In this document: positions 1-64,000 of the stretch, piece after piece | How positions within the stretch are numbered: position 1 is the first letter of the stretch | Layout of the letters: each line of letters begins with the position of its first letter | Assembly: GCA_021154885.1 (NCBI GenBank) | Contig: JAJKHS010000095.1 | Location: 1-64,000 of the forward strand | Reading direction: 5' to 3' | Source of the DNA: Thermoanaerobaculum sp. | GTDB taxonomy: Bacteria > Acidobacteriota > Thermoanaerobaculia > Multivoradales > UBA5704 | DNA length: 64,000 nt | Program-made: the position numbers and the translations under genes | The notes under the pieces: generated by a model | Told to the model about the DNA's origin: nothing | The model's database searches: none | The model's input: the letters and a program-made list of their open reading frames with translations, nothing else

Positions 1-3000
1 ACGCTGACGCCGGGTAGCTCCTCGACGACGGTGACGGTGACGGTGACCTGCGTGGACGATCCGCCGGTGGCGGTGGCGGACGCGGCGACGGTGGTAGAGG
101 ATTCGGGCGCCAACGCGATCAACGTATTGGCGAACGACACGGACGTGGACGGCGGCCCGAAGAGCATCGCCTCGGTGACGCAGCCGGCCAACGGCGTAGT
201 GGTGATCACGGGCGGCGGCACGGGCCTGACCTACGCGCCGAACGCGAACTATTGCAACAGCGTCTCGGGTCCTGCGGACACCTTCACTTATACGCTGACG
301 CCGGGTAGCTCCTCGACGACGGTGACGGTGACGGTGACCTGTGTAGACGACCCGCCGGTGGCGGTCAATGACTCGGCCACGGTGACCGAGGACGATCCGG
401 CCACAGCCATCCCCGTGCTGGCGAATGATACAGACGTCGACGGCGGCCCGAAGAGCATCTCTGCGGTGACGCAGCCGGCGAACGGCGTGGTGGTGGTCAC
501 GGGGGGCGGCACGGGCCTGACCTACAAGCCGAACGCGAACTATTGCAACAACCCGCCGGGGACGTTCGACACGTTCACCTACACGCTGACGCCGGGCGGC
601 TCCATCGCGACAGTGTCGGTGTCGGTGATCTGCGTCAACGATCCCCCGGTGGCGGGCAGCGACACCTTCGATTACATCGGCAACACCGAGCTGCGGGTGG
701 ATCTCGGAGCGGGTTCGACGCCAGCCGTGCTCGCGACCACGGGGAGCACCTTCGGCGTGCTGAACAACGATAGTGACCCGGTGGAAGGCAACGCCATCAC
801 CGTCACCGGGATCGTTGGCTGCGCCGACATCACCGCGCCTTTCGGCGACTCGCCGACCTGCACCACAGCCAACGGCGGCACGGTCGTCATGGAATCCAAC
901 GGCCGGTTCAGCTACAAGCCGAAAGCGGGAGACACGGCGGCCACCGACAGCTTCCAATACACCATCCAGGACAACGGCACGCCGGCACCCGCCGGTGCCA
1001 CGGGGACGGTGACGCTCAGACGCTTCGAGCGGGTGTGGTACGTAAAGAACAACGCCGCGGCCGGCGGCCTCGGGCGGTCGCACGACCCGTTCGACACCCT
1101 GACGGAGGCGGAGACGGCATCGAGCCTCAACGACTACATCTTCGTCTACCTCGGAGACGGAACGTCCACCGGGCAGAGCGCCGGCATCCTTCTCAAGAGC
1201 GGACAGCATCTGATCGGCGAGCACGCAGGGCTGGCGGTGACGATTCCGGCCGCGGCGGTCACCTTCAACGGAACCCCGGCCCCGACGAATGTGAACCTCG
1301 TGACAGCCGTCCCCGGCAATCGGCCGTTGATCGATAAGTCGGGCGCCGGCAACAACGCCGTCTCGGCGACGGACGTGGTCCCCGTCGAAATCGTCGGTCT
1401 CAGCCTTTCCGGTGGCGCCAACGCGATTGACTTGACGACCGGGGTAGCGCTTCCGGCCTCCGCCGCTCTGTTGATCAAGGACAATATCGTCCGGAGCGCC
1501 GGCACCGAAGGGATGGATATCAACCTCAACGCCGGCACCAGCGGCACGTTGACGCTGGACGTACAGGGCAACAGTTGGACGACGACTGCGGCGAGCCACG
1601 TGGGCAACGCCTTCGACGCGCGGACAGCCGCAGCCGGGGCGGCGCTGCGGCTATCCTTCAGCAACAACACGAACATCACTTCGAGCGCCGCCGGCGTCTT
1701 CGTCGACTCCTCGGGCGGTGGCTCGATCACGATTACCGGCTTTGCGAACAACACGGTTCACCAGAACACGCTCGGAACTGGTATCTCGATCACCGGCGCC
1801 AAGTTCGATGCGGTGCCAAGCACTGTTGCCTACGACCAGGTCTCCGGCGGCACGACGGTGATCGGCGCCTCGGGCAACGGCGTGGGCGGGGCCGGCATGG
1901 TGCTGTCCGGCGTCTCCGGCGACCTCGCCTTCACCGACCTCGACGTCTTCGCCGATGGCGGCGCTGGCGTGCGGATCACCGGCACGGGCGCCGTCAACAC
2001 CGGGGCCGGCACCGGCACGCGGGTGACCGTGGGCACGGGGGTGGCCATCTTCGAGGCCATCGGCGGCCCGGCGGTGGACGTCACCAACGCCACGATCGAC
2101 CTGCAGCCGACGAGCATCAAGAGCACGAACAGCTCGACGACAGGTGTCTCGCTCGACACCGTCACAGGTACGTTCGCAGCCGGCAGCGGCAGCGCGATCA
2201 GCAACGCGACCGGTACGGCGTTCAACGTCAACGCCGGCTCGGCGACGATCAGCTACGACGGCACGATCAACAACTCGGCGGGCCGCTCGATCTCGGTCAC
2301 CAGCAAAGGCAGCGGCTCGACGACCTTCAACGGCGCGATCACTGACACCGGCACCGGCATCTTCCTCAACAACAACGGTGGCTCGACGATCAGCTTCACC
2401 AAAACGATCAGCCTGACCACCGGCGCCAACGACGCCTTCACGGCGACCGGCGGCGGTACGGTGATGGCGACCGATACCAGCAGCACGGTGGTGACGACGA
2501 CAGGCACCGCGGTGAACGTGGCGAACACGACGATCGGGGCGTCGGGGCTCAAGTTCGCCAGTGTGTCGGCGGGAACGGCCGCTTCTGGTCCGGCGAATGG
2601 CATCCTGCTGAACAACACCGGCTCCTCGGGCGGCTTGACCGTCTCGGGCGGGACGATCCAGAAAACCACCGCGAACGGGATTTCGCTGACGAGCACAGGG
2701 ATCGTCAGTCTTTCGTCCATGACCATCAAGAACAACACGCACCTGGGCATCAACGGAACGACTCTGGCCGGGTTCACGCTCGCCAATTCCTCGGTGCTCA
2801 ACAACGGTACGACCGCCAACGTAGACCACGGCATCAAGCTGCTAGACGTCAGCGGTACGGCGACGTTCACCAATGACACGGTGACCGGCTCGCATGTGAC
2901 CAACCTGTTCTTCGGGGGAACTGTCAGCTCCACCACTGTTACGAACTCGCTCACGGTCACCGGTGGTACCTACGGCAGCAGTGCCACCAACAGCGGAATC

Positions 3001-3897
3001 CAGGTCGGCATGACGCATACGTCCACCTTGAAAACGGCGACGTTCTCGGGCGTGACCTTCTCGGGCAATGCGTCTTCGGGCCTGCAAGTGCAATCCAACG
3101 ACAACTCAGTCGTCGGCGACGGCGTCGGCGCTCCGGCGACAGGTACAGTGACGGTCAGCGGCTGCACCTTCACCAACAACGCCGGAAACACGGCCATCGA
3201 CATCGACCAGGGCGGTGGTGGTGGTGCGGGGCAGATGTACGCGCGCATCATGAACAACCTGACCATCACCGGAAACGGCGGGCCGGCCATCAACGTCTTC
3301 ACGTCGTCGAGCGCGACCGGCGGCACGATGAAAGTCCGTATCGATGGCAACCAAATCGGCAACGGAGCCGTGAGCGGCTCGGGAACGACCCTCGGCCCCG
3401 GCATCCGTGTCTTCCTGCAAGGCAAGACGACCAACACCGTGACCATCGTCAACAACGTCGTCCGGCAGACCCCCGGCTCGCGTGCCATCGACATCGAGGC
3501 CCTCGGTCCGGTGACGACCGGTCAGCCGATTACGGTGACGGACCTCTTGATCACCGGCAATAGTCCCAGGACCGACGACCCATCGAGCACCTCGCTCGGC
3601 GCCATCTACGTTGCGGCGGACAATCAAGGCTCACCGGCGCAGATCAACGCGGAGATCCACGGGAACACGCTTCCTACCGGTGGCTGCGCCGACTACCCGA
3701 CGTTCGACGGCAATGCACCGTGGCTGTACTACAGAATCGCCGCGTCCGGGGCAGTGGCGAAGCTTTTCAACTTTGGCGGACATGCCAACGCAAATACCGA
3801 GATCTCCACCACCCAAGCCGCTGGTACGGCGGGGGCAGACATCACCAACTTCGGAGGTGTCCAGCTCACCGCCGTTGCCGTTAACTCGATCCCATAA
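1..3897 (+). CDS. Large surface protein, 5'-truncated: cadherin/VCBS-like repeats followed by a right-handed beta-helix region
   Basis: The reading frame is open from the first base, so the true start lies upstream and at least 1298 residues are seen. Residues of about 1-210 are tandem 97-residue Ig/cadherin-like repeats of the kind that open with DPPVAV and contain VLANDTDVDGGPKS and GTGLTY. A longer, divergent unit follows to about residue 340. The rest is Asn/Thr/Ser/Gly-rich with many NN ladders and ITGN-type turns (for example SNNTNITS, ITGNGGPAINV), which is typical of parallel beta-helix (pectate-lyase-like) folds. Such proteins are exported and act at the cell surface as adhesins or glycan-binding proteins. 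No C-terminal sorting signal or autotransporter barrel is visible; it ends at TAA 3895-3897. The function is inferred from fold type only. Confidence 0.8.
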   Translation, partial: TLTPGSSSTTVTVTVTCVDDPPVAVADAATVVEDSGANAINVLANDTDVDGGPKSIASVTQPANGVVVITGGGTGLTYAPNANYCNSVSGPADTFTYTLTPGSSSTTVTVTVTCVDDPPVAVNDSATVTEDDPATAIPVLANDTDVDGGPKSISAVTQPANGVVVVTGGGTGLTYKPNANYCNNPPGTFDTFTYTLTPGGSIATVSVSVICVNDPPVAGSDTFDYIGNTELRVDLGAGSTPAVLATTGSTFGVLNNDSDPVEGNAITVTGIVGCADITAPFGDSPTCTTANGGTVVMESNGRFSYKPKAGDTAATDSFQYTIQDNGTPAPAGATGTVTLRRFERVWYVKNNAAAGGLGRSHDPFDTLTEAETASSLNDYIFVYLGDGTSTGQSAGILLKSGQHLIGEHAGLAVTIPAAAVTFNGTPAPTNVNLVTAVPGNRPLIDKSGAGNNAVSATDVVPVEIVGLSLSGGANAIDLTTGVALPASAALLIKDNIVRSAGTEGMDINLNAGTSGTLTLDVQGNSWTTTAASHVGNAFDARTAAAGAALRLSFSNNTNITSSAAGVFVDSSGGGSITITGFANNTVHQNTLGTGISITGAKFDAVPSTVAYDQVSGGTTVIGASGNGVGGAGMVLSGVSGDLAFTDLDVFADGGAGVRITGTGAVNTGAGTGTRVTVGTGVAIFEAIGGPAVDVTNATIDLQPTSIKSTNSSTTGVSLDTVTGTFAAGSGSAISNATGTAFNVNAGSATISYDGTINNSAGRSISVTSKGSGSTTFNGAITDTGTGIFLNNNGGSTISFTKTISLTTGANDAFTATGGGTVMATDTSSTVVTTTGTAVNVANTTIGASGLKFASVSAGTAASGPANGILLNNTGSSGGLTVSGGTIQKTTANGISLTSTGIVSLSSMTIKNNTHLGINGTTLAGFTLANSSVLNNGTTANVDHGIKLLDVSGTATFTNDTVTGSHVTNLFFGGTVSSTTVTNSLTVTGGTYGSSATNSGIQVGMTHTSTLKTATFSGVTFSGNASSGLQVQSNDNSVVGDGVGAPATGTVTVSGCTFTNNAGNTAIDIDQGGGGGAGQMYARIMNNLTITGNGGPAINVFTSSSATGGTMKVRIDGNQIGNGAVSGSGTTLGPGIRVFLQGKTTNTVTIVNNVVRQTPGSRAIDIEALGPVTTGQPITVTDLLITGNSPRTDDPSSTSLGAIYVAADNQGSPAQINAEIHGNTLPTGGCADYPTFDGNAPWLYYRIAASGAVAKLFNFGGHANANTEISTTQAAGTAGADITNFGGVQLTAVAVNSIP
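55..636 (+). repeat. Tandem 291-bp repeats inside the surface-protein gene
   Basis: Two full units (55-345 and 346-636) plus the end of a third (1-54) repeat with an exact 291-bp (97-codon) period: the segment starting ACGCTGACGCCGGG recurs at 1, 292 and 583. Units 1 and 2 are close to identical over long stretches, including synonymous positions, whereas the next unit (637 onward) is diverged. More copies probably lie upstream of the window. Confidence 0.9.
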
Positions 3898-3910
3898 GTT
3901 CAAAGGGTAA

Positions 3911-3953
3911 CCGGGAGCGTCTACGGACGCTCCCGGCCCGAACATACGTTCGG
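3911..3953 (+). terminator. Double hairpin after the surface-protein gene
   Basis: An 11-bp perfect stem (CCGGGAGCGTC 3911-3921 with GACGCTCCCGG 3926-3936) closes on a TACG loop, a UNCG-type stable tetraloop. A second 6-bp hairpin (CCGAAC/GTTCGG, 3938-3953) follows. There is no clear T-run, so a terminator or RNA-stabilising role is inferred from its place between the TAA at 3897 and the next gene. Confidence 0.6.
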
Positions 3954-3973
3954 ATAATTAGAGGGAGGTCAAG

Positions 3974-4477
3974 ATGGCAGAACCATTTCTCAGCGAGATT
4001 CGGATCATGAGTTTCGGCTTTCCCCCCAAAGGCTGGGCGCTTTGTGATGGGCAGCTCTTGCCAATCAACCAGAACCAGGCGCTCTTCTCGCTCCTGGGTA
4101 CCACCTATGGTGGTGACGGCAGGGTCAACTTCGGACTGCCGAATCTGCAGGGAAGGGTGCCGATCCATATGGGTAGCGGCCACACATTGGGGGAACGGGG
4201 AGGAGAGCAGGCCCACACCCTCTCGATCTCAGAGCTGCCGACCCACACCCACACGGCCATTGCCGCGGCGGTCGATGGAACGCAGCCGACTCCGGCAGCA
4301 AACTATCTCGGCCAGTCGCTGAAACAGCCATATCATGCGGCCGACAACAATCTCGGCGCACTGGCCGCTGGATCTCTGGCCAACGTCGGCGGATCGCAGG
4401 CTCACCTGAACATGCAACCGTTCCTGGTGCTGAACTTCAGTATTGCGCTGCAGGGCATCTTTCCGAGCCAGACCTAA
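3974..4477 (+). CDS. Phage tail collar domain protein (MdpB-type), copy 1 of 3
   Basis: This 167-residue protein starts at the ATG preceded by GGGAGGT. The N-terminus (EIRIMSFGFPPKGWALCDGQ, then LLGTTYGGDG and LPNLQGRVPIH) is the classic Phage Tail Collar domain (PF07484) seen in microcystin-dependent protein MdpB and in phage or injection-system fibres. The C-terminus has the family ending GGSQAHLNMQPFLVLNF. It is the first of three tandem paralogues (14- and 9-bp gaps), followed by GNAT and DUF6916 genes. No other tail, baseplate or capsid genes are nearby, so a prophage is unlikely; a secreted or surface trimeric fibre-like role is inferred. Confidence 0.88.
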   Translation: MAEPFLSEIRIMSFGFPPKGWALCDGQLLPINQNQALFSLLGTTYGGDGRVNFGLPNLQGRVPIHMGSGHTLGERGGEQAHTLSISELPTHTHTAIAAAVDGTQPTPAANYLGQSLKQPYHAADNNLGALAAGSLANVGGSQAHLNMQPFLVLNFSIALQGIFPSQT

Positions 4478-4491
4478 AAGGGGACGAAGAC

Positions 4492-4995
4492 ATGGCACAG
4501 CCTTACGTTGGAGAAATCCGCATGTTCGCCGGCAACTTCGCTCCCGCGGGATGGATGTTCTGTGAAGGACAGTTGCTTCCTATTTCCGAGTACGAGACGT
4601 TGTTCAACCTCATCGGCACCACCTACGGGGGCGACGGTCAGAGCACGTTTGCACTCCCCGACCTGCGCGGCCGCGTGCCGATGCACTTTGGAAACGGATT
4701 CACACTGGCCGAGACGGGGGGCGTTGAAACCGTGACCCTGACCGTGAGCCAGATTCCGGCGCACTCCCACGCCTTCCTCGGAACCTCCTCGACCGGGCTG
4801 GACAACAGCCCGCTCAACGACGTTCTGGCGGAGTCCACGACTCTCACGCAGTTCACCAATTCTGCGCCGACCGTGGCGATGGCCCCTGGAACCTGCTCAT
4901 CGACCGGGGGAAGCCAGCCGCACAACAACTTCCAGCCGTATCTCTGTGTTGACTTCATTATCTCGCTGTTCGGGATCTTCCCGTCACAGACATAG
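4492..4995 (+). CDS. Phage tail collar domain protein, copy 2 of 3
   Basis: This 167-residue paralogue has the same architecture: EIRMFAGNFAPAGWMFCEGQ at the N-terminus, then LIGTTYGGDGQSTFALPDLRG, a variable Ser/Thr-rich middle and the ending GGSQPHNNFQPYLCVDF. The start is set by an AAAGGGG-type ribosome site 10 bases upstream. It keeps the GWxFCEGQ and TTYGGDG signatures of the collar domain. It lies 14 bp after copy 1 and 9 bp before copy 3, so the three are almost certainly one transcript. The variable middle probably forms the part exposed away from the collar fold. Confidence 0.88.
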   Translation: MAQPYVGEIRMFAGNFAPAGWMFCEGQLLPISEYETLFNLIGTTYGGDGQSTFALPDLRGRVPMHFGNGFTLAETGGVETVTLTVSQIPAHSHAFLGTSSTGLDNSPLNDVLAESTTLTQFTNSAPTVAMAPGTCSSTGGSQPHNNFQPYLCVDFIISLFGIFPSQT

Positions 4996-5004
4996 GAGAG
5001 AGCC

Positions 5005-5532
5005 ATGGATCCTTTCGTCGCCGAGATCCGCATCTTCCCGTTCAACTTCGCGCCCAAGGGATGGGCGTTCTGCGATGGCCAGATCCTGCCGCTCAGTCAG
5101 AACACGGCGCTGTTCTCCCTCCTCGGGACCACCTACGGGGGGGACGGCAAGTCGAACTTTGCATTGCCCAATATGCAGGGCAACGTGCCGATGCACCCTG
5201 GGCAGGGCCCGGGCCTCTCCCTGCACGACCTCGGTGAGACCGGTGGCTCTGAGACCGTTACCCTTCTCGAGTCGGAGATTCCCGCCCACTCGCACACGAT
5301 GATGTCTCTGCCGGCCCCGGCCAACCGCACCGCCCCAATCGGCAACTCGATCGCCCGCGTACAGGGGACGAGCGGCCCATACGTTCCGGCCAGCCCGACA
5401 CCGGCGCCCGCCAACATGAACGACAATGCCGTTACGCCCGCCGGCGGTGACCAGCCGCACAACGACATGCAGCCATACCTGACCCTCAACTTCTGTATCG
5501 CCCTCCAGGGCGTGTACCCTCCGCGAACCTGA
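5005..5532 (+). CDS. Phage tail collar domain protein, copy 3 of 3
   Basis: This 175-residue paralogue opens with EIRIFPFNFAPKGWAFCDGQ, then LLGTTYGGDGKSNFALPNMQG, and ends GGDQPHNDMQPYLTLNFCIALQG. The ATG is preceded by AGGAGAG. It is slightly longer than its neighbours because of a Pro/Thr/Ala-rich insertion at about 105-135. The three copies differ mostly in this middle region while N- and C-termini are conserved, as expected for proteins that share a trimerisation or attachment fold but present different tips. A strong hairpin follows and probably ends the collar transcript. Confidence 0.88.
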   Translation: MDPFVAEIRIFPFNFAPKGWAFCDGQILPLSQNTALFSLLGTTYGGDGKSNFALPNMQGNVPMHPGQGPGLSLHDLGETGGSETVTLLESEIPAHSHTMMSLPAPANRTAPIGNSIARVQGTSGPYVPASPTPAPANMNDNAVTPAGGDQPHNDMQPYLTLNFCIALQGVYPPRT

Positions 5533-5544
5533 TCTTCGAGCGCG

Positions 5545-5588
5545 GCTTCTCCCGGGCTTCTTCCGCCAGGCGGGGGTCCGGGAGAAGC
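5545..5588 (+). terminator. Hairpin terminator after the tail-collar operon
   Basis: GCTTCTCCCGG (5545-5555) pairs perfectly with CCGGGAGAAGC (5578-5588), and the loop contains an inner CCGCC/GGCGG hairpin. The sequence after it is GTCTGTTGG, only weakly T-rich. It separates the collar genes from the GNAT gene. Confidence 0.65.
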
Positions 5589-5632
5589 GTCTGTTGGTTG
5601 CATGTATTGAAATAAGATTAGAGTGAACGCTG

Positions 5633-6142
5633 ATGAGAGCGGCGGAGGTCACCTTCCGGCCCATCGCGCCGGACGACATGGAGCTCCTCCTTCGGGTCTA
5701 CCACAGCACCCGGGAGGAGGAGCTCGCCATGGTGATGGACTGGACGGCCGAGCAGAAGGACACCTTCGTCCAGCAGCAGTTCAACGCCCAGCACGCCTGG
5801 TATCAGGACCACTACGAGGGGGCGCAGTTCGACATCATCCTCGTGGACGGCGTTCCCGCGGGACGGCTCTACGTTCATCGCCGGCCGCGGGAGATCCGGC
5901 TGGTGGACATCACTCTGCTGCCTGAGTTTCGCAAAGGGGGGATCGGGACGTCGCTGCTGCGCGAGCTGCTGGCCGAGGGGGAGACGTCGGACAGGCCAGT
6001 CACCATTCACGTCGAGGTCTTCAACCCGGCGATGCGGCTCTATGAGCGGCTGGGATTCCGGCCCATCGAGGAGCGGGGGCCTTATCGCCTCATGGAGTGG
6101 CGCCCGTCCAGGCTGCGGGATCAGTTGAACACGGCCTCGTAG
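5633..6142 (+). CDS. GNAT-family N-acetyltransferase
   Basis: This 169-residue protein has the GNAT fold order: beta-1 VTFRPIAPDDMELLLRVY, a central strand with the acceptor region, then LVDITLLPEFRKGGIGTSLLRELL, which is motif A with the acetyl-CoA pyrophosphate-binding R/Q-x-x-G-x-G/A loop (RKGGIG). The C-terminal NPAMRLYERLGFRPIEERG is motif B. The substrate is unknown. GNAT genes often sit beside tail-collar/DUF6916 genes, which suggests modification of those proteins, but that is inference. Its last 22 bases overlap the convergent DUF6916 gene. Confidence 0.9.
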   Translation: MRAAEVTFRPIAPDDMELLLRVYHSTREEELAMVMDWTAEQKDTFVQQQFNAQHAWYQDHYEGAQFDIILVDGVPAGRLYVHRRPREIRLVDITLLPEFRKGGIGTSLLRELLAEGETSDRPVTIHVEVFNPAMRLYERLGFRPIEERGPYRLMEWRPSRLRDQLNTAS

Positions 6143-6417
6143 AGCATCCCTCCGGCTTTGGGGTCGGGGCCGATGGGAACGAGAAAGATGTCGAGCGTTC
6201 CCATCCCCTCGTGTTCCAGCGGATAGATGGCCTGCCGCAGGACGGGCTGCCCAGGTCCCCGGAAGAAGAGGGAGAACGGCTGGGCGCGTGGACCCGGGTG
6301 CGGCTCCAGGAGCTTGACCGCCTGGAGGACCGCCTCCACGCGAGCTTCGCCTCCAAGATGGATCCGAAACGTCGTTCCCACATGGGCCTCGAACGAGGCC
6401 GCGGTCAGATCCTGCAT
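6121..6417 (-). CDS. DUF6916 family protein
   Basis: This 98-residue protein begins with MQDLTAASFEAHVGTTFRI and ends with AIYPLEHEGMGTLDIFLVPI then YEAVFN, a pattern I recognise from the DUF6916 family of small proteins encoded next to tail-collar genes. The ATG at 6417 has a GGAGGG ribosome site. There is no signal peptide or membrane segment. The gene is convergent with and overlaps the GNAT gene by 22 bp. A structural or chaperone role for the collar proteins is possible, but the function is not established. Confidence 0.75.
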   Translation of the reverse strand: MQDLTAASFEAHVGTTFRIHLGGEARVEAVLQAVKLLEPHPGPRAQPFSLFFRGPGQPVLRQAIYPLEHEGMGTLDIFLVPIGPDPKAGGMLYEAVFN

Positions 6418-6514
6418 CGGGCCGCCCTCCTTGCAGTTGCGGCCGGTACTCTAGTGCAAGCCTCGTGGAAAAGCGACAGGGCACGGAACTTGCTCAAGAA
6501 GGCAGTCGCCGGCC

Positions 6515-7390
6515 ATGAGCGAGATCGCTGCAGTACCCACCCATTCGCCCCTCCTGATCGACGCCCATGTCCATTTCCACCATGGCTTTGGACGCGACGC
6601 CTTCCTCGACGCAGCCCTGGCGAATTTTGCCCGCGGTGCCGCCGAGATGGGAATCGAGGGCCCCTTCACCGGCTGCCTGATGCTCGCCGAGGCGGCGCAG
6701 GACCGGTGGTTCCTCCGCCTTTCCCGACAGGAGGAGGGCGCCCGGTTCGGCTCCTGGCAGCTCAAGCCCACGGGCGACGACGTCGTCCTGACGGCGCGCC
6801 GCGGGGCCGATGGCGCGACGCTGCTGATCGCCGCCGGCCGCCAGGTGCGCAGCCGGGAGGGGCTGGAGATACTGGCCCTGGCCACCCGCGAGGAGTTTCC
6901 CGACGGCCTGCCTTTTTCCGATGCGCTGACCCGTGTGCGCTGGAGCGGCGCCGTGACGGTGCTCCCCTGGGGCTTCGGCAAATGGTGGCTCTACCGCGGC
7001 GCCCTGGTGGAGGGCGCGATCCGCCGGACGGCGGGCCCCGGCCTCTTCCTGGGCGACCAGGCCGGCCGTCCCCAGTCCGCCGTCCGCCCCCGACTTTTCC
7101 GCGAGGCCGAGGCCCGGGGTATCCCCGTGCTTCCCGGCACCGATCCCCTGCCGCTCCCCGAGCACGCCACCCGGGCGGGTTCCTATGGCTTTGTGCTCGA
7201 ACGGGGAAGCGCCGAGGGCCTGAAAGAGGCGCTCGGCTCGCTGAGCTCGCAGCCGCGGACGTTCGGCCGCCGCGCGAGCCTCGCCGGTTTCTGCCGCGAT
7301 CAGCTCGCTCTCCGGCTCGGTCCTCGGCGGCCAGCGATCACGGTCCCCGGGCCGGAACAAGCTGCCGCGCCGTCGTCATGGACGCGGTGA
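6515..7390 (+). CDS. Amidohydrolase-superfamily-like protein
   Basis: This 291-residue protein carries an N-terminal LLIDAHVHFHHGF (the HxH metal-binding strand of amidohydrolase/TIM-barrel hydrolases) and a late LPGTDPLPLPEH, which resembles the terminal metal-binding Asp. Between them, conservation is low and the protein is shorter than typical enzymes of the superfamily. The substrate cannot be deduced. Its final 13 bases overlap the start of the next gene, so the two are translationally coupled. It may act on the same small molecule as the FAD enzyme and epimerase downstream. Confidence 0.65.
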   Translation: MSEIAAVPTHSPLLIDAHVHFHHGFGRDAFLDAALANFARGAAEMGIEGPFTGCLMLAEAAQDRWFLRLSRQEEGARFGSWQLKPTGDDVVLTARRGADGATLLIAAGRQVRSREGLEILALATREEFPDGLPFSDALTRVRWSGAVTVLPWGFGKWWLYRGALVEGAIRRTAGPGLFLGDQAGRPQSAVRPRLFREAEARGIPVLPGTDPLPLPEHATRAGSYGFVLERGSAEGLKEALGSLSSQPRTFGRRASLAGFCRDQLALRLGPRRPAITVPGPEQAAAPSSWTR

Positions 7391-9288
7391 TCGAGCGCGG
7401 CATCCGCGACATCCCTGCCGCGGCCGCGCAGCGATGGGACCTCGTGGCGGTGGGGGGCGGAATCCAGGGCATCACCTTGGGGCTCGAGGCGGCGCGGCGG
7501 GGGCTCGCCACGCTGCTCGTCGAGCGCGACGGCTTCGGCGGCGCCACCACGGCGAACAGTCTGCGCATCCTCCACGGCGGGCTGCGCTATCTCCAGACGC
7601 TCGATCTCCACCGGTTCCGCGAGTCGGTGGGCGAGCGGCGCTGGTTCCTCCGCCATTTCCCGGACCTGGTCTCGCCTCTCCCCTGTCTGATGCCGCTCTA
7701 CGATCCCCCGCGCGGCGGTCGTCTTCGCCGGCCGGCGATGCTCCGGCTGGCGCTCGCCGTCAACGACCTGCTGTCCGGAGACCGGGAGATCCCCCCTGGC
7801 CGGCTCCTGGACCAGGCGGCGACGGCGGAGCTGTTCCCGGGGGTCGACCGCGCCGGTCTATGGGGAGGCGCGCTCTGGCACGACGCCGTGATCCATAGCC
7901 CTCAGCGCTTGGTCGAGGAGCTGCTGCGCTGGGCCTGCCGCTGCGGCGCCACGGCCCTCGACCATGCCGAGGCCGTCGAGCTGCGCGTGGAGGGCGGCCA
8001 GGTGGCCGGGGTGGTGATCGCCGACCGCGAGACGGGCGAGCGCTTCGAGGTGAGGACCCGGGCGGTGGCGAACTGCGGCGGTCCCTGGGTCCGCCACCTG
8101 GCGGGGCGGTTCGACCGCGATGCGCCGGAGCTGTTCCGGCCGCTCCTCGCCTTCAACCTCCTCCTCGACCGGCAGCCGCCGTCGCCGGCCGCTCTGGCGG
8201 TGGCCGCTCCCGGTCGGGGCGCCCAGACGTGGTTCCTCGTCCCGTGCGAAGGGAAGCTCATGGCCGGCACTGCCTACGCTCTGGCCAGCGAGGACGGGCC
8301 GGACGAGGAGCGGATCGCCGGCTTCCTGCGCGACCTCAACGCCGCGGTGCCGGGGCTCGACGCCCGCCGCGGGGAGGTTCTGCGCGTGCTCTGGGGAGCG
8401 CTGCCCGCCATGGCCGAAGGCTCCACGGTCCCGGCCGCGCGCCCGGTGATCCTGGATCACGGCCGCCGGGGTGGGCCCCGGGGTCTGGTGAGCGTCTCCG
8501 GAGTGAAGCTCACCACGGCGCGGGCGGTGGCGCGGCGGACTCTCGCGGTGCTCGCCACCGGCTCGGACCTGCAGCCGGCGCCCGAGCCGCCGGACGTCGA
8601 GACGTCGTCCGAGGGCTACGCCCGCCGCTTCGCGGGGCCGGTGGGGGAATACTTCCTTGCCGTCCAGGCCGCCGCGGTGCTGGAGCTCCTCGCTCCCTGG
8701 CCGGGGGCGCGGGTGCTGGACGTGGGCGGCGGCCATGCCCAGCTCGCGCCGCCCCTGGTGGCGCGGGGCTTCGACGTCACGGTGGCCGGCAGCGCCGAGG
8801 TCTGCCGGCAGCGGCTCGACCGGGCGCTGCCGCGGGGATCGTTCGCCTTCCTGGCCAGCGATCTGGAGCGGCTGCCGTTCCCGGACTGCGCGTTCGACGT
8901 CGTCCTGAGCTTCCGGCTGCTGACCCATCTCGACGGCTGGCGCCGGCAGGTGGCCGAGCTCTGCCGGGTGGCAGCCCGGGCGGTGATCGTCGACTACCCA
9001 GACACGCGGAGCTTCAACCGGCTCTACGGCTCCCTCTTCGGCTGGAAGCGGGCGGTCGAGGGGAACACCCGCCCGTTCCTCTGCTTCGCGCCGGGCGAGG
9101 TGCCCGCCGAGCTGGCGCGCCACGGCTTCGGCCGGCCGGCGGAGCGCCGGCAGCTCTTCCTGCCCATGGTCGTTCACCGCGCGGTGGGGCGTGCCGGGCT
9201 CTCCCGGGCGGTGGAGAGAGTGAGCGCGGCCTTAAGCCTCACCCGCCGGCTGGGCTCGCCCGTGGTGCTGAGAATGGAGCGCGCATGA
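7378..9288 (+). CDS. Fusion: FAD-dependent glycerol-3-phosphate-dehydrogenase-like oxidoreductase + class I SAM methyltransferase
   Basis: This 636-residue protein has two enzymes in one uninterrupted frame. Residues 1-400 are a DAO/GlpD-like FAD oxidoreductase: dinucleotide motif VGGGIQG (25-31), then TTANSLRILHGGLRYL and, near 235, NCGGPWVRHLAG. Residues about 420-600 are a class I SAM-dependent methyltransferase: motif I RVLDVGGGHAQL (445-456) and the post-I acidic region, then LPFPDCAFDVVLS (499-511). ATG 7378 overlaps the previous gene, and the next gene starts within its stop codon (ATGA, 9285-9288). No internal ribosome site is obvious at the junction. The pairing with an epimerase suggests a role in sugar or polyol modification for surface glycans; this is inference. 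Confidence 0.8.
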   Translation: MDAVIERGIRDIPAAAAQRWDLVAVGGGIQGITLGLEAARRGLATLLVERDGFGGATTANSLRILHGGLRYLQTLDLHRFRESVGERRWFLRHFPDLVSPLPCLMPLYDPPRGGRLRRPAMLRLALAVNDLLSGDREIPPGRLLDQAATAELFPGVDRAGLWGGALWHDAVIHSPQRLVEELLRWACRCGATALDHAEAVELRVEGGQVAGVVIADRETGERFEVRTRAVANCGGPWVRHLAGRFDRDAPELFRPLLAFNLLLDRQPPSPAALAVAAPGRGAQTWFLVPCEGKLMAGTAYALASEDGPDEERIAGFLRDLNAAVPGLDARRGEVLRVLWGALPAMAEGSTVPAARPVILDHGRRGGPRGLVSVSGVKLTTARAVARRTLAVLATGSDLQPAPEPPDVETSSEGYARRFAGPVGEYFLAVQAAAVLELLAPWPGARVLDVGGGHAQLAPPLVARGFDVTVAGSAEVCRQRLDRALPRGSFAFLASDLERLPFPDCAFDVVLSFRLLTHLDGWRRQVAELCRVAARAVIVDYPDTRSFNRLYGSLFGWKRAVEGNTRPFLCFAPGEVPAELARHGFGRPAERRQLFLPMVVHRAVGRAGLSRAVERVSAALSLTRRLGSPVVLRMERA

Positions 9289-10268
9289 GGATCCTGGTCA
9301 CGGGAGGCACGGGGTTCACCGGCAAGGCGCTGGTGAAGAGGCTCCTCGATCAGGGACACGAGGTCGTGGCCCTGGATTATAAGGAAGGGCTTAGGACCCG
9401 GGAGCTGCGGGACTGGGGGGCCGAGGTCGTGCTGGGCAGCGTCACCGACCGCGAAGTGGTCCGCCGGGCGGTCGACGGGGCCGAGGTGGTGCTTCACCTG
9501 GCCGCGGCGTTTCGTGAGATGAACGTACCGGACCGCCACTACCGGGAGGTCAACGTCGGCGGCACCCGCAACGTCCTGGAGGTCGCCAGGGACGCGGGCG
9601 TGCGCCGCTTCATCTACTGCAGCACCTGCGGCGTCCACGGCAACGTCGACCATCCCCCGGCTGGCGAGGACGCGCCCATCCAGCCGGCGGACTACTACCA
9701 GCGCACCAAGTACGAGGCCGAGCCCCTGGTGCGCCAACTCGCCGCGCAGGGCCTGCCGGCGGTGATCCTGCGGCCGGCCGCCATCTACGGCCCCGGCGAT
9801 CCGGAGCGCTTCCTCCTCATCTATCGCCGCGTGGCCGGCGGCCGGTTTCCGATGTTCGGCGACGGCAGGACGCTCTACCACCCGCTCTACATCGACAACC
9901 TCGTGGACGCCTTCCTGGCCGCCATGGCGGACGGCCGCGGGGACGGCGAGGCCTACCTCATCGCCGACGAGGAGTTCGTGCAGATCGAGGACCTGGTGCG
10001 GCGGGTCGGCCGCTCGCTGGGGGTCGAGGTCCGCGTCCCCCATTTCCCGGTCTGGCCGGTGGTGGCGGTGGGGCACGTCGTCGAGAAGGCCTGCCGGCCG
10101 TTCGGCATCGCGCCGCCCATCTTCCCCCGCCGCGTGGACTGGTACCGGCAGAACCGGGCGTTTTGCATCGACAAGGCGAAGCGCGACCTGGGCTGGGCGC
10201 CCAAGGTGGGGCTGGACGAGGGGCTCCGCCGCACGGCCGAGTGGTATCGCCAAGAGGGATATCTCTAG
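9285..10268 (+). CDS. NAD-dependent epimerase/dehydratase (extended SDR family)
   Basis: This 327-residue protein opens with MRILVTGGTGFTGKALVKRL, the GxxGxxG Rossmann motif of extended short-chain dehydrogenases. It has a catalytic YYQRTKYEAE (YxxxK), the usual upstream serine region CSTCGVHG, and RPAAIYGPGD, the family's substrate-loop marker. The length is normal. It overlaps the upstream gene by 4 bp (ATGA), so it is coupled to it. It probably interconverts a nucleotide sugar or 3-beta-hydroxysteroid-like substrate; the family is certain, the substrate unknown. It ends 44 bp before the convergent GT39 gene. Confidence 0.88.
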   Translation: MRILVTGGTGFTGKALVKRLLDQGHEVVALDYKEGLRTRELRDWGAEVVLGSVTDREVVRRAVDGAEVVLHLAAAFREMNVPDRHYREVNVGGTRNVLEVARDAGVRRFIYCSTCGVHGNVDHPPAGEDAPIQPADYYQRTKYEAEPLVRQLAAQGLPAVILRPAAIYGPGDPERFLLIYRRVAGGRFPMFGDGRTLYHPLYIDNLVDAFLAAMADGRGDGEAYLIADEEFVQIEDLVRRVGRSLGVEVRVPHFPVWPVVAVGHVVEKACRPFGIAPPIFPRRVDWYRQNRAFCIDKAKRDLGWAPKVGLDEGLRRTAEWYRQEGYL

Positions 10269-10312
10269 AAGCGGAAAGAAGAAATGACAAAGTGGATGGC
10301 GGGAATTCCCCG

Positions 10313-12211
10313 CTACTCCAAGTCCCGGTCCTCCGACGGCCGGCGCACCCAATTATCCGGCAACGGCCGCTGCTCCGGCGGCGCCGGCTGCGACAGGTCG
10401 TAGATCCAGACCACGGGCCCCTTGCCCCCCCAGGCCGCGGGATCGAAGGTGCGGATGCGCCGCGTGCCATCGAGCTCGCGGTAGAAGCGGATGAAGGATG
10501 GAAACCGCGAGCCGCGGGGGCCGATCGGGAAGTACTGATCGCGGGCCAGGCTGTTGGTGATGACGTAGCAGATCCCCTCCCGCCGGTACTCCTCTAGGCT
10601 CCGGGGCTGGCGCGAGACCAAGGGGCTCGCCATGTCGAGGTCTTTCGGGTCGCGGCGCAACTCCTCGTCGCTCTTCTCGCGCGGCAGCCACCATTGGTGG
10701 CCGAGCTCGTCCAGGTCGCGGCCATCCCGGGGCGGGAAGCGCTGCAGCAGCTCGACCCGCAGCCCTTGATGCTGGGTGAAGGGGCCCGGCGGCAGGGTCC
10801 GCAGGCGCGCCGCCAGCCGGGCCGCGGCCCGGGCGTCCGGGTTCAGCAGCGGGCCGTAGTCGTCGAGCAGGATGCGGGCGTCCGCCGGGAGTCCGGCCAG
10901 CACCCAGCGGTAGGAGACCCGGCGGCTGTCCTCCTGGCCGATCCGCCGGTCGTGCTGGATGCTGCGCGCCAGGAGGGGGAGGCAGACGAGAGCGACGAGC
11001 CCCAGGGCGGCGGCGCGGTCCAGGGGCTCCTTCAGCCGGACGAGGCGCGACGCGGCCAGGGCTCCGGGCCAGGCCAGCGTCGCGAGCAGCGGGTAAAGGG
11101 CGTTCAGATGCCGCGCTTGCGCATGGTAGGCGGCGACGGTGATGGCCGCCAGGAAAAAGAACAGACAGGGGATCGAGACGAGCAGCCCGTACCACCGGGT
11201 CTCGCGCCGTGCCAGAGTCGCCGCGAGGCCCGCGGCGGCGAGCAGCGAGAGGGCGATCCCCAGCGCCTCGCCCGAACCGACCATGGCGAAGAAAGCGCCG
11301 GCGGCACCCACCCACGACGCGGCCCCGGGCTTGAACTCCTGGTCCGTGTCCGGGTCGTAATGGACGCCCTGGTCCCGGGGTCCGTGCGTGAGGCCGAAGC
11401 TCCCGGCCACGTGGCCGAAGGTGTCCCGGGTCCACGTCGGATCGAGGAAGTTGAAAGGCGAGGTGAGAAAGAAGCCGGCGATGAACAGCAGGACGACCAG
11501 GGCGCCGCGCCACAGGGCCGTTTTCCAGGGCACGGCGGCCGAGGCCGCGCGCAGCGCCTCCATCCCCAGATAGGCGGGCACCAGCACGACACCGTAGTAG
11601 TGGGTGCCCATGGCCGTGCCGGCCAGCAGCGAGGCGGCGGCGAGGGGACGCAGGCGCGGGCTCTCCCGCGTGCCGAGATATGCGCAGACCGAGAGCGCCA
11701 TCAGCAGGCCGCAGGGGACGTCGCTCTTGATCGTCTGCGACGAGACCACCATGGGGGTGAGCGTCGCCGCCACCAGTGCCGAGGCGACGCCGGCCCACGG
11801 GGTGCCGTAGACCCGGCGGCCGATGCGGTCGACGACGAAGACCGTGGCGACGCCGCACGCCGCCACCACCAGCCGGCCGAGGAGGAGGAACGGCCCGGGC
11901 GCGAAGAGGAAACGCGCCCCGAGCTCGGCCGTCGAGCCGAACCAGCCGGCGAGCCTCCCCGTCACGTAGTAGAGCCCGTAGACGAAGACGAGGACGTACA
12001 TGAGGAAGGCCGGCTTGTGAAACCAGTGCGGGTCGAGGTCGCCGGTGCCCAGTGCCATGGCCCGCTTCATGAAGTGCAGCTCGTCGCCGTAGTAGGAGAA
12101 GGGCAAGTCGTGCCACAGGCCCCAGCAGCGCAGGAGCGCGGCCAGCAGCAGGACCGCGAGCAGGGCGAGGCGCGCGCCGCGGGACAGGTCATCGGCCGCA
12201 GGGGGTGGCAT
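10313..12211 (-). CDS. GT39/ArnT-like glycosyltransferase, polytopic membrane protein
   Basis: This 632-residue protein begins with a hydrophobic helix (ARLALLAVLLLAALLRCWGL) followed by the first periplasmic loop FSYYGDELHFMKRAMAL, which holds the acidic D-E motif of dolichyl-phosphate-mannose/ArnT (GT39/GT83) transferases, and HKPAFLMYVLVF. About ten membrane segments follow, then a soluble C-terminal domain of about 200 residues. These enzymes use a polyprenyl-phosphate sugar to modify a periplasmic acceptor. It lies 7 bp downstream of the flippase gene, in a leftward operon with it and the lipoprotein, which fits glycan export and decoration. Confidence 0.8.
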   Translation of the reverse strand: MPPPAADDLSRGARLALLAVLLLAALLRCWGLWHDLPFSYYGDELHFMKRAMALGTGDLDPHWFHKPAFLMYVLVFVYGLYYVTGRLAGWFGSTAELGARFLFAPGPFLLLGRLVVAACGVATVFVVDRIGRRVYGTPWAGVASALVAATLTPMVVSSQTIKSDVPCGLLMALSVCAYLGTRESPRLRPLAAASLLAGTAMGTHYYGVVLVPAYLGMEALRAASAAVPWKTALWRGALVVLLFIAGFFLTSPFNFLDPTWTRDTFGHVAGSFGLTHGPRDQGVHYDPDTDQEFKPGAASWVGAAGAFFAMVGSGEALGIALSLLAAAGLAATLARRETRWYGLLVSIPCLFFFLAAITVAAYHAQARHLNALYPLLATLAWPGALAASRLVRLKEPLDRAAALGLVALVCLPLLARSIQHDRRIGQEDSRRVSYRWVLAGLPADARILLDDYGPLLNPDARAAARLAARLRTLPPGPFTQHQGLRVELLQRFPPRDGRDLDELGHQWWLPREKSDEELRRDPKDLDMASPLVSRQPRSLEEYRREGICYVITNSLARDQYFPIGPRGSRFPSFIRFYRELDGTRRIRTFDPAAWGGKGPVVWIYDLSQPAPPEQRPLPDNWVRRPSEDRDLE

Positions 12212-12218
12212 GGCTAGC

Positions 12219-13664
12219 TCATCGCGGCTTCCAAGCTCTCCCGCTCTCCCGCACCAGATGCACGGCCCGCAGCCATTCCGAGGGTTTGGTATAGACGAAG
12301 GTGCGGACGCCGACCAGCGACTTCGCCGACTTGACCATGGCGACGTTGAGCGCGATGAGCGTGACTGTGGTGGCGGCGGCGATGCCGTAGCCCCCCCAGA
12401 GCGGCGCCAGCGCCAAGCTCAGCACCACGTTCAGCACCGCGCCGCCGAGCGTCAGCAGCAGCAGCCGGACGTGGTGGCCGGCCATCTGCAGCACGTACCC
12501 CGCGCCGCCCGAGGCGCAGTCCCAGAAGCTGCCCACGGCGAGGACCAGGAGGATCCCCCAGGCGCCGACGTAGGAGCTGCCGTAGGCGAGCCGCACCAGC
12601 GGCCGGCCGAGCAGCAGCAGGCCGGCGAGGCAGGCGGCCGAGAGGATGGCCACCAGGGTCGCCGCCGTGCGCGCCAGCCGCTCCATCTCGGCGTTGCGGC
12701 CGTCGGCGTGGAGCACCGCGAACTCCTGCGGCACGACGAAGTTGGCGATGCTGGGGATGGCCGCCATCAACTGCAGCAGCGTCGCCGCGACGCCGTAGAC
12801 GGCCACCTCCTCATGCGGCCGGGCCCAGGAGAGGACCCAGAGGCTCGACGAGACGAACAGCACCGAGGCGGCGCTGCGCAGGCCCATGGCGGTGGAGGTG
12901 CCGAGGATCTCGCGGATGGGTGGCGGCGCGTGGGCCGCCCGCGGCTCGGAGCTCTCGCCGGACGTCGTGGCCCGCAGCGCCAAGCCGTAGAGCAGGGCGT
13001 TCATCAGCATCGCGCCCACGTAGATGCAGGCCAGCATCTCCCAAGGCTGCTGGCCGGGAGCCGCCAGCAGCAGGACGAGGAAACCGGCCAGGATGAATCC
13101 CCGCGGCACCAGGTGGGTGAGCGGGGCCGAGAGGGTGTAGAGCCGGAACGACCGCAGGTAGCTGTCCACCAGGTTGCCGAACGAGGAGAGCACCGCCGCC
13201 GCTACCAGGAAGCCGGTCGCCTTGGCGAGCTCCGGGGCGTCGAGCCGGCGGGCGATGAGGGGCCACGCCAGGGCCAGCAGCGGGACGATCACGGCCCAGA
13301 GGATGATCTGGATGGCGAACAGCCGGCGGCGCAGCAGGGAGGTCGAGGCCGCGCCGCCGCGCCCGCGGCAGACCGGTACGAAGCGCAGGGCCGCCGGCCC
13401 CAGGCCGAGCTGCATCACCAGCCCTACGGATAGGATCGCCTGCTGCAACAGCATGTAGGAAGCGACGGCGGGTTTGTCGGCCACCCGCACCAGGACGATG
13501 CCGCTGCCGAACCCGAGGGCCATGCCCAGGAACTGGCTGATACCGAACAGAGCGCCGCCGCGAAGTAGGCGACCGCGGGTGACGCGGCTCTCCTCCAGGA
13601 AGTCGCCGAGGTCGGCGCTCGCCGCAGTGTCTGGAGTCAGGGGGATCGACAGGCCCTCTTGCAT
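12219..13664 (-). CDS. Oligosaccharide flippase / polysaccharide biosynthesis protein (Wzx-like)
   Basis: This protein of about 481 residues has 12-14 predicted membrane helices, beginning GGALFGISQFLGMALGFGSGIVLVRV, which is the typical first helix of MATE/MOP-family polysaccharide transporters, and internal runs such as GILLVLAVGSFWDCASGGAGYVLQMAG. Such proteins flip lipid-linked oligosaccharides across the inner membrane. I chose ATG 13664; a TTG at 13682 would add six residues but has no better ribosome site. It sits between the lipoprotein and GT39 genes on the same strand (29- and 7-bp gaps). Confidence 0.82.
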   Translation of the reverse strand: MQEGLSIPLTPDTAASADLGDFLEESRVTRGRLLRGGALFGISQFLGMALGFGSGIVLVRVADKPAVASYMLLQQAILSVGLVMQLGLGPAALRFVPVCRGRGGAASTSLLRRRLFAIQIILWAVIVPLLALAWPLIARRLDAPELAKATGFLVAAAVLSSFGNLVDSYLRSFRLYTLSAPLTHLVPRGFILAGFLVLLLAAPGQQPWEMLACIYVGAMLMNALLYGLALRATTSGESSEPRAAHAPPPIREILGTSTAMGLRSAASVLFVSSSLWVLSWARPHEEVAVYGVAATLLQLMAAIPSIANFVVPQEFAVLHADGRNAEMERLARTAATLVAILSAACLAGLLLLGRPLVRLAYGSSYVGAWGILLVLAVGSFWDCASGGAGYVLQMAGHHVRLLLLTLGGAVLNVVLSLALAPLWGGYGIAAATTVTLIALNVAMVKSAKSLVGVRTFVYTKPSEWLRAVHLVRESGRAWKPR

Positions 13665-13693
13665 CGTCTGCGCTCGGTGCAAGAACGTTGCCG

Positions 13694-16405
13694 CTATTTC
13701 GTCCCCCCTGCTCCGGAGGCGGCCAGGGCCACGGCGGCGTGGAGACGGGTGAGGGTCTGCCCCTGGATCTTGCCCAGCGGCAGGATCTCCTTGTCGCCGC
13801 TGCGCAGGATAGTCTGGATCATCCTCTCGCCGGCCGCGATCAGCACCGGATCGCCGCTCAGCCGGCCGGCCCGCACCAGGAGGGCCACGGTGCCGAATTG
13901 CTCCGGGCCGTAGAGCTCCCGGTCCTTGGCCTCAACCGCCGTCAGGGTGCCGCCGATCCGCGGCCCGCTCCAGGAGTAGGCGAGGAGGCGGGGCCACGGC
14001 CCGTCCGGTGTGCCGCCGGCGGTGCGGGGCCCGAGGTCCGACACGGTGCGGGCCACGGCGGCGAGAACCTCGCTGGCCTTAAGCGGCGGCTCGCCCAGCG
14101 GCTGGTCGCCGGTGTCGCGTTGCCAGCGGTAGAGGTTCTCGGCGTCGTAGTAGCCGTTGGTCCAGAACGGTCCGGCCTCATGGGGACCCGGGTGGGCACC
14201 CGGGCCGCTCACCACCTCGGTGCCGAGGAGGCCGTAGCGCCGGCCGCCCTGCAACAGCTCGGCGTACTGCTGGGTCAGGGCGCGGGCGAGGCCCGAGCGG
14301 TAATCCTCCAGGAAGCTCGCGTCGCCGCTCGCGAGACCCAGGAAGCGGAAGGCGGCGATCCACTGCGAGGGCTGGCGGCCGGTGAAGTTGGCGGAGTCGT
14401 TGTCCGGCGGATGGGTGGCGGCGCAGGCCGGTCCCTCCGGACCGTGAGGCCTGGTCACCGGCCCGGGCCCCCGGTCCGGGCAGAACAGCCGGCGCATGCT
14501 GTCGCCGCCGCGCTGCACGAGGTCCACCACCGTCGAGTCGCCGGTCAGCCAGTAGTAGAGGAAGAGGTTCTCGAAGTAGGCATGGGAGCTGTTGAAGTCG
14601 TCGCGGTAGGCGCCGTAGCCCATGGGCGACTGGCCGCAGTAGAACCACTTCTGCTCCGGCCCGCACTGCAGGATCTGCGTGTGCAGCGTGCGCAACGCCG
14701 CGGGGAAGCCGATCTCGTCGAGCCACTCGACCTGCCCGGTGCGCATGGCCCAGATCGCCGCCGTCTCGGTGGTGTTGTGGTAGTCCGTCCAGGTGGCGCA
14801 CCAGAAGGGGTTGTCCCAGGCCTCGCCCGGGGTTGGATCCTCCTTGCAGTCGACCTCGGCGTAGTCGGATTCCCAGTAGCGGGGGTAGAGGCCATACGTC
14901 ATGAGACCGTTGAGGCCCTCGGCGTCGACGCTCTTGACCGTCTTCTCCAGCGTCGCGGGGACGAGCTTGTCGTAGGCCGCGTAGCGCTTCGGCAGCGCGC
15001 CGGCGGGGACCTCGTCCACCGCCTGCGAAGCGGTGAACCAGGCGGCGTCGGGCCAAGCCCGCAGCGGCCGGTTGAGGGGCGCCCAGAGCAGCCGGTCGAG
15101 GTCGCTCCGCGCCGGCGCCGCGGGCAGGGCCGCCACGGCGAAGGTGGCGAAGAGACCCTGGTGAAAGGCGAGCCAGGCCGCGCCGTCCACCAGGTCGATC
15201 GCCAGCCGGCCGTCCGCCGACAGGCGCAGGGCCTGGGGCTCGTAGCGGTCCATATGGTTGAGGGCCACCGCCACCGCGCCGGCCGGGCCGGAGGCGGCCA
15301 GCATGCCGGCGTCCGCCCGCGAGCCCTGCCGCCGCTGGGGTCCGGCCGTCATCTCGAAGCGGAGGGGCTCCTTGCGCTGGCCGCGCAGGAGCTGGCGCAG
15401 GGAGGCGTCGACCCCGCCAGCGGCGCCAGTCAACGGCGCGCCGTCGCGGCTGCCGACGATCAGCGCCGTGGCCGGTCCCCCGAGGTCGAGCGCCAGCGTG
15501 TCGCGCGCCCGCTCGACGCGGACGCCGTTGGGCTGGCCGTCCTTCGTCCTGATCCCTTCGCCGAGATCGCCCTCCCAGGCCACGGCCTGGCGTACGACCA
15601 CGACCGGCGAGCCGGCGGTGAAGACGTAGCGGCGGCGCGAGCCGAAGCCCCCCGTGCCCACCGGCGGCAGGTCGTAGGCCCCATCCACCAGCACCACGGC
15701 GGAGAGGGGGCCGGCGGACTCGACGCGCACCTCGCGCAGCTTGGAGTGCCCGCCGGACGCGGCCGCCGGCCGGACCGTGCGCAGCTCCATGCCGGCGCCG
15801 CCCGCCAGCCGCCGTCCGCCCGGCAGCAGCACCTCGTCGAGCAGGGCGTCCGCCCGGCCGCCCAGCCGGAACACGGCGGCGCCGGTATCGACCACCACCT
15901 GCTCGCCGTCTCGCCCTTCGCGGCTGAGGCGCAGGGGGTGGGAGGGCGGCGGGTTCGGGCCGGCGGAGCCGTCCGTCACCAGCGAGTAGACGGCGCCGCC
16001 CTTGGCCGGCACGGTGGCGGGGAAGGCCACGAGCAGCCACTGAATGGGCGCCGGGGCGTCGTCCCGGCCGGCGTTCCAGCGCGCCAGCACCCGGAATTCG
16101 GCCGGCACCGGATGGCCGGCGGCGTCGACCACCGCGAGCCGCGCCGTATCGCGTACGCCGAGCGAGGGGGGCAGCGGCACCCCGGAGCGCAGCACCTCGC
16201 CCGTGCGGCCGATCCCGGCCGTCTCCCGCACGGTCAGCGGCACGCGAGCAGGGCCGCCGCTCGGTGCGGCCGGTGAGGCCGGTGCCGCGGCGAGCGCCGG
16301 AGCCGAGGGCGCAGGCTGCTGCAGGAGATTGCGCTCCGGCCGCTCGGGAGCGGCGCAGGCGACGACCAGCAGCGCGAGGAGGGATCGGACGAAGGCGGAT
16401 CGCAT
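13694..16405 (-). CDS. Secreted lipoprotein, probable PcRGLX/YetA-like (rhamnogalacturonan-lyase-type) protein
   Basis: This 903-residue protein starts at ATG 16405 with a lipoprotein signal (RSFVR-type positive end and LLALLVVAC lipobox), then a Pro/Ala-rich linker. The next region (VPLTVRETAGIGRTGEVLRSGVPLP ... IQWLLVAFPATV, given here in pieces) matches my memory of the N-terminal RIFT-barrel domain of PcRGLX/YetA exo-rhamnogalacturonan-lyase-like proteins. The C-terminal half is Trp/Tyr-rich with an alpha/alpha-toroid look (QVEWLDEIGFPAALRTLHTQ). It would act outside the inner membrane on polysaccharide. It heads the flippase-GT39 operon. The family call is from memory of motifs; no catalytic residues are assigned. 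Confidence 0.55.
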   Translation of the reverse strand: MRSAFVRSLLALLVVACAAPERPERNLLQQPAPSAPALAAAPASPAAPSGGPARVPLTVRETAGIGRTGEVLRSGVPLPPSLGVRDTARLAVVDAAGHPVPAEFRVLARWNAGRDDAPAPIQWLLVAFPATVPAKGGAVYSLVTDGSAGPNPPPSHPLRLSREGRDGEQVVVDTGAAVFRLGGRADALLDEVLLPGGRRLAGGAGMELRTVRPAAASGGHSKLREVRVESAGPLSAVVLVDGAYDLPPVGTGGFGSRRRYVFTAGSPVVVVRQAVAWEGDLGEGIRTKDGQPNGVRVERARDTLALDLGGPATALIVGSRDGAPLTGAAGGVDASLRQLLRGQRKEPLRFEMTAGPQRRQGSRADAGMLAASGPAGAVAVALNHMDRYEPQALRLSADGRLAIDLVDGAAWLAFHQGLFATFAVAALPAAPARSDLDRLLWAPLNRPLRAWPDAAWFTASQAVDEVPAGALPKRYAAYDKLVPATLEKTVKSVDAEGLNGLMTYGLYPRYWESDYAEVDCKEDPTPGEAWDNPFWCATWTDYHNTTETAAIWAMRTGQVEWLDEIGFPAALRTLHTQILQCGPEQKWFYCGQSPMGYGAYRDDFNSSHAYFENLFLYYWLTGDSTVVDLVQRGGDSMRRLFCPDRGPGPVTRPHGPEGPACAATHPPDNDSANFTGRQPSQWIAAFRFLGLASGDASFLEDYRSGLARALTQQYAELLQGGRRYGLLGTEVVSGPGAHPGPHEAGPFWTNGYYDAENLYRWQRDTGDQPLGEPPLKASEVLAAVARTVSDLGPRTAGGTPDGPWPRLLAYSWSGPRIGGTLTAVEAKDRELYGPEQFGTVALLVRAGRLSGDPVLIAAGERMIQTILRSGDKEILPLGKIQGQTLTRLHAAVALAASGAGGTK

Positions 16406-16623
16406 GACCGCCGAGGTCGTGCGAATTCCGGACCAGGAGGGGACCAGCCCCTCGTAGCACGACCATGACCGGGAAAAAAAGAGAAGCCTGGAGAAAGTTT
16501 TACGCGCCGGCACGAAAACAGACGGCCGCCCAGGCGAGAATGAACGTCCACCCAGGCAGCCGGGGGAAGCACTGCCCGAAGAAGTGATCGCAGGACCCGG
16601 AAGCTGATGCGTCGAGCGGGGAG

Positions 16624-16968
16624 CTACCAGCGGTCGCCGCCCCCGCCGCCGTAGCCCCCGCCGTAGTTGTCGCGCCGGCCGCCGCCACCGCCCGCACGAC
16701 CGCCGCCGCCACCGCCGCCGCCGCTCTCGCGCGGCCGGGCCTCGTTGACGTTGATCTTGCGGCCCATCAAGTCACGGCCGTTCAGGTTGCTGATGGCGGC
16801 TTCGGCCTCCGAGCGTTCCGGCATCTCCAAGAAGCCGAAGCCCTTCGACTGGCCCGTGACCTTGTCCTTGATGATGGTGCAGGACGAAACGTTGCCGAAC
16901 TCTTCGAAGGCGGACTTCAACTGGTCTTCGGTGATGCGGTAGGGCAGGTTCCCTACATACAGATTCAT
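16624..16968 (-). CDS. RNA-binding protein with one RRM and a glycine-rich tail
   Basis: This 114-residue protein has a single RNA-recognition motif: RNP2 LYVGNL at residues 3-8, RNP1 KGFGFLEM near 42-49, then the Gly/Arg-rich tail (RGxxGGGGG runs ending DRW). This layout is typical of bacterial cold-inducible RRM proteins like cyanobacterial Rbp. ATG 16968 is chosen because AAGGAGACGCCG lies just upstream; an upstream in-frame ATG at 16986 would put this site inside the coding region. It is likely a single-gene transcript. RNA targets are unknown. Confidence 0.92.
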   Translation of the reverse strand: MNLYVGNLPYRITEDQLKSAFEEFGNVSSCTIIKDKVTGQSKGFGFLEMPERSEAEAAISNLNGRDLMGRKINVNEARPRESGGGGGGGGRAGGGGGRRDNYGGGYGGGGGDRW

Positions 16969-17034
16969 CGGCGTCTCCTTTGGCATGGGTTCGTAAACCC
17001 TGTAAGCAAAACTGCTGCCCGCTTTCGTTAACGA

Positions 17035-19128
17035 TTAACGCGCCGTCTCCGGGGTCAGGAGCTCGCGCAGCCGCTCCACGTCCACCGGCTTGACCAGGTG
17101 GTGGTCGAAGCCGGCGAGCGCCGCGCGCTGCCGGTCCGATTCCTGGCCATAGCCGGTGACGGCGACCAGCTTCACTCCATCGTGACCGGGGACGGCGCGG
17201 AGTTGCTCCGCGACCGTATAGCCGTCCATGCCCGGCAGGCCGATGTCCAGCAGCACGACGTCGGGCCGGCGCCTCCGGGCTGCCTCGAGGGCCGAGGCGC
17301 CATCGTGGGCCAGGTGCACCGTGTGGCCCCACATCCGCAGCAGCTCACCCAAGGCCTCGGCGGCGTCGAGGTTGTCCTCCACCAGCAGCACGTGCGCCGC
17401 CGCCGCCACGCCCGCCGCCGCGGCCTCCTCCCGGGCGGGCTCTGCCGTCTCCGCCGGCGGGACATGGAGCGGCAGCCGCACCGTCAGCTCGCTGCCCCGG
17501 CCTGGCCCCGCGCTGGCCGCGGCGACGGCGCCGCCGTGCCGCTCCACCAGGCTGCGCACCAGGGTGAGGCCGATCCCCAGGCCGCCGTACGAGCGGTCCA
17601 GCGACCGCTCCTCCTGGACGAACAGGTCGAAGATCCGCGGCAGCAGGTCGGGGGAGATGCCGGCGCCGTTGTCGCGCACCGCGATCACCACCTCGCCGCC
17701 GTCGCGCCGGGTCGTCAGCTCGATGCGGCCGCCTGGCGGCGTGAACTTGGCCGCGTTGTGGAGGAGGTTGGACAGCACCTGCTCGATGCGCGTGACGTCG
17801 GCCTCCAGCCACAGCGGCTCGTCGGCCAGCGACAGGGCGAGGGTGTGGCGCCGCTGCTCGACGAGCGGCCGGGCGGTCTCCACCGCTCCCTCCACGGCGC
17901 GGCGCAGCTCGAACGCCGTCTTGCGCAGCTCGATGTGGCCGTGGCTGAAGCGGGAGACGTCGAGCAGGTCGTCCACCAGCCGGGCGAGATGGCGGATCTG
18001 CCGGCCGACGACGGCCACCAGCTCGCGCGTGCGGGGGTCCCCCTCGGCGCGGCGGTCGAGGACGTGGCCGGCGTTGGCGATGGCGCCCAGCGGGTTGCGC
18101 AGCTCGTGGGCCAGCATGGCCAGGAACTCGTCCTTGCGCCGGTCCGCCGCCTCCAGCCGCCGGACGTACTCCTGCGCCTGGGCGTAGAGGCGGGCGTTGT
18201 CCAGTGCCAGGGCCGCCCGCTGCGCCACGTCCTCGGCGAAGGCCAGGTCGGCGGGGCCGTAGCGCCGCTCGCTGTGAGTGATGGACAGGGCGAGAGCGCC
18301 GAGCACCCGGCCGTGGCCCACCAGCGGCACCAGCATGGAGGACGTGGTGCGCAGCCGCAACAGCAGCTCCAGGTGGTGCGCGTCCTGGGCGGCCGCGCGG
18401 ATCTGCTCTTCCATGATCTCCGGCACCAGGACGGGCTCGCCGGTGCGCAGGACGAGGCCCATGCCGGCCGCCGCTCCCACCTTCGGCGGATAGCGCCGCC
18501 GCAGCTCCTCCGCGATCTCGCGGTGCTGCGGGTCGCGGTGGGCCACCGCGACCCGCCGGATCTCCCCGTCCTCGTCAAAGACGTCGAGGATGGCGAGGTC
18601 GGCGAGCTCCTGCACCATCAGCTCCGGCAGGAAGCTCAGCATCTCCTGGTAGTCGAGCGAGGTGGAGAGCTGGCGCCCCAGCTCGGCGAGCAGGGAGAGC
18701 CGTCGGGAGCTCTCCGCCGAGTCCCGGCGCTCGGTGACGTCGCGGATCACCGCCAGACCGCCGGCGATGCCGCCCGACGCGTCGCGCAACGGCGAGTAGG
18801 AGCCTTCGAACACGCCCTGATGTCCGGTCTCGGGGACGGTGAAGACGCGGTCCCGGGTCAGCTTGTGCCGGCCGGCGAGGGCCTCGCGGAAGGCCTCGTC
18901 CTCCCCCGTCTCCACGAGGAAGGGGAATACCTCGAAAGCCACGCGTCCGAGCGCCCGCTCCGCGGGCACTCCCGAGATACGCTCCATAGCAGGGTTCCAG
19001 ATCGTGTAGCGGAAGTCCCGGTCGAAGGCCAGAATACCGTCGAAGCTGCTACGGATCAGCGCCTCGGACAACCCCTTCGCGATGTCGATTACGGGCACGG
19101 AAAGCCGCCCCTCAACGGGCCGTTTCAT
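17035..19128 (-). CDS. Hybrid sensor histidine kinase (PAS-GAF-HisKA-HATPase-REC)
   Basis: This 697-residue cytoplasmic protein has a PAS domain (about 20-135), a GAF domain (about 150-315), HisKA with the H-box FLAMLAHELRNPLG and phosphorylatable His341, HATPase with N-box Asn458, DNGAGIS (487-493) and GGLGIGL (515-521), and a C-terminal receiver with acidic pair Glu584/Asp585, phospho-acceptor Asp628 and Lys680. There is no membrane helix, so the signal is sensed inside the cell. ATG 19128 fits the PAS start and a TATAAT-like box just upstream; a longer 40-residue extension looks non-coding. No separate response regulator is adjacent. Confidence 0.92.
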   Translation of the reverse strand: MKRPVEGRLSVPVIDIAKGLSEALIRSSFDGILAFDRDFRYTIWNPAMERISGVPAERALGRVAFEVFPFLVETGEDEAFREALAGRHKLTRDRVFTVPETGHQGVFEGSYSPLRDASGGIAGGLAVIRDVTERRDSAESSRRLSLLAELGRQLSTSLDYQEMLSFLPELMVQELADLAILDVFDEDGEIRRVAVAHRDPQHREIAEELRRRYPPKVGAAAGMGLVLRTGEPVLVPEIMEEQIRAAAQDAHHLELLLRLRTTSSMLVPLVGHGRVLGALALSITHSERRYGPADLAFAEDVAQRAALALDNARLYAQAQEYVRRLEAADRRKDEFLAMLAHELRNPLGAIANAGHVLDRRAEGDPRTRELVAVVGRQIRHLARLVDDLLDVSRFSHGHIELRKTAFELRRAVEGAVETARPLVEQRRHTLALSLADEPLWLEADVTRIEQVLSNLLHNAAKFTPPGGRIELTTRRDGGEVVIAVRDNGAGISPDLLPRIFDLFVQEERSLDRSYGGLGIGLTLVRSLVERHGGAVAAASAGPGRGSELTVRLPLHVPPAETAEPAREEAAAAGVAAAAHVLLVEDNLDAAEALGELLRMWGHTVHLAHDGASALEAARRRRPDVVLLDIGLPGMDGYTVAEQLRAVPGHDGVKLVAVTGYGQESDRQRAALAGFDHHLVKPVDVERLRELLTPETAR

Positions 19129-19155
19129 AGACCGGCGACGACAACCCTGGGGGTT

Positions 19156-19161
19156 ATTATA
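19156..19161 (-). promoter_or_regulatory. Candidate -10 box for the hybrid histidine kinase gene
   Basis: On the minus strand this is a perfect TATAAT, 28 bases upstream of ATG 19128, in an otherwise GC-rich stretch. The matching -35 region is poor (TTCGAG at 17-bp spacing), so recognition may need an activator or another sigma factor. Confidence 0.4.
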
Positions 19162-19285
19162 TCCAAGCTGCGATCCGCCTCGAAGCGTCCTGGCCGTCAC
19201 CGGTTGGCGTGCCTGTGGCGCACCAGGACGGAGAGTTGAGGGATGCAAGGCGCTTGCCGGGGGGGCGCCTAACCTCTGCCCGGGC

Positions 19286-21496
19286 TCACCCCAGCGACGG
19301 ATAGAGCTGGCGGTAGCTGTCCGCCAGCACCAGGATACGCTTGACGTAGTTGCGCGACTCGTCGAGGCTCAGGGTCTCGAGGAAGTCGTCCATCCGGACC
19401 TGGGGACCCGACTCCTGCCACAGCCGCTTGATGCGGTTCGGCCCGCCGTTGTAGCTGGCGAGGGCCAGCTCCACGTTGCCGTCGAAGTCGGCCAGCAGCT
19501 CCTTGACGTAGATCGTCCCCAGCCGCACGCTGAGGTCGGGGTCGTAGAGCCGCGCGGGCTGGTACGAGACCCCGACCTTCCGCGCCATCTCGCGCGCGGT
19601 CGGCGGCATGAGCTGCATCAGGCCGCGGGCGCCCACCGGGCTGGTGGCGCGGGGGTCGAAGGCGCTCTCCTGGCGGATGATGCCGGCCACCAGACTGGCG
19701 GGCACGCCGGCGCTGCGGGCATAGGAGAGGATGGAGCCGGCATAGCTCTCGGGCAGCGGATAGTAAGCGAAGAGGACCTCGGAGGGAACGGTCGACTGGT
19801 AGGGTCCGCCGAGGGCGGGGAAGGCCTCGCGCAGCAGCACCAGACCGCTGCGCTGCTCGCCCTTGTGACAGAGGATGAGGCCCTTCAGCGCCAGCACGTC
19901 CCGCCGGTTCGCCCCGGCCGCCACCAGGTTGAGCTCCTCGCCGGCCAAGTCGTCCAGGCCGAGGTCGGTGAGCAGCTTGGCGCGCTTCAGGGCGGGCTCC
20001 GCCGGCCAGGCCCCCACCGGGGCCTGGGCGAGGGCGACGCCGTCCCGCGCCTGCGTCTCGCCCAGCCGGGCGAGGGCCTGGCGGGAGTAGAAGTCGCTGG
20101 TGTCCGAGGTGGCCACCAGCCCGCGGTAGAGCTCGCGGGCCTGGTCCGGCTGGCCCATCTCCTCCAGCACCCGCGCCTTCCAGTAGATGCCGCGGTGGGC
20201 GTCGCCGCAGTTCGGATAGAGCTCGGCGAGCACCGTCCAGGACTCCACCGCGCTCGCCTTGCGGCCGGTCCGGTAGTCCTGCCAGCCGCGCTCCCAGAGG
20301 GCGCCGGCGCCGGTGTCGTCTTGGGGGTCGAGCCGCCGCAGCAGGCGCAGGGTGTCCACCGCCGGCTCGAACAGGCTGGCGCTCAGGAAGTCCTTGTACA
20401 GCCGGCGCAGCGAGGTCTCCGAGAGCAGGAGCCGGGCGTGCGAGCTCAACAGCCGCCGCAGATAGATGGAGGCGGACTGTGCGTCGCCGGACTCCGCCAT
20501 GGCCCGCACCCGCTCCCAATCGACGGCTGTCCGCTCGTCCTGCGTCGCTGGGAGGAGGGAGCCCATGAGGTCGAAGGCCTCGCGGCCGCGGCCGGACTGG
20601 GTGAGGCAGCGGGCGCGCAGCAGGTTCCATTCGAAGCTGCGCTCCTCGTCGGGCAGCGCGTCGAGGGTGCTGAGGGCGGCGGACACGCTGTCGGCGTCGA
20701 GGAACGACTGCGCCCGGCGCAGCACGTCCGCCGGCGAGAGCAGCCGGCTCCAGTCCCGCCCGCCGTCCTGGAGGCGGAAGGTGTGGACGGCCTGCGCGGC
20801 CGCCGCGGACAGGGGGTCCTCCATCAGCAGCCGCAGGCCGGCCGCGCGCTGCGCCTGCGGATCCTCGAGCTTGAGGCCGAGCCGCCAGGCCAGGTTGTCC
20901 AGTTCCTTTCCTTCGTCGCCGTCGACCCCCGCCTGGCGCGCACGGGCCGCGAGGTCGAGGGCGAGGCGCTCGTCGCCGCCGGCGGCCGCGAGCCGGGCCG
21001 CCTCCAGGAAGGCGTGCGGGCGCAGGGGCGAGGCCGGGCAGTCGGCGATGAGGCGGAGGTAGGTGCTGCGGGCGAGGGCGGCGTCGCCGCGCGCGGCCGC
21101 GCTCTCGGCGAGGAGGTAGAGCCGCCAGTCCTCCAGGGTTCCGCCGGGCGTGGCCGCGGCCGTCAGGAGGTTGGTGGCGAGCGTGGCGTCCCCCGTCGCG
21201 TGGGCGTAGAGCCCGGCCATCACCCGCGTCTGAGCGGCCTGGTCCGGGTGCTGGACGGCCACCTTCTCCAACTCCTGGCGCGCCTCTTGCAGGTTCCGTT
21301 TTCTGAGGGCCTGGGCGGCCGGGGCGTACAAGTTCTTGGGGAGATACGACGGTTGCCGCCAGCCCCTTTCAGCCTTCGCCGGCACGACGAGGGCCGCAGA
21401 GCGGGGAAAGCTGATGAGGACCGAAACGGTGAGCAGAGAAGAGACGACCAGAAAGACGAGGACGCCGAGACGGATACGCAGAGACTTTGCGGGCAC
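19286..21496 (-). CDS. Soluble lytic murein transglycosylase (Slt70-like)
   Basis: This 736-residue protein has an N-terminal membrane/signal helix (IRLGVLVFLVVSSLLTVSVL), a long alpha-helical superhelix of TPR-like repeats, and a C-terminal LT/SLT domain. The catalytic glutamate is Glu610 in RQESAFDP, followed by SPVGARGLMQLMP and ALASYNGGPNRI, all diagnostic of family 1 lytic transglycosylases. It cleaves peptidoglycan glycan strands in the periplasm. The GTG at 21496 is preferred because GGAGGT lies 8 bases upstream; upstream in-frame starts have no such site and run through a palindromic leader. Confidence 0.88.
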   Translation of the reverse strand: MPAKSLRIRLGVLVFLVVSSLLTVSVLISFPRSAALVVPAKAERGWRQPSYLPKNLYAPAAQALRKRNLQEARQELEKVAVQHPDQAAQTRVMAGLYAHATGDATLATNLLTAAATPGGTLEDWRLYLLAESAAARGDAALARSTYLRLIADCPASPLRPHAFLEAARLAAAGGDERLALDLAARARQAGVDGDEGKELDNLAWRLGLKLEDPQAQRAAGLRLLMEDPLSAAAAQAVHTFRLQDGGRDWSRLLSPADVLRRAQSFLDADSVSAALSTLDALPDEERSFEWNLLRARCLTQSGRGREAFDLMGSLLPATQDERTAVDWERVRAMAESGDAQSASIYLRRLLSSHARLLLSETSLRRLYKDFLSASLFEPAVDTLRLLRRLDPQDDTGAGALWERGWQDYRTGRKASAVESWTVLAELYPNCGDAHRGIYWKARVLEEMGQPDQARELYRGLVATSDTSDFYSRQALARLGETQARDGVALAQAPVGAWPAEPALKRAKLLTDLGLDDLAGEELNLVAAGANRRDVLALKGLILCHKGEQRSGLVLLREAFPALGGPYQSTVPSEVLFAYYPLPESYAGSILSYARSAGVPASLVAGIIRQESAFDPRATSPVGARGLMQLMPPTAREMARKVGVSYQPARLYDPDLSVRLGTIYVKELLADFDGNVELALASYNGGPNRIKRLWQESGPQVRMDDFLETLSLDESRNYVKRILVLADSYRQLYPSLG

Positions 21497-21547
21497 GCGG
21501 CCACACCTCCAGACCCAAGGGTTGCGCTGACAGAGTTGTAGGGTCAT

Positions 21548-21570
21548 CCCCAGACAGCCCAAGTCTGGGG
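21548..21570. other. Perfect hairpin in the slt leader/divergent intergenic region
   Basis: CCCCAGAC (21548-21555) and GTCTGGGG (21563-21570) form an 8-bp perfect stem with loop AGCCCAA. A second structured segment lies at 21607-21627 (ACTCCC/GGGAGT, overlapping the palindrome GGACTGGGGAGTCC). Both lie between the divergent slt and three-gene operon starts (21497-21784), a stretch with no gene. Confidence 0.55.
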
Positions 21571-21696
21571 CCTTGTACGCCGGGTCGGGTTTCCCCAACC
21601 GTCTGAACTCCCAGGACTGGGGAGTCCATTCCCCATTGTGCCCAACTTTTCAAAAGAAATTTGTCTTCTCGTCTGGTTTCCGCTGCGCGGATCGGG

Positions 21697-21710
21697 GAAT
21701 TTGTAAATTC
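21697..21710. promoter_or_regulatory. Candidate operator palindrome upstream of the three-gene operon
   Basis: GAATTT-GT-AAATTC is a perfect inverted repeat of 6-bp arms in an AT-rich patch within GC-rich DNA, 75 bp before the ATG at 21785. Its symmetry and place suggest a repressor site; there is no regulator gene in the operon to match it. Confidence 0.35.
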
Positions 21711-21784
21711 TTCCCGTACCCCCCAAACTCGGCGAACGGGGTCCAGAGAAAGGCATGAGCGCTCCATGCTACGATCCATTCCCT

Positions 21785-22618
21785 ATGTCCGACTTGTACC
21801 AGAGAGCGGTGGCCTCTCTTCTGGAGGAGGAGAGGGAGTCGCTGACCGTGCTGGAGACGTGGCTGCCGGATCGCCTCCCCGAGAACCTGCGGTCCGAATC
21901 CCACCTCCTCGGCGACCGCCCGTGGGGCGATCCCGCGGAGCTCGCGAAGTTCCTGCGGTGTTGCTCTCGGGAACACGCGAAGGTCGAGACGGACGAGGAA
22001 CGTCGGACGGGCTACCAGGGTTCGTGCACGTCCTTTGAAGGGAAAGGGCTTCCGATCGAGCGGGACCGCTTGCCGGATCGTCTTCTTCGATACAGCCGAA
22101 GCGATACGGTGACTCGTGCTCTCATCAAGAAGGCCCTGGGGCGACAGGCGAAAGGGAGCTTGAACCGAGAGCTGATCTCTATTGACGAGGCGCTCGCCGG
22201 ATTGAGCACCTTCTCCTGGGATCCCCGGCGGATGGGAGAGGAGGACCGTCTCGGAAGAGGAAAGATGGTGTTCGCCACCTTCGAGCATCCTGCCGGAGCT
22301 CCCCGGGACAGCGCCCAAGGCATGGCGGAGGCGCTGGCGCTCCCTCGCGGGCCCTTGAAGGACGAGTTCCTTTTGGAATTCTCCTATCCCACAGATTCCG
22401 TCACCAACCATCGCTTCCCCACCGTGGCCGAGGCCGGCTGGGTCCCGGAGTTCCAGCCAGCCCTGGAAGTAAGACCGGACCCGGCCCGTCCGGATACCTG
22501 CTGGGGGCAGACGAGGCCACGCGGCTCCTCGACTCCTCAGCCGGAGCTGGTGCACGGCAACGCGTCGCTGAGGGTCCTCGATCGTCCTCCCCGGTTCCTC
22601 GGGAGGTTCAACTCATGA
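21785..22618 (+). CDS. Unrecognised protein, first gene of KGGVGR-ATPase operon
   Basis: This 277-residue protein (ATG 21785; an ATG at 21755 would add ten residues) is not one I recognise. It is soluble and charged, with a helical start (LYQRAVASLLEEERESLTVL), a middle with FEGKGLPIERDRLPDRLLRYS, and a Pro-rich C-terminus containing HRFPTVAEAGWVPEFQP and a Cys-Trp (DTCWGQTRP). There is no signal peptide. The last bases overlap the next ATG (ATGA at 22615-22618). From context it is an accessory or effector part of the ATPase system. Confidence 0.75.
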   Translation: MSDLYQRAVASLLEEERESLTVLETWLPDRLPENLRSESHLLGDRPWGDPAELAKFLRCCSREHAKVETDEERRTGYQGSCTSFEGKGLPIERDRLPDRLLRYSRSDTVTRALIKKALGRQAKGSLNRELISIDEALAGLSTFSWDPRRMGEEDRLGRGKMVFATFEHPAGAPRDSAQGMAEALALPRGPLKDEFLLEFSYPTDSVTNHRFPTVAEAGWVPEFQPALEVRPDPARPDTCWGQTRPRGSSTPQPELVHGNASLRVLDRPPRFLGRFNS

Positions 22619-23430
22619 GCGAGCCTTTCCGGCCCTCTCTACGCAAGGACGGCACCTTCGACCCGGACTGCCTGGAACAGGCGGGACAGCGCTGGGTTAC
22701 GGCCTGGCTCAAGGAACGCCTCAGTGGGCATGACCCCTGTTTCCCGATCGACAAGAGGGGCGACGAAGACCCTGAAAGCCTCATCGTAGCCATCCTCCAG
22801 GACGCGGGCACAGTCCATCCCGCCACCAACCTCATTGGCGGTGGCATCCTGGACCTCCTCGACGAGGCTCGTAAACGGGCTCCCCAGGTTCCGCCCTACC
22901 TGGAGTCGGCCCTGCAGATCTGCGAGAGAGTCCGGCTGCCACGGACGAGCACCTGGTTTACGGAAGAGCTGCGGAGGCTGGCAATGGATCCGCAGGCGGT
23001 CGAGGAGAGTTGGGGGCCGGATCTGACCGAGGAAATCCTCTATGGCGCCATCCTCCAGTCTCCAGGCTTTCCCAGAGCAGCCTCGCACGAGAGCTGGCGG
23101 GCAATCCTGACGATGCCAAGATACGCGACCATGGCGTGGATGGGCCTCGCTTCGTCCTTCGATACGAGCCTCGGCTACATGGAGGATTGGTGGCAAGTCT
23201 GCCCGGCGCCCGAGCGCCAGGCAGAAATCAACCAATTTGTTTTTACGAATCTGAAGACGGAAGGTAGGCAGCAGGTCCGTGAGCTCCTGCGCCGTCATTC
23301 CAGATCGTGGCCAGACGCTCTCAAGGCAGCGGTCGATTCCGCGCTCAAGAAAAATGGAATCAATGAGGGTCTGCGAGCCAAGCGGCGCATTTATGAAAGC
23401 GCCATTGCCGATGCGGCGATAGCGGCCTGA
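22615..23430 (+). CDS. Unrecognised helical protein, second gene of KGGVGR-ATPase operon
   Basis: This 271-residue soluble protein is predicted mainly alpha-helical (PPYLESALQICERVRLP, WRAILTMPRYATMAWMGLAS, then RQQVRELLRRHSRSWPDALK), with no motif I can name. It starts at ATG 22615 inside the stop of the previous gene, with GGGAGGTT upstream. The stretch 23221-23280 has only 27 G/C of 60 bases, well below the rest of the window, which fits acquired DNA. It probably forms a complex with the neighbouring ATPase. Confidence 0.75.
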   Translation: MSEPFRPSLRKDGTFDPDCLEQAGQRWVTAWLKERLSGHDPCFPIDKRGDEDPESLIVAILQDAGTVHPATNLIGGGILDLLDEARKRAPQVPPYLESALQICERVRLPRTSTWFTEELRRLAMDPQAVEESWGPDLTEEILYGAILQSPGFPRAASHESWRAILTMPRYATMAWMGLASSFDTSLGYMEDWWQVCPAPERQAEINQFVFTNLKTEGRQQVRELLRRHSRSWPDALKAAVDSALKKNGINEGLRAKRRIYESAIADAAIAA

Positions 23431-23438
23431 GTGGGCAC

Positions 23439-25349
23439 GTGACCCGGATCCTTACCTTCTATTCCTACAAGGGCGGCGTCGGCCGCACCATGGCGTTGGT
23501 GAACGCCGCCTACGTGCTGGCCCAGGGTGGCTATCGGGTCTTGATGGTGGACCTCGATCTCGAAGCCCCGGGAATGACGCACTTCTTTGCCGAATCCATC
23601 AGATCTCAGAAGGGCAAGGGCCTTCGTGACAGCATCGACCTGCTGCTCGCGGCCAAACAGACGCTGGCCGAAGCGGATTCCAGCGACCATCCGCCCGAGA
23701 TCCCCAACTCTCTTGAAGATTTCGTCGTCACGGTGGGGCTGCCGCAGGAATGGCGGCAGACGATCCCCTACCTGAATGGCCGCCTGGATCTTCTGCCGGC
23801 AAGGATCGATTCCCCGGCGGCAGATCTGTCCACCGCCAAGGATTATCTGGAGCGGCTCGACGATCTCGATCTGGCGGAAATCTTCTCGCCGGGCGGCCCC
23901 GGTCATCAGTTCGGCGCTCATCTTCGAGAATATTTCCGGCAAGCACGTTTCACGGCGCCGGGCGACCCGTTCTTCGTGATACGGGAGGAAGCTCGCGTCT
24001 CCTATGACGTCGTCCTGATCGACTCCCGGACCGGGCTGAACGAGATCGCGGGCCTCTGTATCGGTCCCTTGTGCGACGGGCTGGTCGTGTGCTGCGGATT
24101 GAACCGCCAGAACATCGCAGGCGCCAAATATTTTCTCGAGAAGGCAGGCCTGTTGGAGAGCGTCAAAGGGAAGCCTTACATCGTCGTGGCCGGGCCCGTC
24201 CCGGTCTGGCAGAAGCGGGAAACGCGAGAGCGGATCTCGGCCATCCGTCAGTCTCTTGGTAAAGAGCTGATCGTCGAGGTGCCTTACCATCCTGCGGCTG
24301 CCGTGGCGGAAACCGTTTTCGTCACTGACCCGGAAGAGCCCGAAGAAGCCATCTCGGCAGCTTACCGATCCCTGGCGAGGGAGATTCGGCGGGTGTTCCT
24401 GGGCGCGGCGGATCAGGAGCCTCGGCGGCTCGACTTGGGGTGGGATGAAATCCACGACTCCAGGGACGCACGCGCACGCGCGCTCATCGAATACTTGCGA
24501 CGCCGGCGCGTCTGGCCGCTGGAGCGACCGGGGAGCGCTCTCTGCCGATTTCCCACCGCGAGCGCCATGGCGGGCATGCCGGCAGGCGACTCCTCCGCGC
24601 CTCAACCGGAGCCTTATGCGCTCGCTGCCGCGGTGGCCAGCTACCGGGCCGGTTCAGACAGGGCTTTTCGCCGTGCCTGGGATCTCCTGAATTCAGGTGT
24701 GGCGATGCGCCTGTCCCCGACGATCTCCAAGCTTGCCTTGCTGGAGCTCCGGATCTTCGGCACCTTCAGGGGCTCGCCGGAAGACGTCGAGACGATTCGG
24801 TCGATCGGTCAGGATCGTGATCAGCGCAATGACCTCCGGCTCGAATATCTGTTGGCGTTGCATCTCCTGGATTATGGTGACCCGGAGATCGACAAGGAGA
24901 TTCTCAAATTGACGCAGTCCTGGTTCTCGCAGCCGGAATTTCAGCCGGAGTGGTGGGGCCGAAATGGAGTGGACCTTCTGTCCCTGCTCCTCGCCGGTGA
25001 TTTGAATCGGGATCAGCTCAAGGGTCTTGAGCGGGCGGTCTCCAAGCTGCCGAAGGAACTGCTGACGGGCGACTTTTCTCGGCCCGATCTGGCTCCCTTC
25101 GGCTTCTGGCCGGAATCCCTGCTGATCTCTGCGCTCAGCGTGATCAAGGAGGAGAAGGGTGTCGGCGAGGTTTTGAAACTCATTCGTGCGCTGCGAGATC
25201 GCTATGGCTACGCCTGGCGCGTCCTCGTCGACTGGCGGCGCCTCGCCAAGGTCAAGGACCAGCCCCTCTTCCAGCAGTTCATCCGGGAGGAAGACGAGAT
25301 GGTCGAGGAGATCGAGTCGGCCATCGACCAGGGCGTCTATCCCCTCTGA
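23439..25349 (+). CDS. KGGVGR-type ParA/MinD-like ATPase with a long helical C-terminal region
   Basis: This 636-residue protein begins (GTG 23439, 8 bp after the previous stop) with MTRILTFYSYKGGVGRTMAL: the deviant Walker A of ParA/MinD ATPases in the KGGVGR variant, followed by VLMVDLDLEAPGM (Walker A' region) and VVLIDSRTGLNEIAG (Walker B). The ATPase covers about 1-310; the rest is helical, without recognised motifs, and ends DQGVYPL. KGGVGR-variant ATPases occur in multi-gene bacterial conflict systems with effector partners (family knowledge). Here two unknown proteins precede it in one operon, so a defence or signalling role is inferred, not shown. Confidence 0.85.
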   Translation: MTRILTFYSYKGGVGRTMALVNAAYVLAQGGYRVLMVDLDLEAPGMTHFFAESIRSQKGKGLRDSIDLLLAAKQTLAEADSSDHPPEIPNSLEDFVVTVGLPQEWRQTIPYLNGRLDLLPARIDSPAADLSTAKDYLERLDDLDLAEIFSPGGPGHQFGAHLREYFRQARFTAPGDPFFVIREEARVSYDVVLIDSRTGLNEIAGLCIGPLCDGLVVCCGLNRQNIAGAKYFLEKAGLLESVKGKPYIVVAGPVPVWQKRETRERISAIRQSLGKELIVEVPYHPAAAVAETVFVTDPEEPEEAISAAYRSLAREIRRVFLGAADQEPRRLDLGWDEIHDSRDARARALIEYLRRRRVWPLERPGSALCRFPTASAMAGMPAGDSSAPQPEPYALAAAVASYRAGSDRAFRRAWDLLNSGVAMRLSPTISKLALLELRIFGTFRGSPEDVETIRSIGQDRDQRNDLRLEYLLALHLLDYGDPEIDKEILKLTQSWFSQPEFQPEWWGRNGVDLLSLLLAGDLNRDQLKGLERAVSKLPKELLTGDFSRPDLAPFGFWPESLLISALSVIKEEKGVGEVLKLIRALRDRYGYAWRVLVDWRRLAKVKDQPLFQQFIREEDEMVEEIESAIDQGVYPL

Positions 25350-25482
25350 GGCCCGGCCAGCGTTTTCCCTCCACTCCGGTTATGATTCCCCCGCCCCGGC
25401 CGGTGGGGTCCTCCGCAGGTGCTGCCCGTAGGCGCTCCGCCCCGCCGGCTCGGCCGGGAATTCTAAGGAAAGAGGGTCGTCG

Positions 25483-26874
25483 ATGGCTCGTCGGGATCGG
25501 GATAGTCGGAACGCCGCGGGGTGCCTCCTGAAGGCGCTGCTGGTGGTGGGATTGCTGGTCGTCGTGGTGGCGCTGTTTGCCACGTTCTACACGGGGCCGA
25601 CACCGAAGGTGGTGGTCGAGTCGGCCCTGCCGGGGATCGGGCGGCGGACGCCCATCCAGATCCGGATCGACGACCCGCAGCGGGTGCAGAAGGTGAAGGT
25701 CGAGGTGGTCCAGAACACCGAGGTCAAGCCGGTGCTGGAGCAGACGTACCAGCCGCGGTCGCTGTGGCATCTGGGCTCCGCGCCGCCGCTGGTGCTACGG
25801 GCCGAGGTGGGCCGCGAGACGGTCCAGGGGTTGCGCACGGGCGAGGCCACGGTGCGGGTCACGGCCGAGCGGGCCGGCTCCCTGCTGCGCAGCCCCGATC
25901 CGGTGACGGCCGAGATCAAGCTGCCGGTGCGCCTGGCGCCGCCGACGCTGCAGATTTCCTCGACCTTCCACTACATCAATCAGGGCGGCTGCGAGACCGT
26001 GGTCTACCGGGTAGGGGAGGGCGCCGTGCGCGACGGTGTGCGCTCCGGCGACTGGTGGTTCCCCAGCTTCCCCATGCCGGGCGCCGACAAGCAGGCGCGC
26101 TTCGCCTTCTTCGCCATTCCCTACGACACGACGGACCCTTCCGGCGTGCGCCTGACGGCCGAGGACGAGGTGGGCAACCGCGCCGAGGCCGCCTTCATCG
26201 ACAAGTTCACCCCGCGGCCCATGACCACGGACACCATCCAGGTCACCGACGCCTTCATGAACAAGGTGGTGCCGGAGATCATGGGCCAGTCGCCCGAGGT
26301 CGCGGACCAGGGGGACCTGCTCAAGAACTACCTCTGGATCAACCGCGAGCTGCGCAAGAAGAACGCCGCGACGCTCAAGGAGCTGGGCAAGAAGTCGGAG
26401 CTGAAGTTCCTCTGGACGCAGCCCTTCCTGCCCATGCCCAACGCCAAGATCACCGCCGCTTTCGCCCAGCGGCGCACCTACGTCTACAACGGCAAGAACA
26501 TCGACCAGGAGGACCACCTGGGGTTCGACATGGCCTCGGTGACCCACGACGCGGTGCCGGCCTCGAACAGCGGCAAGGTGGTGCTGGCCCGCTTCTTCGG
26601 CATCTACGGCAACGCCGTCGTCATCGATCACGGCTACGGATTGCAGAGCCTCTACGGCCACCTCTCGTCGCTCGGCGTCAAGGAGGGGGACATGGTGCAG
26701 CGCGGCCAGGAGCTGGGCCGCTCCGGCCAGACCGGCCTCGCCGGCGGCGACCATCTCCACTTCACGATGCTGCTCCAGGGGCTCGCCGTCACGCCGGTGG
26801 AATGGTGGGACCCGCACTGGATCCAGGACCGCGCCGCCCGCAAGCTGGGGGCGGCGCTACCTTACAAGCCCTGA
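25483..26874 (+). CDS. M23 family metallopeptidase (LytM-like peptidoglycan endopeptidase)
   Basis: This 463-residue protein has one N-terminal membrane anchor (LLVVGLLVVVVALFATFY), an all-beta middle region (about 45-270), and a C-terminal M23 domain. The zinc ligands are His345 and Asp349 (HLGFD) and the HLHF pair His424/His426, all present, so it should be active. It would cut peptide cross-links in the periplasm. ATG 25483 is preceded by AAGGAAAGAGG. It stands alone, with the convergent micropeptide gene ending 2 bp after its stop. Confidence 0.9.
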   Translation: MARRDRDSRNAAGCLLKALLVVGLLVVVVALFATFYTGPTPKVVVESALPGIGRRTPIQIRIDDPQRVQKVKVEVVQNTEVKPVLEQTYQPRSLWHLGSAPPLVLRAEVGRETVQGLRTGEATVRVTAERAGSLLRSPDPVTAEIKLPVRLAPPTLQISSTFHYINQGGCETVVYRVGEGAVRDGVRSGDWWFPSFPMPGADKQARFAFFAIPYDTTDPSGVRLTAEDEVGNRAEAAFIDKFTPRPMTTDTIQVTDAFMNKVVPEIMGQSPEVADQGDLLKNYLWINRELRKKNAATLKELGKKSELKFLWTQPFLPMPNAKITAAFAQRRTYVYNGKNIDQEDHLGFDMASVTHDAVPASNSGKVVLARFFGIYGNAVVIDHGYGLQSLYGHLSSLGVKEGDMVQRGQELGRSGQTGLAGGDHLHFTMLLQGLAVTPVEWWDPHWIQDRAARKLGAALPYKP

Positions 26875-26875
26875 G

Positions 26876-27052
26876 CTAAGTACCTGGCGCACAGATGCAG
26901 AAGGCGCCGTTGGGACAGCAGAAGGTGCGGGTGGGACAGCGGAACAGGTGCGAGCCCGGTGGGCAGGGCGAAGTGGTGACGGATGCGGATGAGCTGGTGC
27001 TGGCTGCCGCGAACGCAGCCAGGGCGAGCACGATGAGGGCGAGCTTGCGCAT
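26876..27052 (-). CDS. Small secreted cysteine-rich peptide, paralogue A (58 aa)
   Basis: This short gene encodes a signal peptide (MRKLALIVLALAAFAAAS) and a mature part with six cysteines at 30, 39, 45, 46, 52 and 54, spaced C-x8-C-x5-CC-x5-C-x-C. The start has GGAGGA upstream in a leader nearly identical to that of paralogue B. It ends 2 bp from the convergent M23 gene. The Cys pattern implies a small disulfide-bonded exported peptide; its role (toxin, wall component or redox) is unknown. I do not know a named family for it. Confidence 0.72.
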   Translation of the reverse strand: MRKLALIVLALAAFAAASTSSSASVTTSPCPPGSHLFRCPTRTFCCPNGAFCICAPGT

Positions 27053-27091
27053 GGAGGGTCCTCCTCGGTAAAGGGTGTTTTCGGTTTTCGG

Positions 27092-27265
27092 CTAGCTACC
27101 GCAAATACAAAAGGCGAAGTCGGGGCAGCAGAAGCTGTGGGGAGGGCAGTAAATCAGGTGCGACCTCGGCGGGCAGGTCGTGGTATCGGCTGACGCGGGC
27201 GGGAGGGTGCTGGCTGCCGCGAACGCGGCCAGGGCGAGCACGACGAGGGCGAGCTTCTTGCGCAT
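27092..27265 (-). CDS. Small secreted cysteine-rich peptide, paralogue B (57 aa)
   Basis: It is a close paralogue of the gene at 26876-27052: signal peptide MRKKLALVVLALAAFAAAS, then Cys at 31, 40, 46, 47, 53 and 55 with the same C-x8-C-x5-CC-x5-C-x-C spacing, and matching CPPxSHL and FCCPxxxFCIC blocks. Leaders also match (GTCCTCCTCGGT on the plus strand next to each start), so leader and gene were duplicated together. ATG 27265 is used because an upstream in-frame ATG at 27337 would read through this leader. Both are on the same strand with a 39-bp gap. Confidence 0.75.
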   Translation of the reverse strand: MRKKLALVVLALAAFAAASTLPPASADTTTCPPRSHLIYCPPHSFCCPDFAFCICGS

Positions 27266-27506
27266 GGGACGTGTCCTCCTCGGTGAAGTGGTGTTTCCGG
27301 CGGGCTCGGAGCAGCGAGCCCGCCCCGGCCTCTCCATCTACCAAGGTGCCTTCAACCCCGCCGACCGTGAACTCTTCCCCGAGTGGGCCGTGAAGGGCCG
27401 GAGGCCTTCGCGGGGCCCCGCCCCTAGCGCCTTGAGCCGCCGTCGCAGCCGATGAGAGGAATCCGCAGGCGATTTTGAAGCAGAGCGGCTGCAGAAAAGC
27501 CGAAGC

Positions 27507-27588
27507 AGGGACTTCAGGGACAGCAAGGACAGCAGGGACGAGGAAGCTTCAGTTTGTCCCTGGTGTCCCTGCTGTCCCTGAAGTCCCT
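27507..27588. repeat. Long inverted repeat with 9-bp internal period, copy 1
   Basis: Left arm 27507-27539 and right arm 27556-27588 (33 nt each) pair with 31 of 33 bases around a 16-nt loop. Each arm is built of 9-bp units such as AGGGACAGC, AAGGACAGC and AGGGACTTC. It shares a 21-nt identical block (27560-27580) with copy 2 at 40512-40532. It lies 7 bp beyond the cysQ stop, so it may also end that transcript. The rest of the gap 27266-27506 shows no gene. Confidence 0.85.
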
Positions 27589-27595
27589 TGTTGAC

Positions 27596-28396
27596 CTACC
27601 CCCGCCGCGCGATCTCCGCCTCGATCTCCGGCAGCAGCCCCGGCGGGGCCGCGATGAGCCGCGAGAGCTTCGGGGTCTCGCGGTTGAAGCGGGTCTCGGC
27701 CGGGGCGCCGGTGACGATGGCGCCGCCGGCGGCGAGGACGAGGGCGACGCCGGCCGCCACGTCCCATTCGTGCTTGGGGGTGAGGGTCCAGGTGGCGTCG
27801 GCGCGGCCGGCGGCCACCAGGCCCAGCTTGTAGGCCACCGAGCCGGTGGGGCGGATGGCGAACAGCTCCTCGCGGTAGCCCTGCCACTCGCCCCGCTTGA
27901 CCTCGCTGCGGCTCGCCAGCACCGTGGCCCCGGCGAGCGACGGCCGCGCGCTCACCCGCGCCGGCTGGCCGTTCAAGGTCACCCCCAGGCCGCGGGCGCC
28001 GAGAATCGTCTCGCCGGTCGCGGGGTTCAGGAGGCCGCCGGCCACCGGCTCGCCATCCACCACCAGGCCGACCGAGACGCACCATTCAGGGATGCCGGTG
28101 ACGAACTCGCGGGTGCCGTCGAGCGGGTCCACCACCCAGACACGGCGCCGGCCGAGACGGGAGTGGTCGTCCCGGGTCTCCTCCGAGAGCCAGCCTTCGC
28201 CGTCCCGGGGGAGCAGCTCGCGCAGCAGGGTGTCGATCGTGGTGTCGGCCTCGGTGACGGGATCGTCCCCCTGCTTGAAGCGCGATTCGACGTCGCCGGG
28301 GGTGAAGCGCTGGAGCGCGGCCTTCGCCCGCTCCAGCGCCTCGCCGATGCGCTCCAGGTCGGCAGCGAGATCGGTGGCGAGATCCTCGCCGCTCAC
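27596..28396 (-). CDS. cysQ: 3'(2'),5'-bisphosphate nucleotidase / inositol-monophosphatase family (CysQ-like)
   Basis: This 266-residue protein has the lithium-sensitive phosphatase motifs: SEET (about residues 70-73), VVDPLDGTREF, and a C-terminal EWDVAAG. The family includes inositol monophosphatases, FBPases and CysQ; the choice of CysQ rests on its place as the second gene in an operon with ATP sulfurylase/APS kinase, where it would recycle PAP or limit PAPS. It starts with GTG at 28396 inside the stop of the upstream gene (4-bp overlap), so the two are coupled. Confidence 0.85.
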   Translation of the reverse strand: MSGEDLATDLAADLERIGEALERAKAALQRFTPGDVESRFKQGDDPVTEADTTIDTLLRELLPRDGEGWLSEETRDDHSRLGRRRVWVVDPLDGTREFVTGIPEWCVSVGLVVDGEPVAGGLLNPATGETILGARGLGVTLNGQPARVSARPSLAGATVLASRSEVKRGEWQGYREELFAIRPTGSVAYKLGLVAAGRADATWTLTPKHEWDVAAGVALVLAAGGAIVTGAPAETRFNRETPKLSRLIAAPPGLLPEIEAEIARRG

Positions 28397-30180
28397 TTCT
28401 CCTCCAGCGACCCGCCGACGTAGCCCTCGCGCTCGAGGTAGAGCAGGATCTCCTGCGCCGCCTCTTCGGGGGAGAGGACGGTGGTGTCGATCACCACCTC
28501 GGCGTCCGCGGGCTCCTCGTAGGGGTCGGAGATGCCGGTGAACTCCTTCACCAGGCCGGCCCGCGCCTTGGCGTAGAGCCCCTTGCGGTCCCGCTGCTCG
28601 CAGACGTCGATCGGGGTGGCGGTGTGGACCAGCACGAAGCCGCCACCCGGCTCGATGAGCGACCGTACCTCCTTGCGCACGCTGTCGTAGGGCGCGATGG
28701 GGGCGCAGATGGCGATGCCGCCGTTCTTGGTGATCTCCGAGGCGACGAAGCCGATGCGCCGGATGTTGATGTCGCGGTGCTCCTTGGAGAAATTGAGCTC
28801 CGAGGAGAGGTTCTTGCGCACCACGTCGCCGTCGAGCAGGGTCACCGGCCGGCCGCCCGTCTCCATGAACTTCACCAGCAGCGCCGAGGCGATGGTCGAC
28901 TTGCCGGCGCCCGAGAGGCCGGTGAAGAACACCGTGAACCCCTGCTGCTTGCGCGGCGGATGGGTGCGCCGCAACTCGTCGGCCACCTCGGGGAAGGTGA
29001 ACCAGGCGGGCAGGTCGCGCCCCTCCTGCAGCCGGCGGCGCAGCTCGGTGCCGGAGATATCCAGGGTGCGGGAGCCCGGCGGGATTTCATCCTGCGGCAT
29101 GTAGGTGTCGAGGTCCTCGACGTAGGAGACCATCTTGAACGGCACCATCTCGACGCCGAGCTCGTCCTGGTGCTTCTGCAGCAGCACCTGGGCGTCATAG
29201 GGGCCGTAGAACGGCTTGCCGTGGCGGTCGTTGCCCGGGCTGGCGTGGTCGCGGCCGACGATGAAATGGGTGCAGCCATAGTTCTTGCGGATGAGGGCGT
29301 GGAGCATCGCCTCGCGTGGACCCGCCATGCGCATGGCGAGCGGCAGCAGCGACAGCTTCGCCGTGTGCTGCGGCAGGCGCGGCATCACGGCCTGGTAGCA
29401 CCGCACGCGGGTGTAGTGATCGATGTCGCCCGGCTTGGTCATGCCGACGGTCGGGTGGATGAGCAGGCTGGCCCGCACCTCTTTGGCGGCGCGCAGGGTG
29501 AGCTCGCAGTGGGCGCGGTGCATGGGGTTGCGGGTCTGGAAGGCCACCACCCGGCGCCAGCCCATGCGGGCGAACTCGGCCCGCAGCTCGGCGGGCGTCT
29601 GGCGCAGGGAGCGGAAGTCGTAGTGGATGGGGAGCTGCAGCCCCTCGATGCGGCCGCCCACGGCGACGCTGTTAGTCTTGTGCAGCAGGTGCGCGACGCC
29701 CGGATGGTCGGAGCTGGTGGTGCCGAAGGTGGCCTCGGCGCTCGCCTCGCGGTCTGGTTCCCAGATCTCCTCGATGGCGAGCGCCGCCAGCATCACCCCC
29801 TCGGGATCGCGCAGCGCCAGCCGGCCACCCACCCGCAGCTTCTCGGCCACCTGCGGCGTGACGTCGAGCAGGATGGGGATGGGCCACAGGGTGCCGTCCG
29901 CCAGGCGCATGCGCTCACAGACCGCGTCGTGGTCGGCCCGCTTCATGAAGCCGGTCAGGGGGGAGAAGCCGCCGTTCAGAATGAGCTCGAGATCGCAGAA
30001 CTGGCGCGGCGTGAGGTCCCAGGAGGGCCAGTCGCGGGAGGCGGCCTTGAGCTCGGCGGCGCGCTCAGGAGAGGCCATCGGGTCGATCAGCGTGCCGCCG
30101 TGGGGCTCGATGAGGTGGCTCGCGGCGTCGGCGGGCCGCGGATCGGGCTGGGGAACAGGGAACACAGAGACGTTCGTCAT
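28393..30180 (-). CDS. Bifunctional sulfate adenylyltransferase / adenylylsulfate kinase
   Basis: This 595-residue fusion makes APS and then PAPS from sulfate and ATP. The N-terminal part is ATP sulfurylase: FQTRNPMHRAH (QxRNPxHxxH ATP-binding motif) and VGRDHASPG. The C-terminal part (from about 400) is APS kinase with Walker A GLSGAGKST, DGDVVRKNLSSELNFS and the RDxKGLYAKA region. The order sulfurylase-kinase is common in bacteria and fungi. With CysQ downstream and no sulfite-producing genes here, PAPS may serve sulfation of glycans or assimilation; the window does not decide. Confidence 0.95.
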   Translation of the reverse strand: MTNVSVFPVPQPDPRPADAASHLIEPHGGTLIDPMASPERAAELKAASRDWPSWDLTPRQFCDLELILNGGFSPLTGFMKRADHDAVCERMRLADGTLWPIPILLDVTPQVAEKLRVGGRLALRDPEGVMLAALAIEEIWEPDREASAEATFGTTSSDHPGVAHLLHKTNSVAVGGRIEGLQLPIHYDFRSLRQTPAELRAEFARMGWRRVVAFQTRNPMHRAHCELTLRAAKEVRASLLIHPTVGMTKPGDIDHYTRVRCYQAVMPRLPQHTAKLSLLPLAMRMAGPREAMLHALIRKNYGCTHFIVGRDHASPGNDRHGKPFYGPYDAQVLLQKHQDELGVEMVPFKMVSYVEDLDTYMPQDEIPPGSRTLDISGTELRRRLQEGRDLPAWFTFPEVADELRRTHPPRKQQGFTVFFTGLSGAGKSTIASALLVKFMETGGRPVTLLDGDVVRKNLSSELNFSKEHRDINIRRIGFVASEITKNGGIAICAPIAPYDSVRKEVRSLIEPGGGFVLVHTATPIDVCEQRDRKGLYAKARAGLVKEFTGISDPYEEPADAEVVIDTTVLSPEEAAQEILLYLEREGYVGGSLEEK

Positions 30181-30333
30181 GAGCTTCCTCGGGTAGTTGC
30201 GAAACGGAACGGCCTGGAACGGGCCAGGAGAATCGGCGATTCAGGAACAGGGCCAACACACCGGCCCCTCCGGGCGCGACGAGCGCACCCGCTGTCTACA
30301 GTGCGCAGAGGGCGGTGAAAGGAGACAGGGTGC

Positions 30334-30984
30334 CTACGGCCGGGAGGGCGACGGCTCGGGCGCCTCGCCGACGACGACTCCGATGCCGGTGATGGCGGCG
30401 GGAATGAGGATGGCCTTGCGCTGCCACCAGGCGATGACGCAGGCGCGGCACACCTCGTCGGAGCGGCGGATGCCGGCATGGTTGATCCGCGTCACCACGC
30501 CGTCGCAGAGGAAGGCCAGCACCTTCTGGCCCTGCTGCTTGGCGGAGGTCTCGCCGATGGTGAGGTTCTCGGCCACTCCACGCTCCTTCTCGCTGAGCCG
30601 GACCTTGCAGTCGTCCGTCACCTTGACGAGCTGCGACTCGGAGCGGGCGACCGCCCGGCCCGTGGCATCGACCACGGCGGAGTAGAGCTCCACCTGCTCG
30701 TTGCGGTGCTCGGGCTTGGGCGGGATGGCCCAGTAGCGGTTGCCGGGCTCGGCTTCGAGGGCCACCCAGTAGAAGTCCTCGTGCTCCCGCCAGCGGAAGT
30801 AGAGCCGGGGGGACTGGCCGGTGGTCAGGGCGGGGAGGGTGGCGCGCACGACGCCGTTCTGCTCCCGGGGCAGGCAGTCCGTCTTGTCCAAAGTGGCATT
30901 TTGCGGGTTCTGCGGGTTCTGCGCCCGGGCGGCGACCGCGCCGGCGAGGAGCAGACCGGTGGCAATGAGGATGCGCGCTCTCAT
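30334..30984 (-). CDS. Exported protein of unknown function
   Basis: This 216-residue protein starts at ATG 30984 (GGAGGAA upstream) with a clear signal peptide (RARILIATGLLLAGAVAARAQ) and a short NPQ repeat (QNPQNPQN). The mature part has scattered cysteines (DCLPREQN, DDCKVRL, FLCDG, EVCRACVIAWW) and a beta-rich segment LYFRWREHEDFYWVALEAEP. A C-terminal hydrophobic stretch (AILIPAAITGIGVVVG) may anchor it in the membrane. I do not recognise the family. The 153-bp gap before it (30181-30333) holds only the sulfurylase leader. Confidence 0.75.
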   Translation of the reverse strand: MRARILIATGLLLAGAVAARAQNPQNPQNATLDKTDCLPREQNGVVRATLPALTTGQSPRLYFRWREHEDFYWVALEAEPGNRYWAIPPKPEHRNEQVELYSAVVDATGRAVARSESQLVKVTDDCKVRLSEKERGVAENLTIGETSAKQQGQKVLAFLCDGVVTRINHAGIRRSDEVCRACVIAWWQRKAILIPAAITGIGVVVGEAPEPSPSRP

Positions 30985-31033
30985 CTTGGATTCCTCCGTG
31001 AGCCTATTATACCCGAGATCCGCGCCTCCGGCC

Positions 31034-32062
31034 TCACTGCCCCAGGATCGTCTTCGCATAGGAGTCCACGTAAGGCGTCCGGCGCAGGTTGGGCAGGGCG
31101 CGCTTCAGGGCGGCGGCGGCGCCGGCGGCGTCCCCCGACTCGTGGAGGGCCACGGCCATGTAGAAGAGCCGCTCGGGCTCGTCATCCCTGGGGTCGCCGC
31201 CGCGGTGGAAGTAGGTGGCGGCGTCGCTCCAGCGCGAGATGCGGTAGGCGGCCTCGGCGGCCAGGTGCTGGGCGTCCCGGGCTTCGGGGTGGGCATCGGC
31301 CACCTCCTTGGCGAGCTGGAAGGCCTGCTTCAGCTCCTTCGCGGGGCGCTCCTGGGAGAGGAGCTGGCGGGCCTGGTCCATCTTCTTGCGCTCGGCGGCG
31401 GTGATCGGCTTCGTCTCGGGTTTGGCCTCGGGCTTGGTCTCCGGTTTGGTCTCCGGTTTGAGCGCGGGGCCGGCGGCGGCCGGCGGCGCGGGCGGTCCCA
31501 TGACGGGCCCCGGGACGGCGTCCGGCTTCTTCGCCACGGCCGCGGGGGCGTCCGGCGTTTTCGCCGCGGCGGCGGGGGGCTGAGGGCCGGTCTTCTTCAC
31601 CACCACGGCGTCCGGCTTTTTCGCCTCCGGCTTCTTCGCCACCAGCGGGCGGAAGGCCGCCTCGCTCTCCAGGGTGGCAGCGGGCAGGCGGGCCACCAGC
31701 CGCGGCTCGAGCATGGCCCGCAGCTCCGGCGACACCCCGCCCTGGGTGTAGGCGTTGAAGCGCTCCTCGACCTCCGCCAGGCGCTTGAAGGTCTCGCGGA
31801 AGCCGTCCAGGTCCTCGGCGCGGTCCTGGGCGAGGGCGAGCCGCGCCAGGCAGTCGGCCAGCGGGCGCGGCTCCTCCAGCATGCCGAAGCAGGCCAGGCG
31901 CAGGTGGCGGGCGGCGGCCGGGTAGTCCTTGCGGTCGAAGGCGAGCTGGCCGTCGCGCAGCAGGCTCAGGTAGAAGGGATCGACGGCGGCGGCGAGGGGC
32001 GAGCCCGCCAGCAGCAATGTCAGCAGGATCAACAGCGGGGTCGGGACGAGCTTGGATCTCAT
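31034..32062 (-). CDS. Exported TPR-like protein with Ala/Pro/Lys linker
   Basis: This 342-residue protein begins with a signal peptide (LLILLTLLLAGSPLAAA), then TPR-like helices (FDRKDYPAAARHLRLACFGM), a low-complexity linker (KPETKPETKPEAKPETKP and AKKPDA repeats, about 135-225) and more TPR-like helices (ARDAQHLAAEAAYRISRWSDAATYFHRGGD). TPR proteins of this type are scaffolds in glycan assembly or secretion. The gene follows cpsB, its start produced next to a 14-bp tandem duplication that made a 5-codon mini-ORF in front of it. Confidence 0.82.
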   Translation of the reverse strand: MRSKLVPTPLLILLTLLLAGSPLAAAVDPFYLSLLRDGQLAFDRKDYPAAARHLRLACFGMLEEPRPLADCLARLALAQDRAEDLDGFRETFKRLAEVEERFNAYTQGGVSPELRAMLEPRLVARLPAATLESEAAFRPLVAKKPEAKKPDAVVVKKTGPQPPAAAAKTPDAPAAVAKKPDAVPGPVMGPPAPPAAAGPALKPETKPETKPEAKPETKPITAAERKKMDQARQLLSQERPAKELKQAFQLAKEVADAHPEARDAQHLAAEAAYRISRWSDAATYFHRGGDPRDDEPERLFYMAVALHESGDAAGAAAALKRALPNLRRTPYVDSYAKTILGQ

Positions 32063-32081
32063 ACGGCGGATCTCATACGGC
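32054..32081. repeat. 14-bp tandem duplication across the cpsB stop and the next gene's start
   Basis: GGATCTCATACGGC occurs twice head to tail (32054-32067 and 32068-32081). On the minus strand each copy carries an ATGA: the upstream one (ATG 32076) overlaps the cpsB stop and reads only MRSAV before a TGA that overlaps the true ATG at 32062. Confidence 0.9.
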
Positions 32082-32804
32082 GACCGGCAGCGGAAGGTCC
32101 GCTACCACCGCCCGGGGATGGTCGGCGACCAGGCGTTGCGCCACGTCGGCGCCCCAGCGTCCGGCGATGAGGCGGTGGGCGCGTCCGAGGCCGGGGGGAC
32201 GGCGGCGGACGCCGTGCGAATCGCTGGCGACGAAGTGGACGAGCCCGGCGTCGAGCAGGGTGAAGACGTCGTTCTGGGGGCGGCGGCCGAAGTCGCCGGT
32301 GACGCTCATCGCCGTCACCTGGACGGTGGCGCCGAGGGCGACCAGGCGGGCCACGAGGGACGGATCGGGCGCCAGCCAGGGAATGAACTCGGGATGGGCG
32401 ATGATCGGGCGCCAGCCGGCGACCGACAGCTCGTGGACGAGGTGGATGGCCCCTTTCGGCGTGCCCAGGGAGTCGAATTCGACGAGCAGGTAGCGCGAGC
32501 CGGCGAGGGGGAGGATGCCGCCACCGGGGAGCTTCTCCACCTCGGCGAGGAGCTCGGAGTCGACGTGGACCTCGCCGCCCAGGTAGACGCGGAAGCCGGG
32601 CTCCACCGCGTCCTGCAGCTCGTCGGCGAGGGCGGAGAGGGCCTCGCGGTCGGCGTTCCACCACTCGCCGCGGCGCTGGTGCGGGGTGGCGACCATGGCC
32701 TCGCAGCCGTCCCGGGCGGCCAGCCGGCACATGGCGGCGGCCTCCTCCAGGCTCTGGGCGCCGTCGTCGACGCCCGGCAGGATGTGGCAGTGCAGGTCGA
32801 TCAT
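32073..32804 (-). CDS. cpsB: CpsB/CapC-family tyrosine-protein phosphatase (PHP fold)
   Basis: This 243-residue metal-dependent phosphatase has the PHP motifs DLHCHILPGVDDG at the start, GGEVHVD, IIAHPEF and ASDSHG, which supply the metal ligands. CpsB/CapC enzymes remove phosphate from the Tyr-rich tail of BY-kinases and thereby control polysaccharide chain length. The gene overlaps the wzc stop by 1 bp, which supports that pairing. Length and motifs are normal, so it should be active. Confidence 0.92.
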   Translation of the reverse strand: MIDLHCHILPGVDDGAQSLEEAAAMCRLAARDGCEAMVATPHQRRGEWWNADREALSALADELQDAVEPGFRVYLGGEVHVDSELLAEVEKLPGGGILPLAGSRYLLVEFDSLGTPKGAIHLVHELSVAGWRPIIAHPEFIPWLAPDPSLVARLVALGATVQVTAMSVTGDFGRRPQNDVFTLLDAGLVHFVASDSHGVRRRPPGLGRAHRLIAGRWGADVAQRLVADHPRAVVADLPLPVAV

Positions 32805-35140
32805 CAGGCGGCCGAACCGGCTTTCGGCTCGCTCTCCTCGGCGCCGTAGGACTCGTAATACTTGTAGCGCTTGCCGACCGCCGGCAGCGAGCGGTAGCGG
32901 TTGAGCACGGCGCCGAAGATCTTGATGCCGGCCTGCCGCAGGCGGTCGCGGCAGATCTGCGCCTCCTCGCGCGTCACCTTGCCGCTGCGCAGCGTGAGCA
33001 CCACGCCGTCCACCAGCCGGCCGACGATGGTGGCGTCGGTCACTGCCAGGGCCGGCGGCGTGTCGAGGACGACGTAGTCGAAACGGGCGCGCACGGCGCG
33101 CAGCCAGTCGCGCATGCGGTCTGAGGAGAGGAGCTCGGACGGGTTGGGGGGGATCGGCCCCGATGGGGTGATCCAGAGGTTCGGCACCTCGGTGGGGAAG
33201 ATCGCTTCCGGCTCACCCGCGGCGGTGAGCTGGTTGACCAGGCCGTAGCGGTTGGAGACCCGCAGCACCTGGTGCAGGCGCGGCTTGCGCAGGTCGCAGT
33301 CGACGATCAGCACCTGACGGCCGAGCTGGGCCAGCACGATGGCGAGGTTGGCGGCGGTGGCGGTCTTGCCCTCGCCGGCCACGGCCGAGGTCACGGCCAC
33401 GGTCTTGAGCTCGCGGGCCGAGGAGAGGAGCAGCCCGGTGCGCAGCGAGCGGTAGGCCTCGGAGATCAGCGTCTTCGGCCGCTCGTGAGGCACCATCTCG
33501 ATCTGCAGCGGCTGCGCGGCGGCCGCCGCGGCGGCATCCTTCTTCTTCTGTCTGTCCAGCCGCTTCTCGGGCCCGGTGCGGGTGGGGCGCGTCCGCGCCG
33601 GCCCCTCCACCGGCGCGTCGCCGTAGGCGTAACCATAGCCGTAGCCCGCGTAGCCGTAGGCCTTGCCGATCTCGGCGACGTCGTGGATGACCGCCAGCGG
33701 CGGCAGCCCCAGCCGCCGCTCGACCTCCTCGGGCGACTTGACCGTGCGGTCCGTGAATTCGATCAGCACGGCGACGGCGATGCCGGCGAGCAGCCCCAGC
33801 AGCAGGCCGTAGCTCAGGTCCTGGCGCAGCGACGGCCGGAAAGGGCCGCCGGGGACGAGAGCCTTGTCGATGACCCGCACGTTGGACTCGCGGGTGTCCT
33901 GGAGGCGGACGGCCACGTCGGTCTCCGACTGCTTGCGCATCAGCTCGTCGAGCAGATCGCGCCGCGTCTTGATCTCCACCCGCAGGTTGGTGATCTCGAC
34001 GGCGGCGGAGTTCTGGCTGAGGAACTGGCTGCGCAGGGTGCTGAGCTCCGTCTCCAGCGACTGCTCCTGGCGCAGCGCCGTCTGATAGGCGGCGTAGGCG
34101 TCGTTGCGGGCCTTCTCGACCTGCTCCCGGATCAACTGCTCGAGGTGCTCGCGCCCCTTGTCGATGTTGGACTTGAGGGTCACCATCTCGGGGAACTGGG
34201 GCTTGTAGGTCTTGAGCTTGGTCTCGTACTCCCGCTCCAGGTTGAGCTGCTCGCGGCGGACCTCGGTGACCATGCCGCCCGACAGGCTGTCGGCGACGGT
34301 CTCCCGCGGCGCTGTCGTCACCTCGTGGTAGCGGGCCTCTTTCTCGATGCGTATCTTCTTGGCCTCCATGAGGCTGCCGTTGAGGGCCTCGAAGCGCTGC
34401 AGGTTGACGTTGGCCTGGGGATCGACGGTGACGATGTCGCTGCGGCGGCTGAAGGCCTGGAGCTTGGCCTCCTTGTCCTCGATCTCCTTCTTGAGCGTGC
34501 CGATCTGCGTGGTGAGGAAGCTGGAGGCCTTGCCCGCGGTGGCGAAGCGGTCCTGCACCCCGAGGTCGATGAACGACTCGGCGAAGCCGTTGGCCGCCTT
34601 GGCGGCGAACTCGGGCGAGGCGGAGACATAGGAGATCTGCACGAGCTGGGTGGAGCGCACCGGCGCCACCGAGAGGCCGCCGCGGATCTGGTTGGCGAGG
34701 CGCCCGAGCACGGCCTCGTCGTCCTCGGCGGTGGGGCCGTGGGCGCTCTCCCTGGCCGTGGTGACGCCGGGGTTGAACGCCGGGTCCTCCATCAGGTCCA
34801 GGCTCTTGACCACCCGCTCGGCCAGGCCGCGGCTCTGCAGCAGCTCGTACTGGGTGGGATAGAATTCCATGTTCCAGTAGTTCTCGAGCCAGGGGTTCTG
34901 GGCGCTGCTCAAGGGGGTCAGGCTGCGGCGCTCGATCTGGAGGGTGGCCGTGGCCTGGTACTGCTTGGGGGTGATGAAGTAATGGACGCTGGCGCCGGCC
35001 AGGCCGAGGACGCAGAAGACCGCCGCCAGCTTCCAGTGCCGGCGCGCCATGGCGACGTATTCGCCGAGGTGGAGCTCGGATCCGGCTTCCGGGGGAGCCG
35101 CGGGCTCGTCTTCGAGAGGGACGGAGGAGAGAGTGCTCAA
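32804..35140 (-). CDS. wzc: Polysaccharide co-polymerase / BY-type tyrosine autokinase (Wzc-like)
   Basis: This 778-residue inner-membrane protein has an N-terminal Wzz domain (two helices flanking a large periplasmic coiled coil with the GNVR-type region) and a cytoplasmic BY-kinase: Walker A AVAGEGKTATA, Walker A' VLIVDCDLRKP and Walker B YVVLDTPPA. A Tyr-rich tail (RYKYYESYGAE) is the autophosphorylation cluster. Between the second helix and the kinase is an odd Tyr/Gly run (YGYAGYGYGYAYG). It controls export and chain length with Wza (4-bp overlap upstream) and CpsB (1-bp overlap downstream). Confidence 0.94.
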   Translation of the reverse strand: MSTLSSVPLEDEPAAPPEAGSELHLGEYVAMARRHWKLAAVFCVLGLAGASVHYFITPKQYQATATLQIERRSLTPLSSAQNPWLENYWNMEFYPTQYELLQSRGLAERVVKSLDLMEDPAFNPGVTTARESAHGPTAEDDEAVLGRLANQIRGGLSVAPVRSTQLVQISYVSASPEFAAKAANGFAESFIDLGVQDRFATAGKASSFLTTQIGTLKKEIEDKEAKLQAFSRRSDIVTVDPQANVNLQRFEALNGSLMEAKKIRIEKEARYHEVTTAPRETVADSLSGGMVTEVRREQLNLEREYETKLKTYKPQFPEMVTLKSNIDKGREHLEQLIREQVEKARNDAYAAYQTALRQEQSLETELSTLRSQFLSQNSAAVEITNLRVEIKTRRDLLDELMRKQSETDVAVRLQDTRESNVRVIDKALVPGGPFRPSLRQDLSYGLLLGLLAGIAVAVLIEFTDRTVKSPEEVERRLGLPPLAVIHDVAEIGKAYGYAGYGYGYAYGDAPVEGPARTRPTRTGPEKRLDRQKKKDAAAAAAAQPLQIEMVPHERPKTLISEAYRSLRTGLLLSSARELKTVAVTSAVAGEGKTATAANLAIVLAQLGRQVLIVDCDLRKPRLHQVLRVSNRYGLVNQLTAAGEPEAIFPTEVPNLWITPSGPIPPNPSELLSSDRMRDWLRAVRARFDYVVLDTPPALAVTDATIVGRLVDGVVLTLRSGKVTREEAQICRDRLRQAGIKIFGAVLNRYRSLPAVGKRYKYYESYGAEESEPKAGSAA

Positions 35141-35967
35141 AAGAAGGACTCCTTGACGACGATCACGTCGCCCTGTCGCAGCTCGACGTCAGGCTCCTTG
35201 CCGGCGAGGATCCTGTTGAAGTCGACGGTGAGCTCGCGGGGGCCGGAGGCGCCGGGCGAGCGCTTGATCAGGATCTTTTTCGAGGCCCGGTCCGTCAGCC
35301 CGCCGGCGTGGGCGATGGCGCTCAGCAGGCTGATCCGCTCGCTGCTCTTGAGCAGCAACGCCCCCGGCCGGCTCACCTGGCCCAGGCAGTAGACGGTGAC
35401 CTCGATCGTCGCCGGGACGTTGATCAGGTCGTTGGCGTAGATCGGGATGTTGAGCTTCGGGTCGCCGCGCAGCAGCAGGTCGTCGAGGTCGATCGTCACC
35501 TGGTCCGACAGGCCGTTGTCGGCCCGGCGCAGGATGTAGGCGACGTTGCCGTGGTTCTCCCCCAGGCCGCCGGCGGCGGTGAGAGCCTCGAGCAGCGTCC
35601 AGCGGCCGGAGAAGCCGAGGTTGCCCGGCGCCTTGACGGCGCCGATGACGGCGATCGGGCGGGAACGGAACTCCAGCACCGCGACGTCCACCGTCGCCCG
35701 CTGCATGTACTTCTCCTCCAGCAGCCGCTTGAGGACGGCGCTCACCTCGGCCGTGGTCTTGCCGCCGACCTGCACGTCGCCGAGCAGGGTGAAGTTGATC
35801 GTCCCGTCCTCGGCGACCCGGCTGCTGCCGTTGAGGCGGGTGTCCTCGTCGACCTTGACCTGGATCAGGTCGCGCGGGCCGATCCGATAGGCCTCTTTGC
35901 CTTGCGCTCGCCCCGCCGCCGCACAGATCAGGAGCAGGAGCGGGAAATAGACAGCTATCTTCTTCAT
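35137..35967 (-). CDS. wza: Polysaccharide export protein (Wza-like, SLBB domains)
   Basis: This 276-residue protein has a signal peptide (AVYFPLLLLICAAAGRAQ), then YRIGPRDLIQVKVDED, the start of the Poly_export domain, and two SLBB domains (IAVIGAVKAPGNLGF and VYCLGQVSRPGALLL). It is shorter than E. coli Wza and lacks the C-terminal amphipathic helix, so another protein, perhaps the beta-barrel encoded next, may form the outer-membrane pore. It overlaps wzc by 4 bp. Confidence 0.93.
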   Translation of the reverse strand: MKKIAVYFPLLLLICAAAGRAQGKEAYRIGPRDLIQVKVDEDTRLNGSSRVAEDGTINFTLLGDVQVGGKTTAEVSAVLKRLLEEKYMQRATVDVAVLEFRSRPIAVIGAVKAPGNLGFSGRWTLLEALTAAGGLGENHGNVAYILRRADNGLSDQVTIDLDDLLLRGDPKLNIPIYANDLINVPATIEVTVYCLGQVSRPGALLLKSSERISLLSAIAHAGGLTDRASKKILIKRSPGASGPRELTVDFNRILAGKEPDVELRQGDVIVVKESFF

Positions 35968-36030
35968 GACGCTTGCTTTACTGCCTCGTATGGTACTGCA
36001 ATGGCGGCTCGGGGTCTAGAGCGGGGTCTT

Positions 36031-37302
36031 TCAGCGGCCGGCGAACACGTTGAGGGTGAGACCGGCCGAGGAGAAGGTGCGGTCGCCGCCGGGCAGGTTG
36101 GAGTTGAAACGGGAGCGCAGGAACTGAAGGCCGAGTACGGTCTGGCCGCCGAGGTCGAAATTGAACTGTCCCCCCAGGGAGGAGACGTTGTCGTCGCGAC
36201 GGGGGATGCCCGGCGCGAAGGCGGTGTACTCGTTCCTGCCGGTCTCGGCGAAGACGCGCCCGCCGGTATGGAAGCCGAGGTCGACGATGAGCGACATCCC
36301 CACCCGGTCATCCTGGAGATAGGCGTAGCCGGTGGCCAGCGAGTAGATGAGGTTGCGGCTGCCGTAGACCGAGCCGCGCAGACGGCTGGCGGTGCCGAGG
36401 AGGACGGCGGCGCTGCCGGTGACCTTGTGGAAGGGGACGAAGTCGGCCCCGCGCCGGGCGTTGAGCGAGCGGTCGGCGACCTCGCCGTCGAAGCTCAGGT
36501 CGTGCCCGCGGAAGCGGATCTGGAGCAGCGGCGAGGTGCCGCTGTTGGAGCGCGGCAGGGCGGTGCGCTCGAAGTCGGCACGCGAGCCCTCGGCCCCGAG
36601 GGCCACCGACCACTGCGGGCGCGGCTGCCAGCGCAGCCCTCCCCGCAGCACGCGTTCCCGGCGGTTCAGCAGGGTCAGGCTCTGGATGAGCGGATCCCTG
36701 TTGGTATCCACCAGGTGGGTCTGCTGCGTCGCGGCGAAGGAGGTGAAGGCGAAGACGGCATGGGTCACCTCCACCTCGGCGAGGACCTCGCCGCCGTCGG
36801 CCCGCGCGCTGGCCAGCACCGGCACCTCGGGAGTGACGATCTGCAACCGCTGCTCGCGGCCGGCCGTGGCCTCCAGGGTGAGGCGGTTGAAGAAGCCGTG
36901 CAGGCCGAGCTGGTAGCGGCCGTTGAGGCGCCGCCGCTCCGACTGCCGGTGCCACCACACGTACTCGGGGAGCACGCCGAGGCTCCAGGTCACCTTCGGA
37001 GTGTCGTGCAGGTAGGCGCGGAAACCCGCGCCGGCGGTGGCGGTGAAGTCGGTGGGCGACCGCTGGTTGTCGGAGGCGAAGAGAGTGCGGACGTAGGCAA
37101 TGTCGTGCAGGGCCGCCCAGGGCGCGATGCGCACCGGCCCCAGGTGGTAGCGCGCCTGCGACACCTCGCGCTCGAGGGCCTCCCGGCGGTTGGCCGGCTT
37201 CTCCTCGGGGCCGCCGGGCGGCGTATACTGGAACTGAGCACCGGCACTGCCAGCCATCAGGAAGAGGAGCACGGTCATCGAGGCTCGGATCTTGGCGCGC
37301 AT
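36031..37302 (-). CDS. Outer-membrane beta-barrel protein of the glycan export locus
   Basis: This 423-residue protein has a signal peptide (TVLLFLMAGSAGAQ) and alternating hydrophobic/polar strands throughout (for example YQLGLHGFFNRLTLEATAG, RVGMSLIVDLGFHTGGRVF), ending TLNVFAGR with an aromatic near the C-terminus, as in outer-membrane barrels. It resembles the 'outer membrane beta-barrel' proteins encoded beside Wza in many EPS loci. ATG 37302 has GGGGAGA upstream. It is the first gene of the wza-wzc-cpsB transcript, with 63 bp to wza. Confidence 0.8.
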   Translation of the reverse strand: MRAKIRASMTVLLFLMAGSAGAQFQYTPPGGPEEKPANRREALEREVSQARYHLGPVRIAPWAALHDIAYVRTLFASDNQRSPTDFTATAGAGFRAYLHDTPKVTWSLGVLPEYVWWHRQSERRRLNGRYQLGLHGFFNRLTLEATAGREQRLQIVTPEVPVLASARADGGEVLAEVEVTHAVFAFTSFAATQQTHLVDTNRDPLIQSLTLLNRRERVLRGGLRWQPRPQWSVALGAEGSRADFERTALPRSNSGTSPLLQIRFRGHDLSFDGEVADRSLNARRGADFVPFHKVTGSAAVLLGTASRLRGSVYGSRNLIYSLATGYAYLQDDRVGMSLIVDLGFHTGGRVFAETGRNEYTAFAPGIPRRDDNVSSLGGQFNFDLGGQTVLGLQFLRSRFNSNLPGGDRTFSSAGLTLNVFAGR

Positions 37303-37371
37303 GAAGTCTCCCCGGCGGGCATGCCCGTGTGCAGCGAGGTCTCCGCTGTTGAAACCATCCAGGTGAGCGCC

Positions 37372-38892
37372 ATGATACGCCATTCGGGCCTCGTTCTCAC
37401 CGCTCTGCTCGCCCTCGCCGTGCTGCTCGCGCCGCTGCCTTTCGGCGGCGTGACGCCGTGGGCCGAGTCCGCCCTGCGGGCCCTCTGTTTCCTCGCCCTC
37501 GCCGTGGCGGCGGTGGCGGCCGAGGGCCTGTCGTCGCTGCGGCCGGCGGCGGTGCCGGCGGCGGTGCTGGCCGCCTTCGCCCTGCTCGGCCTGCTGCAGG
37601 CGGCGGCGCTGCCGGCGGGGGTCGTCGCCATCCTGGCGCCGGGGCACGCGGCGCTGCAGCGGCAGGCCACCGGGCTGGTGCCGGAGCAGGGCGTCGCGCC
37701 GCGCCTCACCCTCGCCGCCGCCGCCAGCCGCTCGGCGGCCCTGGGCTGGGCGGCGGCGGCGGCGGCCTTCCTCGCCGCCGCGGTCGCCGGGCGACAGCGG
37801 GGCCAGCGGCGGGCGCTGGCCGGCGCGGTGCTCGCGGGGGCTCTCTTCCAGGCCTTCTTCGGCACCCGCGAATGGTTTGCCCACACCACCAGCCTGTGGG
37901 GCGTGGAGTTGCACAACGTCGCCACCTCGGCGCGCTTGCGCGGCACCTTCGTCAACCCCAATCACCTCGCCCTCTACCTCGAGATGGCGCTGCCCGTGGC
38001 CTTCGCCTGGGCCTGGTGGGCGGCGCGGCGCGCCCGCGACACGGCGGCGGTCGAGCGCCGCCTGCTGCTGCTGGCGGCGCCGGTGCTGATCTGGCTGCTG
38101 GTGTTCGCCTGCCTCTCGCTCACCGGCTCGCGCGCCGGGCTGCTGGCGGCGATGGGCGCGGTGACGGTGCAGGGGGCGCTGGCCGCCGGCAGCCGGCGGC
38201 GGTGGTGGCTGGCACCCCTGGGCGCGCTGGTGGCGCTGGGAGCTCTGGCGCTGGTGACCGCGATCGGCGTGAAGGAGGGGTTCAAGCGGCTGGAGTCCAC
38301 CTCGGCGGCGGACGTCAGTCTCGGCGGCCGGCTGGAGGAGTACCGCGCGGCGCTGGGCCTGTGGACGCGTTTCCCGGTCACCGGCTCCGGCCTCGGCACC
38401 TTCCGCGACGGCTTCCCCCTGGTGCAGACGGCCAGCCTCCAGGGCTCCTGGTGGCACCCCCATTGCGACTTCCTGGAGGTGCTGGTGACGGCGGGAGTGG
38501 TGGGCGCGGCGCTCCTCGCCGTGGGGCTTGGGGCCGTCGTCCGGCAGGCGGCCCGGGTGCTGCGCGCCGGCAGCCGCTCGGAGGACCGGGCCGCCGGCCT
38601 GGCGGCGCTCGGCGTCCTGGTCTCGGTGGGGCTCCACGAGTGTCTGGACTTCGGCCTCACCATGCCGGCCAACACGGCGACCCTGGCCGTCCTCCTGGGC
38701 GCGGCGACGGCGGCGAAGCGGAGCGCGACCTCAGCGCAGGACGACCGCGCCGGGCAGCACCTGGCTCTGCTGCGCGCCGACGATCTCCAGGACGTGGAGG
38801 CCGGGGCCGAGCGGCACCGCCAGCCGCAGCGGCGGCGTGCCGGCCGCCGGCAGCACGGGGAAGGCGCCGAGGCCGGCGCCGTCCAGCCGTAG
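37372..38892 (+). CDS. O-antigen ligase / Wzy-family membrane protein
   Basis: This 506-residue protein has about 12 membrane helices from its N-terminus (LVLTALLALAVLLAPLPFGG). The periplasmic loop has RLRGTFVNPNHLALYLEM and GSRAGLLAA, then LWTRFPVTGSGLGTF and HPHCDFLEVLVTAG, the standard O-antigen ligase/polymerase domain (PF04932). ATG 37372 is divergent from the barrel gene (69-bp gap). The last 54 codons (38731-38892) overlap the convergent TPR gene and are charged and poorly conserved in look, so the functional protein may need only the first 450 residues. Confidence 0.86.
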   Translation: MIRHSGLVLTALLALAVLLAPLPFGGVTPWAESALRALCFLALAVAAVAAEGLSSLRPAAVPAAVLAAFALLGLLQAAALPAGVVAILAPGHAALQRQATGLVPEQGVAPRLTLAAAASRSAALGWAAAAAAFLAAAVAGRQRGQRRALAGAVLAGALFQAFFGTREWFAHTTSLWGVELHNVATSARLRGTFVNPNHLALYLEMALPVAFAWAWWAARRARDTAAVERRLLLLAAPVLIWLLVFACLSLTGSRAGLLAAMGAVTVQGALAAGSRRRWWLAPLGALVALGALALVTAIGVKEGFKRLESTSAADVSLGGRLEEYRAALGLWTRFPVTGSGLGTFRDGFPLVQTASLQGSWWHPHCDFLEVLVTAGVVGAALLAVGLGAVVRQAARVLRAGSRSEDRAAGLAALGVLVSVGLHECLDFGLTMPANTATLAVLLGAATAAKRSATSAQDDRAGQHLALLRADDLQDVEAGAERHRQPQRRRAGRRQHGEGAEAGAVQP

Positions 38893-40389
38893 CTCCAGCA
38901 CCGCTCCGCCCTTGGGGAACTGGTCGAGCTCCACGCTCAGGCCGGCCGCCGGCGCGTCGGTCAGCATCTCCAGCCGGGCGATCCCCTGGCGCCAGGTCCA
39001 GGCCGTGGCGGGCCAGGAGCGATGGGCGAGGGCCGCCAGGCGGGTCTGCGCCTCGCTCAGGGCGCGCGGGTCCTCGGCGGCCTTCGCTACCGCGGCCCGG
39101 GCCTGCCAGTAGAGGGGGCGCCCCTGCCAGGAGAGGTGCACCAGGGTGAGCGCCTCCTGGGCGTCCTCGACCTTGCCGTGATCGGCGAGTAGGCGCGCCT
39201 TGGCCAGCAGATACGGTGCCCACGACTCGGTGCCCAGCCCTTGCGCCCGCCGTTCGAACAGGGCCGCCCCGGGCAGGTCGCCCGCGAACAGGGCGGCCAG
39301 GGCCTGCTGCTGCGGCTCCTGCTCGCGGACGAAACGCGACAGCCGCTTCAAGGCCGCGGGCTTGATCTCGCAGCCGGCCATCAGGCAGCGGTCGAGGGCC
39401 TGGGCCAGGAAGGGCTGCAGCCGTTGCGAGGTCCGGGAGTCCACCGGTCCCGGCGGACAGCGCTCCAGGGCCCGTTCCAGCAGGCCCTGGAAGCGGAATT
39501 CCGGCCGTGCCCGCTGGGCGACCCCGAGATAGAGGGTGCGGGCCTCGTCCAGGGCGCCGTCGCTGCGCAGCCGGTCGGCTTTCAGGAGGTCGCGGTTGAG
39601 GGTGGAGAGCAGCGCCTCGTCGCCCCGGCGGCGGGCCGCCTCGTAGCCCGGCCAGTCGCCGCGCCGGCCGAGGACGTCGGCCACCCGCTCCCAGGCGGCC
39701 GGGTCGTCCGGCAGCACCGAGAAGGCCTCCTGCCGGTCGGCGGCACGGTCGAGCCAGGGTTCGAGGAAGTGGCCGAAATCCTCCGGGTTCTGGAAGGCCG
39801 CGGCGAGGAGGCCGCGGGCGACGTCGCGTTTGCGCGGCGACAGCGCCGGCCAGACCTCCAGATACGCCGCGGCGAGGAGGAGCGTGGGCTCGCGGTGGGC
39901 CGGCGCCAGGCGGCGGGCGGCCTCCAGGGGCGCCTCCCAGCGCCGGTAGGCGGTGAAGAGCCGCGGATCGTGCGCCTGCGCCCAGCCGATGTAGGTGGCG
40001 GCTCCCAAGACCTGGGCCGCCTCCCACGAGGCGGGCCGTCGGGCCAGGACCTCCTCTCCCACCTGCGCCGCCGCCGCCATGCGCTGCGCGGCCTCGCGGG
40101 CCGCCTGATCCGGCGGCAGACCCTGGCCGTGCGCGGGGTCGAGCTCCGCCGCGACGAGGGCCCGCGCCGTGCGCAGCCGTACCCGCTGCGGGTCGGGCTC
40201 GCGGTCGAGGACCGCCGCGTCGAGGTTGACCCGCGTCTGCTGCAGCCAGCCGAAGGCCTCCTCGCGGCTCGCCTGCAAGCCGCGGAAGTCGGCGCCCACG
40301 GCGAGGGCCAGGGCCAGGGCGATGAGCGCGAGACCGGCGCGCCAGACCCCGTCGGTCCAGCGGCGCCCGGCGGGCGGTGGGTAGGTCAT
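38731..40389 (-). CDS. TPR-rich membrane-anchored protein of the glycan locus
   Basis: This 552-residue protein has one N-terminal anchor (RAGLALIALALALAVGADF), then a long run of TPR-like helices (LDEARTLYLGVAQRA, EDAQEALTLVHLSWQG) and a small beta domain at the C-terminus (AVLELRLDGAGLGAFPVLPA). It is convergent with the O-antigen ligase and overlaps it by 162 bp. Membrane TPR proteins beside Wzy/ligase genes often help assembly of the polysaccharide machinery; that role is inferred here. Confidence 0.8.
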   Translation of the reverse strand: MTYPPPAGRRWTDGVWRAGLALIALALALAVGADFRGLQASREEAFGWLQQTRVNLDAAVLDREPDPQRVRLRTARALVAAELDPAHGQGLPPDQAAREAAQRMAAAAQVGEEVLARRPASWEAAQVLGAATYIGWAQAHDPRLFTAYRRWEAPLEAARRLAPAHREPTLLLAAAYLEVWPALSPRKRDVARGLLAAAFQNPEDFGHFLEPWLDRAADRQEAFSVLPDDPAAWERVADVLGRRGDWPGYEAARRRGDEALLSTLNRDLLKADRLRSDGALDEARTLYLGVAQRARPEFRFQGLLERALERCPPGPVDSRTSQRLQPFLAQALDRCLMAGCEIKPAALKRLSRFVREQEPQQQALAALFAGDLPGAALFERRAQGLGTESWAPYLLAKARLLADHGKVEDAQEALTLVHLSWQGRPLYWQARAAVAKAAEDPRALSEAQTRLAALAHRSWPATAWTWRQGIARLEMLTDAPAAGLSVELDQFPKGGAVLELRLDGAGLGAFPVLPAAGTPPLRLAVPLGPGLHVLEIVGAQQSQVLPGAVVLR

Positions 40390-40445
40390 GGGGAGATGGT
40401 ATCTCAGGGCGCTGTTCCCAGAAGCCTGCACGGCAGAAGCCGGAA

Positions 40446-40532
40446 CAGGGACAGCAAGGACTTCAGGGACGAAAGCCAGTCTCGCGCGGCATCCCCTTGT
40501 CCTTGAAGTCTCTGGTGTCCCTGCTGTCCCTG
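40446..40532. repeat. Inverted repeat with 9-bp internal period, copy 2
   Basis: Left arm 40446-40470 and right arm 40499-40532 are inverted copies (22 of 25 paired) once one extra 9-bp unit in the right arm is allowed for. It shares the 16-nt CAGGGACAGCAAGGAC and a 21-nt block (40512-40532) with copy 1 near cysQ. It occupies the divergent promoter region 40390-40579, 47 bp before the nucleotidyltransferase start. Confidence 0.85.
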
Positions 40533-40579
40533 TCTGCGTTCTACGCGCAGGCTCCGCTCTGCCGCGGTATCCTCCTCCC

Positions 40580-41848
40580 ATGTCCCTGCGCTTTCGCCCG
40601 CCGCGCCTGGCCGTGTCGCCGGAGGCCCGCTGGATGCTGCTGCGGGCGTTCGGCCCGGTGGCGGCGCCGGCTGCCGCGCCGGCCGAGCCGGCGGCAGCGC
40701 TGGCGCTGGCGCGGCGGTTCGAGGTGTCGGCGCGCATCGCCGCGCGCCAGGGGCGGGAGCGCCTGGCAGCCGAGCTGGGGGCCGCGGCCGCGGCCGGCTT
40801 CGTCCGCGACCGGGTCGCGGCGGCGGCCGTGTCCATGCGGCTGATGGCGGCGGCCGGGCAGGTGGCGATGATCGCGGCCACCGCGGCCACGGCGCCGCCC
40901 GGTATCCCGCTCGCCTTCCTCAAGTTCGCGGGCCTGGAGGGCGCCGGGCTGCTGGCGGCGGGGAGCCGGGGCGCCTGCGACGTGGACGTGCTGGCGCCGG
41001 CCGGCCGCGCCGAAGAGCTGTGGCGGGCCCTGGCCGCGGCCGGCTGGCGGGGCGCGGACCACCCCGGCTATGAGCACCAGCTCCCCGCGCTGTCGCACCC
41101 TGAGCGGGGAGTGGTGGAGGTCCATCGCCTCGTCCCCGGCCTGCGCCTGGACGGCCTTGTCTCGGGCACCTCGGCCACCTCGGCGACCTGGGAGGACCTG
41201 GAGCGGGCGGGGCTCCTGGTCCCCCTGCCGGCCTCGCTCGGCCTCGCGGGCCGGTGCACGGCGCCGGTGCCGGAGGTGCAGGCCGCGCACGTCCTCGTCC
41301 ACGGCCTCGGCCAGCACGGCTTCTTCCCCTCCTCCTACTCGCTGCTGAAGATGGTGGCCGACCTGCTGGACCTCGGGGCCGAGGCCCTTACTCCCCGCGC
41401 CCTGGGCTGGGTGGCCCGCGACGTGCCGCCGGCCGAGGCCGAGGCCGTCCGCCGGCTCTGCTCGCGGCTGGCGGCGGGGGAGGACCCTGGCGCCTGGAGC
41501 GGCTCTGAAGAGACGCTGCTGCGGCACGTCCTGGCCGGCCGCCTGGACGCGGACTACGCGCAGGCCCTGCGCCTTGGCCTGTTCCGGCCGCAGCCGAGCG
41601 ATCGCCCGCCGGCCGTCCGCCTGGCCCGCGCCGTCTGGGACGCCGTCGCCCTCTCCGACGCCCAGATCGACGCCATCTATCCTCCGAAGCCTCCGAAGCC
41701 TCCGAAGCGCCGCCCGTCGGGCCGCCCGCGCACCCGCCTGGGCTACCTCGGCCGCCGCCTCGCCCGCCCCTTCGACCTCCTCCTGCGGCTCGGGATCTAC
41801 GGCACCCGCTGGCTCAAGCTGCGGGCCGGCTATACTCCTCCGCCGTGA
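40580..41848 (+). CDS. Nucleotidyltransferase family protein (NTP_transf_5 type), module 1
   Basis: This 422-residue protein matches the nucleotidyltransferase family found in lasso-peptide and glycan loci: a helical N-terminal part, then FLKFAGLEGAGLLAAGSRG with Lys115 and CDVDVLAP with metal-binding Asp134 and Asp136. A Lys/Pro repeat (PPKPPKPPK) precedes a basic C-terminus (TRLGYLGRRLARPFDLLLRL). In some lasso clusters such proteins modify a phosphorylated peptide end (family knowledge). It is the first of seven overlapping genes; GTG of the next gene lies in its stop. Confidence 0.8.
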   Translation: MSLRFRPPRLAVSPEARWMLLRAFGPVAAPAAAPAEPAAALALARRFEVSARIAARQGRERLAAELGAAAAAGFVRDRVAAAAVSMRLMAAAGQVAMIAATAATAPPGIPLAFLKFAGLEGAGLLAAGSRGACDVDVLAPAGRAEELWRALAAAGWRGADHPGYEHQLPALSHPERGVVEVHRLVPGLRLDGLVSGTSATSATWEDLERAGLLVPLPASLGLAGRCTAPVPEVQAAHVLVHGLGQHGFFPSSYSLLKMVADLLDLGAEALTPRALGWVARDVPPAEAEAVRRLCSRLAAGEDPGAWSGSEETLLRHVLAGRLDADYAQALRLGLFRPQPSDRPPAVRLARAVWDAVALSDAQIDAIYPPKPPKPPKRRPSGRPRTRLGYLGRRLARPFDLLLRLGIYGTRWLKLRAGYTPPP

Positions 41849-43161
41849 AGCCCGCGAACCGCTCGCCCAAGGCGCCGCCGAAGCCGCCGCTGGACTTCCG
41901 GTTGGGGGTTTTCTTTCTCTGGCTCCTGGTGCTGGTGCCGCCGTTCCTGTGGGCGCCGACGGCCAGGGAGGCATTCCGGCAGCCGAAGCTGCTGACCAGC
42001 GAATGGTTGGCTCTGGCTTCCCTCGTCGGTTTCGCCTGGGGGCTGCGGCGGGTGGGGGAGGTGAGCCTCGCCGGCGTCTGGCGGCTGCCTGCCGTGCGCC
42101 TGGCCGTCCCCTGTCTGGCGGTGGCCACAGCGGGGCTCGTCACCACCGGCCATCCGCTCCATGTCCGCGAGGCGCTGATCGACCTCTGGATCGGCGCCGC
42201 CGCCCTGGTGGGGTGGAGCGCGGCCCTGCCGTCGTCCCGCCTGGAGCGCCTGCTGCGCGGCCTGCTCTGGCCGGCCGCCGCCCTGGCGCTCCTCGGCATC
42301 GCTCAATACCTCGGCATCTGGCAGCCGTTCAATTTCGAAACGCTCAAGCCGGGCACACGGCTGGCCATAACCTCGCTGGCCGGCAACCCCGGAGACCTTG
42401 CGGCCTACCTGGTGCTCCCCTGTCTGGTGGCGCAGGACGTCCTCCGGCGGCGGTTGCGGTCCGGGGAGGGTTGGGGGAGCCCCAGGGTCCTGGCAGCGGC
42501 GCTCGCCCTGGCAGTCTCGGTCTGCGCCATCCTGTGGACCCAGACCCTCGCCGCCGTGGCCGCCTTGGTCGCCGGCAGCCTGCTGCTCTGGGGCGCCTCT
42601 CTGCCGCGCCGCCAAGCGGTCGCCCTCCTCGCCGGTGGGGCGGTGACCGTCGCCTTGCTCACGGCCGTGGTGCCCCCCCTGCGCCAGCGGGTGGTGGAGA
42701 AGGGGCGGGCGGCAGCGGCGGGAGACTGGAACGCCGTGCTCACGGGCCGGCTCGACGGCTGGCGCACGGCCCTCTGGATGCTGCGCCAGCACCCCGTCAC
42801 CGGCGTCGGCCATGGCGCCTACGAGGCGGAGTTCGTGCCCGCCAAGCTGGCGCTGCTGGACCAGGGCGTCCGCTTCTTCCCCGACGAGAGCCTGGTGCTC
42901 TTCGGCAATGCCCATGACGAGCTCCTGGAGGCGGGTGCCGAGTGGGGCATTCCCGGCCTGCTCGCCCTGGCCTGGGGGCTGTGGGTGCTCGCGGCAGCCC
43001 TGCGCCGCAAGCCGCCGGAGGAGCGGACCCTGGCCCTGGCGGGCGTGGCGGCGCTCGCGGTGCTCTCGCTCGTGGACTTTCCCTTCCGGGTGGCCCTGGT
43101 GGCCTTCCCGGCCCTCCTCTTCCTGAGCTGGGTCCTCCAACCCCCGGAGGCGGCGGCATGA
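41845..43161 (+). CDS. O-antigen ligase / polymerase family membrane protein, second copy
   Basis: This 438-residue protein starts with GTG in the stop of the previous gene (4-bp overlap). It has about 11-12 helices (VFFLWLLVLVPPFLWAP at the start) and the family's periplasmic features: GRLDGWRTALWMLRQHPVTGVGHGAY and the His/Glu-rich FGNAHDELLEAGAEWGIPG. It would polymerise or ligate lipid-linked glycan at the outer face of the inner membrane. Its position between a nucleotidyltransferase and a signal-peptidase-like gene ties the modification module to glycan assembly. Confidence 0.88.
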   Translation: MKPANRSPKAPPKPPLDFRLGVFFLWLLVLVPPFLWAPTAREAFRQPKLLTSEWLALASLVGFAWGLRRVGEVSLAGVWRLPAVRLAVPCLAVATAGLVTTGHPLHVREALIDLWIGAAALVGWSAALPSSRLERLLRGLLWPAAALALLGIAQYLGIWQPFNFETLKPGTRLAITSLAGNPGDLAAYLVLPCLVAQDVLRRRLRSGEGWGSPRVLAAALALAVSVCAILWTQTLAAVAALVAGSLLLWGASLPRRQAVALLAGGAVTVALLTAVVPPLRQRVVEKGRAAAAGDWNAVLTGRLDGWRTALWMLRQHPVTGVGHGAYEAEFVPAKLALLDQGVRFFPDESLVLFGNAHDELLEAGAEWGIPGLLALAWGLWVLAAALRRKPPEERTLALAGVAALAVLSLVDFPFRVALVAFPALLFLSWVLQPPEAAA

Positions 43162-43607
43162 AGGGCCGCACCCTGGCGGTGCTCCTGACCCTGCTCCTCG
43201 CCGTGGCACTGGCCGGCCAGTCCGTCCGCTGGCGCAACCGCCTGACGGCCAGCCGGCTGCTGGGCGAGGTCGAGGCGCTCAGCCTGTCGGCGGTGCGCTC
43301 TGGCCGGGTGCCGGGCGGGATGGTCGCCGCCAACCTGCAGAGCCTGCGCCGGGCCGCCCTCCTCGACCCCGTGGAGGTGGGGATTCCCAACGCCCTGGGC
43401 AACCAGTACCTCTTCCTCTCCCGGTTCGACCTGGCGGTCCGCGCCTTTGAGCAGGCCCAGGCGCTGGAGCCCCGGCCGGAGGGCTACTTCAACCTCGGCA
43501 AGGCGCTGTGGTCGAGCGGCCGGACCGCGGAAGCGCAGCGCGACTTCGGCCTGGCCGTGCGCGTCGATCCCTGGCTCGCCGAGAAAGTCGCGCTGGTGAC
43601 GCGATGA
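43158..43607 (+). CDS. Membrane-anchored TPR protein
   Basis: This 149-residue protein starts in the stop of the O-antigen ligase gene (ATGA). It has one N-terminal anchor (LAVLLTLLLAVALAGQS) and two TPR units (FDLAVRAFEQAQALEPRPE, YFNLGKALWSSGRTAEAQRDFGLAV). It resembles the short TPR proteins that accompany Wzy/ligase proteins. A longer in-frame ORF begins at 42942, but this would overlap the ligase gene by more than 200 bp. Confidence 0.82.
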   Translation: MKGRTLAVLLTLLLAVALAGQSVRWRNRLTASRLLGEVEALSLSAVRSGRVPGGMVAANLQSLRRAALLDPVEVGIPNALGNQYLFLSRFDLAVRAFEQAQALEPRPEGYFNLGKALWSSGRTAEAQRDFGLAVRVDPWLAEKVALVTR

Positions 43608-44020
43608 TCTCTCCAACCGGCCAGGCCGGCGCCGCGGTCGAGGACCGGACCTTCGCGGCGTTGCGCGAGCTCGCCCGCGAGGCCCCGGTCGAGGTGCGGG
43701 TGCGGGGGGACTGCATGGCCCCCCTCCTCGCCGGCGGCGAGCGGGTGCGGGTCGCCGCCGCCCACCTCTACTGGCCCGGCGACGTGGTGGTCTTCCGCGC
43801 GCCGGACGGCCGCCTCCTCGCCCATCGCCTGCTGGGCTATCGCCTCCACGGCGGCGGCCTCGCCCTGGTGACTCGCGGCGACGCCTGCGCCGTGCACGAC
43901 GCGCCGGTGCCCCTTGCCCGCGTGCTGGGGCGCGTGGCCGCGGCGTCCCCGGGCCTGGCCGGCCGTGCGGCGGCGCTCGGCCGCTTCTGCGCGCTGGCGC
44001 TGCGGTGTCTGCGGCATTGA
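43604..44020 (+). CDS. S24/S26 signal-peptidase-like protein with Cys in place of the catalytic Ser
   Basis: This 138-residue protein aligns with the S26 fold: VRVRGDCMAPLLAGGERV is the box that normally reads G-x-S-M-x-P, here with Cys37 in place of serine, and GDVVVFRAPDGRLLAHRLLG is the second box, with His74 in the place used by His in SipW/ER-type signal peptidases. It has no N-terminal membrane helix. It could be a Cys-His protease, a binding protein, or inactive. Such proteins occur near PqqD and HPr-kinase-like genes; start and stop overlap both neighbours (4 and 16 bp). Confidence 0.78.
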   Translation: MISPTGQAGAAVEDRTFAALRELAREAPVEVRVRGDCMAPLLAGGERVRVAAAHLYWPGDVVVFRAPDGRLLAHRLLGYRLHGGGLALVTRGDACAVHDAPVPLARVLGRVAAASPGLAGRAAALGRFCALALRCLRH

Positions 44021-44970
44021 GCTTCGGCGGCGGCTTCCTCCACCACCCCGACCTCTTCCCGGGGCGCCGCAGCGGCGAGGCCTGGGGGGACCGCGGTGTC
44101 ACCCTCGACGTGCCGGGCGGCCCCTACCGCTTCTCCGGCCTCACCGCCGCTCAGGAGGAGGCCGTGCGCCGCCGCTTCGGCGGCCTCTGCCGGCCGGTGG
44201 TGAAGGAGGAGGGGGAGGGGGAGGGGATCGCGACCGCCGTCTTCCGCGCCCCGCTCGCCGACTTCCTGGAGATCGACACCCGGGGCTGGGAGTACGCCCT
44301 GGACCTCGACCACACCCCTCTTTCTGTGCGCGTCGCCGGGCTGCGCCTGATGGCGCGGCTGGACTGGGTGCCCGGGCTCGCCGGCGGCCTCTGGACCTCG
44401 GAGGCGGCGGGGGAGGAGTGGACGTCGGTCTGCGAGAACTACCTCCGCCTGCTCGCCGCCTACCGCCTGCTGGCGGCGGGGGGCGTGGTGCTGCACAGCG
44501 CCGGAGTGACCGGGGGGACCGAGGGGAGCGATGGCGATGGCGCCGCGGCCTGGCTCCTCCTCGGCCCCTCCGGCGCCGGCAAGACCACCGCCTCCCGGCT
44601 CTGCCTCGCGGCCGGCGCCGAGGTCCTCTCCGATGACCTGAACGCTGTGCTGATGGATCGCGGCGGCCCCGTCGTGGCGCGGCTCCCCTTCACCGGCGAC
44701 CTCGGCTCAAGGGATGACGGTCCCGGGACGTATCCGCTGCGCGGCGTGCTCCGCCTGCGCCAGGGACCTCGCGAGGAGCTCGCCCCCCTGTCGCCGGCCG
44801 CGGCCCTGGCCGCGCTCGCCGCCGCCGCGCCCTACGTCAACCGCGACCCGTTCCGGCGCGAGGCCCTGCTCGCCGTGCTCGAGCGGCTGGCGCGCGCGGT
44901 GCCGGCCTGGGAGCTGACGTTCTCGCTGCGGGCCGACCTCTGGTCTATACTGAAGACGCTTTCAAAATGA
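44005..44970 (+). CDS. HPr-kinase-like protein (module 1)
   Basis: This 321-residue protein has a P-loop LGPSGAGKTTASR (Walker A 187-194) followed by VLSDD (Asp210/Asp211), as in HprK/P kinases, and LLAAGGVVLHSAGV before it, which is the usual lead-in strand. The N-terminal 150 residues are family-specific. It starts with GTG 44005, overlapping the previous gene by 16 bp, and shares 4 bp with PqqD. HprK-like + PqqD + radical SAM is the arrangement of the SynChlorMet cassette (ScmC-ScmD-ScmE/F), so the kinase may phosphorylate a peptide substrate. Confidence 0.82.
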   Translation: MSAALSFGGGFLHHPDLFPGRRSGEAWGDRGVTLDVPGGPYRFSGLTAAQEEAVRRRFGGLCRPVVKEEGEGEGIATAVFRAPLADFLEIDTRGWEYALDLDHTPLSVRVAGLRLMARLDWVPGLAGGLWTSEAAGEEWTSVCENYLRLLAAYRLLAAGGVVLHSAGVTGGTEGSDGDGAAAWLLLGPSGAGKTTASRLCLAAGAEVLSDDLNAVLMDRGGPVVARLPFTGDLGSRDDGPGTYPLRGVLRLRQGPREELAPLSPAAALAALAAAAPYVNRDPFRREALLAVLERLARAVPAWELTFSLRADLWSILKTLSK

Positions 44971-45278
44971 CGGACATTCATCCATCCACCGTCCTGCGCC
45001 GGCGGCCGGACGTGCGCTACCGCCGGATCGAAGGCGAGGCCGTGGTGCTGCGCCAGTCGGCGGCCGAGGTGCTGGTGCTCAACGGCGTGGGCGCCGACGT
45101 GCTCGACCTCGCGGACGGCCGGCGGCCGGTGGGCGAGTGGATCGACGTTCTCGCCCGGGAGTACGGCGCCGATCGCGAGGTCGATCGCGAAACAGTGATG
45201 CGGGACGTCCTGGACTTCGCCGCCGAGGCCGCGGCGGCCGGGCTGCTGGAGCCGGTGACGGCAGAGGATGACGGATGA
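44967..45278 (+). CDS. PqqD-family peptide chaperone (module 1)
   Basis: This 103-residue protein has the PqqD/RRE winged-helix pattern: VLRRRPDVRYRRIEGEAVVLR, EVLVLNGVGADVLDLADG and a C-terminal helix before LLEPVT. PqqD-type domains bind the leader of a peptide substrate and hand it to the partner radical SAM enzyme, which begins 4 bp inside its end (45275). It therefore supports a RiPP-like modification, but the substrate of this module is not obvious nearby. Confidence 0.9.
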   Translation: MTDIHPSTVLRRRPDVRYRRIEGEAVVLRQSAAEVLVLNGVGADVLDLADGRRPVGEWIDVLAREYGADREVDRETVMRDVLDFAAEAAAAGLLEPVTAEDDG

Positions 45279-46357
45279 GCCTGGCGCGCCTGATGGCCAC
45301 GGCCTGGCGGCAGAACCTCCTGGTCTCCGTCCTGGTGGAGCTGACCTACCGCTGCAACCTCGACTGCTTCTTCTGCTACAACGACCTCAGCCTCAAGGGG
45401 GAGCCGCTCAGCCGGGAGCAGTACTTCCGGTTCTTCGACGAGCTGCGCGACCTGGAGGTGCTGCATCTCGCTCTCTCCGGCGGCGAGCCGCTGGCGCATC
45501 CGGACTTCCTGGCCTTGGGCGCGCGGGCGCGGGAGCTGGGCTTCGTGGTGCGCATCAAGTCCAATGGCCACGCCCTGCGCGGCGAGCTCGCCCGGCGCAT
45601 CCGCGACGAGATCGATCCTTTCCTCGTCGAAGTCAGCCTGCACGGCGCCACCGCCGCCACCCACGACCGGCAGACCCGGGTGCCGGGCAGCTTCGAGCGC
45701 CTGCTGGCCAACCTCGCCGAGGTGCGGGCCCTGGGGCTGCGGGTGAAGCTCAACTCGACGCTGACGGCCTGGAACGAGGGGGAGATCGAGGCGATGTTCG
45801 CCCTCGCCGACACCCTGGGCCTGCCCCTCCAGGTCGATCCCGAGGTGACACCGCGCGACGACGGCGGCCGCGAGCCGCTCGCGGTGACGCCGTCGCGCGA
45901 CGGGGTGCTGCGGCTCTTCCGTCTCCAGACCGAGCGGGGCCGCGCGAGCGATGCAATCATTCCGGCATCGGCCCGCAGCGCGGACGAGAACGTCCCGGTG
46001 CCGACGGACAAGCACTGCGGCGCCGGCTCCTCGGGGCTGGCCGTCGATCCCTTCGGCAACATCTATCCGTGCGTGCAGTGGCGGTGGCCGGTGGGCAACC
46101 TCCACTCGCAGAGCCTGCGGCAGATCTGGCAGGGCGCGGCGGGGCTCGCGGCGGTGCGGGAGCTGACGACCCGGGCGAAGGGCGTGGTGGAAAGCCATGG
46201 CCCGCGGGGCTTCCTCCTCAACTTCTGCCCCGGCGCGGCCGCCGCCCACACCGGCGATCCGCTCGCCGTCTACCCCGCGGCCTTGCAGCGCCGGGAACTG
46301 CTGGAGCAGGTGCTGGCGGCGGAGGCCCGGCGCCCCCTCCTGCCCGTGGTGCGCTAA
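45275..46357 (+). CDS. Radical SAM/SPASM peptide-modifying enzyme
   Basis: This 360-residue protein has the radical SAM cluster motif CNLDCFFC (Cys27, Cys31, Cys34), GGEPLAHPDF for SAM binding, and a SPASM-type C-terminal region with CGAGSSGLAVDPFGNIYPC and a further Cys in NFCPGAA, so auxiliary Fe-S clusters are likely. With PqqD and a kinase in front it fits a RiPP maturase. It is the last of the seven overlapping genes; a hairpin follows at 46572. Confidence 0.92.
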   Translation: MSLARLMATAWRQNLLVSVLVELTYRCNLDCFFCYNDLSLKGEPLSREQYFRFFDELRDLEVLHLALSGGEPLAHPDFLALGARARELGFVVRIKSNGHALRGELARRIRDEIDPFLVEVSLHGATAATHDRQTRVPGSFERLLANLAEVRALGLRVKLNSTLTAWNEGEIEAMFALADTLGLPLQVDPEVTPRDDGGREPLAVTPSRDGVLRLFRLQTERGRASDAIIPASARSADENVPVPTDKHCGAGSSGLAVDPFGNIYPCVQWRWPVGNLHSQSLRQIWQGAAGLAAVRELTTRAKGVVESHGPRGFLLNFCPGAAAAHTGDPLAVYPAALQRRELLEQVLAAEARRPLLPVVR

Positions 46358-46571
46358 GAAAATCGATTACGAAGAGATGGGGCCCGAGGGGCACACCCCG
46401 GGGTTGCCTTTGGCGGGCGGGTGCGGGGCGCAGACGGCCGCCACCGCTTCGAGAGGCTCGCGGGAAAGGATTCGCGGCCTCTCCCAGCGCCGGCCCGGCT
46501 CGGGCCTGGCTCCCTCTTCGGCGACCGGCGCTCGTCTCATTTTTCCACTCCGATCTTCAGGGTAAGTCTCC

Positions 46572-46594
46572 GGCCGCCCTCTGTCAAGGCGGCC
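46572..46594 (+). terminator. Hairpin after the radical SAM operon
   Basis: GGCCGCC (46572-46578) and GGCGGCC (46588-46594) form a 7-bp perfect stem with a 9-nt loop. The nearest T-rich stretch (TTCTTGTTT) starts about 16 nt later, so this is a weak terminator candidate. It lies in the 635-bp gap 46358-46992, which otherwise contains the riboswitch and its expression platform. Confidence 0.45.
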
Positions 46595-46707
46595 CGTGCG
46601 TCCTGTAAGTTCTTGTTTGCATTCAACTTTCCCGCAAAGAGCCTGATGAGAAGAGCCTTCGCGCTCACCGCGTGGCCGAGATTGGCCCGGCGCTTGCAAT
46701 ACGCTTT

Positions 46708-46795
46708 GACCGGCTTGGATCAAGGCACACCCGCCGTGAGGCGGGGCCGCAAAGCCAGGGGTCTCCCGCCGAGATCGCCCGGTCGCCGAAAAGCC
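46708..46795 (+). promoter_or_regulatory. GEMM-I class cyclic-dinucleotide riboswitch aptamer
   Basis: Signature bases are all present in order: AAGGCACACC (46722-46731), hairpin CCCGCC-GTGA-GGCGGG (46730-46745) with a GNRA tetraloop, GCCGCAAAGCC (46746-46756), and P3 GGG-G-TCTC/GAGA-TCGCCC (46758-46780) with a receptor-like internal loop, then GGTCGCCGA. A P1 pairing GGCTT (46712-46716) with AAGCC (46791-46795) closes it. The nucleotide I align to position 20 (46724) is G, which favours c-di-GMP over cGAMP. It is 197 nt upstream of the exported protein at 46993; a hairpin GTCCGG/CCGGAC (46903-46924) lies between. Confidence 0.78.
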
Positions 46796-46992
46796 CTCCA
46801 GACAGATACGTCATCGCGCGTAGCTTCAACCGAGGGGGCCGAATCGATGTTTCCGGGTCTTGCGCACCTTTCCTTTTTACCCAGCAGTCGGGCTCCGTAA
46901 TCGTCCGGACCACCGTCCCCGGACTTGTTGAACATATGTTGATACGTCGTTGAAATAACCGATAGGAACGACCGACAAAAAGGAGATCTGCC

Positions 46993-48462
46993 ATGAAATT
47001 CCATCGGAGACTGACCCTTTTGATTCTGGCCGGATTGCTGGCCTGCGCCGTGGCCGGCAACGCGACGGCCCTGGCGCCGTTCATCGATCTGCAGGAGCGG
47101 GGTCTCAGCGCCGTCTCTGACGGCAAAGGGCTGATGACCTGGGACCACACCACGCCCGTGAGCCTCAACGTCAACGTCGGGGGCAACGTGCGCTTCGCCC
47201 TGCTGTACTGGGCGGGCCGCGAGCGTCCCTGCGACTGGAACGGCAGCACCTGCGCCTTCACTCAGCCCTACAAAGACCAGCAGATGATCTTCAATGGCAC
47301 CCCGCTCACCGGCACCGTCATCGGCACCGAGAGCCAGCCGACGTCGGCCGGCGGCCCAATCCTCAACATCGGCTACTTCTCCGACGTCACCTCGCAGGTG
47401 GCTGCGGCGGGTCCCGGCAGCCACAGCTTCACCTTCGCGGATAACAACACGGCGAGCAACCTCTGGCGTCTCGACGGCGTCAGCCTGTTCGTCGCCTACA
47501 CCGACGGCTCAGACTCGACCTTCTATCGCCTGATGGTCTGGGACAACCTGGACTTCGCCTACGGCGACGACCCCACGCCCGGCGAGAACCGCGTCACCAG
47601 CCCGGTCACCTTCGGCCACGGAGCGTATTCGGCGGATCGCGCCGGGCAGCTCTGGCTGATCGCGGGCGACGGCGAGGCCGGCCGTCCGGACAACACCACC
47701 ATCAGCAACAACCCCACTCTCTTCAACATCCTCAACAGCGCGAACGGGGATCAGTGGAATAACCTGACGTTCACGATCGACGTCCCGGCCAACGTCAGCA
47801 ACACCGTCGTGCAGATGAACTCGGAGCCTCCGGGCCAGAACCCCGACTCCCTGCTCTGGGAGGTGGCTGCCCTGCGGGTGCCGCTGCCAGGAGGGATCGT
47901 TCAGGAGACCCCCCCGGCGCCGCCGACCTGCCCGACGACCGTGATCTCCGGTCCGCCGACCCAGGCCATCACCACGATCCAGGACGGCGGCTCGGGGCTG
48001 GCCTCGATCGTCGTGACGCAGTCGGACAACGCCGACACGCCGGTGCCGCCCTTCACGCCCGGCACGACCCAGCCGGTGGTGGTGACCGCCACCAAGATCA
48101 ATCAGGGCCAGAGCGCGCACGTCACCATCCAGGCGACGGACGGCGCCGGCAACGTGGCGATCTGCGACCCGATCCTCCTCCTCTTCGCGCGCGGCAGCGG
48201 CCAGCCGCCGAAGGACGTCCTCGCCGACGTGGCGCGGATCGAGAACAAGGTCACGATCCACAACGGCAGGCCGGGGTTTGCCAGCCTGGAGCTGCGCGTC
48301 AACGGCGTCAAGTACAAGGTGACCGGCCTGCGGAAGGGCGAGACGCGGACGGTCGACATCTCGAAGCTCATGACCCTCGACAAGAACACGATCAGCCTGC
48401 TGGGCCGCGGTCCGGCGGGGAGCTGGGCCGAGGTGACCGTCTGGGATGGTGGCGGGAGATAA
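46993..48462 (+). CDS. Secreted beta-rich protein, riboswitch-controlled
   Basis: This 489-residue protein starts at ATG after AAAAGGAGATC, with signal peptide KFHRRLTLLILAGLLACAVAG. The N-terminal domain (about 25-290) has VRFALLYWAGRERPC, SHSFTFADNNTASNLWRLDG and SLFVAYTDGSDSTFYRLMVWD, weakly like DUF3344-type exported domains. A HYR/Ig-like part (295-390) and a small C-terminal domain (GFASLELRVNGVKYKVTGL) follow. No anchor is seen. It lies downstream of the GEMM riboswitch, so c-di-GMP likely controls its synthesis, as expected of a biofilm or matrix protein. Confidence 0.8.
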   Translation: MKFHRRLTLLILAGLLACAVAGNATALAPFIDLQERGLSAVSDGKGLMTWDHTTPVSLNVNVGGNVRFALLYWAGRERPCDWNGSTCAFTQPYKDQQMIFNGTPLTGTVIGTESQPTSAGGPILNIGYFSDVTSQVAAAGPGSHSFTFADNNTASNLWRLDGVSLFVAYTDGSDSTFYRLMVWDNLDFAYGDDPTPGENRVTSPVTFGHGAYSADRAGQLWLIAGDGEAGRPDNTTISNNPTLFNILNSANGDQWNNLTFTIDVPANVSNTVVQMNSEPPGQNPDSLLWEVAALRVPLPGGIVQETPPAPPTCPTTVISGPPTQAITTIQDGGSGLASIVVTQSDNADTPVPPFTPGTTQPVVVTATKINQGQSAHVTIQATDGAGNVAICDPILLLFARGSGQPPKDVLADVARIENKVTIHNGRPGFASLELRVNGVKYKVTGLRKGETRTVDISKLMTLDKNTISLLGRGPAGSWAEVTVWDGGGR

Positions 48463-48549
48463 GTAAACGGGCACGAATCTTGAACCCTTGTCCGGCGTTG
48501 TCCCCGGAGGCCGACGCCGGGCGTCTTTTCAACCAGCGAGGAGGAACCC

Positions 48550-48624
48550 ATGAAGAAGACGTACAGGAAGCCGTCCCTGCGACGTCTCGGTCTGCTGCGG
48601 CAGATCACCCGGTTCAGCTTCTAG
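48550..48624 (+). CDS. Lasso-leader-type RiPP precursor peptide, 24 residues
   Basis: This very short gene has a strong ribosome site (AGGAGGAA) before ATG 48550. The peptide contains YRKPSLRRLGLLRQIT (residues 5-20), an exact match to the lasso leader motif Y-x2-P-x-L-x3-G-x5-T (Tyr5, Pro8, Leu10, Gly14, Thr20) that PqqD-type (B1) proteins bind. Only RFSF follows Thr20, so there is no room for a lasso ring and tail. The PqqD, B2 protease and kinase genes that follow support its reality. Ser23 is a plausible kinase target. Confidence 0.82.
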   Translation: MKKTYRKPSLRRLGLLRQITRFSF

Positions 48625-48642
48625 TCGCGCTCAACGCGATGC

Positions 48643-48675
48643 GCCGGCGTCGGCCCCTCCCAGGGTCTCGCCGGC
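48643..48675 (+). terminator. Terminator/attenuator between precursor and modification genes
   Basis: GCCGGCG (48643-48649) and CGCCGGC (48669-48675) form a perfect 7-bp stem, followed by TTCTGTTTAT. It sits 18 bp after the precursor stop and 23 bp before the PqqD start. Such hairpins let a precursor be made in excess over its enzymes. Confidence 0.65.
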
Positions 48676-48698
48676 TTCTGTTTATACGGAGGGAATCG

Positions 48699-48980
48699 AT
48701 GATCGGAGCCGACAGCCGCCTCCGGCACCGCGACCGCGTGCTGATCCAGCGCGCGGTCGGCACGCTGGTCCTGCTGGATCTGGAAGGCGGCCAGTACTTC
48801 GCCCTCGACGAGGTGAGCGCCCGCGTCTGGGAGCTGTGCGACGGCGAGCACGGCATCGGCGCGATCGTCGAGGCCATCGGCTCCGAGTACGACGCGCCGG
48901 TGGAGACGATCCGCGAGGACGTGATGGCGTTCCTCCAGGAGATGCTGGATGAGAAACTCCTGGTGGTCCAGGAATCCTGA
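48699..48980 (+). CDS. PqqD-family RRE protein (lasso B1-like)
   Basis: This 93-residue protein starts at ATG 48699 after CGGAGGG. It shows the PqqD/RRE pattern: LIQRAVGTLVLLDLEGGQYFALDEVSARVWELCDGEH (in two blocks) and a C-terminal helix AFLQEMLDEKLLVVQ. In lasso pathways the separate B1 protein binds the leader at its Tyr/Pro/Leu/Gly positions and presents it to the B2 protease, encoded next with a 32-bp overlap. The partner is therefore probably the 24-residue peptide just upstream. Confidence 0.9.
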   Translation: MIGADSRLRHRDRVLIQRAVGTLVLLDLEGGQYFALDEVSARVWELCDGEHGIGAIVEAIGSEYDAPVETIREDVMAFLQEMLDEKLLVVQES

Positions 48981-49380
48981 GGCTCCGGGCGGGGTTTCCA
49001 CCGTCCTCTTCGCGGCGGCCGTGCCGCTGCTGCTGCGCTGGTGCGCCCTCGACCGCCTGCACGCCTTCCTGGAACCGCGCGGCCCGCTGCCGCCCGCTCC
49101 CACTACCGCCGCGGTCGCGGCCCAGGTGGCCCGCGTCGACCGCCTGCTCGCGGCCGGCCGGCCGCTGGTGCGCTCCGGCTGCCTGGTGCGCGGCCTGACC
49201 CTCTACCGCGTCCTGCGCCGCGCCGGGGCCGAGGTCTCCCTGCGCTTCGGAGTGGGTGTGATCGGAGGTCAACCGGGAGGCCGGATGGCGGCCCACTGCT
49301 GGCTCGTCTACCAGGGCGAGCCCCTGGCCGAGCCGCGCGACCCGCGGCTCCTGTTCGCGGAGACCTGGAGCATTCCATGA
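48949..49380 (+). CDS. Lasso peptide B2-type transglutaminase-like leader protease
   Basis: This 143-residue protein has the B2 core: VRSGCLVRGLTLYRVLRRAG with catalytic Cys78, LRFGVGVIGG, and AAHCWLVYQGEPLAE with catalytic His116; Glu128 sits where the third acidic residue is expected. The N-terminal 45 residues contain a hydrophobic segment. B2 proteases cut the leader after the conserved Thr-x. Here that would release only a tri- or tetrapeptide. It overlaps PqqD upstream by 32 bp and the kinase downstream by 4 bp. Confidence 0.88.
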   Translation: MRNSWWSRNPEAPGGVSTVLFAAAVPLLLRWCALDRLHAFLEPRGPLPPAPTTAAVAAQVARVDRLLAAGRPLVRSGCLVRGLTLYRVLRRAGAEVSLRFGVGVIGGQPGGRMAAHCWLVYQGEPLAEPRDPRLLFAETWSIP

Positions 49381-50555
49381 CCGCTTCCACCCATCAGCTC
49401 CACGGCGTGCGCTTGGCCGTGACGGCGGCGGCGGAGGCGGAACGGGCCGCGGCGGGCATCCGCGCCCGGCTGGCCGGCCTGCCGCAGGGAGATGATGGCC
49501 CGCCGGACGTGACCTTCGAGGTGATTGCCGGCGGCCACTCCTTCGGCCGGCCGGCCCGGGCGCGGCCGGTCTACGATCCGCCGTTCGGTGAGGTGGTCTA
49601 CGACGACGCCGCGGACCTCCTCCACATCGGCCTGGGGTCCCGCCTCGCGGTGCTCTGCGAGGCGGGCCTGGGGTGGACCCGGGCGTCGGTCGACGGCCTG
49701 GAGGAGAGGGACCTCTGGACGCTCTCCCACCCGCTCTTCACCCTGCCGCTGGTCGAGATGCTGAAGCGGCGGGGATTGTACGGATTGCACGCCGGAGGCG
49801 TCTGCCGCGATGGCCGGGCCCTGCTCCTGCCCGGCACCAGCGGCTCCGGCAAGACCACCCTCACCCTTGCCCTGGCCCGCGCCGGCCTCGGCTTCCTGGG
49901 AGACGACACCCTGTTCCTGCGGTTCCTGCGCGATGGGCCGGAGGGGCTCGCGGTGCTGGCCTTCCCCGACGAGTTCGACCTGACGGACGAGACCGTCGCC
50001 TTCTTCCCCGAGTTGCGGGCGCTCCTCGACGCCGACCGGCCCGACGGCTGGCGCAAGCGGCAGGTGCGGCCGGAGCGGGCCTGGGGGGCCGGCGTCGTCT
50101 GGCGGGCGGCGCCGGCGCTGCTGGTCTTCCCCCGGGTGGCGGGCACACCGGAGAGCACGCTCGCGCCCATGGACCGCGGCGAGGCGCTGCTGGAGCTGGC
50201 GCCCAACGTCCTCCTCACCGAGCCCCGCTCCTCCCAGGCCCATCTCGACGCGCTCGCCGGGCTGGTGGAGCGCAGCGAGTGCTGGCGGCTGGCCACCGGC
50301 ACGGACCTCGGCGGGGCGGTGCGGGTGTTGACGGAGCTGATGGGTGGCGACGCCCCCCGCCCGGAGCCCTCACCCCCTACCCCCTCTCCCGCCCCCTCCC
50401 ACCCCCCTCACCGGGAGAGGGGGACCCGGTTGGAGATTTCTTGCCTTTCTCCCTCTTCTCCCGGGGAGGGGGGTTGGGAGGGGGCGGGAGAAGAGGGCCG
50501 GGGTGATGAGGATCTTGGGAGGGGGCGCTCTGACGGGGAAGGAGCCGCGCCATGA
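49377..50555 (+). CDS. HPr-kinase-like protein (module 2), with a repeat-derived C-terminal tail
   Basis: This 392-residue protein has LHAGGVCRDGRALLLPGTSG, P-loop GTSGSGKT (153-160) and FLGDD (Asp176/Asp177), as in the HPr-kinase homologues of lasso clusters that phosphorylate a C-terminal Ser. ATG 49377 is in the stop of the B2 gene. The domain ends near VRVLTELMGGD (about 325); the last 65 residues are Pro/Ser/Gly/Glu-rich and encoded by a palindromic repeat, so they are probably not functional. The next gene begins within its stop (ATGA). Confidence 0.85.
   Translation: MTASTHQLHGVRLAVTAAAEAERAAAGIRARLAGLPQGDDGPPDVTFEVIAGGHSFGRPARARPVYDPPFGEVVYDDAADLLHIGLGSRLAVLCEAGLGWTRASVDGLEERDLWTLSHPLFTLPLVEMLKRRGLYGLHAGGVCRDGRALLLPGTSGSGKTTLTLALARAGLGFLGDDTLFLRFLRDGPEGLAVLAFPDEFDLTDETVAFFPELRALLDADRPDGWRKRQVRPERAWGAGVVWRAAPALLVFPRVAGTPESTLAPMDRGEALLELAPNVLLTEPRSSQAHLDALAGLVERSECWRLATGTDLGGAVRVLTELMGGDAPRPEPSPPTPSPAPSHPPHRERGTRLEISCLSPSSPGEGGWEGAGEEGRGDEDLGRGRSDGEGAAP
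50368..50511. repeat. G/C-rich palindromic repeat inserted in frame in the kinase gene
   Basis: Nested inverted arms: 50382-50409 pairs with 50466-50497 (all 28 left-arm bases find partners; four extra on the right) and CCGGGAGA (50411-50418) pairs with TCTCCCGG (50457-50464); outer CCTCACCCC (50368-50376) faces GGGGTGATGAGG (50500-50511). It resembles CCCTCTCCC/GGGAGAGGG REP-like elements found in many GC-rich genomes. Confidence 0.8.
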
Positions 50556-51634
50556 CCGCCGAAGATCGCCTCCTCCTCCTCTGCGCCCGGCAGGACTTCA
50601 CGCCGCAGCACCAGGAGGCTGCCGCGGCGATCTGCCGCGCCGAAACGACCGGAACGACCGGAGCCATCCGCTGGGATTGCCTCCTCTCCACGGCGGAGCG
50701 GCATGGCGTGCTGCCCATCGTCGGGTGGAACCTGCAACGCTGCGGCGCCCCGCTGCCGGCGGCGGTGGCGGGGCGGCTGGAGCTCGCGATCTTCGAGAAC
50801 GCCGCCGTGAAGGAGCGGGACGCCGACCGCCTCGCCGCCGGCCTCGCCGCACTGCGCGAGGTCGGGCTCGAAGCCCTGCTGCTCAAGGGTACGGCCCTCG
50901 ACCTGCTGGTCTACGACGAGCCCTGGGTCGCCGTGTCGAAGGATATCGACCTGTCGCTGCGGCCCAGCGGGCCCGGGTGGGGGAGGGGAAAGGGGAGGGA
51001 GAAGGAGGTCCGCCGCGCCCTCTACACCCATGGTGTCGAGTGCGATCTCGACGGGCACCACGACCTCACCCTCAACGGCCTGCTGCCGCTGGACTTCGGC
51101 AGGATCTGGCGCGAGGCCCGGCCCTTGAGCTTCCGCGGCCAGCCGGCCTGGGTGATGTCGCCCGAGGACCTCCTGGTCTCCCTCTGCGTCAACGCCTGCC
51201 GCAAGCGCTTCTTCCGCCTGAAGGGGCTGTTCGACGTCGCCGAGACCATTCGCCGGGGCGGCCCGTTCGCCGTCGCCCGGCTGGCCGCCATCACCCGCGA
51301 GGGGCGCTGCGGCGGCGTGGTCTACGCGGCCCTCGCCGCCGCCCGCGGGACTCTCGGCGCCGAGTTGCCTGCGGAAATGGCGCTGGAGACGATGGCGGCT
51401 TTGGGGATCTCCCGTCCGCGGGCCGGGCTGCTGCGCCTGCTGGTGACGGCCTTCCGCCGTTGCGGCTCGTTCGCGGGACGCTCGGGCCGCCTCTTCGGCC
51501 TGGCCCTGGTGGCGGCCGGCCTGCGGCCGGCGGATCTCGTCCGTTTCTTCGTCTACGGCGTCACCCGCCGGCCCAAACGCCCGTTTATTCCCCCGGCCCC
51601 GCCGGCGCCGGCGGCGGCGCGACCGGCGCCTTGA
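50552..51634 (+). CDS. Nucleotidyltransferase family protein (NTP_transf_5 type), module 2
   Basis: This 360-residue protein is a distant paralogue of the gene at 40580: LEALLLKGTALDLLVY with Lys112 and VSKDIDLSLRP with Asp131 and Asp133. A short G/A-rich run (GWGRGKGREKE) interrupts the domain at about 142-152 and may be another repeat relic. It starts in the kinase stop (ATGA). With a kinase before it, it may add a group to a phosphorylated peptide, as reported for related lasso tailoring proteins; here the substrate would be unusual. The 3' end overlaps the convergent peptidase gene by 50 bp. Confidence 0.82.
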   Translation: MTAEDRLLLLCARQDFTPQHQEAAAAICRAETTGTTGAIRWDCLLSTAERHGVLPIVGWNLQRCGAPLPAAVAGRLELAIFENAAVKERDADRLAAGLAALREVGLEALLLKGTALDLLVYDEPWVAVSKDIDLSLRPSGPGWGRGKGREKEVRRALYTHGVECDLDGHHDLTLNGLLPLDFGRIWREARPLSFRGQPAWVMSPEDLLVSLCVNACRKRFFRLKGLFDVAETIRRGGPFAVARLAAITREGRCGGVVYAALAAARGTLGAELPAEMALETMAALGISRPRAGLLRLLVTAFRRCGSFAGRSGRLFGLALVAAGLRPADLVRFFVYGVTRRPKRPFIPPAPPAPAAARPAP

Positions 51635-54600
51635 GCCGCAGCGCGGGGTCTCCCAACAGGATGTAGATCCGCGGCAGGTCCGGGTCGCCGCCCAGGGTCC
51701 GGAGCTCGGCGATCGCCCGGCGTATGCGGTCGCCCAGCCGCTCGTCGGCGGCGTGGTAGAAACGGGTGGCCAGGAGCCGCGCGTCGCCGTGGGCCGAGAG
51801 CCCCGAGGGGCCCCAGACCGCGGCGGCGCCGCCGGCCCCGCGCTTCACCAGCAGCTCGCCCAGGGCCGGGATGCCGGGCAGCTCGAAGCGGTTGATGGTG
51901 CACGTCATGGCCGTGAGCACCGGCAGCCGCTCGCCGTTGGTCAGCCCGGGCACGTCGTCGCTGGTGAGCAGGCCGCCCGCGGACAGCCGGTCCAGGGCAC
52001 CGTGCCCCAGGTAGTCGACGAAGGCCGCGCCGCTGGCGAAGCCGGCCAGCACCTGCGAGCGGGCGGCGGCGAGGGGCGTGGAGGTGAGGTCGACCCGCTC
52101 CACCGCGTAGCCGGCCGGGAGCTGGGCGGCCACCCCGCCGCTGTCCGCCGCGAAATCGGCGCCGCGATCGGCGGCGTCGGCGAGGAACAGGGCGTTGCCG
52201 TTCCAGCCCGCCGGAGCGGCGGCTTCGAAGGCAGCGATCTTGGCCGTGTAGGCGTCCAGCTCCGCCGCCGAGAGCACGGGGAGGCGCCCCACGGCCATCT
52301 CGGGGAGCCCGTCGCCGTCCACGTCCGCCAGCAGGTTGTCCGACGGGAAGAGGCCGCTCGGCGTGCGGATCATCAGCGGCGGTACCAGATCGTCGCCGAA
52401 GCCGAGGAGGTTGCGGTAGTCGAGCGTGCCGGCGCCGGCCAGCGCTACGTAGCGGGGCCGCAGGCTCCAGCTCTGCCAGGCATAGGTGAGGAGGTCGCGG
52501 ATGGCGTGCGGGTTCGGCGCGCCGAAGGCGAATTCATCGTAGATCGCCTCGAGGTCCACGACCCGCGCTTCCAGGCCCTGAGCCCGGCGCAGGCCCGCCA
52601 GCCGCTCGGCGGCGGCATGGAGGCCGGCCGGCGCGATCACCAGCCAGGCGGCGCGGTTGGCCGCCGAGCGCAAGGGCAGCGATGGCGCGCTCCACGCCCG
52701 GGGATCGGCAGGCGCCTGGAGGGCGGCGGGGGCCGCGGCCAGGAAGGGGCCGGGGCCGGCCGGCGCGAAGGTCAGCCGGTAGCCGCCGGCGCCGTCCGCC
52801 TCCACCGCCGCGCCGGAGATCCAGCGCGGGCGGAGCGGGTCGCCGACGTCGAGCAGGCGGATGCCGGGGCTGGTGAAGCCCGTCACCGTCACCTTTATCG
52901 CGCCCGAGGCCGGGAAGGCGAGGGCGTCGCCCGCGGCCCGGAACGTCCGCGGGTAGGCGAGGTCGAAGCCGTTCAGGTAGTAGATGCTGTAGGGCGCGCC
53001 GGCGCCGGTGTGCGCCGTGACCTCCACCTGGTTGCCCGCGGCCTGGAGGACGCCGGCCGGGACGGCGAACGCCGCCTGCCGGGCCGCGACTCCCTGCCAG
53101 CTCGTCTCGCCCAGGACGGTGCCGTTGACGGCCACCACCGCCCGGTGCTCGCCGGCCACACCGCTGTCGGTGGCGCCGTAGAGCGAAACTCCCAGGGTGC
53201 CGGCCTGGCCCGCGGCGAGGCCCGGCGCGTCGAGGGGGAAGGTGCGGTGGCCGTAGGTCGGGTCGTCCCCCTGGAGGAACTCCCAGAACCAGTAGTCCGA
53301 CTCGGGGTCCGGCGAGATCAGGGTGGCCGCGAACACGTCGCGCTCGACGTGCAGCGTCTCCGGGAAAGCGGCCGCCGGAGCGCCGGCCGGAGCCGGACCC
53401 ACCGCCGTCACCGCCATCAACAGGCCGGGCTTGCGCTCGAGGCGATAGACGGCGGCGGAGCTGTAGAGGCTATCGGAGGCCTGGCCGTAGAAGAAGAGGC
53501 CCTGGGCCGACTTCAGCGGCCCGAGGCCGGCCGTGAAGTCCGGCATCCAGGCCACGGGCTGGCCGCCGCGGCTCAGGGCCAGCAGGCCCTGGCCGATCGT
53601 CACCTCGGCGAGGGGCTGCGGCATGCCGAACCAGGCAGCCACGTCCGCGCTGCGCAGGTAGTGGAGGCCCGTGGTGCGCACCGCGAGGTGAACCCCTGCG
53701 GCGCTCGCGCCCGGCTTGCCCGTGGGGCTCGTGGGGATCGTCGGGATCAGATCCTTGCGGCCGGCCGCCGATGTCGCCGCGCGGCGGCCGGGCGCGGCGT
53801 GGGCCTCGCGCTCATACTCCGCGGCCAGCTCCCTGGTCTCCCAGCCGCGCCGGTCGCGGCTCCAGTCCACGGTCACGGCGAAGGGGCCGTGGATCCGCCG
53901 CCGGCCGCCGGACTCCACCTCTTCCAGGAGGTAGACCTGGGGCTCGCGCGGCGAGGCGCCGCCGTCCAGGTAGCGGTAGACGCCGCCCTGGGGCTCGTGG
54001 ATCAGGCCCGCCAGCAGCTCGCGGTGGACCGGCTGCCAGCTCTCGCCGTTCCAGCGATGGAGGTAGAAGCCCGCCGTCCCCGCCTCCGACGCCGTGCGCC
54101 ACTCCACGAGCACGCCGCCGCCCGCGGCGGCCGAGGCGTGGAACGAGGAGACCACCGCCTCGGTCAGCAGGCCCTGCGTCACCGCCAGCTCGCACAAAGG
54201 CCCGAAGAGGAACGTCGCCCGGGCCTGCGCGGCCCCCGTTTCGTCCACGTACTGCGCCCGCGTGCCGTTGGCCGAGGCGGGGGTGGCCGTCAGCGGGATG
54301 CGCTGCCCGGCCGAGGTTGGCGTCACCTTCACCCGGTAGGCCAGCAGGGCCGTGGTGCCCGCCGCGACCGTGCCCGGGTTCCAGGTGACGTTGCCCGTGC
54401 CGCCCACGGCGGGCTGGGCGGTGATCGAGCCCTGGCTCACCTGGCCGAGGCCGGCGTAGACCGTGCCGCCGCCGGGTACGTTGGCGGTCACCAGATGCGC
54501 GGCGGAGAAGGTGATGGCCTGCGCCGCCGGGTTGACCACCTGGACGGTGACGGTGTAGCAGCTCGTCTGCCCCACCACCGGCGGGTTCGGCCCGCTGCTG

Positions 54601-55682
54601 GTGCCGCAGCCGCTGAAGGTCGCAAACTGCTCGACGTAGGGCTTGGAAGGAGCCGTGCCGGCGTCCGTCGGCAGATAGACCCGGAAGGCGTTGGGCGTCG
54701 GATTGGCCGCCGGCGGGTTGGCGGCTGCCTGGAAGTTGCTGAAGTAGACGTTGGCGTAGTTACCGTTGACGACACCATTGACCGAATAGGTGTTGATCGT
54801 CATCGCCGCGGCCCAGATCCCGTAATCGGCCGAGCTGGTATCCGAAGTCCAGCCGCTGAAGGTGTCGCGGCGCCAGGTGTTGTCGACCGAGAGCGCGGTG
54901 CTGGCGTAGCTCTGGGTGAAGGCGCCCGTCCGGCTGGTCAAGGTCAGCGAGCCGGTGTTGCCGCTGTTGCTGTCGTAGTCGAAATCGTTCTTGCCGGCCG
55001 AGCAGCCGGAGGTGATGTAGGGGTAGGTCGTGTAGCTCCGCGTGCCGGCGCCGTTGGCGGGCGGATTCACCCCGAACTGATTCTGTGAATCGTAGTAGAC
55101 GTTCAGCTCCGTGCCGCCGGTGCCGGAGTTGCCGTCATGGGCGCGGATGCCGATGGCGTTGATGTCGTCGCCGGTGGCCATGGTCACCCGCAGCTCCCAG
55201 TGCCCGGCTACGGTGTTGGTCGCGGTCGTGCTGTCGAGAATCGCAGTCCAGACGTTGTCGTTGCAGGTATTGTCGTCACAGTTGTTGAGGGTCGCGGCTG
55301 TCGTGCCATCCGGCCGCAGGAGGGTGTAGGAGACGCTCGTGGTGTAGTTGTTGCCGCGGTTGCGGTCGCGGCCGGCGGTGTCCTCGTTCGCGCCGCCGCG
55401 GCCGATGTCCGCGTCGAAGATCTCGACCACCAGCCGCCCCAGGCCAGGAGGCACCTCGATGAAGTAGCGGTAGAAGGTGTTGAGGCCCGGGGCGGTCGAG
55501 GTGACGAAGTCGCCGTCGGTCGTGCCCGCGGCGCTCCCCTGCGGCGTGTAGAGCGCCGTCTGGCCGGTCGAGGCGGCGCGCAGGGAGGGAGTCCCCAGGA
55601 GCAGCGCCAGCGCCAGGAAGGACAGGGTGGCGGAGGTTCGACTCCAGGGTCGTGGCACGAAGGAGAGAGCGGGCCAGAGCAT
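51585..55682 (-). CDS. Secreted C25-family (gingipain-like) cysteine peptidase, 1365 residues
   Basis: It starts at ATG 55682 (GAGGTG upstream) with signal peptide SATLSFLALALLLGTPSLRAA. The N-terminal 500 residues are beta-rich with a pre-peptidase-like domain (FYRYFIEVPPGLGRLVVEIF). The C-terminal 400 residues form the C25 domain: IAPAGLHAAAERLAGLRRAQG, LFPSDNLLADVDGDGLPEMAVGRLP, then YLGHGALD with catalytic His1227 and AMTCTINRF with catalytic Cys1261. Both dyad residues are present. It ends in an Ala/Pro tail without a type IX sorting domain that I can see. It is convergent with module 2. Confidence 0.83.
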   Translation of the reverse strand: MLWPALSFVPRPWSRTSATLSFLALALLLGTPSLRAASTGQTALYTPQGSAAGTTDGDFVTSTAPGLNTFYRYFIEVPPGLGRLVVEIFDADIGRGGANEDTAGRDRNRGNNYTTSVSYTLLRPDGTTAATLNNCDDNTCNDNVWTAILDSTTATNTVAGHWELRVTMATGDDINAIGIRAHDGNSGTGGTELNVYYDSQNQFGVNPPANGAGTRSYTTYPYITSGCSAGKNDFDYDSNSGNTGSLTLTSRTGAFTQSYASTALSVDNTWRRDTFSGWTSDTSSADYGIWAAAMTINTYSVNGVVNGNYANVYFSNFQAAANPPAANPTPNAFRVYLPTDAGTAPSKPYVEQFATFSGCGTSSGPNPPVVGQTSCYTVTVQVVNPAAQAITFSAAHLVTANVPGGGTVYAGLGQVSQGSITAQPAVGGTGNVTWNPGTVAAGTTALLAYRVKVTPTSAGQRIPLTATPASANGTRAQYVDETGAAQARATFLFGPLCELAVTQGLLTEAVVSSFHASAAAGGGVLVEWRTASEAGTAGFYLHRWNGESWQPVHRELLAGLIHEPQGGVYRYLDGGASPREPQVYLLEEVESGGRRRIHGPFAVTVDWSRDRRGWETRELAAEYEREAHAAPGRRAATSAAGRKDLIPTIPTSPTGKPGASAAGVHLAVRTTGLHYLRSADVAAWFGMPQPLAEVTIGQGLLALSRGGQPVAWMPDFTAGLGPLKSAQGLFFYGQASDSLYSSAAVYRLERKPGLLMAVTAVGPAPAGAPAAAFPETLHVERDVFAATLISPDPESDYWFWEFLQGDDPTYGHRTFPLDAPGLAAGQAGTLGVSLYGATDSGVAGEHRAVVAVNGTVLGETSWQGVAARQAAFAVPAGVLQAAGNQVEVTAHTGAGAPYSIYYLNGFDLAYPRTFRAAGDALAFPASGAIKVTVTGFTSPGIRLLDVGDPLRPRWISGAAVEADGAGGYRLTFAPAGPGPFLAAAPAALQAPADPRAWSAPSLPLRSAANRAAWLVIAPAGLHAAAERLAGLRRAQGLEARVVDLEAIYDEFAFGAPNPHAIRDLLTYAWQSWSLRPRYVALAGAGTLDYRNLLGFGDDLVPPLMIRTPSGLFPSDNLLADVDGDGLPEMAVGRLPVLSAAELDAYTAKIAAFEAAAPAGWNGNALFLADAADRGADFAADSGGVAAQLPAGYAVERVDLTSTPLAAARSQVLAGFASGAAFVDYLGHGALDRLSAGGLLTSDDVPGLTNGERLPVLTAMTCTINRFELPGIPALGELLVKRGAGGAAAVWGPSGLSAHGDARLLATRFYHAADERLGDRIRRAIAELRTLGGDPDLPRIYILLGDPALRLKAPVAPPPAPAGPGE

Positions 55683-55752
55683 CGGGCACCTCGGGATCTG
55701 GAAATCCGATCGACGGGAGACCTTCCCACGATAGACCCGAGCGGGCGTAAGG

Positions 55753-56109
55753 TCAAGAATTATCAAGGCGCCGGGTCCCCGGCGAGTACTTCACGATCCG
55801 CACCTTCTCCATGGTGACCAGCCCCTCGGAGACCATCTCGTCGAGGATGGCGAGGAGCGGCTCCACCCGGTCGTGGGACTCCACGATCTCGATCAGCACC
55901 GGCAGGTCCTCGGAGAGGCGCAGGATCTGCGTCGTGTGGAGCACGCTGCGCGCGCCGAAGCCGGCGATGCCGCGGAAGACCGTGGCCCCCGAGAAGCCCT
56001 CCTTGCGCAACCGCTCCACCAGGGCGAGGGCCAGCGGCCGGTGCCGCCACTGATCGCTCTCGCCGACGAAAACGCGGACCAGGGTGCCTTCGCCGTCCAG
56101 GGTGCGCAT
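55753..56109 (-). CDS. DUF190 family protein
   Basis: This 118-residue protein has the DUF190 (PII-like fold) pattern: GTLVRVFVGESDQWRHRPLA, FSGATVFRGIAGFGARSVLH, DLPVLIEIVESHDRVEPLL and MEKVRIVKY. ATG 56109 has AAGGAGGA upstream. DUF190 genes are often beside crcB, as here (14-bp gap), so it probably senses or regulates fluoride or ion transport, though the ligand is not known. Confidence 0.9.
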   Translation of the reverse strand: MRTLDGEGTLVRVFVGESDQWRHRPLALALVERLRKEGFSGATVFRGIAGFGARSVLHTTQILRLSEDLPVLIEIVESHDRVEPLLAILDEMVSEGLVTMEKVRIVKYSPGTRRLDNS

Positions 56110-56123
56110 CCGATCGTCCTCCT

Positions 56124-56507
56124 TCAGGTCGCCGCCAGCAGCCGGCCGGCGAAAAGGCCGAGGGTCCCCGCGGCCAGGCAGGCGACGACGGTGACCGCCA
56201 GGTTCAGGGAACCCATCAGCCAGTCGTTCTGCTGCAGGTACTGGAGCGTCTCGTAATTGAAGGTCGAGTAGGTGGTGAAGCCGCCCATCACGCCCGTGGT
56301 GAGGGTGAGGCGCAGGGTGGGCGACAGCAGGTCCGTGGCCACGGCGACCTGCATGATCAGCCCCAGCAGGAAGGAGCCGAGGACGTTGACCGCCAGCGTG
56401 CCCCATGGAAAGCCCGGCCCCGCCGTGCGCAGCAGCCAGCCCGACAACAGGTAGCGGGCGCCGGTGCCCACCGCGCCGCCGAGACAGATCCAGAGGAACC
56501 GCGCCAT
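56124..56507 (-). CDS. crcB: Fluoride ion channel CrcB/Fluc
   Basis: This 127-residue protein has four helices and the Fluc signature: GGAVGTGARYLLSGW, GTLAVNVLGSFLLG and TGVMGGFTTYSTF (the Phe-box and Asn that line the pores). Dual-topology dimers export fluoride. No fluoride riboswitch is seen upstream; the leader contains repeated CATGGCGC only. It is the first gene of the crcB-DUF190 pair. Confidence 0.95.
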   Translation of the reverse strand: MARFLWICLGGAVGTGARYLLSGWLLRTAGPGFPWGTLAVNVLGSFLLGLIMQVAVATDLLSPTLRLTLTTGVMGGFTTYSTFNYETLQYLQQNDWLMGSLNLAVTVVACLAAGTLGLFAGRLLAAT

Positions 56508-56589
56508 GGCGCCGCGAGTCTATCCTCATGGCGCCTCATGGCGCGGGACCCGCCGCAGTGGTAACCTCACCCGCCGCGTGTTCCTGGTG

Positions 56590-57189
56590 ATGAAACCCTC
56601 TCCGCAGCTCGTCGAGAGGTTCCTCGCGCAGCAGAGGAGCCGCACCTTCTCCTATCGTGCGGTCGGTCACTCCCGCCGCGGCGCGCCGGCCGGCTTCAGG
56701 GCCGATCACCATCGCGTCCGCCTCGGCGAGGGGCGGGCCACCTTCGCCCGCGCCGTGGAGGCGCTGCGGAGCTGGCGGATGTTCGACCTCGGCTGGCTCT
56801 CCACCTACCCGCCGGCGGCCCCGCTCGAGCCCGGCACCACGGTGGCGGTACGGGTCCGGCACTTCGGCTTCTGGTCCCTCAACGCCTGCCGGGTCGTCTA
56901 CCGCATCGACGAGGAAGGGCCAGTCGTGCGCTTCGGGTTCGCCTACGGGACGCTGCCGGATCACGGCGAGCGGGGCGAGGAGCGCTTCTCCGTCGAGTGG
57001 CACCACGAGGACAACTCGGTGTGGTACGACCTCTTCGCCTTCTCGCGGCCGAACCTGCCGCTGGCGCGGCTGGGCTATCCCCTCACCCGCCTGCTCCAGA
57101 AGCGGTTCGCCCGCGACTCCAAGCGCGCCATGGCCCTGGCTGCGGCAGCCCATTGGCCCGGCTCGCCAGCCCCCAAAGACCCGGAATGA
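56590..57189 (+). CDS. DUF1990 family protein
   Basis: This 199-residue protein begins with LVERFLAQQRSRTFSYRAVGHSR and continues with HHRVRLGEGRATFARAVEALRSWRMF, RVRHFGFWSLNACRVVYRID and RFGFAYGTLPDHGERGEERF, the conserved blocks of DUF1990. These are small soluble alpha/beta proteins of unknown function. ATG 56590 is preceded by TCCTGGTG and lies just after the divergent crcB start. The next gene starts in its stop codon (57186). Confidence 0.85.
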   Translation: MKPSPQLVERFLAQQRSRTFSYRAVGHSRRGAPAGFRADHHRVRLGEGRATFARAVEALRSWRMFDLGWLSTYPPAAPLEPGTTVAVRVRHFGFWSLNACRVVYRIDEEGPVVRFGFAYGTLPDHGERGEERFSVEWHHEDNSVWYDLFAFSRPNLPLARLGYPLTRLLQKRFARDSKRAMALAAAAHWPGSPAPKDPE

Positions 57190-58493
57190 GCCTCCTCTTT
57201 CAGACCTCGGAGGTCAATCCTCTCATCACCGCCCTCGGCTTCACCTCCGGGCGCCTCGCCGCGGCCAACCTCGACGTCCACGCCGAGGACGAGATGCTCC
57301 TCCACTACCTCAATCTCCACGCCAATGACCGGGACCAGGCCCTCGTCCTCTACTTCGACTCCGGCCGCCGGATCTGGGAGACGCTGGCCACCATCCTGCG
57401 CTGGCGCTTCGGCGAGATGCCCCCCGGATTCCAGCTCCTGGACTTCGCCAGCGGTTACGGCCGGGTGACGCGATGGGCCGTGCTCGACATCCCTCCGGAG
57501 CGTTTCTGGGTGTCGGACGTCTACGCCGGCGGCGTCCGCTTCCAGGAGGCGGCCTTCGGCGTCCACGGCATCGTCTCCCACGCCGACCCAGAGCAGCTCG
57601 CCTGCGCCGAGACGTTCGACGCCATCGTCGTCTCCTCCCTCTTCACCCACCTGCCGGAGACCACGTTCCGCTCCTGGCTGCGCCGGCTGTGGGGGCTGCT
57701 GCGGCCCGGCGGCGTCCTCGTCTTCAGCGTCCACGACCGCGACCTGCTGCTCCCCGGCAGGGAGCTGCCGCCGGCCGGGTTCCTCTTCGACGCCGAGAGC
57801 GAGAGCGGCTCGCTCTCCACCGAGCAGTACGGCACCATGTGGGTGGACGAGGCGTTCGTCCGCCGCAAGGTGGCCGAGGCCGCCCCCGGCAGCTCGGTGC
57901 ATCGCGTCCCCCGCGGGATGCTGCGCTTCCAGGACCTCTACGTAGTGGTCCCCGAGGCGGGTGCCGACTTCTCCGGCCTGGCGCTGCGGGTCGAGCCCGA
58001 GGGGTTCGTGGAGCACTGCTCGCTGATCCGCGGCCGCCTGCGCCTCACCGGCTGGGTGGCGGACCGCGCGCGGCGCGATGCCCCGCGGGAGCTGCGGCTG
58101 ACGATGGGCTCCGAGACCGTCCTCGTCCATCGCGACTTCGTGCCGCGGCCCGAGGTCGGCATCCTCTTCCCCTACGAGCAGGTGACGCCGTACGGCTGGG
58201 ACCTCGCCGCCGAGCTGCCGCCCGGCACCGAGGCGGCTGGCCCGGTCGTGGCGCTCGACGTGGTGGACGCGGCGGGCGGCGTCTCCCGCCTGTACGAGGA
58301 GCCGCTCCACGCCGCCCTCCTGCGCTCGGCCCGCCTCGACGGCTACGCCCTGGAGGTCCGGGCGCGGAAGCTGCGGCAGGAGGGCGATGCCCTGCGGGCC
58401 CACATCGCCGGCATGGAGGCGAGCTGGTTCTGGAAGCTGCGCAAAGCCTGGTTCCGGGTGAAGCGCAGCCTCGGCCTGACGCGGGACACCTGA
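57186..58493 (+). CDS. Class I SAM-dependent methyltransferase with C-terminal glycan-type extension
   Basis: This 435-residue protein has motif I QLLDFASGYGRVTRW (about 81-95), the post-I VSDVYAGG, and DAIVVSSLFTHLPETTFRSWL with LLRPGGVLVFSVHD, so the core is a class I methyltransferase. A beta domain follows (about 270-395), then a helix and the basic ending SWFWKLRKAWFRVKRSLGL, a pattern often seen at the ends of glycosyltransferases and methyltransferases of saccharide loci. It overlaps the DUF1990 gene by 4 bp. The acceptor is unknown. Confidence 0.82.
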   Translation: MSLLFQTSEVNPLITALGFTSGRLAAANLDVHAEDEMLLHYLNLHANDRDQALVLYFDSGRRIWETLATILRWRFGEMPPGFQLLDFASGYGRVTRWAVLDIPPERFWVSDVYAGGVRFQEAAFGVHGIVSHADPEQLACAETFDAIVVSSLFTHLPETTFRSWLRRLWGLLRPGGVLVFSVHDRDLLLPGRELPPAGFLFDAESESGSLSTEQYGTMWVDEAFVRRKVAEAAPGSSVHRVPRGMLRFQDLYVVVPEAGADFSGLALRVEPEGFVEHCSLIRGRLRLTGWVADRARRDAPRELRLTMGSETVLVHRDFVPRPEVGILFPYEQVTPYGWDLAAELPPGTEAAGPVVALDVVDAAGGVSRLYEEPLHAALLRSARLDGYALEVRARKLRQEGDALRAHIAGMEASWFWKLRKAWFRVKRSLGLTRDT

Positions 58494-58496
58494 GCC

Positions 58497-60233
58497 CTAC
58501 GCCCGCCGCCGGTCCCCCGTCTCGATCAGCAGCCCGGCGACTCCCAGCACCAGCCCCACGACGATCAGCGACAGGCCGAGGAGCGACCGGCCGTGGTCCG
58601 CCTCGGCGGCGTTCCCCGCCTGGGCGATCAGCGTGCCGAGCCCCGCGTCATGGGGGATGGTGAACAGCCCGCCGGCGGTCAGCAGGAAGCCGAGGGAGGC
58701 GACCTTGAGGGTCCATGGGGTGATCCGCGGCCGGCCCATCTCCTGGCCGATGGTGCTGCGGGTGTAGCCGTAGGCGCTGTAGATCGCGAAGCCCAGCACC
58801 AGCCAGCCCACGAACCGCCACCACGAGGCCGGCGGCAGGTAATACATCAGGAAGACGCAGGAGGCCGCTCCCAGCAGCGGCAGCAGGTACGGACCGAAGG
58901 GCACCCGGAACGGCCGCTGGGCGTTGGGGTTCGTGTGGCGCAGGATGGGCACGCCGACGCAGACCAGTACGAAGGCGAAGAGGGTGCCGATGTTGGTCAG
59001 GTCCACCATCTCGTCGATGCTGGCGAAGGCCGCCACTCCGCCCACCAGGACGCCGGTGAGGATGGTGGTGACGTGCGGCGTGCGGAACCGCGGATGGACG
59101 CGGGCGAACGACTGGGGGAGCAGGCCGTCGCGGGCCATGGAGAAGAAGATGCGCGGCTGGCCGAGCTGAAAGACCAGCAGCACGGCCGTGTGGGCGATCA
59201 CCGAGCCGAGGGCCACGAAGCCGATCACCCACGACTGCTTCCCCTTCATCACGTAGTCGAGGGCCATGGTGAGAGGCTCGGCCTGCTCGGTGGCCAGTTT
59301 CTGCTTCAGCACGCTGTAGGGCAGGATGCCGCTGAAGACCGCCGCCACCCCGATGTAGAGGATGGTGCAGATGACCAGCGAGGCGATGATGCCGATGGGC
59401 AGGTTGCGGCCGGGGTTGCGCGTCTCCTCCGACACCGTCGAGACGGCGTCGAAGCCGATGTAGGCGAAGAAGACCACCGCCGCGCCGGCGAAGGTCCCCT
59501 TCCACCCGTTGGGCTGGAACGGGTGCCAGTTGGCCACCACGGTCGACGGGGTGACGTACTTCAGGGCCACCGCCACGAAGAACAGGAGGACCACGATCTT
59601 GATCAGCACCATGCCGGCGTTGAAGCGGGCCGACTCGCGGATGCCGAGGACGAGGATGATGGTGATCAGGGCCACGATCAGGAAGGCCAGCAGGTTGAAG
59701 ACGATCGGCACGCCGAGGACGTGGGGTGCGCTGGCGAAGAGGCCGGGGATGTGGGCCGCCGTCCGGAAGTCCGTGGCCAGCCACAAGGGGACGGGGATGC
59801 CGATGCTTTCGAGCAGGGTGCGGAAGTAGTTGGCCCAACTGATGGCCACCGCCACGTTGCCCACCGCGTACTCGATGATGAGGTCCCAGCCGATGATCCA
59901 GGCCACCAGCTCGCCGAGGGTGGCGTAGGAGTAGGTGTAGGCCGACCCGGAGATGGGCACCAGGGCGGCGAACTCGGCGTAGCACAGGGCGGTGAAGGCG
60001 CAGACGACCGCCGTGATCACGAAGGAGAGCATCAGCGAGGGGCCCGCCCCGAGGCGGTGCGCGTCGCCGGCGGCGGCAGTGCCGAGGGTGGCGAAGATGC
60101 CGGCGCCGACGATGGCGCCGATCCCCAGCAGCGTGACCTGGAAGGCGCCCAGGTCGCGGCGCAGCGAGGGCCCGCTCTCGGCCGACGCCATGATGTCGTC
60201 CAGCTTCTTGATCTGGAAGATGCCTCGGAGCAA
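58497..60233 (-). CDS. APC-superfamily amino acid permease (CAT type)
   Basis: This 578-residue protein has about 12-14 helices with the APC signature ALxL-type start: FQVTLLGIGAIVGAGIFATLG, then CYAEFAALVPISGSAYTYSY and FFAYIGFDAVSTVSEETRNP. I place the start at TTG 60233, because GAAGGAG lies 7 bases upstream and the resulting N-terminus (LLRGIFQIKKLDDIM) matches the usual start of this family; an ATG at 60191 would lose it. It takes up cationic or neutral amino acids; the specificity is not clear. Confidence 0.88.
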   Translation of the reverse strand: MLRGIFQIKKLDDIMASAESGPSLRRDLGAFQVTLLGIGAIVGAGIFATLGTAAAGDAHRLGAGPSLMLSFVITAVVCAFTALCYAEFAALVPISGSAYTYSYATLGELVAWIIGWDLIIEYAVGNVAVAISWANYFRTLLESIGIPVPLWLATDFRTAAHIPGLFASAPHVLGVPIVFNLLAFLIVALITIILVLGIRESARFNAGMVLIKIVVLLFFVAVALKYVTPSTVVANWHPFQPNGWKGTFAGAAVVFFAYIGFDAVSTVSEETRNPGRNLPIGIIASLVICTILYIGVAAVFSGILPYSVLKQKLATEQAEPLTMALDYVMKGKQSWVIGFVALGSVIAHTAVLLVFQLGQPRIFFSMARDGLLPQSFARVHPRFRTPHVTTILTGVLVGGVAAFASIDEMVDLTNIGTLFAFVLVCVGVPILRHTNPNAQRPFRVPFGPYLLPLLGAASCVFLMYYLPPASWWRFVGWLVLGFAIYSAYGYTRSTIGQEMGRPRITPWTLKVASLGFLLTAGGLFTIPHDAGLGTLIAQAGNAAEADHGRSLLGLSLIVVGLVLGVAGLLIETGDRRRA

Positions 60234-60672
60234 GCAGGGCCTCCTTCGGGAGCTCCGGGCCTTCGGGGCCCGCTCCTGGGAATGGAAAGTGCGGCGCGGA
60301 GTCTGACATGGCGGGGGGCGGGGGCGCAATTTCCGCCCTACTTCCACCCCGTCGAGACTCGCCATTTGGCATCCGGGAAATTTTCCTCTAGGATTCCGAC
60401 CCGTTTCATGCTTGGGAAAAGGAAGACCGCTGCCCACCCGCTCCTCCTTGAGACCCACTCTCCCGCAGCGGGGGTGTGACGAGACCCGGGGCTCCGCTTC
60501 CCAGGAGCCGGCCCGGGGAATAGCAGAAGCCGGTACGACTGTTGCATCGGCACCGCGAGCAGGGGGGTGTCAACGAGGTGGTGAGCCCCTCCGAACCCTC
60601 CTGTCGTTCGGGCCGAGATCTTTCCGGGAACTCTTTTGGAGCTCCCTCCTTCTAAGTGGTGGAGAGGTGACT
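60234..60672. other. Gene-free divergent region upstream of the TPR-TonB operon
   Basis: This 439-bp stretch between the permease and the TPR lipoprotein has no credible gene. It holds the permease ribosome site (60241-60247), a hairpin GGCTCC/GGAGCC (60490-60509) flanked by further C/G pairing, and an AT-richer patch (60387-60430) that probably carries promoters. No riboswitch family that I know fits. Confidence 0.5.
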
Positions 60673-61491
60673 ATGCAGAGAACTGTGATACTCCCCGTCG
60701 CAGCCCTTCTGATCCTGTTGCCGGCGCTCGGCTGCGGCAAGGTCCAGGCCCGGGCCGAGTTGAAGAAGGGCAACTCGTACTACCAGGCAGAGTCGTACAC
60801 GAAGGCGATCAGCCAGTACAAGCGGGGTCTCCAGTTGGACCCCGACGCCACGTTCGCCTGGCGCTCCCTGGGACTGTCCGCGCTCGCTCTCTACCGCCCC
60901 GGGGACGACAGCCCGCAGAACGTCGAGTACGCCGACACCGCCATCAACGCCTTCGAGAAGTATCTCGCCGAATACCCCAAGGACGAAAAGGTCGAAGAGT
61001 ATCTGATGTCGACCCTGGTCAACGCCAAGAAGTACGACGAGGCCCTCGCCTTCATCGACCGGCGGATCAAGGAGATGCCCCAGGAGGCTTCGAAGCTCTC
61101 GAAGTACCGGGTCACCATCCTGACCCAGGCCGGGCGGCTGGACCAGGCGTTCCAGCTCGCCTCCCAGCTTCAGGGGCAGGAGCGCGCCGAGGCGCTCTAT
61201 TCGATCGGCGTCTCGGCGTGGGACAAGGCCTATCGCGACCCCTCCATCAACTACGAGGAGCGGCAGAAGGTGGTGGACATGGGCCTGCAGGCGCTCAAGC
61301 AGGCTCTGGACGTCAAGCCGGACTATTTCGAGGCGATGGCCTATTACAGCCTCCTGTTCCGCGAGAAGGCGAAGGCGGAGATCGACGCCACCAAGCGCCT
61401 GGACTACACGGCGCAGGCGGACCAGTGGCTGAAGAAGGCGATCGAGCTGCGCAAGAAATCGCAGCCCCAGCAGACCCCCGCTAAAACCTGA
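60673..61491 (+). CDS. TPR lipoprotein preceding the TonB system
   Basis: This 272-residue protein has a lipoprotein signal (AALLILLPALGC, lipidated Cys21) and TPR repeats (AELKKGNSYYQAESYTKAIS, YKRGLQLDPDATFAWRSLG, and a later VDMGLQALKQALDVKPDYFE). ATG 60673 follows GGAGAGGT. It is the first gene of the tonB-exbB-exbD-exbD run (20 bp to the next start). TPR lipoproteins in this position occur in Acidobacteria-like genomes and may link the TonB machine to the outer membrane. Confidence 0.86.
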   Translation: MQRTVILPVAALLILLPALGCGKVQARAELKKGNSYYQAESYTKAISQYKRGLQLDPDATFAWRSLGLSALALYRPGDDSPQNVEYADTAINAFEKYLAEYPKDEKVEEYLMSTLVNAKKYDEALAFIDRRIKEMPQEASKLSKYRVTILTQAGRLDQAFQLASQLQGQERAEALYSIGVSAWDKAYRDPSINYEERQKVVDMGLQALKQALDVKPDYFEAMAYYSLLFREKAKAEIDATKRLDYTAQADQWLKKAIELRKKSQPQQTPAKT

Positions 61492-61511
61492 CCACAGGTG
61501 GGAAGGAAGCC

Positions 61512-62279
61512 ATGTTCGAGAACTCTCTGATCGATCTGGACACGGTTCACAAGCGCGGCGTGCGCTGGTGGCTGATGCCCGTGGCGCTGGTGCTCCACAT
61601 CGTCGCGGGCGGCGCGCTGTTGTTCGCGCAGTACTGGAACGTCCCCGAGGTGGCCGAGCCGCCGATCAACGTGGTGTTCATCAACGCCGCGCCGCCGCCG
61701 CCGCCCCCGCCGCCGGCGCCGCCACCGCCGGCCGCCGCCACCCCGAAGCCGGTGCCCAAGGACGTGCCGAAGATCGTCCCCACCACCCCGGTGCAGCCCG
61801 TTCAGATCCCGGACAAGGTGCCGGAGGCGAACACCAACCCGGAGCCCAGCGCCGTTGACACCGGCGTGCCGGGAGGCGTCGAGGGCGGCGTGCCCGGCGG
61901 TGTCGTGGGTGGCGTCGTCGGCGGCGTCGTCGGCGGCGTGCCGGGCGGTGTCGTGGGCGGAACGCCGGGCGGCGTGCCGTCGGACGACGCTCCCCTGCGC
62001 GTCGGCGGCGCCGTCACCCGGCCGGAGATCATCAATCAGATCAAGCCGGTCTACACCGAGCTCGCCCGCCGGGCGCGCGTCACCGGCACGGTGATCGTCG
62101 AGGCGATCATCGACACGCAAGGCAACGTCACCAACGTGCGCGTGCTCAAGGGCCTGCCCATGGGCCTGGACCACGCCGCCGTGGATGCGGTGCAGAAGTG
62201 GAAGTTCAAGCCGGCTACGCTCGAAGGCCGGCCGGTCAAGGTCTATTACGTGCTGACGGTCAATTTCCAGGTGCAGTGA
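61512..62279 (+). CDS. tonB: TonB-family energy-transducing protein with Gly/Val repeats
   Basis: This 255-residue protein has a single N-terminal helix (MPVALVLHIVAGGALLF), a Pro-rich spacer (PPPPPPPPAPPPP) followed by a GGV(V/P) repeat tract at 119-156, and a C-terminal TonB domain (RPEIINQIKPVYTELARRA, then VTNVRVLKGLPMGLDHAAVDA and WKFKPATLEGRPVKV). It transfers energy to outer-membrane receptors. The Gly/Val spacer is encoded by 12-bp-period DNA (61862-61978). Confidence 0.92.
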   Translation: MFENSLIDLDTVHKRGVRWWLMPVALVLHIVAGGALLFAQYWNVPEVAEPPINVVFINAAPPPPPPPPAPPPPAAATPKPVPKDVPKIVPTTPVQPVQIPDKVPEANTNPEPSAVDTGVPGGVEGGVPGGVVGGVVGGVVGGVPGGVVGGTPGGVPSDDAPLRVGGAVTRPEIINQIKPVYTELARRARVTGTVIVEAIIDTQGNVTNVRVLKGLPMGLDHAAVDAVQKWKFKPATLEGRPVKVYYVLTVNFQVQ

Positions 62280-62316
62280 GCGCCTAGGTCTTCAGAAAAG
62301 GGAAAAGGAGAAGCGC

Positions 62317-63000
62317 ATGGATCTGAGTCCTCTTACCTTGTGGCAACAGATGACCATCCTCAACAAGGGGGTCATCATTATCCTCATCCTCCTGTCGATC
62401 TGGTCGCTCTACGTCTCGGTCGAGAGGGTGATCATGTTCAGCAAGGCGCGCAAGCAGTCGTTGCAGTTCGCCCGGCAGGCGACCGAGCACCTGAAGAACG
62501 ATCGCCCCCAGGCTGCCATCGACGCGGCCAGCAAGTACCCCCAGAGCCACCTGGCCCGCGTCGTGTCCGCCGGCCTCCAGTCGTTCCAGTACGAGAGTCA
62601 GACCAGCCCGCTCTCCGAGCAGGAGATCGTGGAGGCCGCCACCCGCGCCGTCGAGCGCGCCACCCTGCTCACCACCTCGGACCTGAAGCGGGGCATTGGC
62701 TCGCTGGCCACCATCGCCACCATCACCCCCTTCATCGGCCTGTTCGGCACCGTGATCGGCATCATCAACGCCTTCCACGGCATCGCGCTCGCCGGCTCGG
62801 GTGGTATCGGCACCGTGTCGTCCGGTATCGCCGAAGCGCTCGTGGCCACCGCCTTCGGCCTCGGCGTCGCCATCCCGGCGGCCTGGATGTTCAACTACTT
62901 CACCAACAAGCTGGAGCGGCTGCAGATCGAAATGTCGAACTCGTCCTCGGAGCTGGTCGACTTCTTCATGAAGCGCCAGAAGAGCAAGCATGCTGCCTAA
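62317..63000 (+). CDS. exbB: MotA/TolQ/ExbB proton channel family protein
   Basis: This 227-residue protein has three helices: the first at IIILILLSIWSLYVSVERVI, then GSLATIATITPFIGLFGTVIGIINAFHGIA, the conserved pair of TM2, and ALVATAFGLGVAIPAAWMFNYF, TM3. These are diagnostic of ExbB/TolQ. It forms the proton channel that drives TonB, with the ExbD proteins encoded next; the first exbD overlaps it by 11 bp. Confidence 0.95.
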   Translation: MDLSPLTLWQQMTILNKGVIIILILLSIWSLYVSVERVIMFSKARKQSLQFARQATEHLKNDRPQAAIDAASKYPQSHLARVVSAGLQSFQYESQTSPLSEQEIVEAATRAVERATLLTTSDLKRGIGSLATIATITPFIGLFGTVIGIINAFHGIALAGSGGIGTVSSGIAEALVATAFGLGVAIPAAWMFNYFTNKLERLQIEMSNSSSELVDFFMKRQKSKHAA

Positions 63001-63427
63001 ACACGAGAAGCTCAACCTCGTGAGAGGGGTGCGGAGCGACATCAACGTCACTCCTCTCGTCGACGTCTGCCTGGTGCTGCTGATCATCTTCATGGTCGTC
63101 ACCCCGATGCTCCAGAAGGGGGTCGACGTGAAGCTGCCCGAGACCACGAAACCGGACAAGATGCCGGAAGGTCAGAAGCAGCTCAACGTGGCGATCAAGT
63201 CGGATGGCAGCGTCTTCGTAGAGCAGAACTGGGTGCCCAACGACAACGTCAAGGCCGCTTTCACCGACATCCACACCCAGACGCCGGACAAGTCGGTGGT
63301 CATCAAGGCGGACAAGCGGCTGAAGTACAAAGAGGTCCGGAAGGTGATGCAGATCATCAACGAGGCGGGGTTCAGCCGCGTCGGACTGGTCACCGAGAAG
63401 GAAAAAAAGCAGGGCGGCTCCGCTTAG
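62990..63427 (+). CDS. exbD: ExbD/TolR family protein, copy 1
   Basis: This 145-residue protein has one N-terminal helix, RSDINVTPLVDVCLVLLIIFMV, including the essential channel Asp in PLVDVCLVLL, and a periplasmic domain of ExbD type (KSVVIKADKRLKYKEVRKVMQI). It overlaps exbB by 11 bp. Together with copy 2 it may give the two ExbD chains that sit in the ExbB pore; this tandem pair is common where ExbD forms heterodimers. Confidence 0.94.
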   Translation: MLPKHEKLNLVRGVRSDINVTPLVDVCLVLLIIFMVVTPMLQKGVDVKLPETTKPDKMPEGQKQLNVAIKSDGSVFVEQNWVPNDNVKAAFTDIHTQTPDKSVVIKADKRLKYKEVRKVMQIINEAGFSRVGLVTEKEKKQGGSA

Positions 63428-63454
63428 GGCGGCCTCCCGCAGGAGTGAACGACC

Positions 63455-63904
63455 ATGGCTATGAACGTTTCAGGTGCCGGTGGCGGCGTCCGCAGTGATA
63501 TCAACATCACGCCGTTGGTGGACGTGGTGCTCGTGCTGCTGATCATCTTCATGGTGGCGGTGCCTCTGCTGCAGATGGGATACCCCGTGCAGGTGCCGCC
63601 CAAAGTCGAGACGGCGGCCCCTCCTCCCCAGTCCGACGATCAGGTGATCGTGCGCCTGGACGGGCAGGGCAACATGTTCATCAACAAGACGATGTATCCT
63701 GAGAAAGAGTTCGGGGCCAAGCTCCGCGAGGCGATGACCGGCCGGGCGAGCAAGGTGGTCTTCTTCGCCGCGGACGGCGAGCTGCCCTACGAGAAGGTGG
63801 CCCACTTCATGGACCTGTGCCGCAACAACGGCGCGGACAATCTGGGCATCGTCTTCGATGACCTGCGGGCCGGCGGCGGCGCTTCCCCCGCCGGCGCTCC
63901 GTAG
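63455..63904 (+). CDS. exbD: ExbD/TolR family protein, copy 2
   Basis: This 149-residue paralogue has the same helix (RSDINITPLVDVVLVLLIIFM, with the Asp in VDVVLVLL) and a C-terminal domain (KVVFFAADGELPYEKVAHFMDL) different enough from copy 1 to suggest specialisation. It starts 27 bp after copy 1. A strong terminator follows, so it is the last gene of the TonB operon. Confidence 0.94.
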   Translation: MAMNVSGAGGGVRSDINITPLVDVVLVLLIIFMVAVPLLQMGYPVQVPPKVETAAPPPQSDDQVIVRLDGQGNMFINKTMYPEKEFGAKLREAMTGRASKVVFFAADGELPYEKVAHFMDLCRNNGADNLGIVFDDLRAGGGASPAGAP

Positions 63905-63945
63905 GTCGTCGCTGTCGTCGGCGGCAAAGTCCAGCGCTTCTCCCG

Positions 63946-63977
63946 ATCCCCCCTCGTCCCGGAAGGCGAGGGGGGAT
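63946..63977 (+). terminator. Strong rho-independent-type terminator after the TonB operon
   Basis: ATCCCCCCTCG (63946-63956) pairs perfectly over 11 bp with CGAGGGGGGAT (63967-63977), loop of 10 nt, followed by TTGCTTGCCTT. Confidence 0.85.
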
Positions 63978-64000
63978 TTGCTTGCCTTGGCAGGAGGGCG

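Follow-up and report, generated by a model that had tools for sequence, protein, structure and literature searches.

A 24-residue peptide with a lasso-type leader and a recurrent enzyme set suggest a cyclase-free relative of lasso biosynthesis

The peptide gene and its enzyme cluster

The window analyzed here is a 64,000-nt stretch of a Thermoanaerobaculum sp. genome (contig JAJKHS010000095.1). Within it, a 24-residue peptide gene stops 74 bp before an overlapping run of PqqD, B2, kinase and NTP_transf_5 genes, and lies downstream of a gene for a protein with a secretion-type start (Table 1).

Table 1. Features of the locus, in window coordinates
Feature	Position	Strand	Basis
Protein with signal-peptide-like start (by eye), weak DUF3344 match and C-terminal module	46993..48462	+	profile match and comparison
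Partner module, predicted beta-sandwich 1 (TNA..P.F..GT..VTATK..CDP)	47929..48171	+	alignment and model
Partner module, predicted beta-sandwich 2 (missing in some copies elsewhere)	48172..48459	+	alignment and model
Hairpin immediately 5' of the peptide ribosome site	48490..48522	+	paired changes vs G001
Ribosome-binding site AGGAGG, ahead of peptide ATG	48539..48544	+	sequence
Precursor peptide, 24 residues (lasso-type leader and core Phe-Ser-Phe, predicted)	48550..48624	+	translation, family of 10 peptides
PqqD-family B1 protein (leader-binding, predicted)	48699..48980	+	PF05402, 77 bits
B2 transglutaminase-like leader protease (predicted)	48949..49380	+	PF13471, 49.7 bits; NF033537, 50.7 bits (cut-off 33 bits)
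HPr-kinase-like peptide kinase (predicted)	49377..50555	+	TIGR04352, 60.9 bits, below its 200-bit cut-off
NTP_transf_5 nucleotidyltransferase-like protein	50552..51634	+	PF14907, 98.7 bits

The peptide gene translates to MKKTYRKPSLRRLGLLRQITRFSF, followed by a stop. An earlier note on this DNA had recognized a lasso-type leader in Tyr5, Pro8, Leu10, Gly14 and Thr20 behind a strong ribosome site; the translation contains all five residues, and the AGGAGG site is in place. Excerpts of PMC10368454 give the lasso numbering Tyr -17, Pro -14, Leu -12 and Thr -2, and the window peptide has exactly these positions, i.e. the Y-x2-P-x-L leader with Thr at -2 that is usual for the class (one of the ten peptides described below has Val in place of Leu). 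Because this published numbering puts the cut after Arg21, the core is, by register, the tripeptide Phe-Ser-Phe, the cleavage itself being predicted, and not the tetrapeptide RFSF proposed earlier. The strict leader motif occurs once behind a nearby Met in the real window, against a mean of 0.0 in 60 codon-block-shuffled windows. Together with the comparison with G001, a genome of the same genus, and the conservation across ten peptides, this rules out a chance ORF. The hairpin upstream keeps its stem in G001 through paired changes (z of -1.01 for the window sequence and -3.74 for that of G001), which would fit an ORF that is a cis-acting leader or attenuator of the operon and not a substrate. 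We regard that reading as scarcely credible, as conservation is at the protein level and the peptide lies far from the enzyme genes in three genomes (G449 copy 1, G450 and G453).

The locus encodes both a B1 and a B2 protein, as expected of the lasso class. The set of B1, B2, kinase and nucleotidyltransferase genes named in the earlier note is borne out by profile matches, and the B2 residues it had picked, Cys78 and His116, are invariant with Asp131 across six aligned family members. The NTP_transf_5 protein scores well above the PF14907 gathering cut-off of 31.2 bits, and five others of this kind score 87.5-182.6 bits. In the kinase, H138, G153, G156, G158, K159, D176 and D177 are invariant in seven aligned sequences; with T160, they reproduce the spacings of the key residues of the precursor kinase BsfK, H148-G163-G166-G168-K169-S170-D186-D187 (PMC10368454, excerpts). 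The kinase falls below the TIGR04352 (HprK_rel_A) cut-off, as does that of L098 (47.3 bits). The window's genome has a second B2 on contig C14 and no others. B2 was rejected as a marker of the system, with some B2 match in 20 of 98 genomes (own included) and only that of G001 close (63%). An upstream radical SAM gene, also present in G001, was rejected as a core part; it is absent from the fetched loci of six other genomes.

The earlier note had also claimed that no cyclase is present, and this extends beyond the window: no asparagine-synthetase match (PF00733) was found on the whole 81,706-bp contig (C95), and the 11 in this genome are all on other contigs. An AsnS model likewise had no hit in seven of the eight fetched stretches holding the enzymes, some of which are ended by contig ends; in the other (L153), a frame starting MCGIAG matches about 6 kb past the NTP_transf_5 gene. 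Among other B2 loci of relatives, again with some ended by contig ends, this AsnS model matched 4 of 18. B2 loci with no detected cyclase are thus common in this sample, which counts against a dedicated cyclase-free system.

Recurrence of the peptide and its kinase

Ten peptides of this kind occur in eight genomes, whose carriers are Thermoanaerobaculia, Acidobacteria and Actinomycetota groups. Y5, K7, P8, L13-R17, T20 and F22 are conserved in all ten, which keep Y-x-K-P and LGLLR-x2-T and end 4-5 residues past Thr. Their cores are FSF, and also FTF, AFSF and FSVV, i.e. 3-4 residues in every case, and do not provide the ring and thread of the lasso class; five strict leaders at B2 loci of other relatives are followed by 18-20 residues after Thr. 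The core hydroxyl residue is Ser in nine peptides and Thr in one, a count that is partly biased because the ORF scan pattern nearly required it. This pattern demanded Y, P, L, G, T, F, mostly a Ser/Thr codon, and F, leaving K7, L13, L15, L16 and R17 unconstrained. It gave 46 matches, six of them short peptide ORFs (one, L116, on a contig of G001). Two (L114 and L115) were dismissed as chance, and 38 were discarded as lying inside longer frames, with TRR matching Trp and a reading of RTHFSFW or nearly so; we take these frames to be M14 carboxypeptidase-like. Three peptides were found without the pattern, G449 copy 2 (TGAFSF) and G878 copies 1 (TRFSF) and 2 (TRFSVV), and all three retain Phe-Ser.

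In G001, the peptide is MVKKAYRKPSLRRLGLLRRVTRFSF, followed by a stop, and the gene order is identical to that of the window. This close pair differs by just 5 silent and 3 replacement codons over 23 codons, which counts against our preferred reading. Searches of G002, a genome of the same genus that is 82% complete, and of G003, from the same family, did not find the peptide; the profile matches there and the extra ones in G450 and G451, all at E 0.27-0.85, were discarded as chance. Among 396 genomes sampled from the phylum, it is present in its own genome only.

A high-scoring member of the kinase group is present in all eight peptide genomes, as is PqqD, while the NTP_transf_5 gene and a B2 of one clade (support 96/91) are each present in seven. 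Under kinase model A8, the peptide-genome kinases score 363-493 bits (n = 8) and 56 other rows at most 115. A8 was built from seven of the eight kinases and ends before the repeat-derived tail encoded at the 3' end of the window's gene; the G878 kinase, which was left out, scores 363. An earlier two-row model (A1) included this low-complexity C-terminal tail, and its matches on C13, C73 and C36 of the own genome were dropped as the tail matching repeats. In a blind test on the class to which G452 belongs (375 genomes), two kinases scored above 300 bits, those of G452 itself and of G878, the next being at 100 bits. Chosen by its kinase alone, G878 proved to carry two peptides and the partner module. 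In the phylum sample, with only four candidates scored per genome, no kinase outside the own genome exceeded 91 bits, and the kinase search gave no match on plasmids. As one side of a branch, the group has a support of only 55, a further point against the preferred reading.

The ORF is neither chance nor decayed, since ten such peptides recur in eight genomes. A lasso-like leader and enzymes with no cyclase nearby would fit a lasso locus whose core was shortened by mutation and whose cyclase was lost, yet the return of this short form in eight genomes of two phyla and the intact enzyme motifs make such decay very improbable. The suggestion of the earlier note that the lasso-type leader and enzymes have been turned to a non-lasso product is supported. 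Neither of the outcomes that it named as refuting was observed: the contig gave no cyclase match, and the 24-codon ORF is kept in G001 and in the other genomes in which a high-scoring kinase was found.

Alternatively, the peptide may stay uncut. The intact 24-mer, possibly carrying a phosphate on its tail, would then be the end product and serve as a small peptide with a regulatory or structural function, while B2 would do something else. Conservation spans the entire peptide, including LGLLR beyond the usual lasso-leader motif, and the core is very short. In addition, G449 copy 2 has PqqD and the kinase adjacent and neither B2 nor NTP_transf_5 there, the sole PF13471 match of that genome sitting in a lasso-like cluster. 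We nevertheless consider an uncut product rather unlikely, given the one-clade B2 in seven of eight genomes, its Cys, His and Asp invariant in all six sequences aligned, and the invariant Thr at -2, which is read by B2 enzymes.

A secreted-protein module beside the peptide

A recurring module of secreted proteins, absent from the earlier note, accompanies the peptide. By profile, it is present in seven of the eight peptide genomes and in 2 of 396 phylum genomes, one being the window's own; it is absent from G002 and G003. Each of these seven genomes has a copy no more than about 4 kb away from a peptide, and in three cases (the window, G001 and G449 copy 1) it is 12-89 bp upstream. In G453, the profile search was negative, with only degenerate similarity seen by eye. 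The module is preceded by ice-binding, choice-of-anchor L or DUF3344-like N-terminal parts, domains that carry varied anchors. Its structural model has a pLDDT of 89.5, and the best structural match (Z 8.1, 89 residues, 2.8 Å) is tied with other beta-sandwiches; only common beta-sandwich folds match, all of them confined to the model's second half, the first half being barely probed, so no specific relative is claimed. The earlier note had raised a possible part in glycan assembly; polysaccharide-export genes are present in the window.

This distribution and proximity, and the anchor-type parts before the module, could indicate surface-protein decoration, in which the processed phosphorylated tail or the NTP_transf_5 product is a tag or anchor that the module either carries or recognizes. 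We judge this unlikely: no enzyme for such a transfer was identified, the module proteins are secreted while the enzymes presumably stay in the cytosol, the G453 module is degenerate, and association is not mechanism. In broader form, one may picture a new surface-protein pathway in which a lasso-type leader peptide gives rise to a phosphorylated tripeptide, perhaps with an added sugar or nucleotide, that would mark or anchor secreted proteins ending in the module, or be bound by them; we hold this reading to be rather unlikely.

Proposed pathway and known systems

Bacteria that are only distantly related share this set, again next to an uncommon module of secreted proteins, which gives it the look of a peptide pathway of its own. 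The sequences establish the peptide family and its register, the intact enzyme motifs, and the recurrence of the peptide together with PqqD, the kinase group and the module, and in most cases also with B2 and NTP_transf_5. From these we infer, with a probability of roughly 60%, a dedicated cyclase-free relative of lasso biosynthesis, whose small product would be phosphorylated, leader-cleaved, further modified and active at the cell surface. The chemical steps, in their presumed order, would be as follows. The 24-mer would be a RiPP precursor with a 21-residue leader bound by PqqD, and the HPr-kinase-like enzyme would phosphorylate the core Ser (or Thr), Ser23 being a plausible site. B2 would then cleave after residue 21, releasing Phe-Ser-Phe, and the NTP_transf_5 protein would attach a further group, probably onto the phosphate, in line with what is reported of pseudomycoidin. 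The resulting product may work with the module-bearing secreted proteins at the cell surface. Against this proposal, the product is only predicted and B2 would have to cleave next to a very short core; the lack of B2 and NTP_transf_5 beside the second peptide of G449 and the separation of peptide and enzymes in three genomes also count against it, as does the degenerate module of G453, and the module link may reflect shared transfer.

A literature search of titles and abstract openings returned no description of a cyclase-free peptide family of this kind, nor of the link to which our results point, in which a class of secreted proteins is connected with a small modified peptide. The genes for leader binding, protease, kinase and nucleotidyltransferase known from lasso pathways recur as a unit minus the lasso-defining step, on a three-residue core; this minimal substrate makes it possible to test what the kinase and NTP_transf_5 do, as the role of each is uncertain. 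The kinase group also offers a probe for further members.

Tiny-core RiPPs such as biarylitides, PQQ and PEARL scaffold peptides likewise combine a long leader with a product of few residues, but use P450, radical SAM enzymes and aminoacyl-tRNA ligases, enzymes other than those predicted here. The HprK-related and SynChlorMet cassettes of NCBIfam also pair PqqD with an HprK-like kinase; our matches to TIGR04352 and TIGR04355 are weak and that to TIGR04249 is 14.2 bits, all far under the cut-offs. According to excerpts of PMC8498205 and PMC10368454, kinase-bearing lasso pathways (paeninodin; BsfA of Bradymonas) share the Y-x2-P-x-L leader and the split B1 (PqqD) and B2 proteins. The window has the class-usual Thr at -2, where BsfA has Ile, and its kinase is an HPr-kinase homologue with the key residues of BsfK at equal spacing; BsfK phosphorylates core Ser3, aided by B1 (PMC10368454). 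Unlike in these pathways, no cyclase was found for the window locus, its core could not accommodate a macrolactam ring with its thread, and a non-systematic look noticed no adjoining transporter. Pseudomycoidin, for which a kinase and a nucleotidyltransferase yield a phosphoglycosylated lasso peptide, is folded and modified on its C-terminal Ser, whereas the Ser of the window peptide is residue 2 of 3 in a core with no cyclase found; in both, a kinase and a nucleotidyltransferase accompany lasso leader-processing genes (PMC8498205, excerpts).

A short peptide gene and its neighbours

The earlier note described a 24-codon ORF with a ribosome site, an overlapping gene run behind it and no lasso cyclase, all of which proved real. 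AGGAGG precedes the ATG of an ORF encoding MKKTYRKPSLRRLGLLRQITRFSF, which is followed by genes for PqqD (the leader-binding protein, B1), the transglutaminase-like leader protease B2, an HprK-like kinase and an NTP_transf_5 protein, and the contig holds no asparagine-synthetase-like (AsnS) match. The genome has one other B2 match, on a different contig; an 18-kb stretch holding this second B2-like gene gave no PqqD, lasso-type leader or AsnS match. The window also encodes the polysaccharide-export proteins CpsB, Wzz/Wzc-like, Poly_export and Wzy_C.

Coordinates of the peptide gene and of other features
Feature	Location	Strand	Remark
Peptide ORF	window 48550-48624		24 codons
Protein with signal-peptide-like start	window 46993-48462	as peptide gene	3' end 87 bp upstream of peptide ORF
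Hairpin	window 48478-48530		upstream of the peptide's ribosome site
PqqD, ScmC-like kinase, radical SAM/SPASM	window 44005-46357	+	second set, overlapping order, just upstream
3' end of kinase frame	window 50340-50550		low-complexity palindromic repeat
Large peptidase C25 protein	window 51585-55766	-	PorU-type sortase-like; convergent with NTP_transf_5 gene
Three small similar proteins	window 3974-5532	+	in tandem; resemble phage tail-collar proteins by eye
Second B2-like gene of the genome	L050 (contig C14) 8381-8911	-
Transposase-like gene	L138 (G450) 295-1404	-	by eye; between peptide and module protein

A B2 search of 98 genomes, our own included, gave matches in 20, the only close one being in G001, of the same genus. 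Its gene order equals that of the window from a polysaccharide-polymerase-like gene through NTP_transf_5, and its peptide reads MVKKAYRKPSLRRLGLLRRVTRFSF before the stop; across 23 aligned codons the two peptide genes show five silent and three replacement differences. The hairpin stem is kept in G001 via paired base changes, and the preceding stretch GGCACG-N-ATCTTGAA is likewise conserved. In G002, a genome of the same genus that is 82% complete, and in G003, from the same family, peptide matches did not rise above chance level. The second PqqD/ScmC-like kinase/radical SAM set, for which no precursor was identified, is also conserved in G001; the remaining peptide loci gave no radical SAM gene. 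The repeat-derived tail of the kinase, missing from the G001 enzyme, has matches on contigs C13, C36 and C73.

The peptide family and its kinase

Using the DNA pattern Y-x2-P-x-L-x3-G-x5-T-x-F-[mostly S/T]-F-stop on the species-genome collection, we obtained 46 matches, six of them real short ORFs: the G001 contig (Thermoanaerobaculia) and the MAGs G449 (Actinomycetota), G450 (Acidimicrobiaceae), G451 (Acidobacteria), G452 (Acidimicrobiia) and G453 (Solirubrobacterales). A profile built from seven peptides found one copy in our own genome and a second peptide in G449, MRRRYVKPKLTRLGLLRKLTGAFSF. It was positive in two of 299 genomes of G453's class, both already known, and in our own genome alone among 396 of the phylum, where few candidates per genome were scored, so that absences are not absolute. 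The family is therefore rare and sporadic within the genomes searched. G449 additionally carries, on contig C81, a lasso-like cluster (L154) with a precursor-like frame, B2 and weak PqqD-like and AsnS-like matches.

The kinases of the eight peptide genomes scored 363-493 bits, against at most 115 for 56 other rows, with a model built from seven of the eight and leaving out G878. In a blind test with a kinase model (A8) over 375 genomes of G452's class (six candidates per genome scored), G452 (453 bits) and G878 (363 bits) ranked ahead of scores of at most 100. The G878 locus, picked on its kinase alone, encodes two peptides, MKRPYRKPQVRRLGLLRKLTRFSF and MTKRPYVKPALKQLGLLRKLTRFSVV, together with PqqD, B2, NTP_transf_5 and the partner module discussed below. 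The branch of the kinase tree that divides the peptide-genome group from the other rows is weakly supported (55). Key kinase residues equal those of BsfK, the lasso-precursor kinase of Bradymonas, with identical spacing (PMC10368454).

The family thus totals ten peptides in eight genomes. Ten alignment columns show no variation, and L10, S23 and F24 are each replaced in a single peptide; the last row was taken two codons early and is two residues short, that peptide ending in full in FSVV. Because the pattern dictated several conserved columns, the unbiased evidence is K7, L13, L15, L16 and R17 plus the three pattern-independent peptides.

PF13471 matched above cut-off in all seven peptide genomes known before G878, and in an 18-row B2 tree the seven rows of the peptide group form one clade (96/91). 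PqqD, kinase, B2 and NTP_transf_5 cluster in the window, G001, G450, G451, G452 and G453; Pfam additionally confirmed NTP_transf_5 at five loci and PqqD at four. The enzymes are separated from the peptide in three genomes, G449 (first copy), G450 and G453. The cluster lies on another contig in G450 and about 10 kb away on the same contig in G453, and in G449 PqqD and kinase are divergent from the second peptide, beside which neither B2 nor NTP_transf_5 was found.

A co-occurring secreted module

The final 176 residues of the protein encoded upstream of the peptide, the partner module, are predicted to form two beta-sandwiches (pLDDT 89.5), the first of which (81 residues) was detected near the peptide in other genomes. 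By profile, this first sandwich of the module occurs in six of the seven peptide genomes plus G878; G453 has a degenerate stretch, seen by eye. G002 and G003 gave no match, and in the phylum two of 396 genomes did (at most 14 candidates per genome scored), our own and, weakly, G166. G449, G450, G452 and G001 carry additional copies that have no peptide closer than 1.5 kb, and some G450 copies and the degenerate one stop immediately beyond the first sandwich's final Cys. The N-terminal parts vary, being ice-binding (L139, L165), choice-of-anchor L (L200) or, in the window, DUF3344-like (E 0.00094, below cut-off); several others gave no clear match. Structure searches returned only common beta-sandwiches, almost all matching the second half.

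Likeness to kinase-type lasso pathways

An AsnS match was present in four of 18 other B2 loci of relatives, some cut by contig ends. Since many sampled B2 loci give no cyclase match, the case does not turn on the absent cyclase by itself but on a short, conserved peptide that has a kinase group of its own. Judged from sequence, the product is not a lasso peptide, since neither a cyclase nor the core length, both tested, is found. In the register of lasso leaders (Tyr -17, Thr -2; numbering and residue roles from PMC10368454), cleavage by B2 would fall behind Arg21, releasing Phe-Ser-Phe. The kinase, with PqqD assisting, would act on the core Ser/Thr, and the NTP_transf_5 protein would extend the modification, as a nucleotidyltransferase is reported to do in pseudomycoidin (PMC8498205). 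We infer cleavage, phosphorylation and extension by homology. A surface role is proposed because of the co-occurring module and, in this window, the polysaccharide-export genes; that the modified peptide is a surface tag seems unlikely to us, and if true it would make the system more than a variant of the kinase-type lasso pathway. On the homologies described, the system appears to work like the front half and the tailoring end of that pathway.
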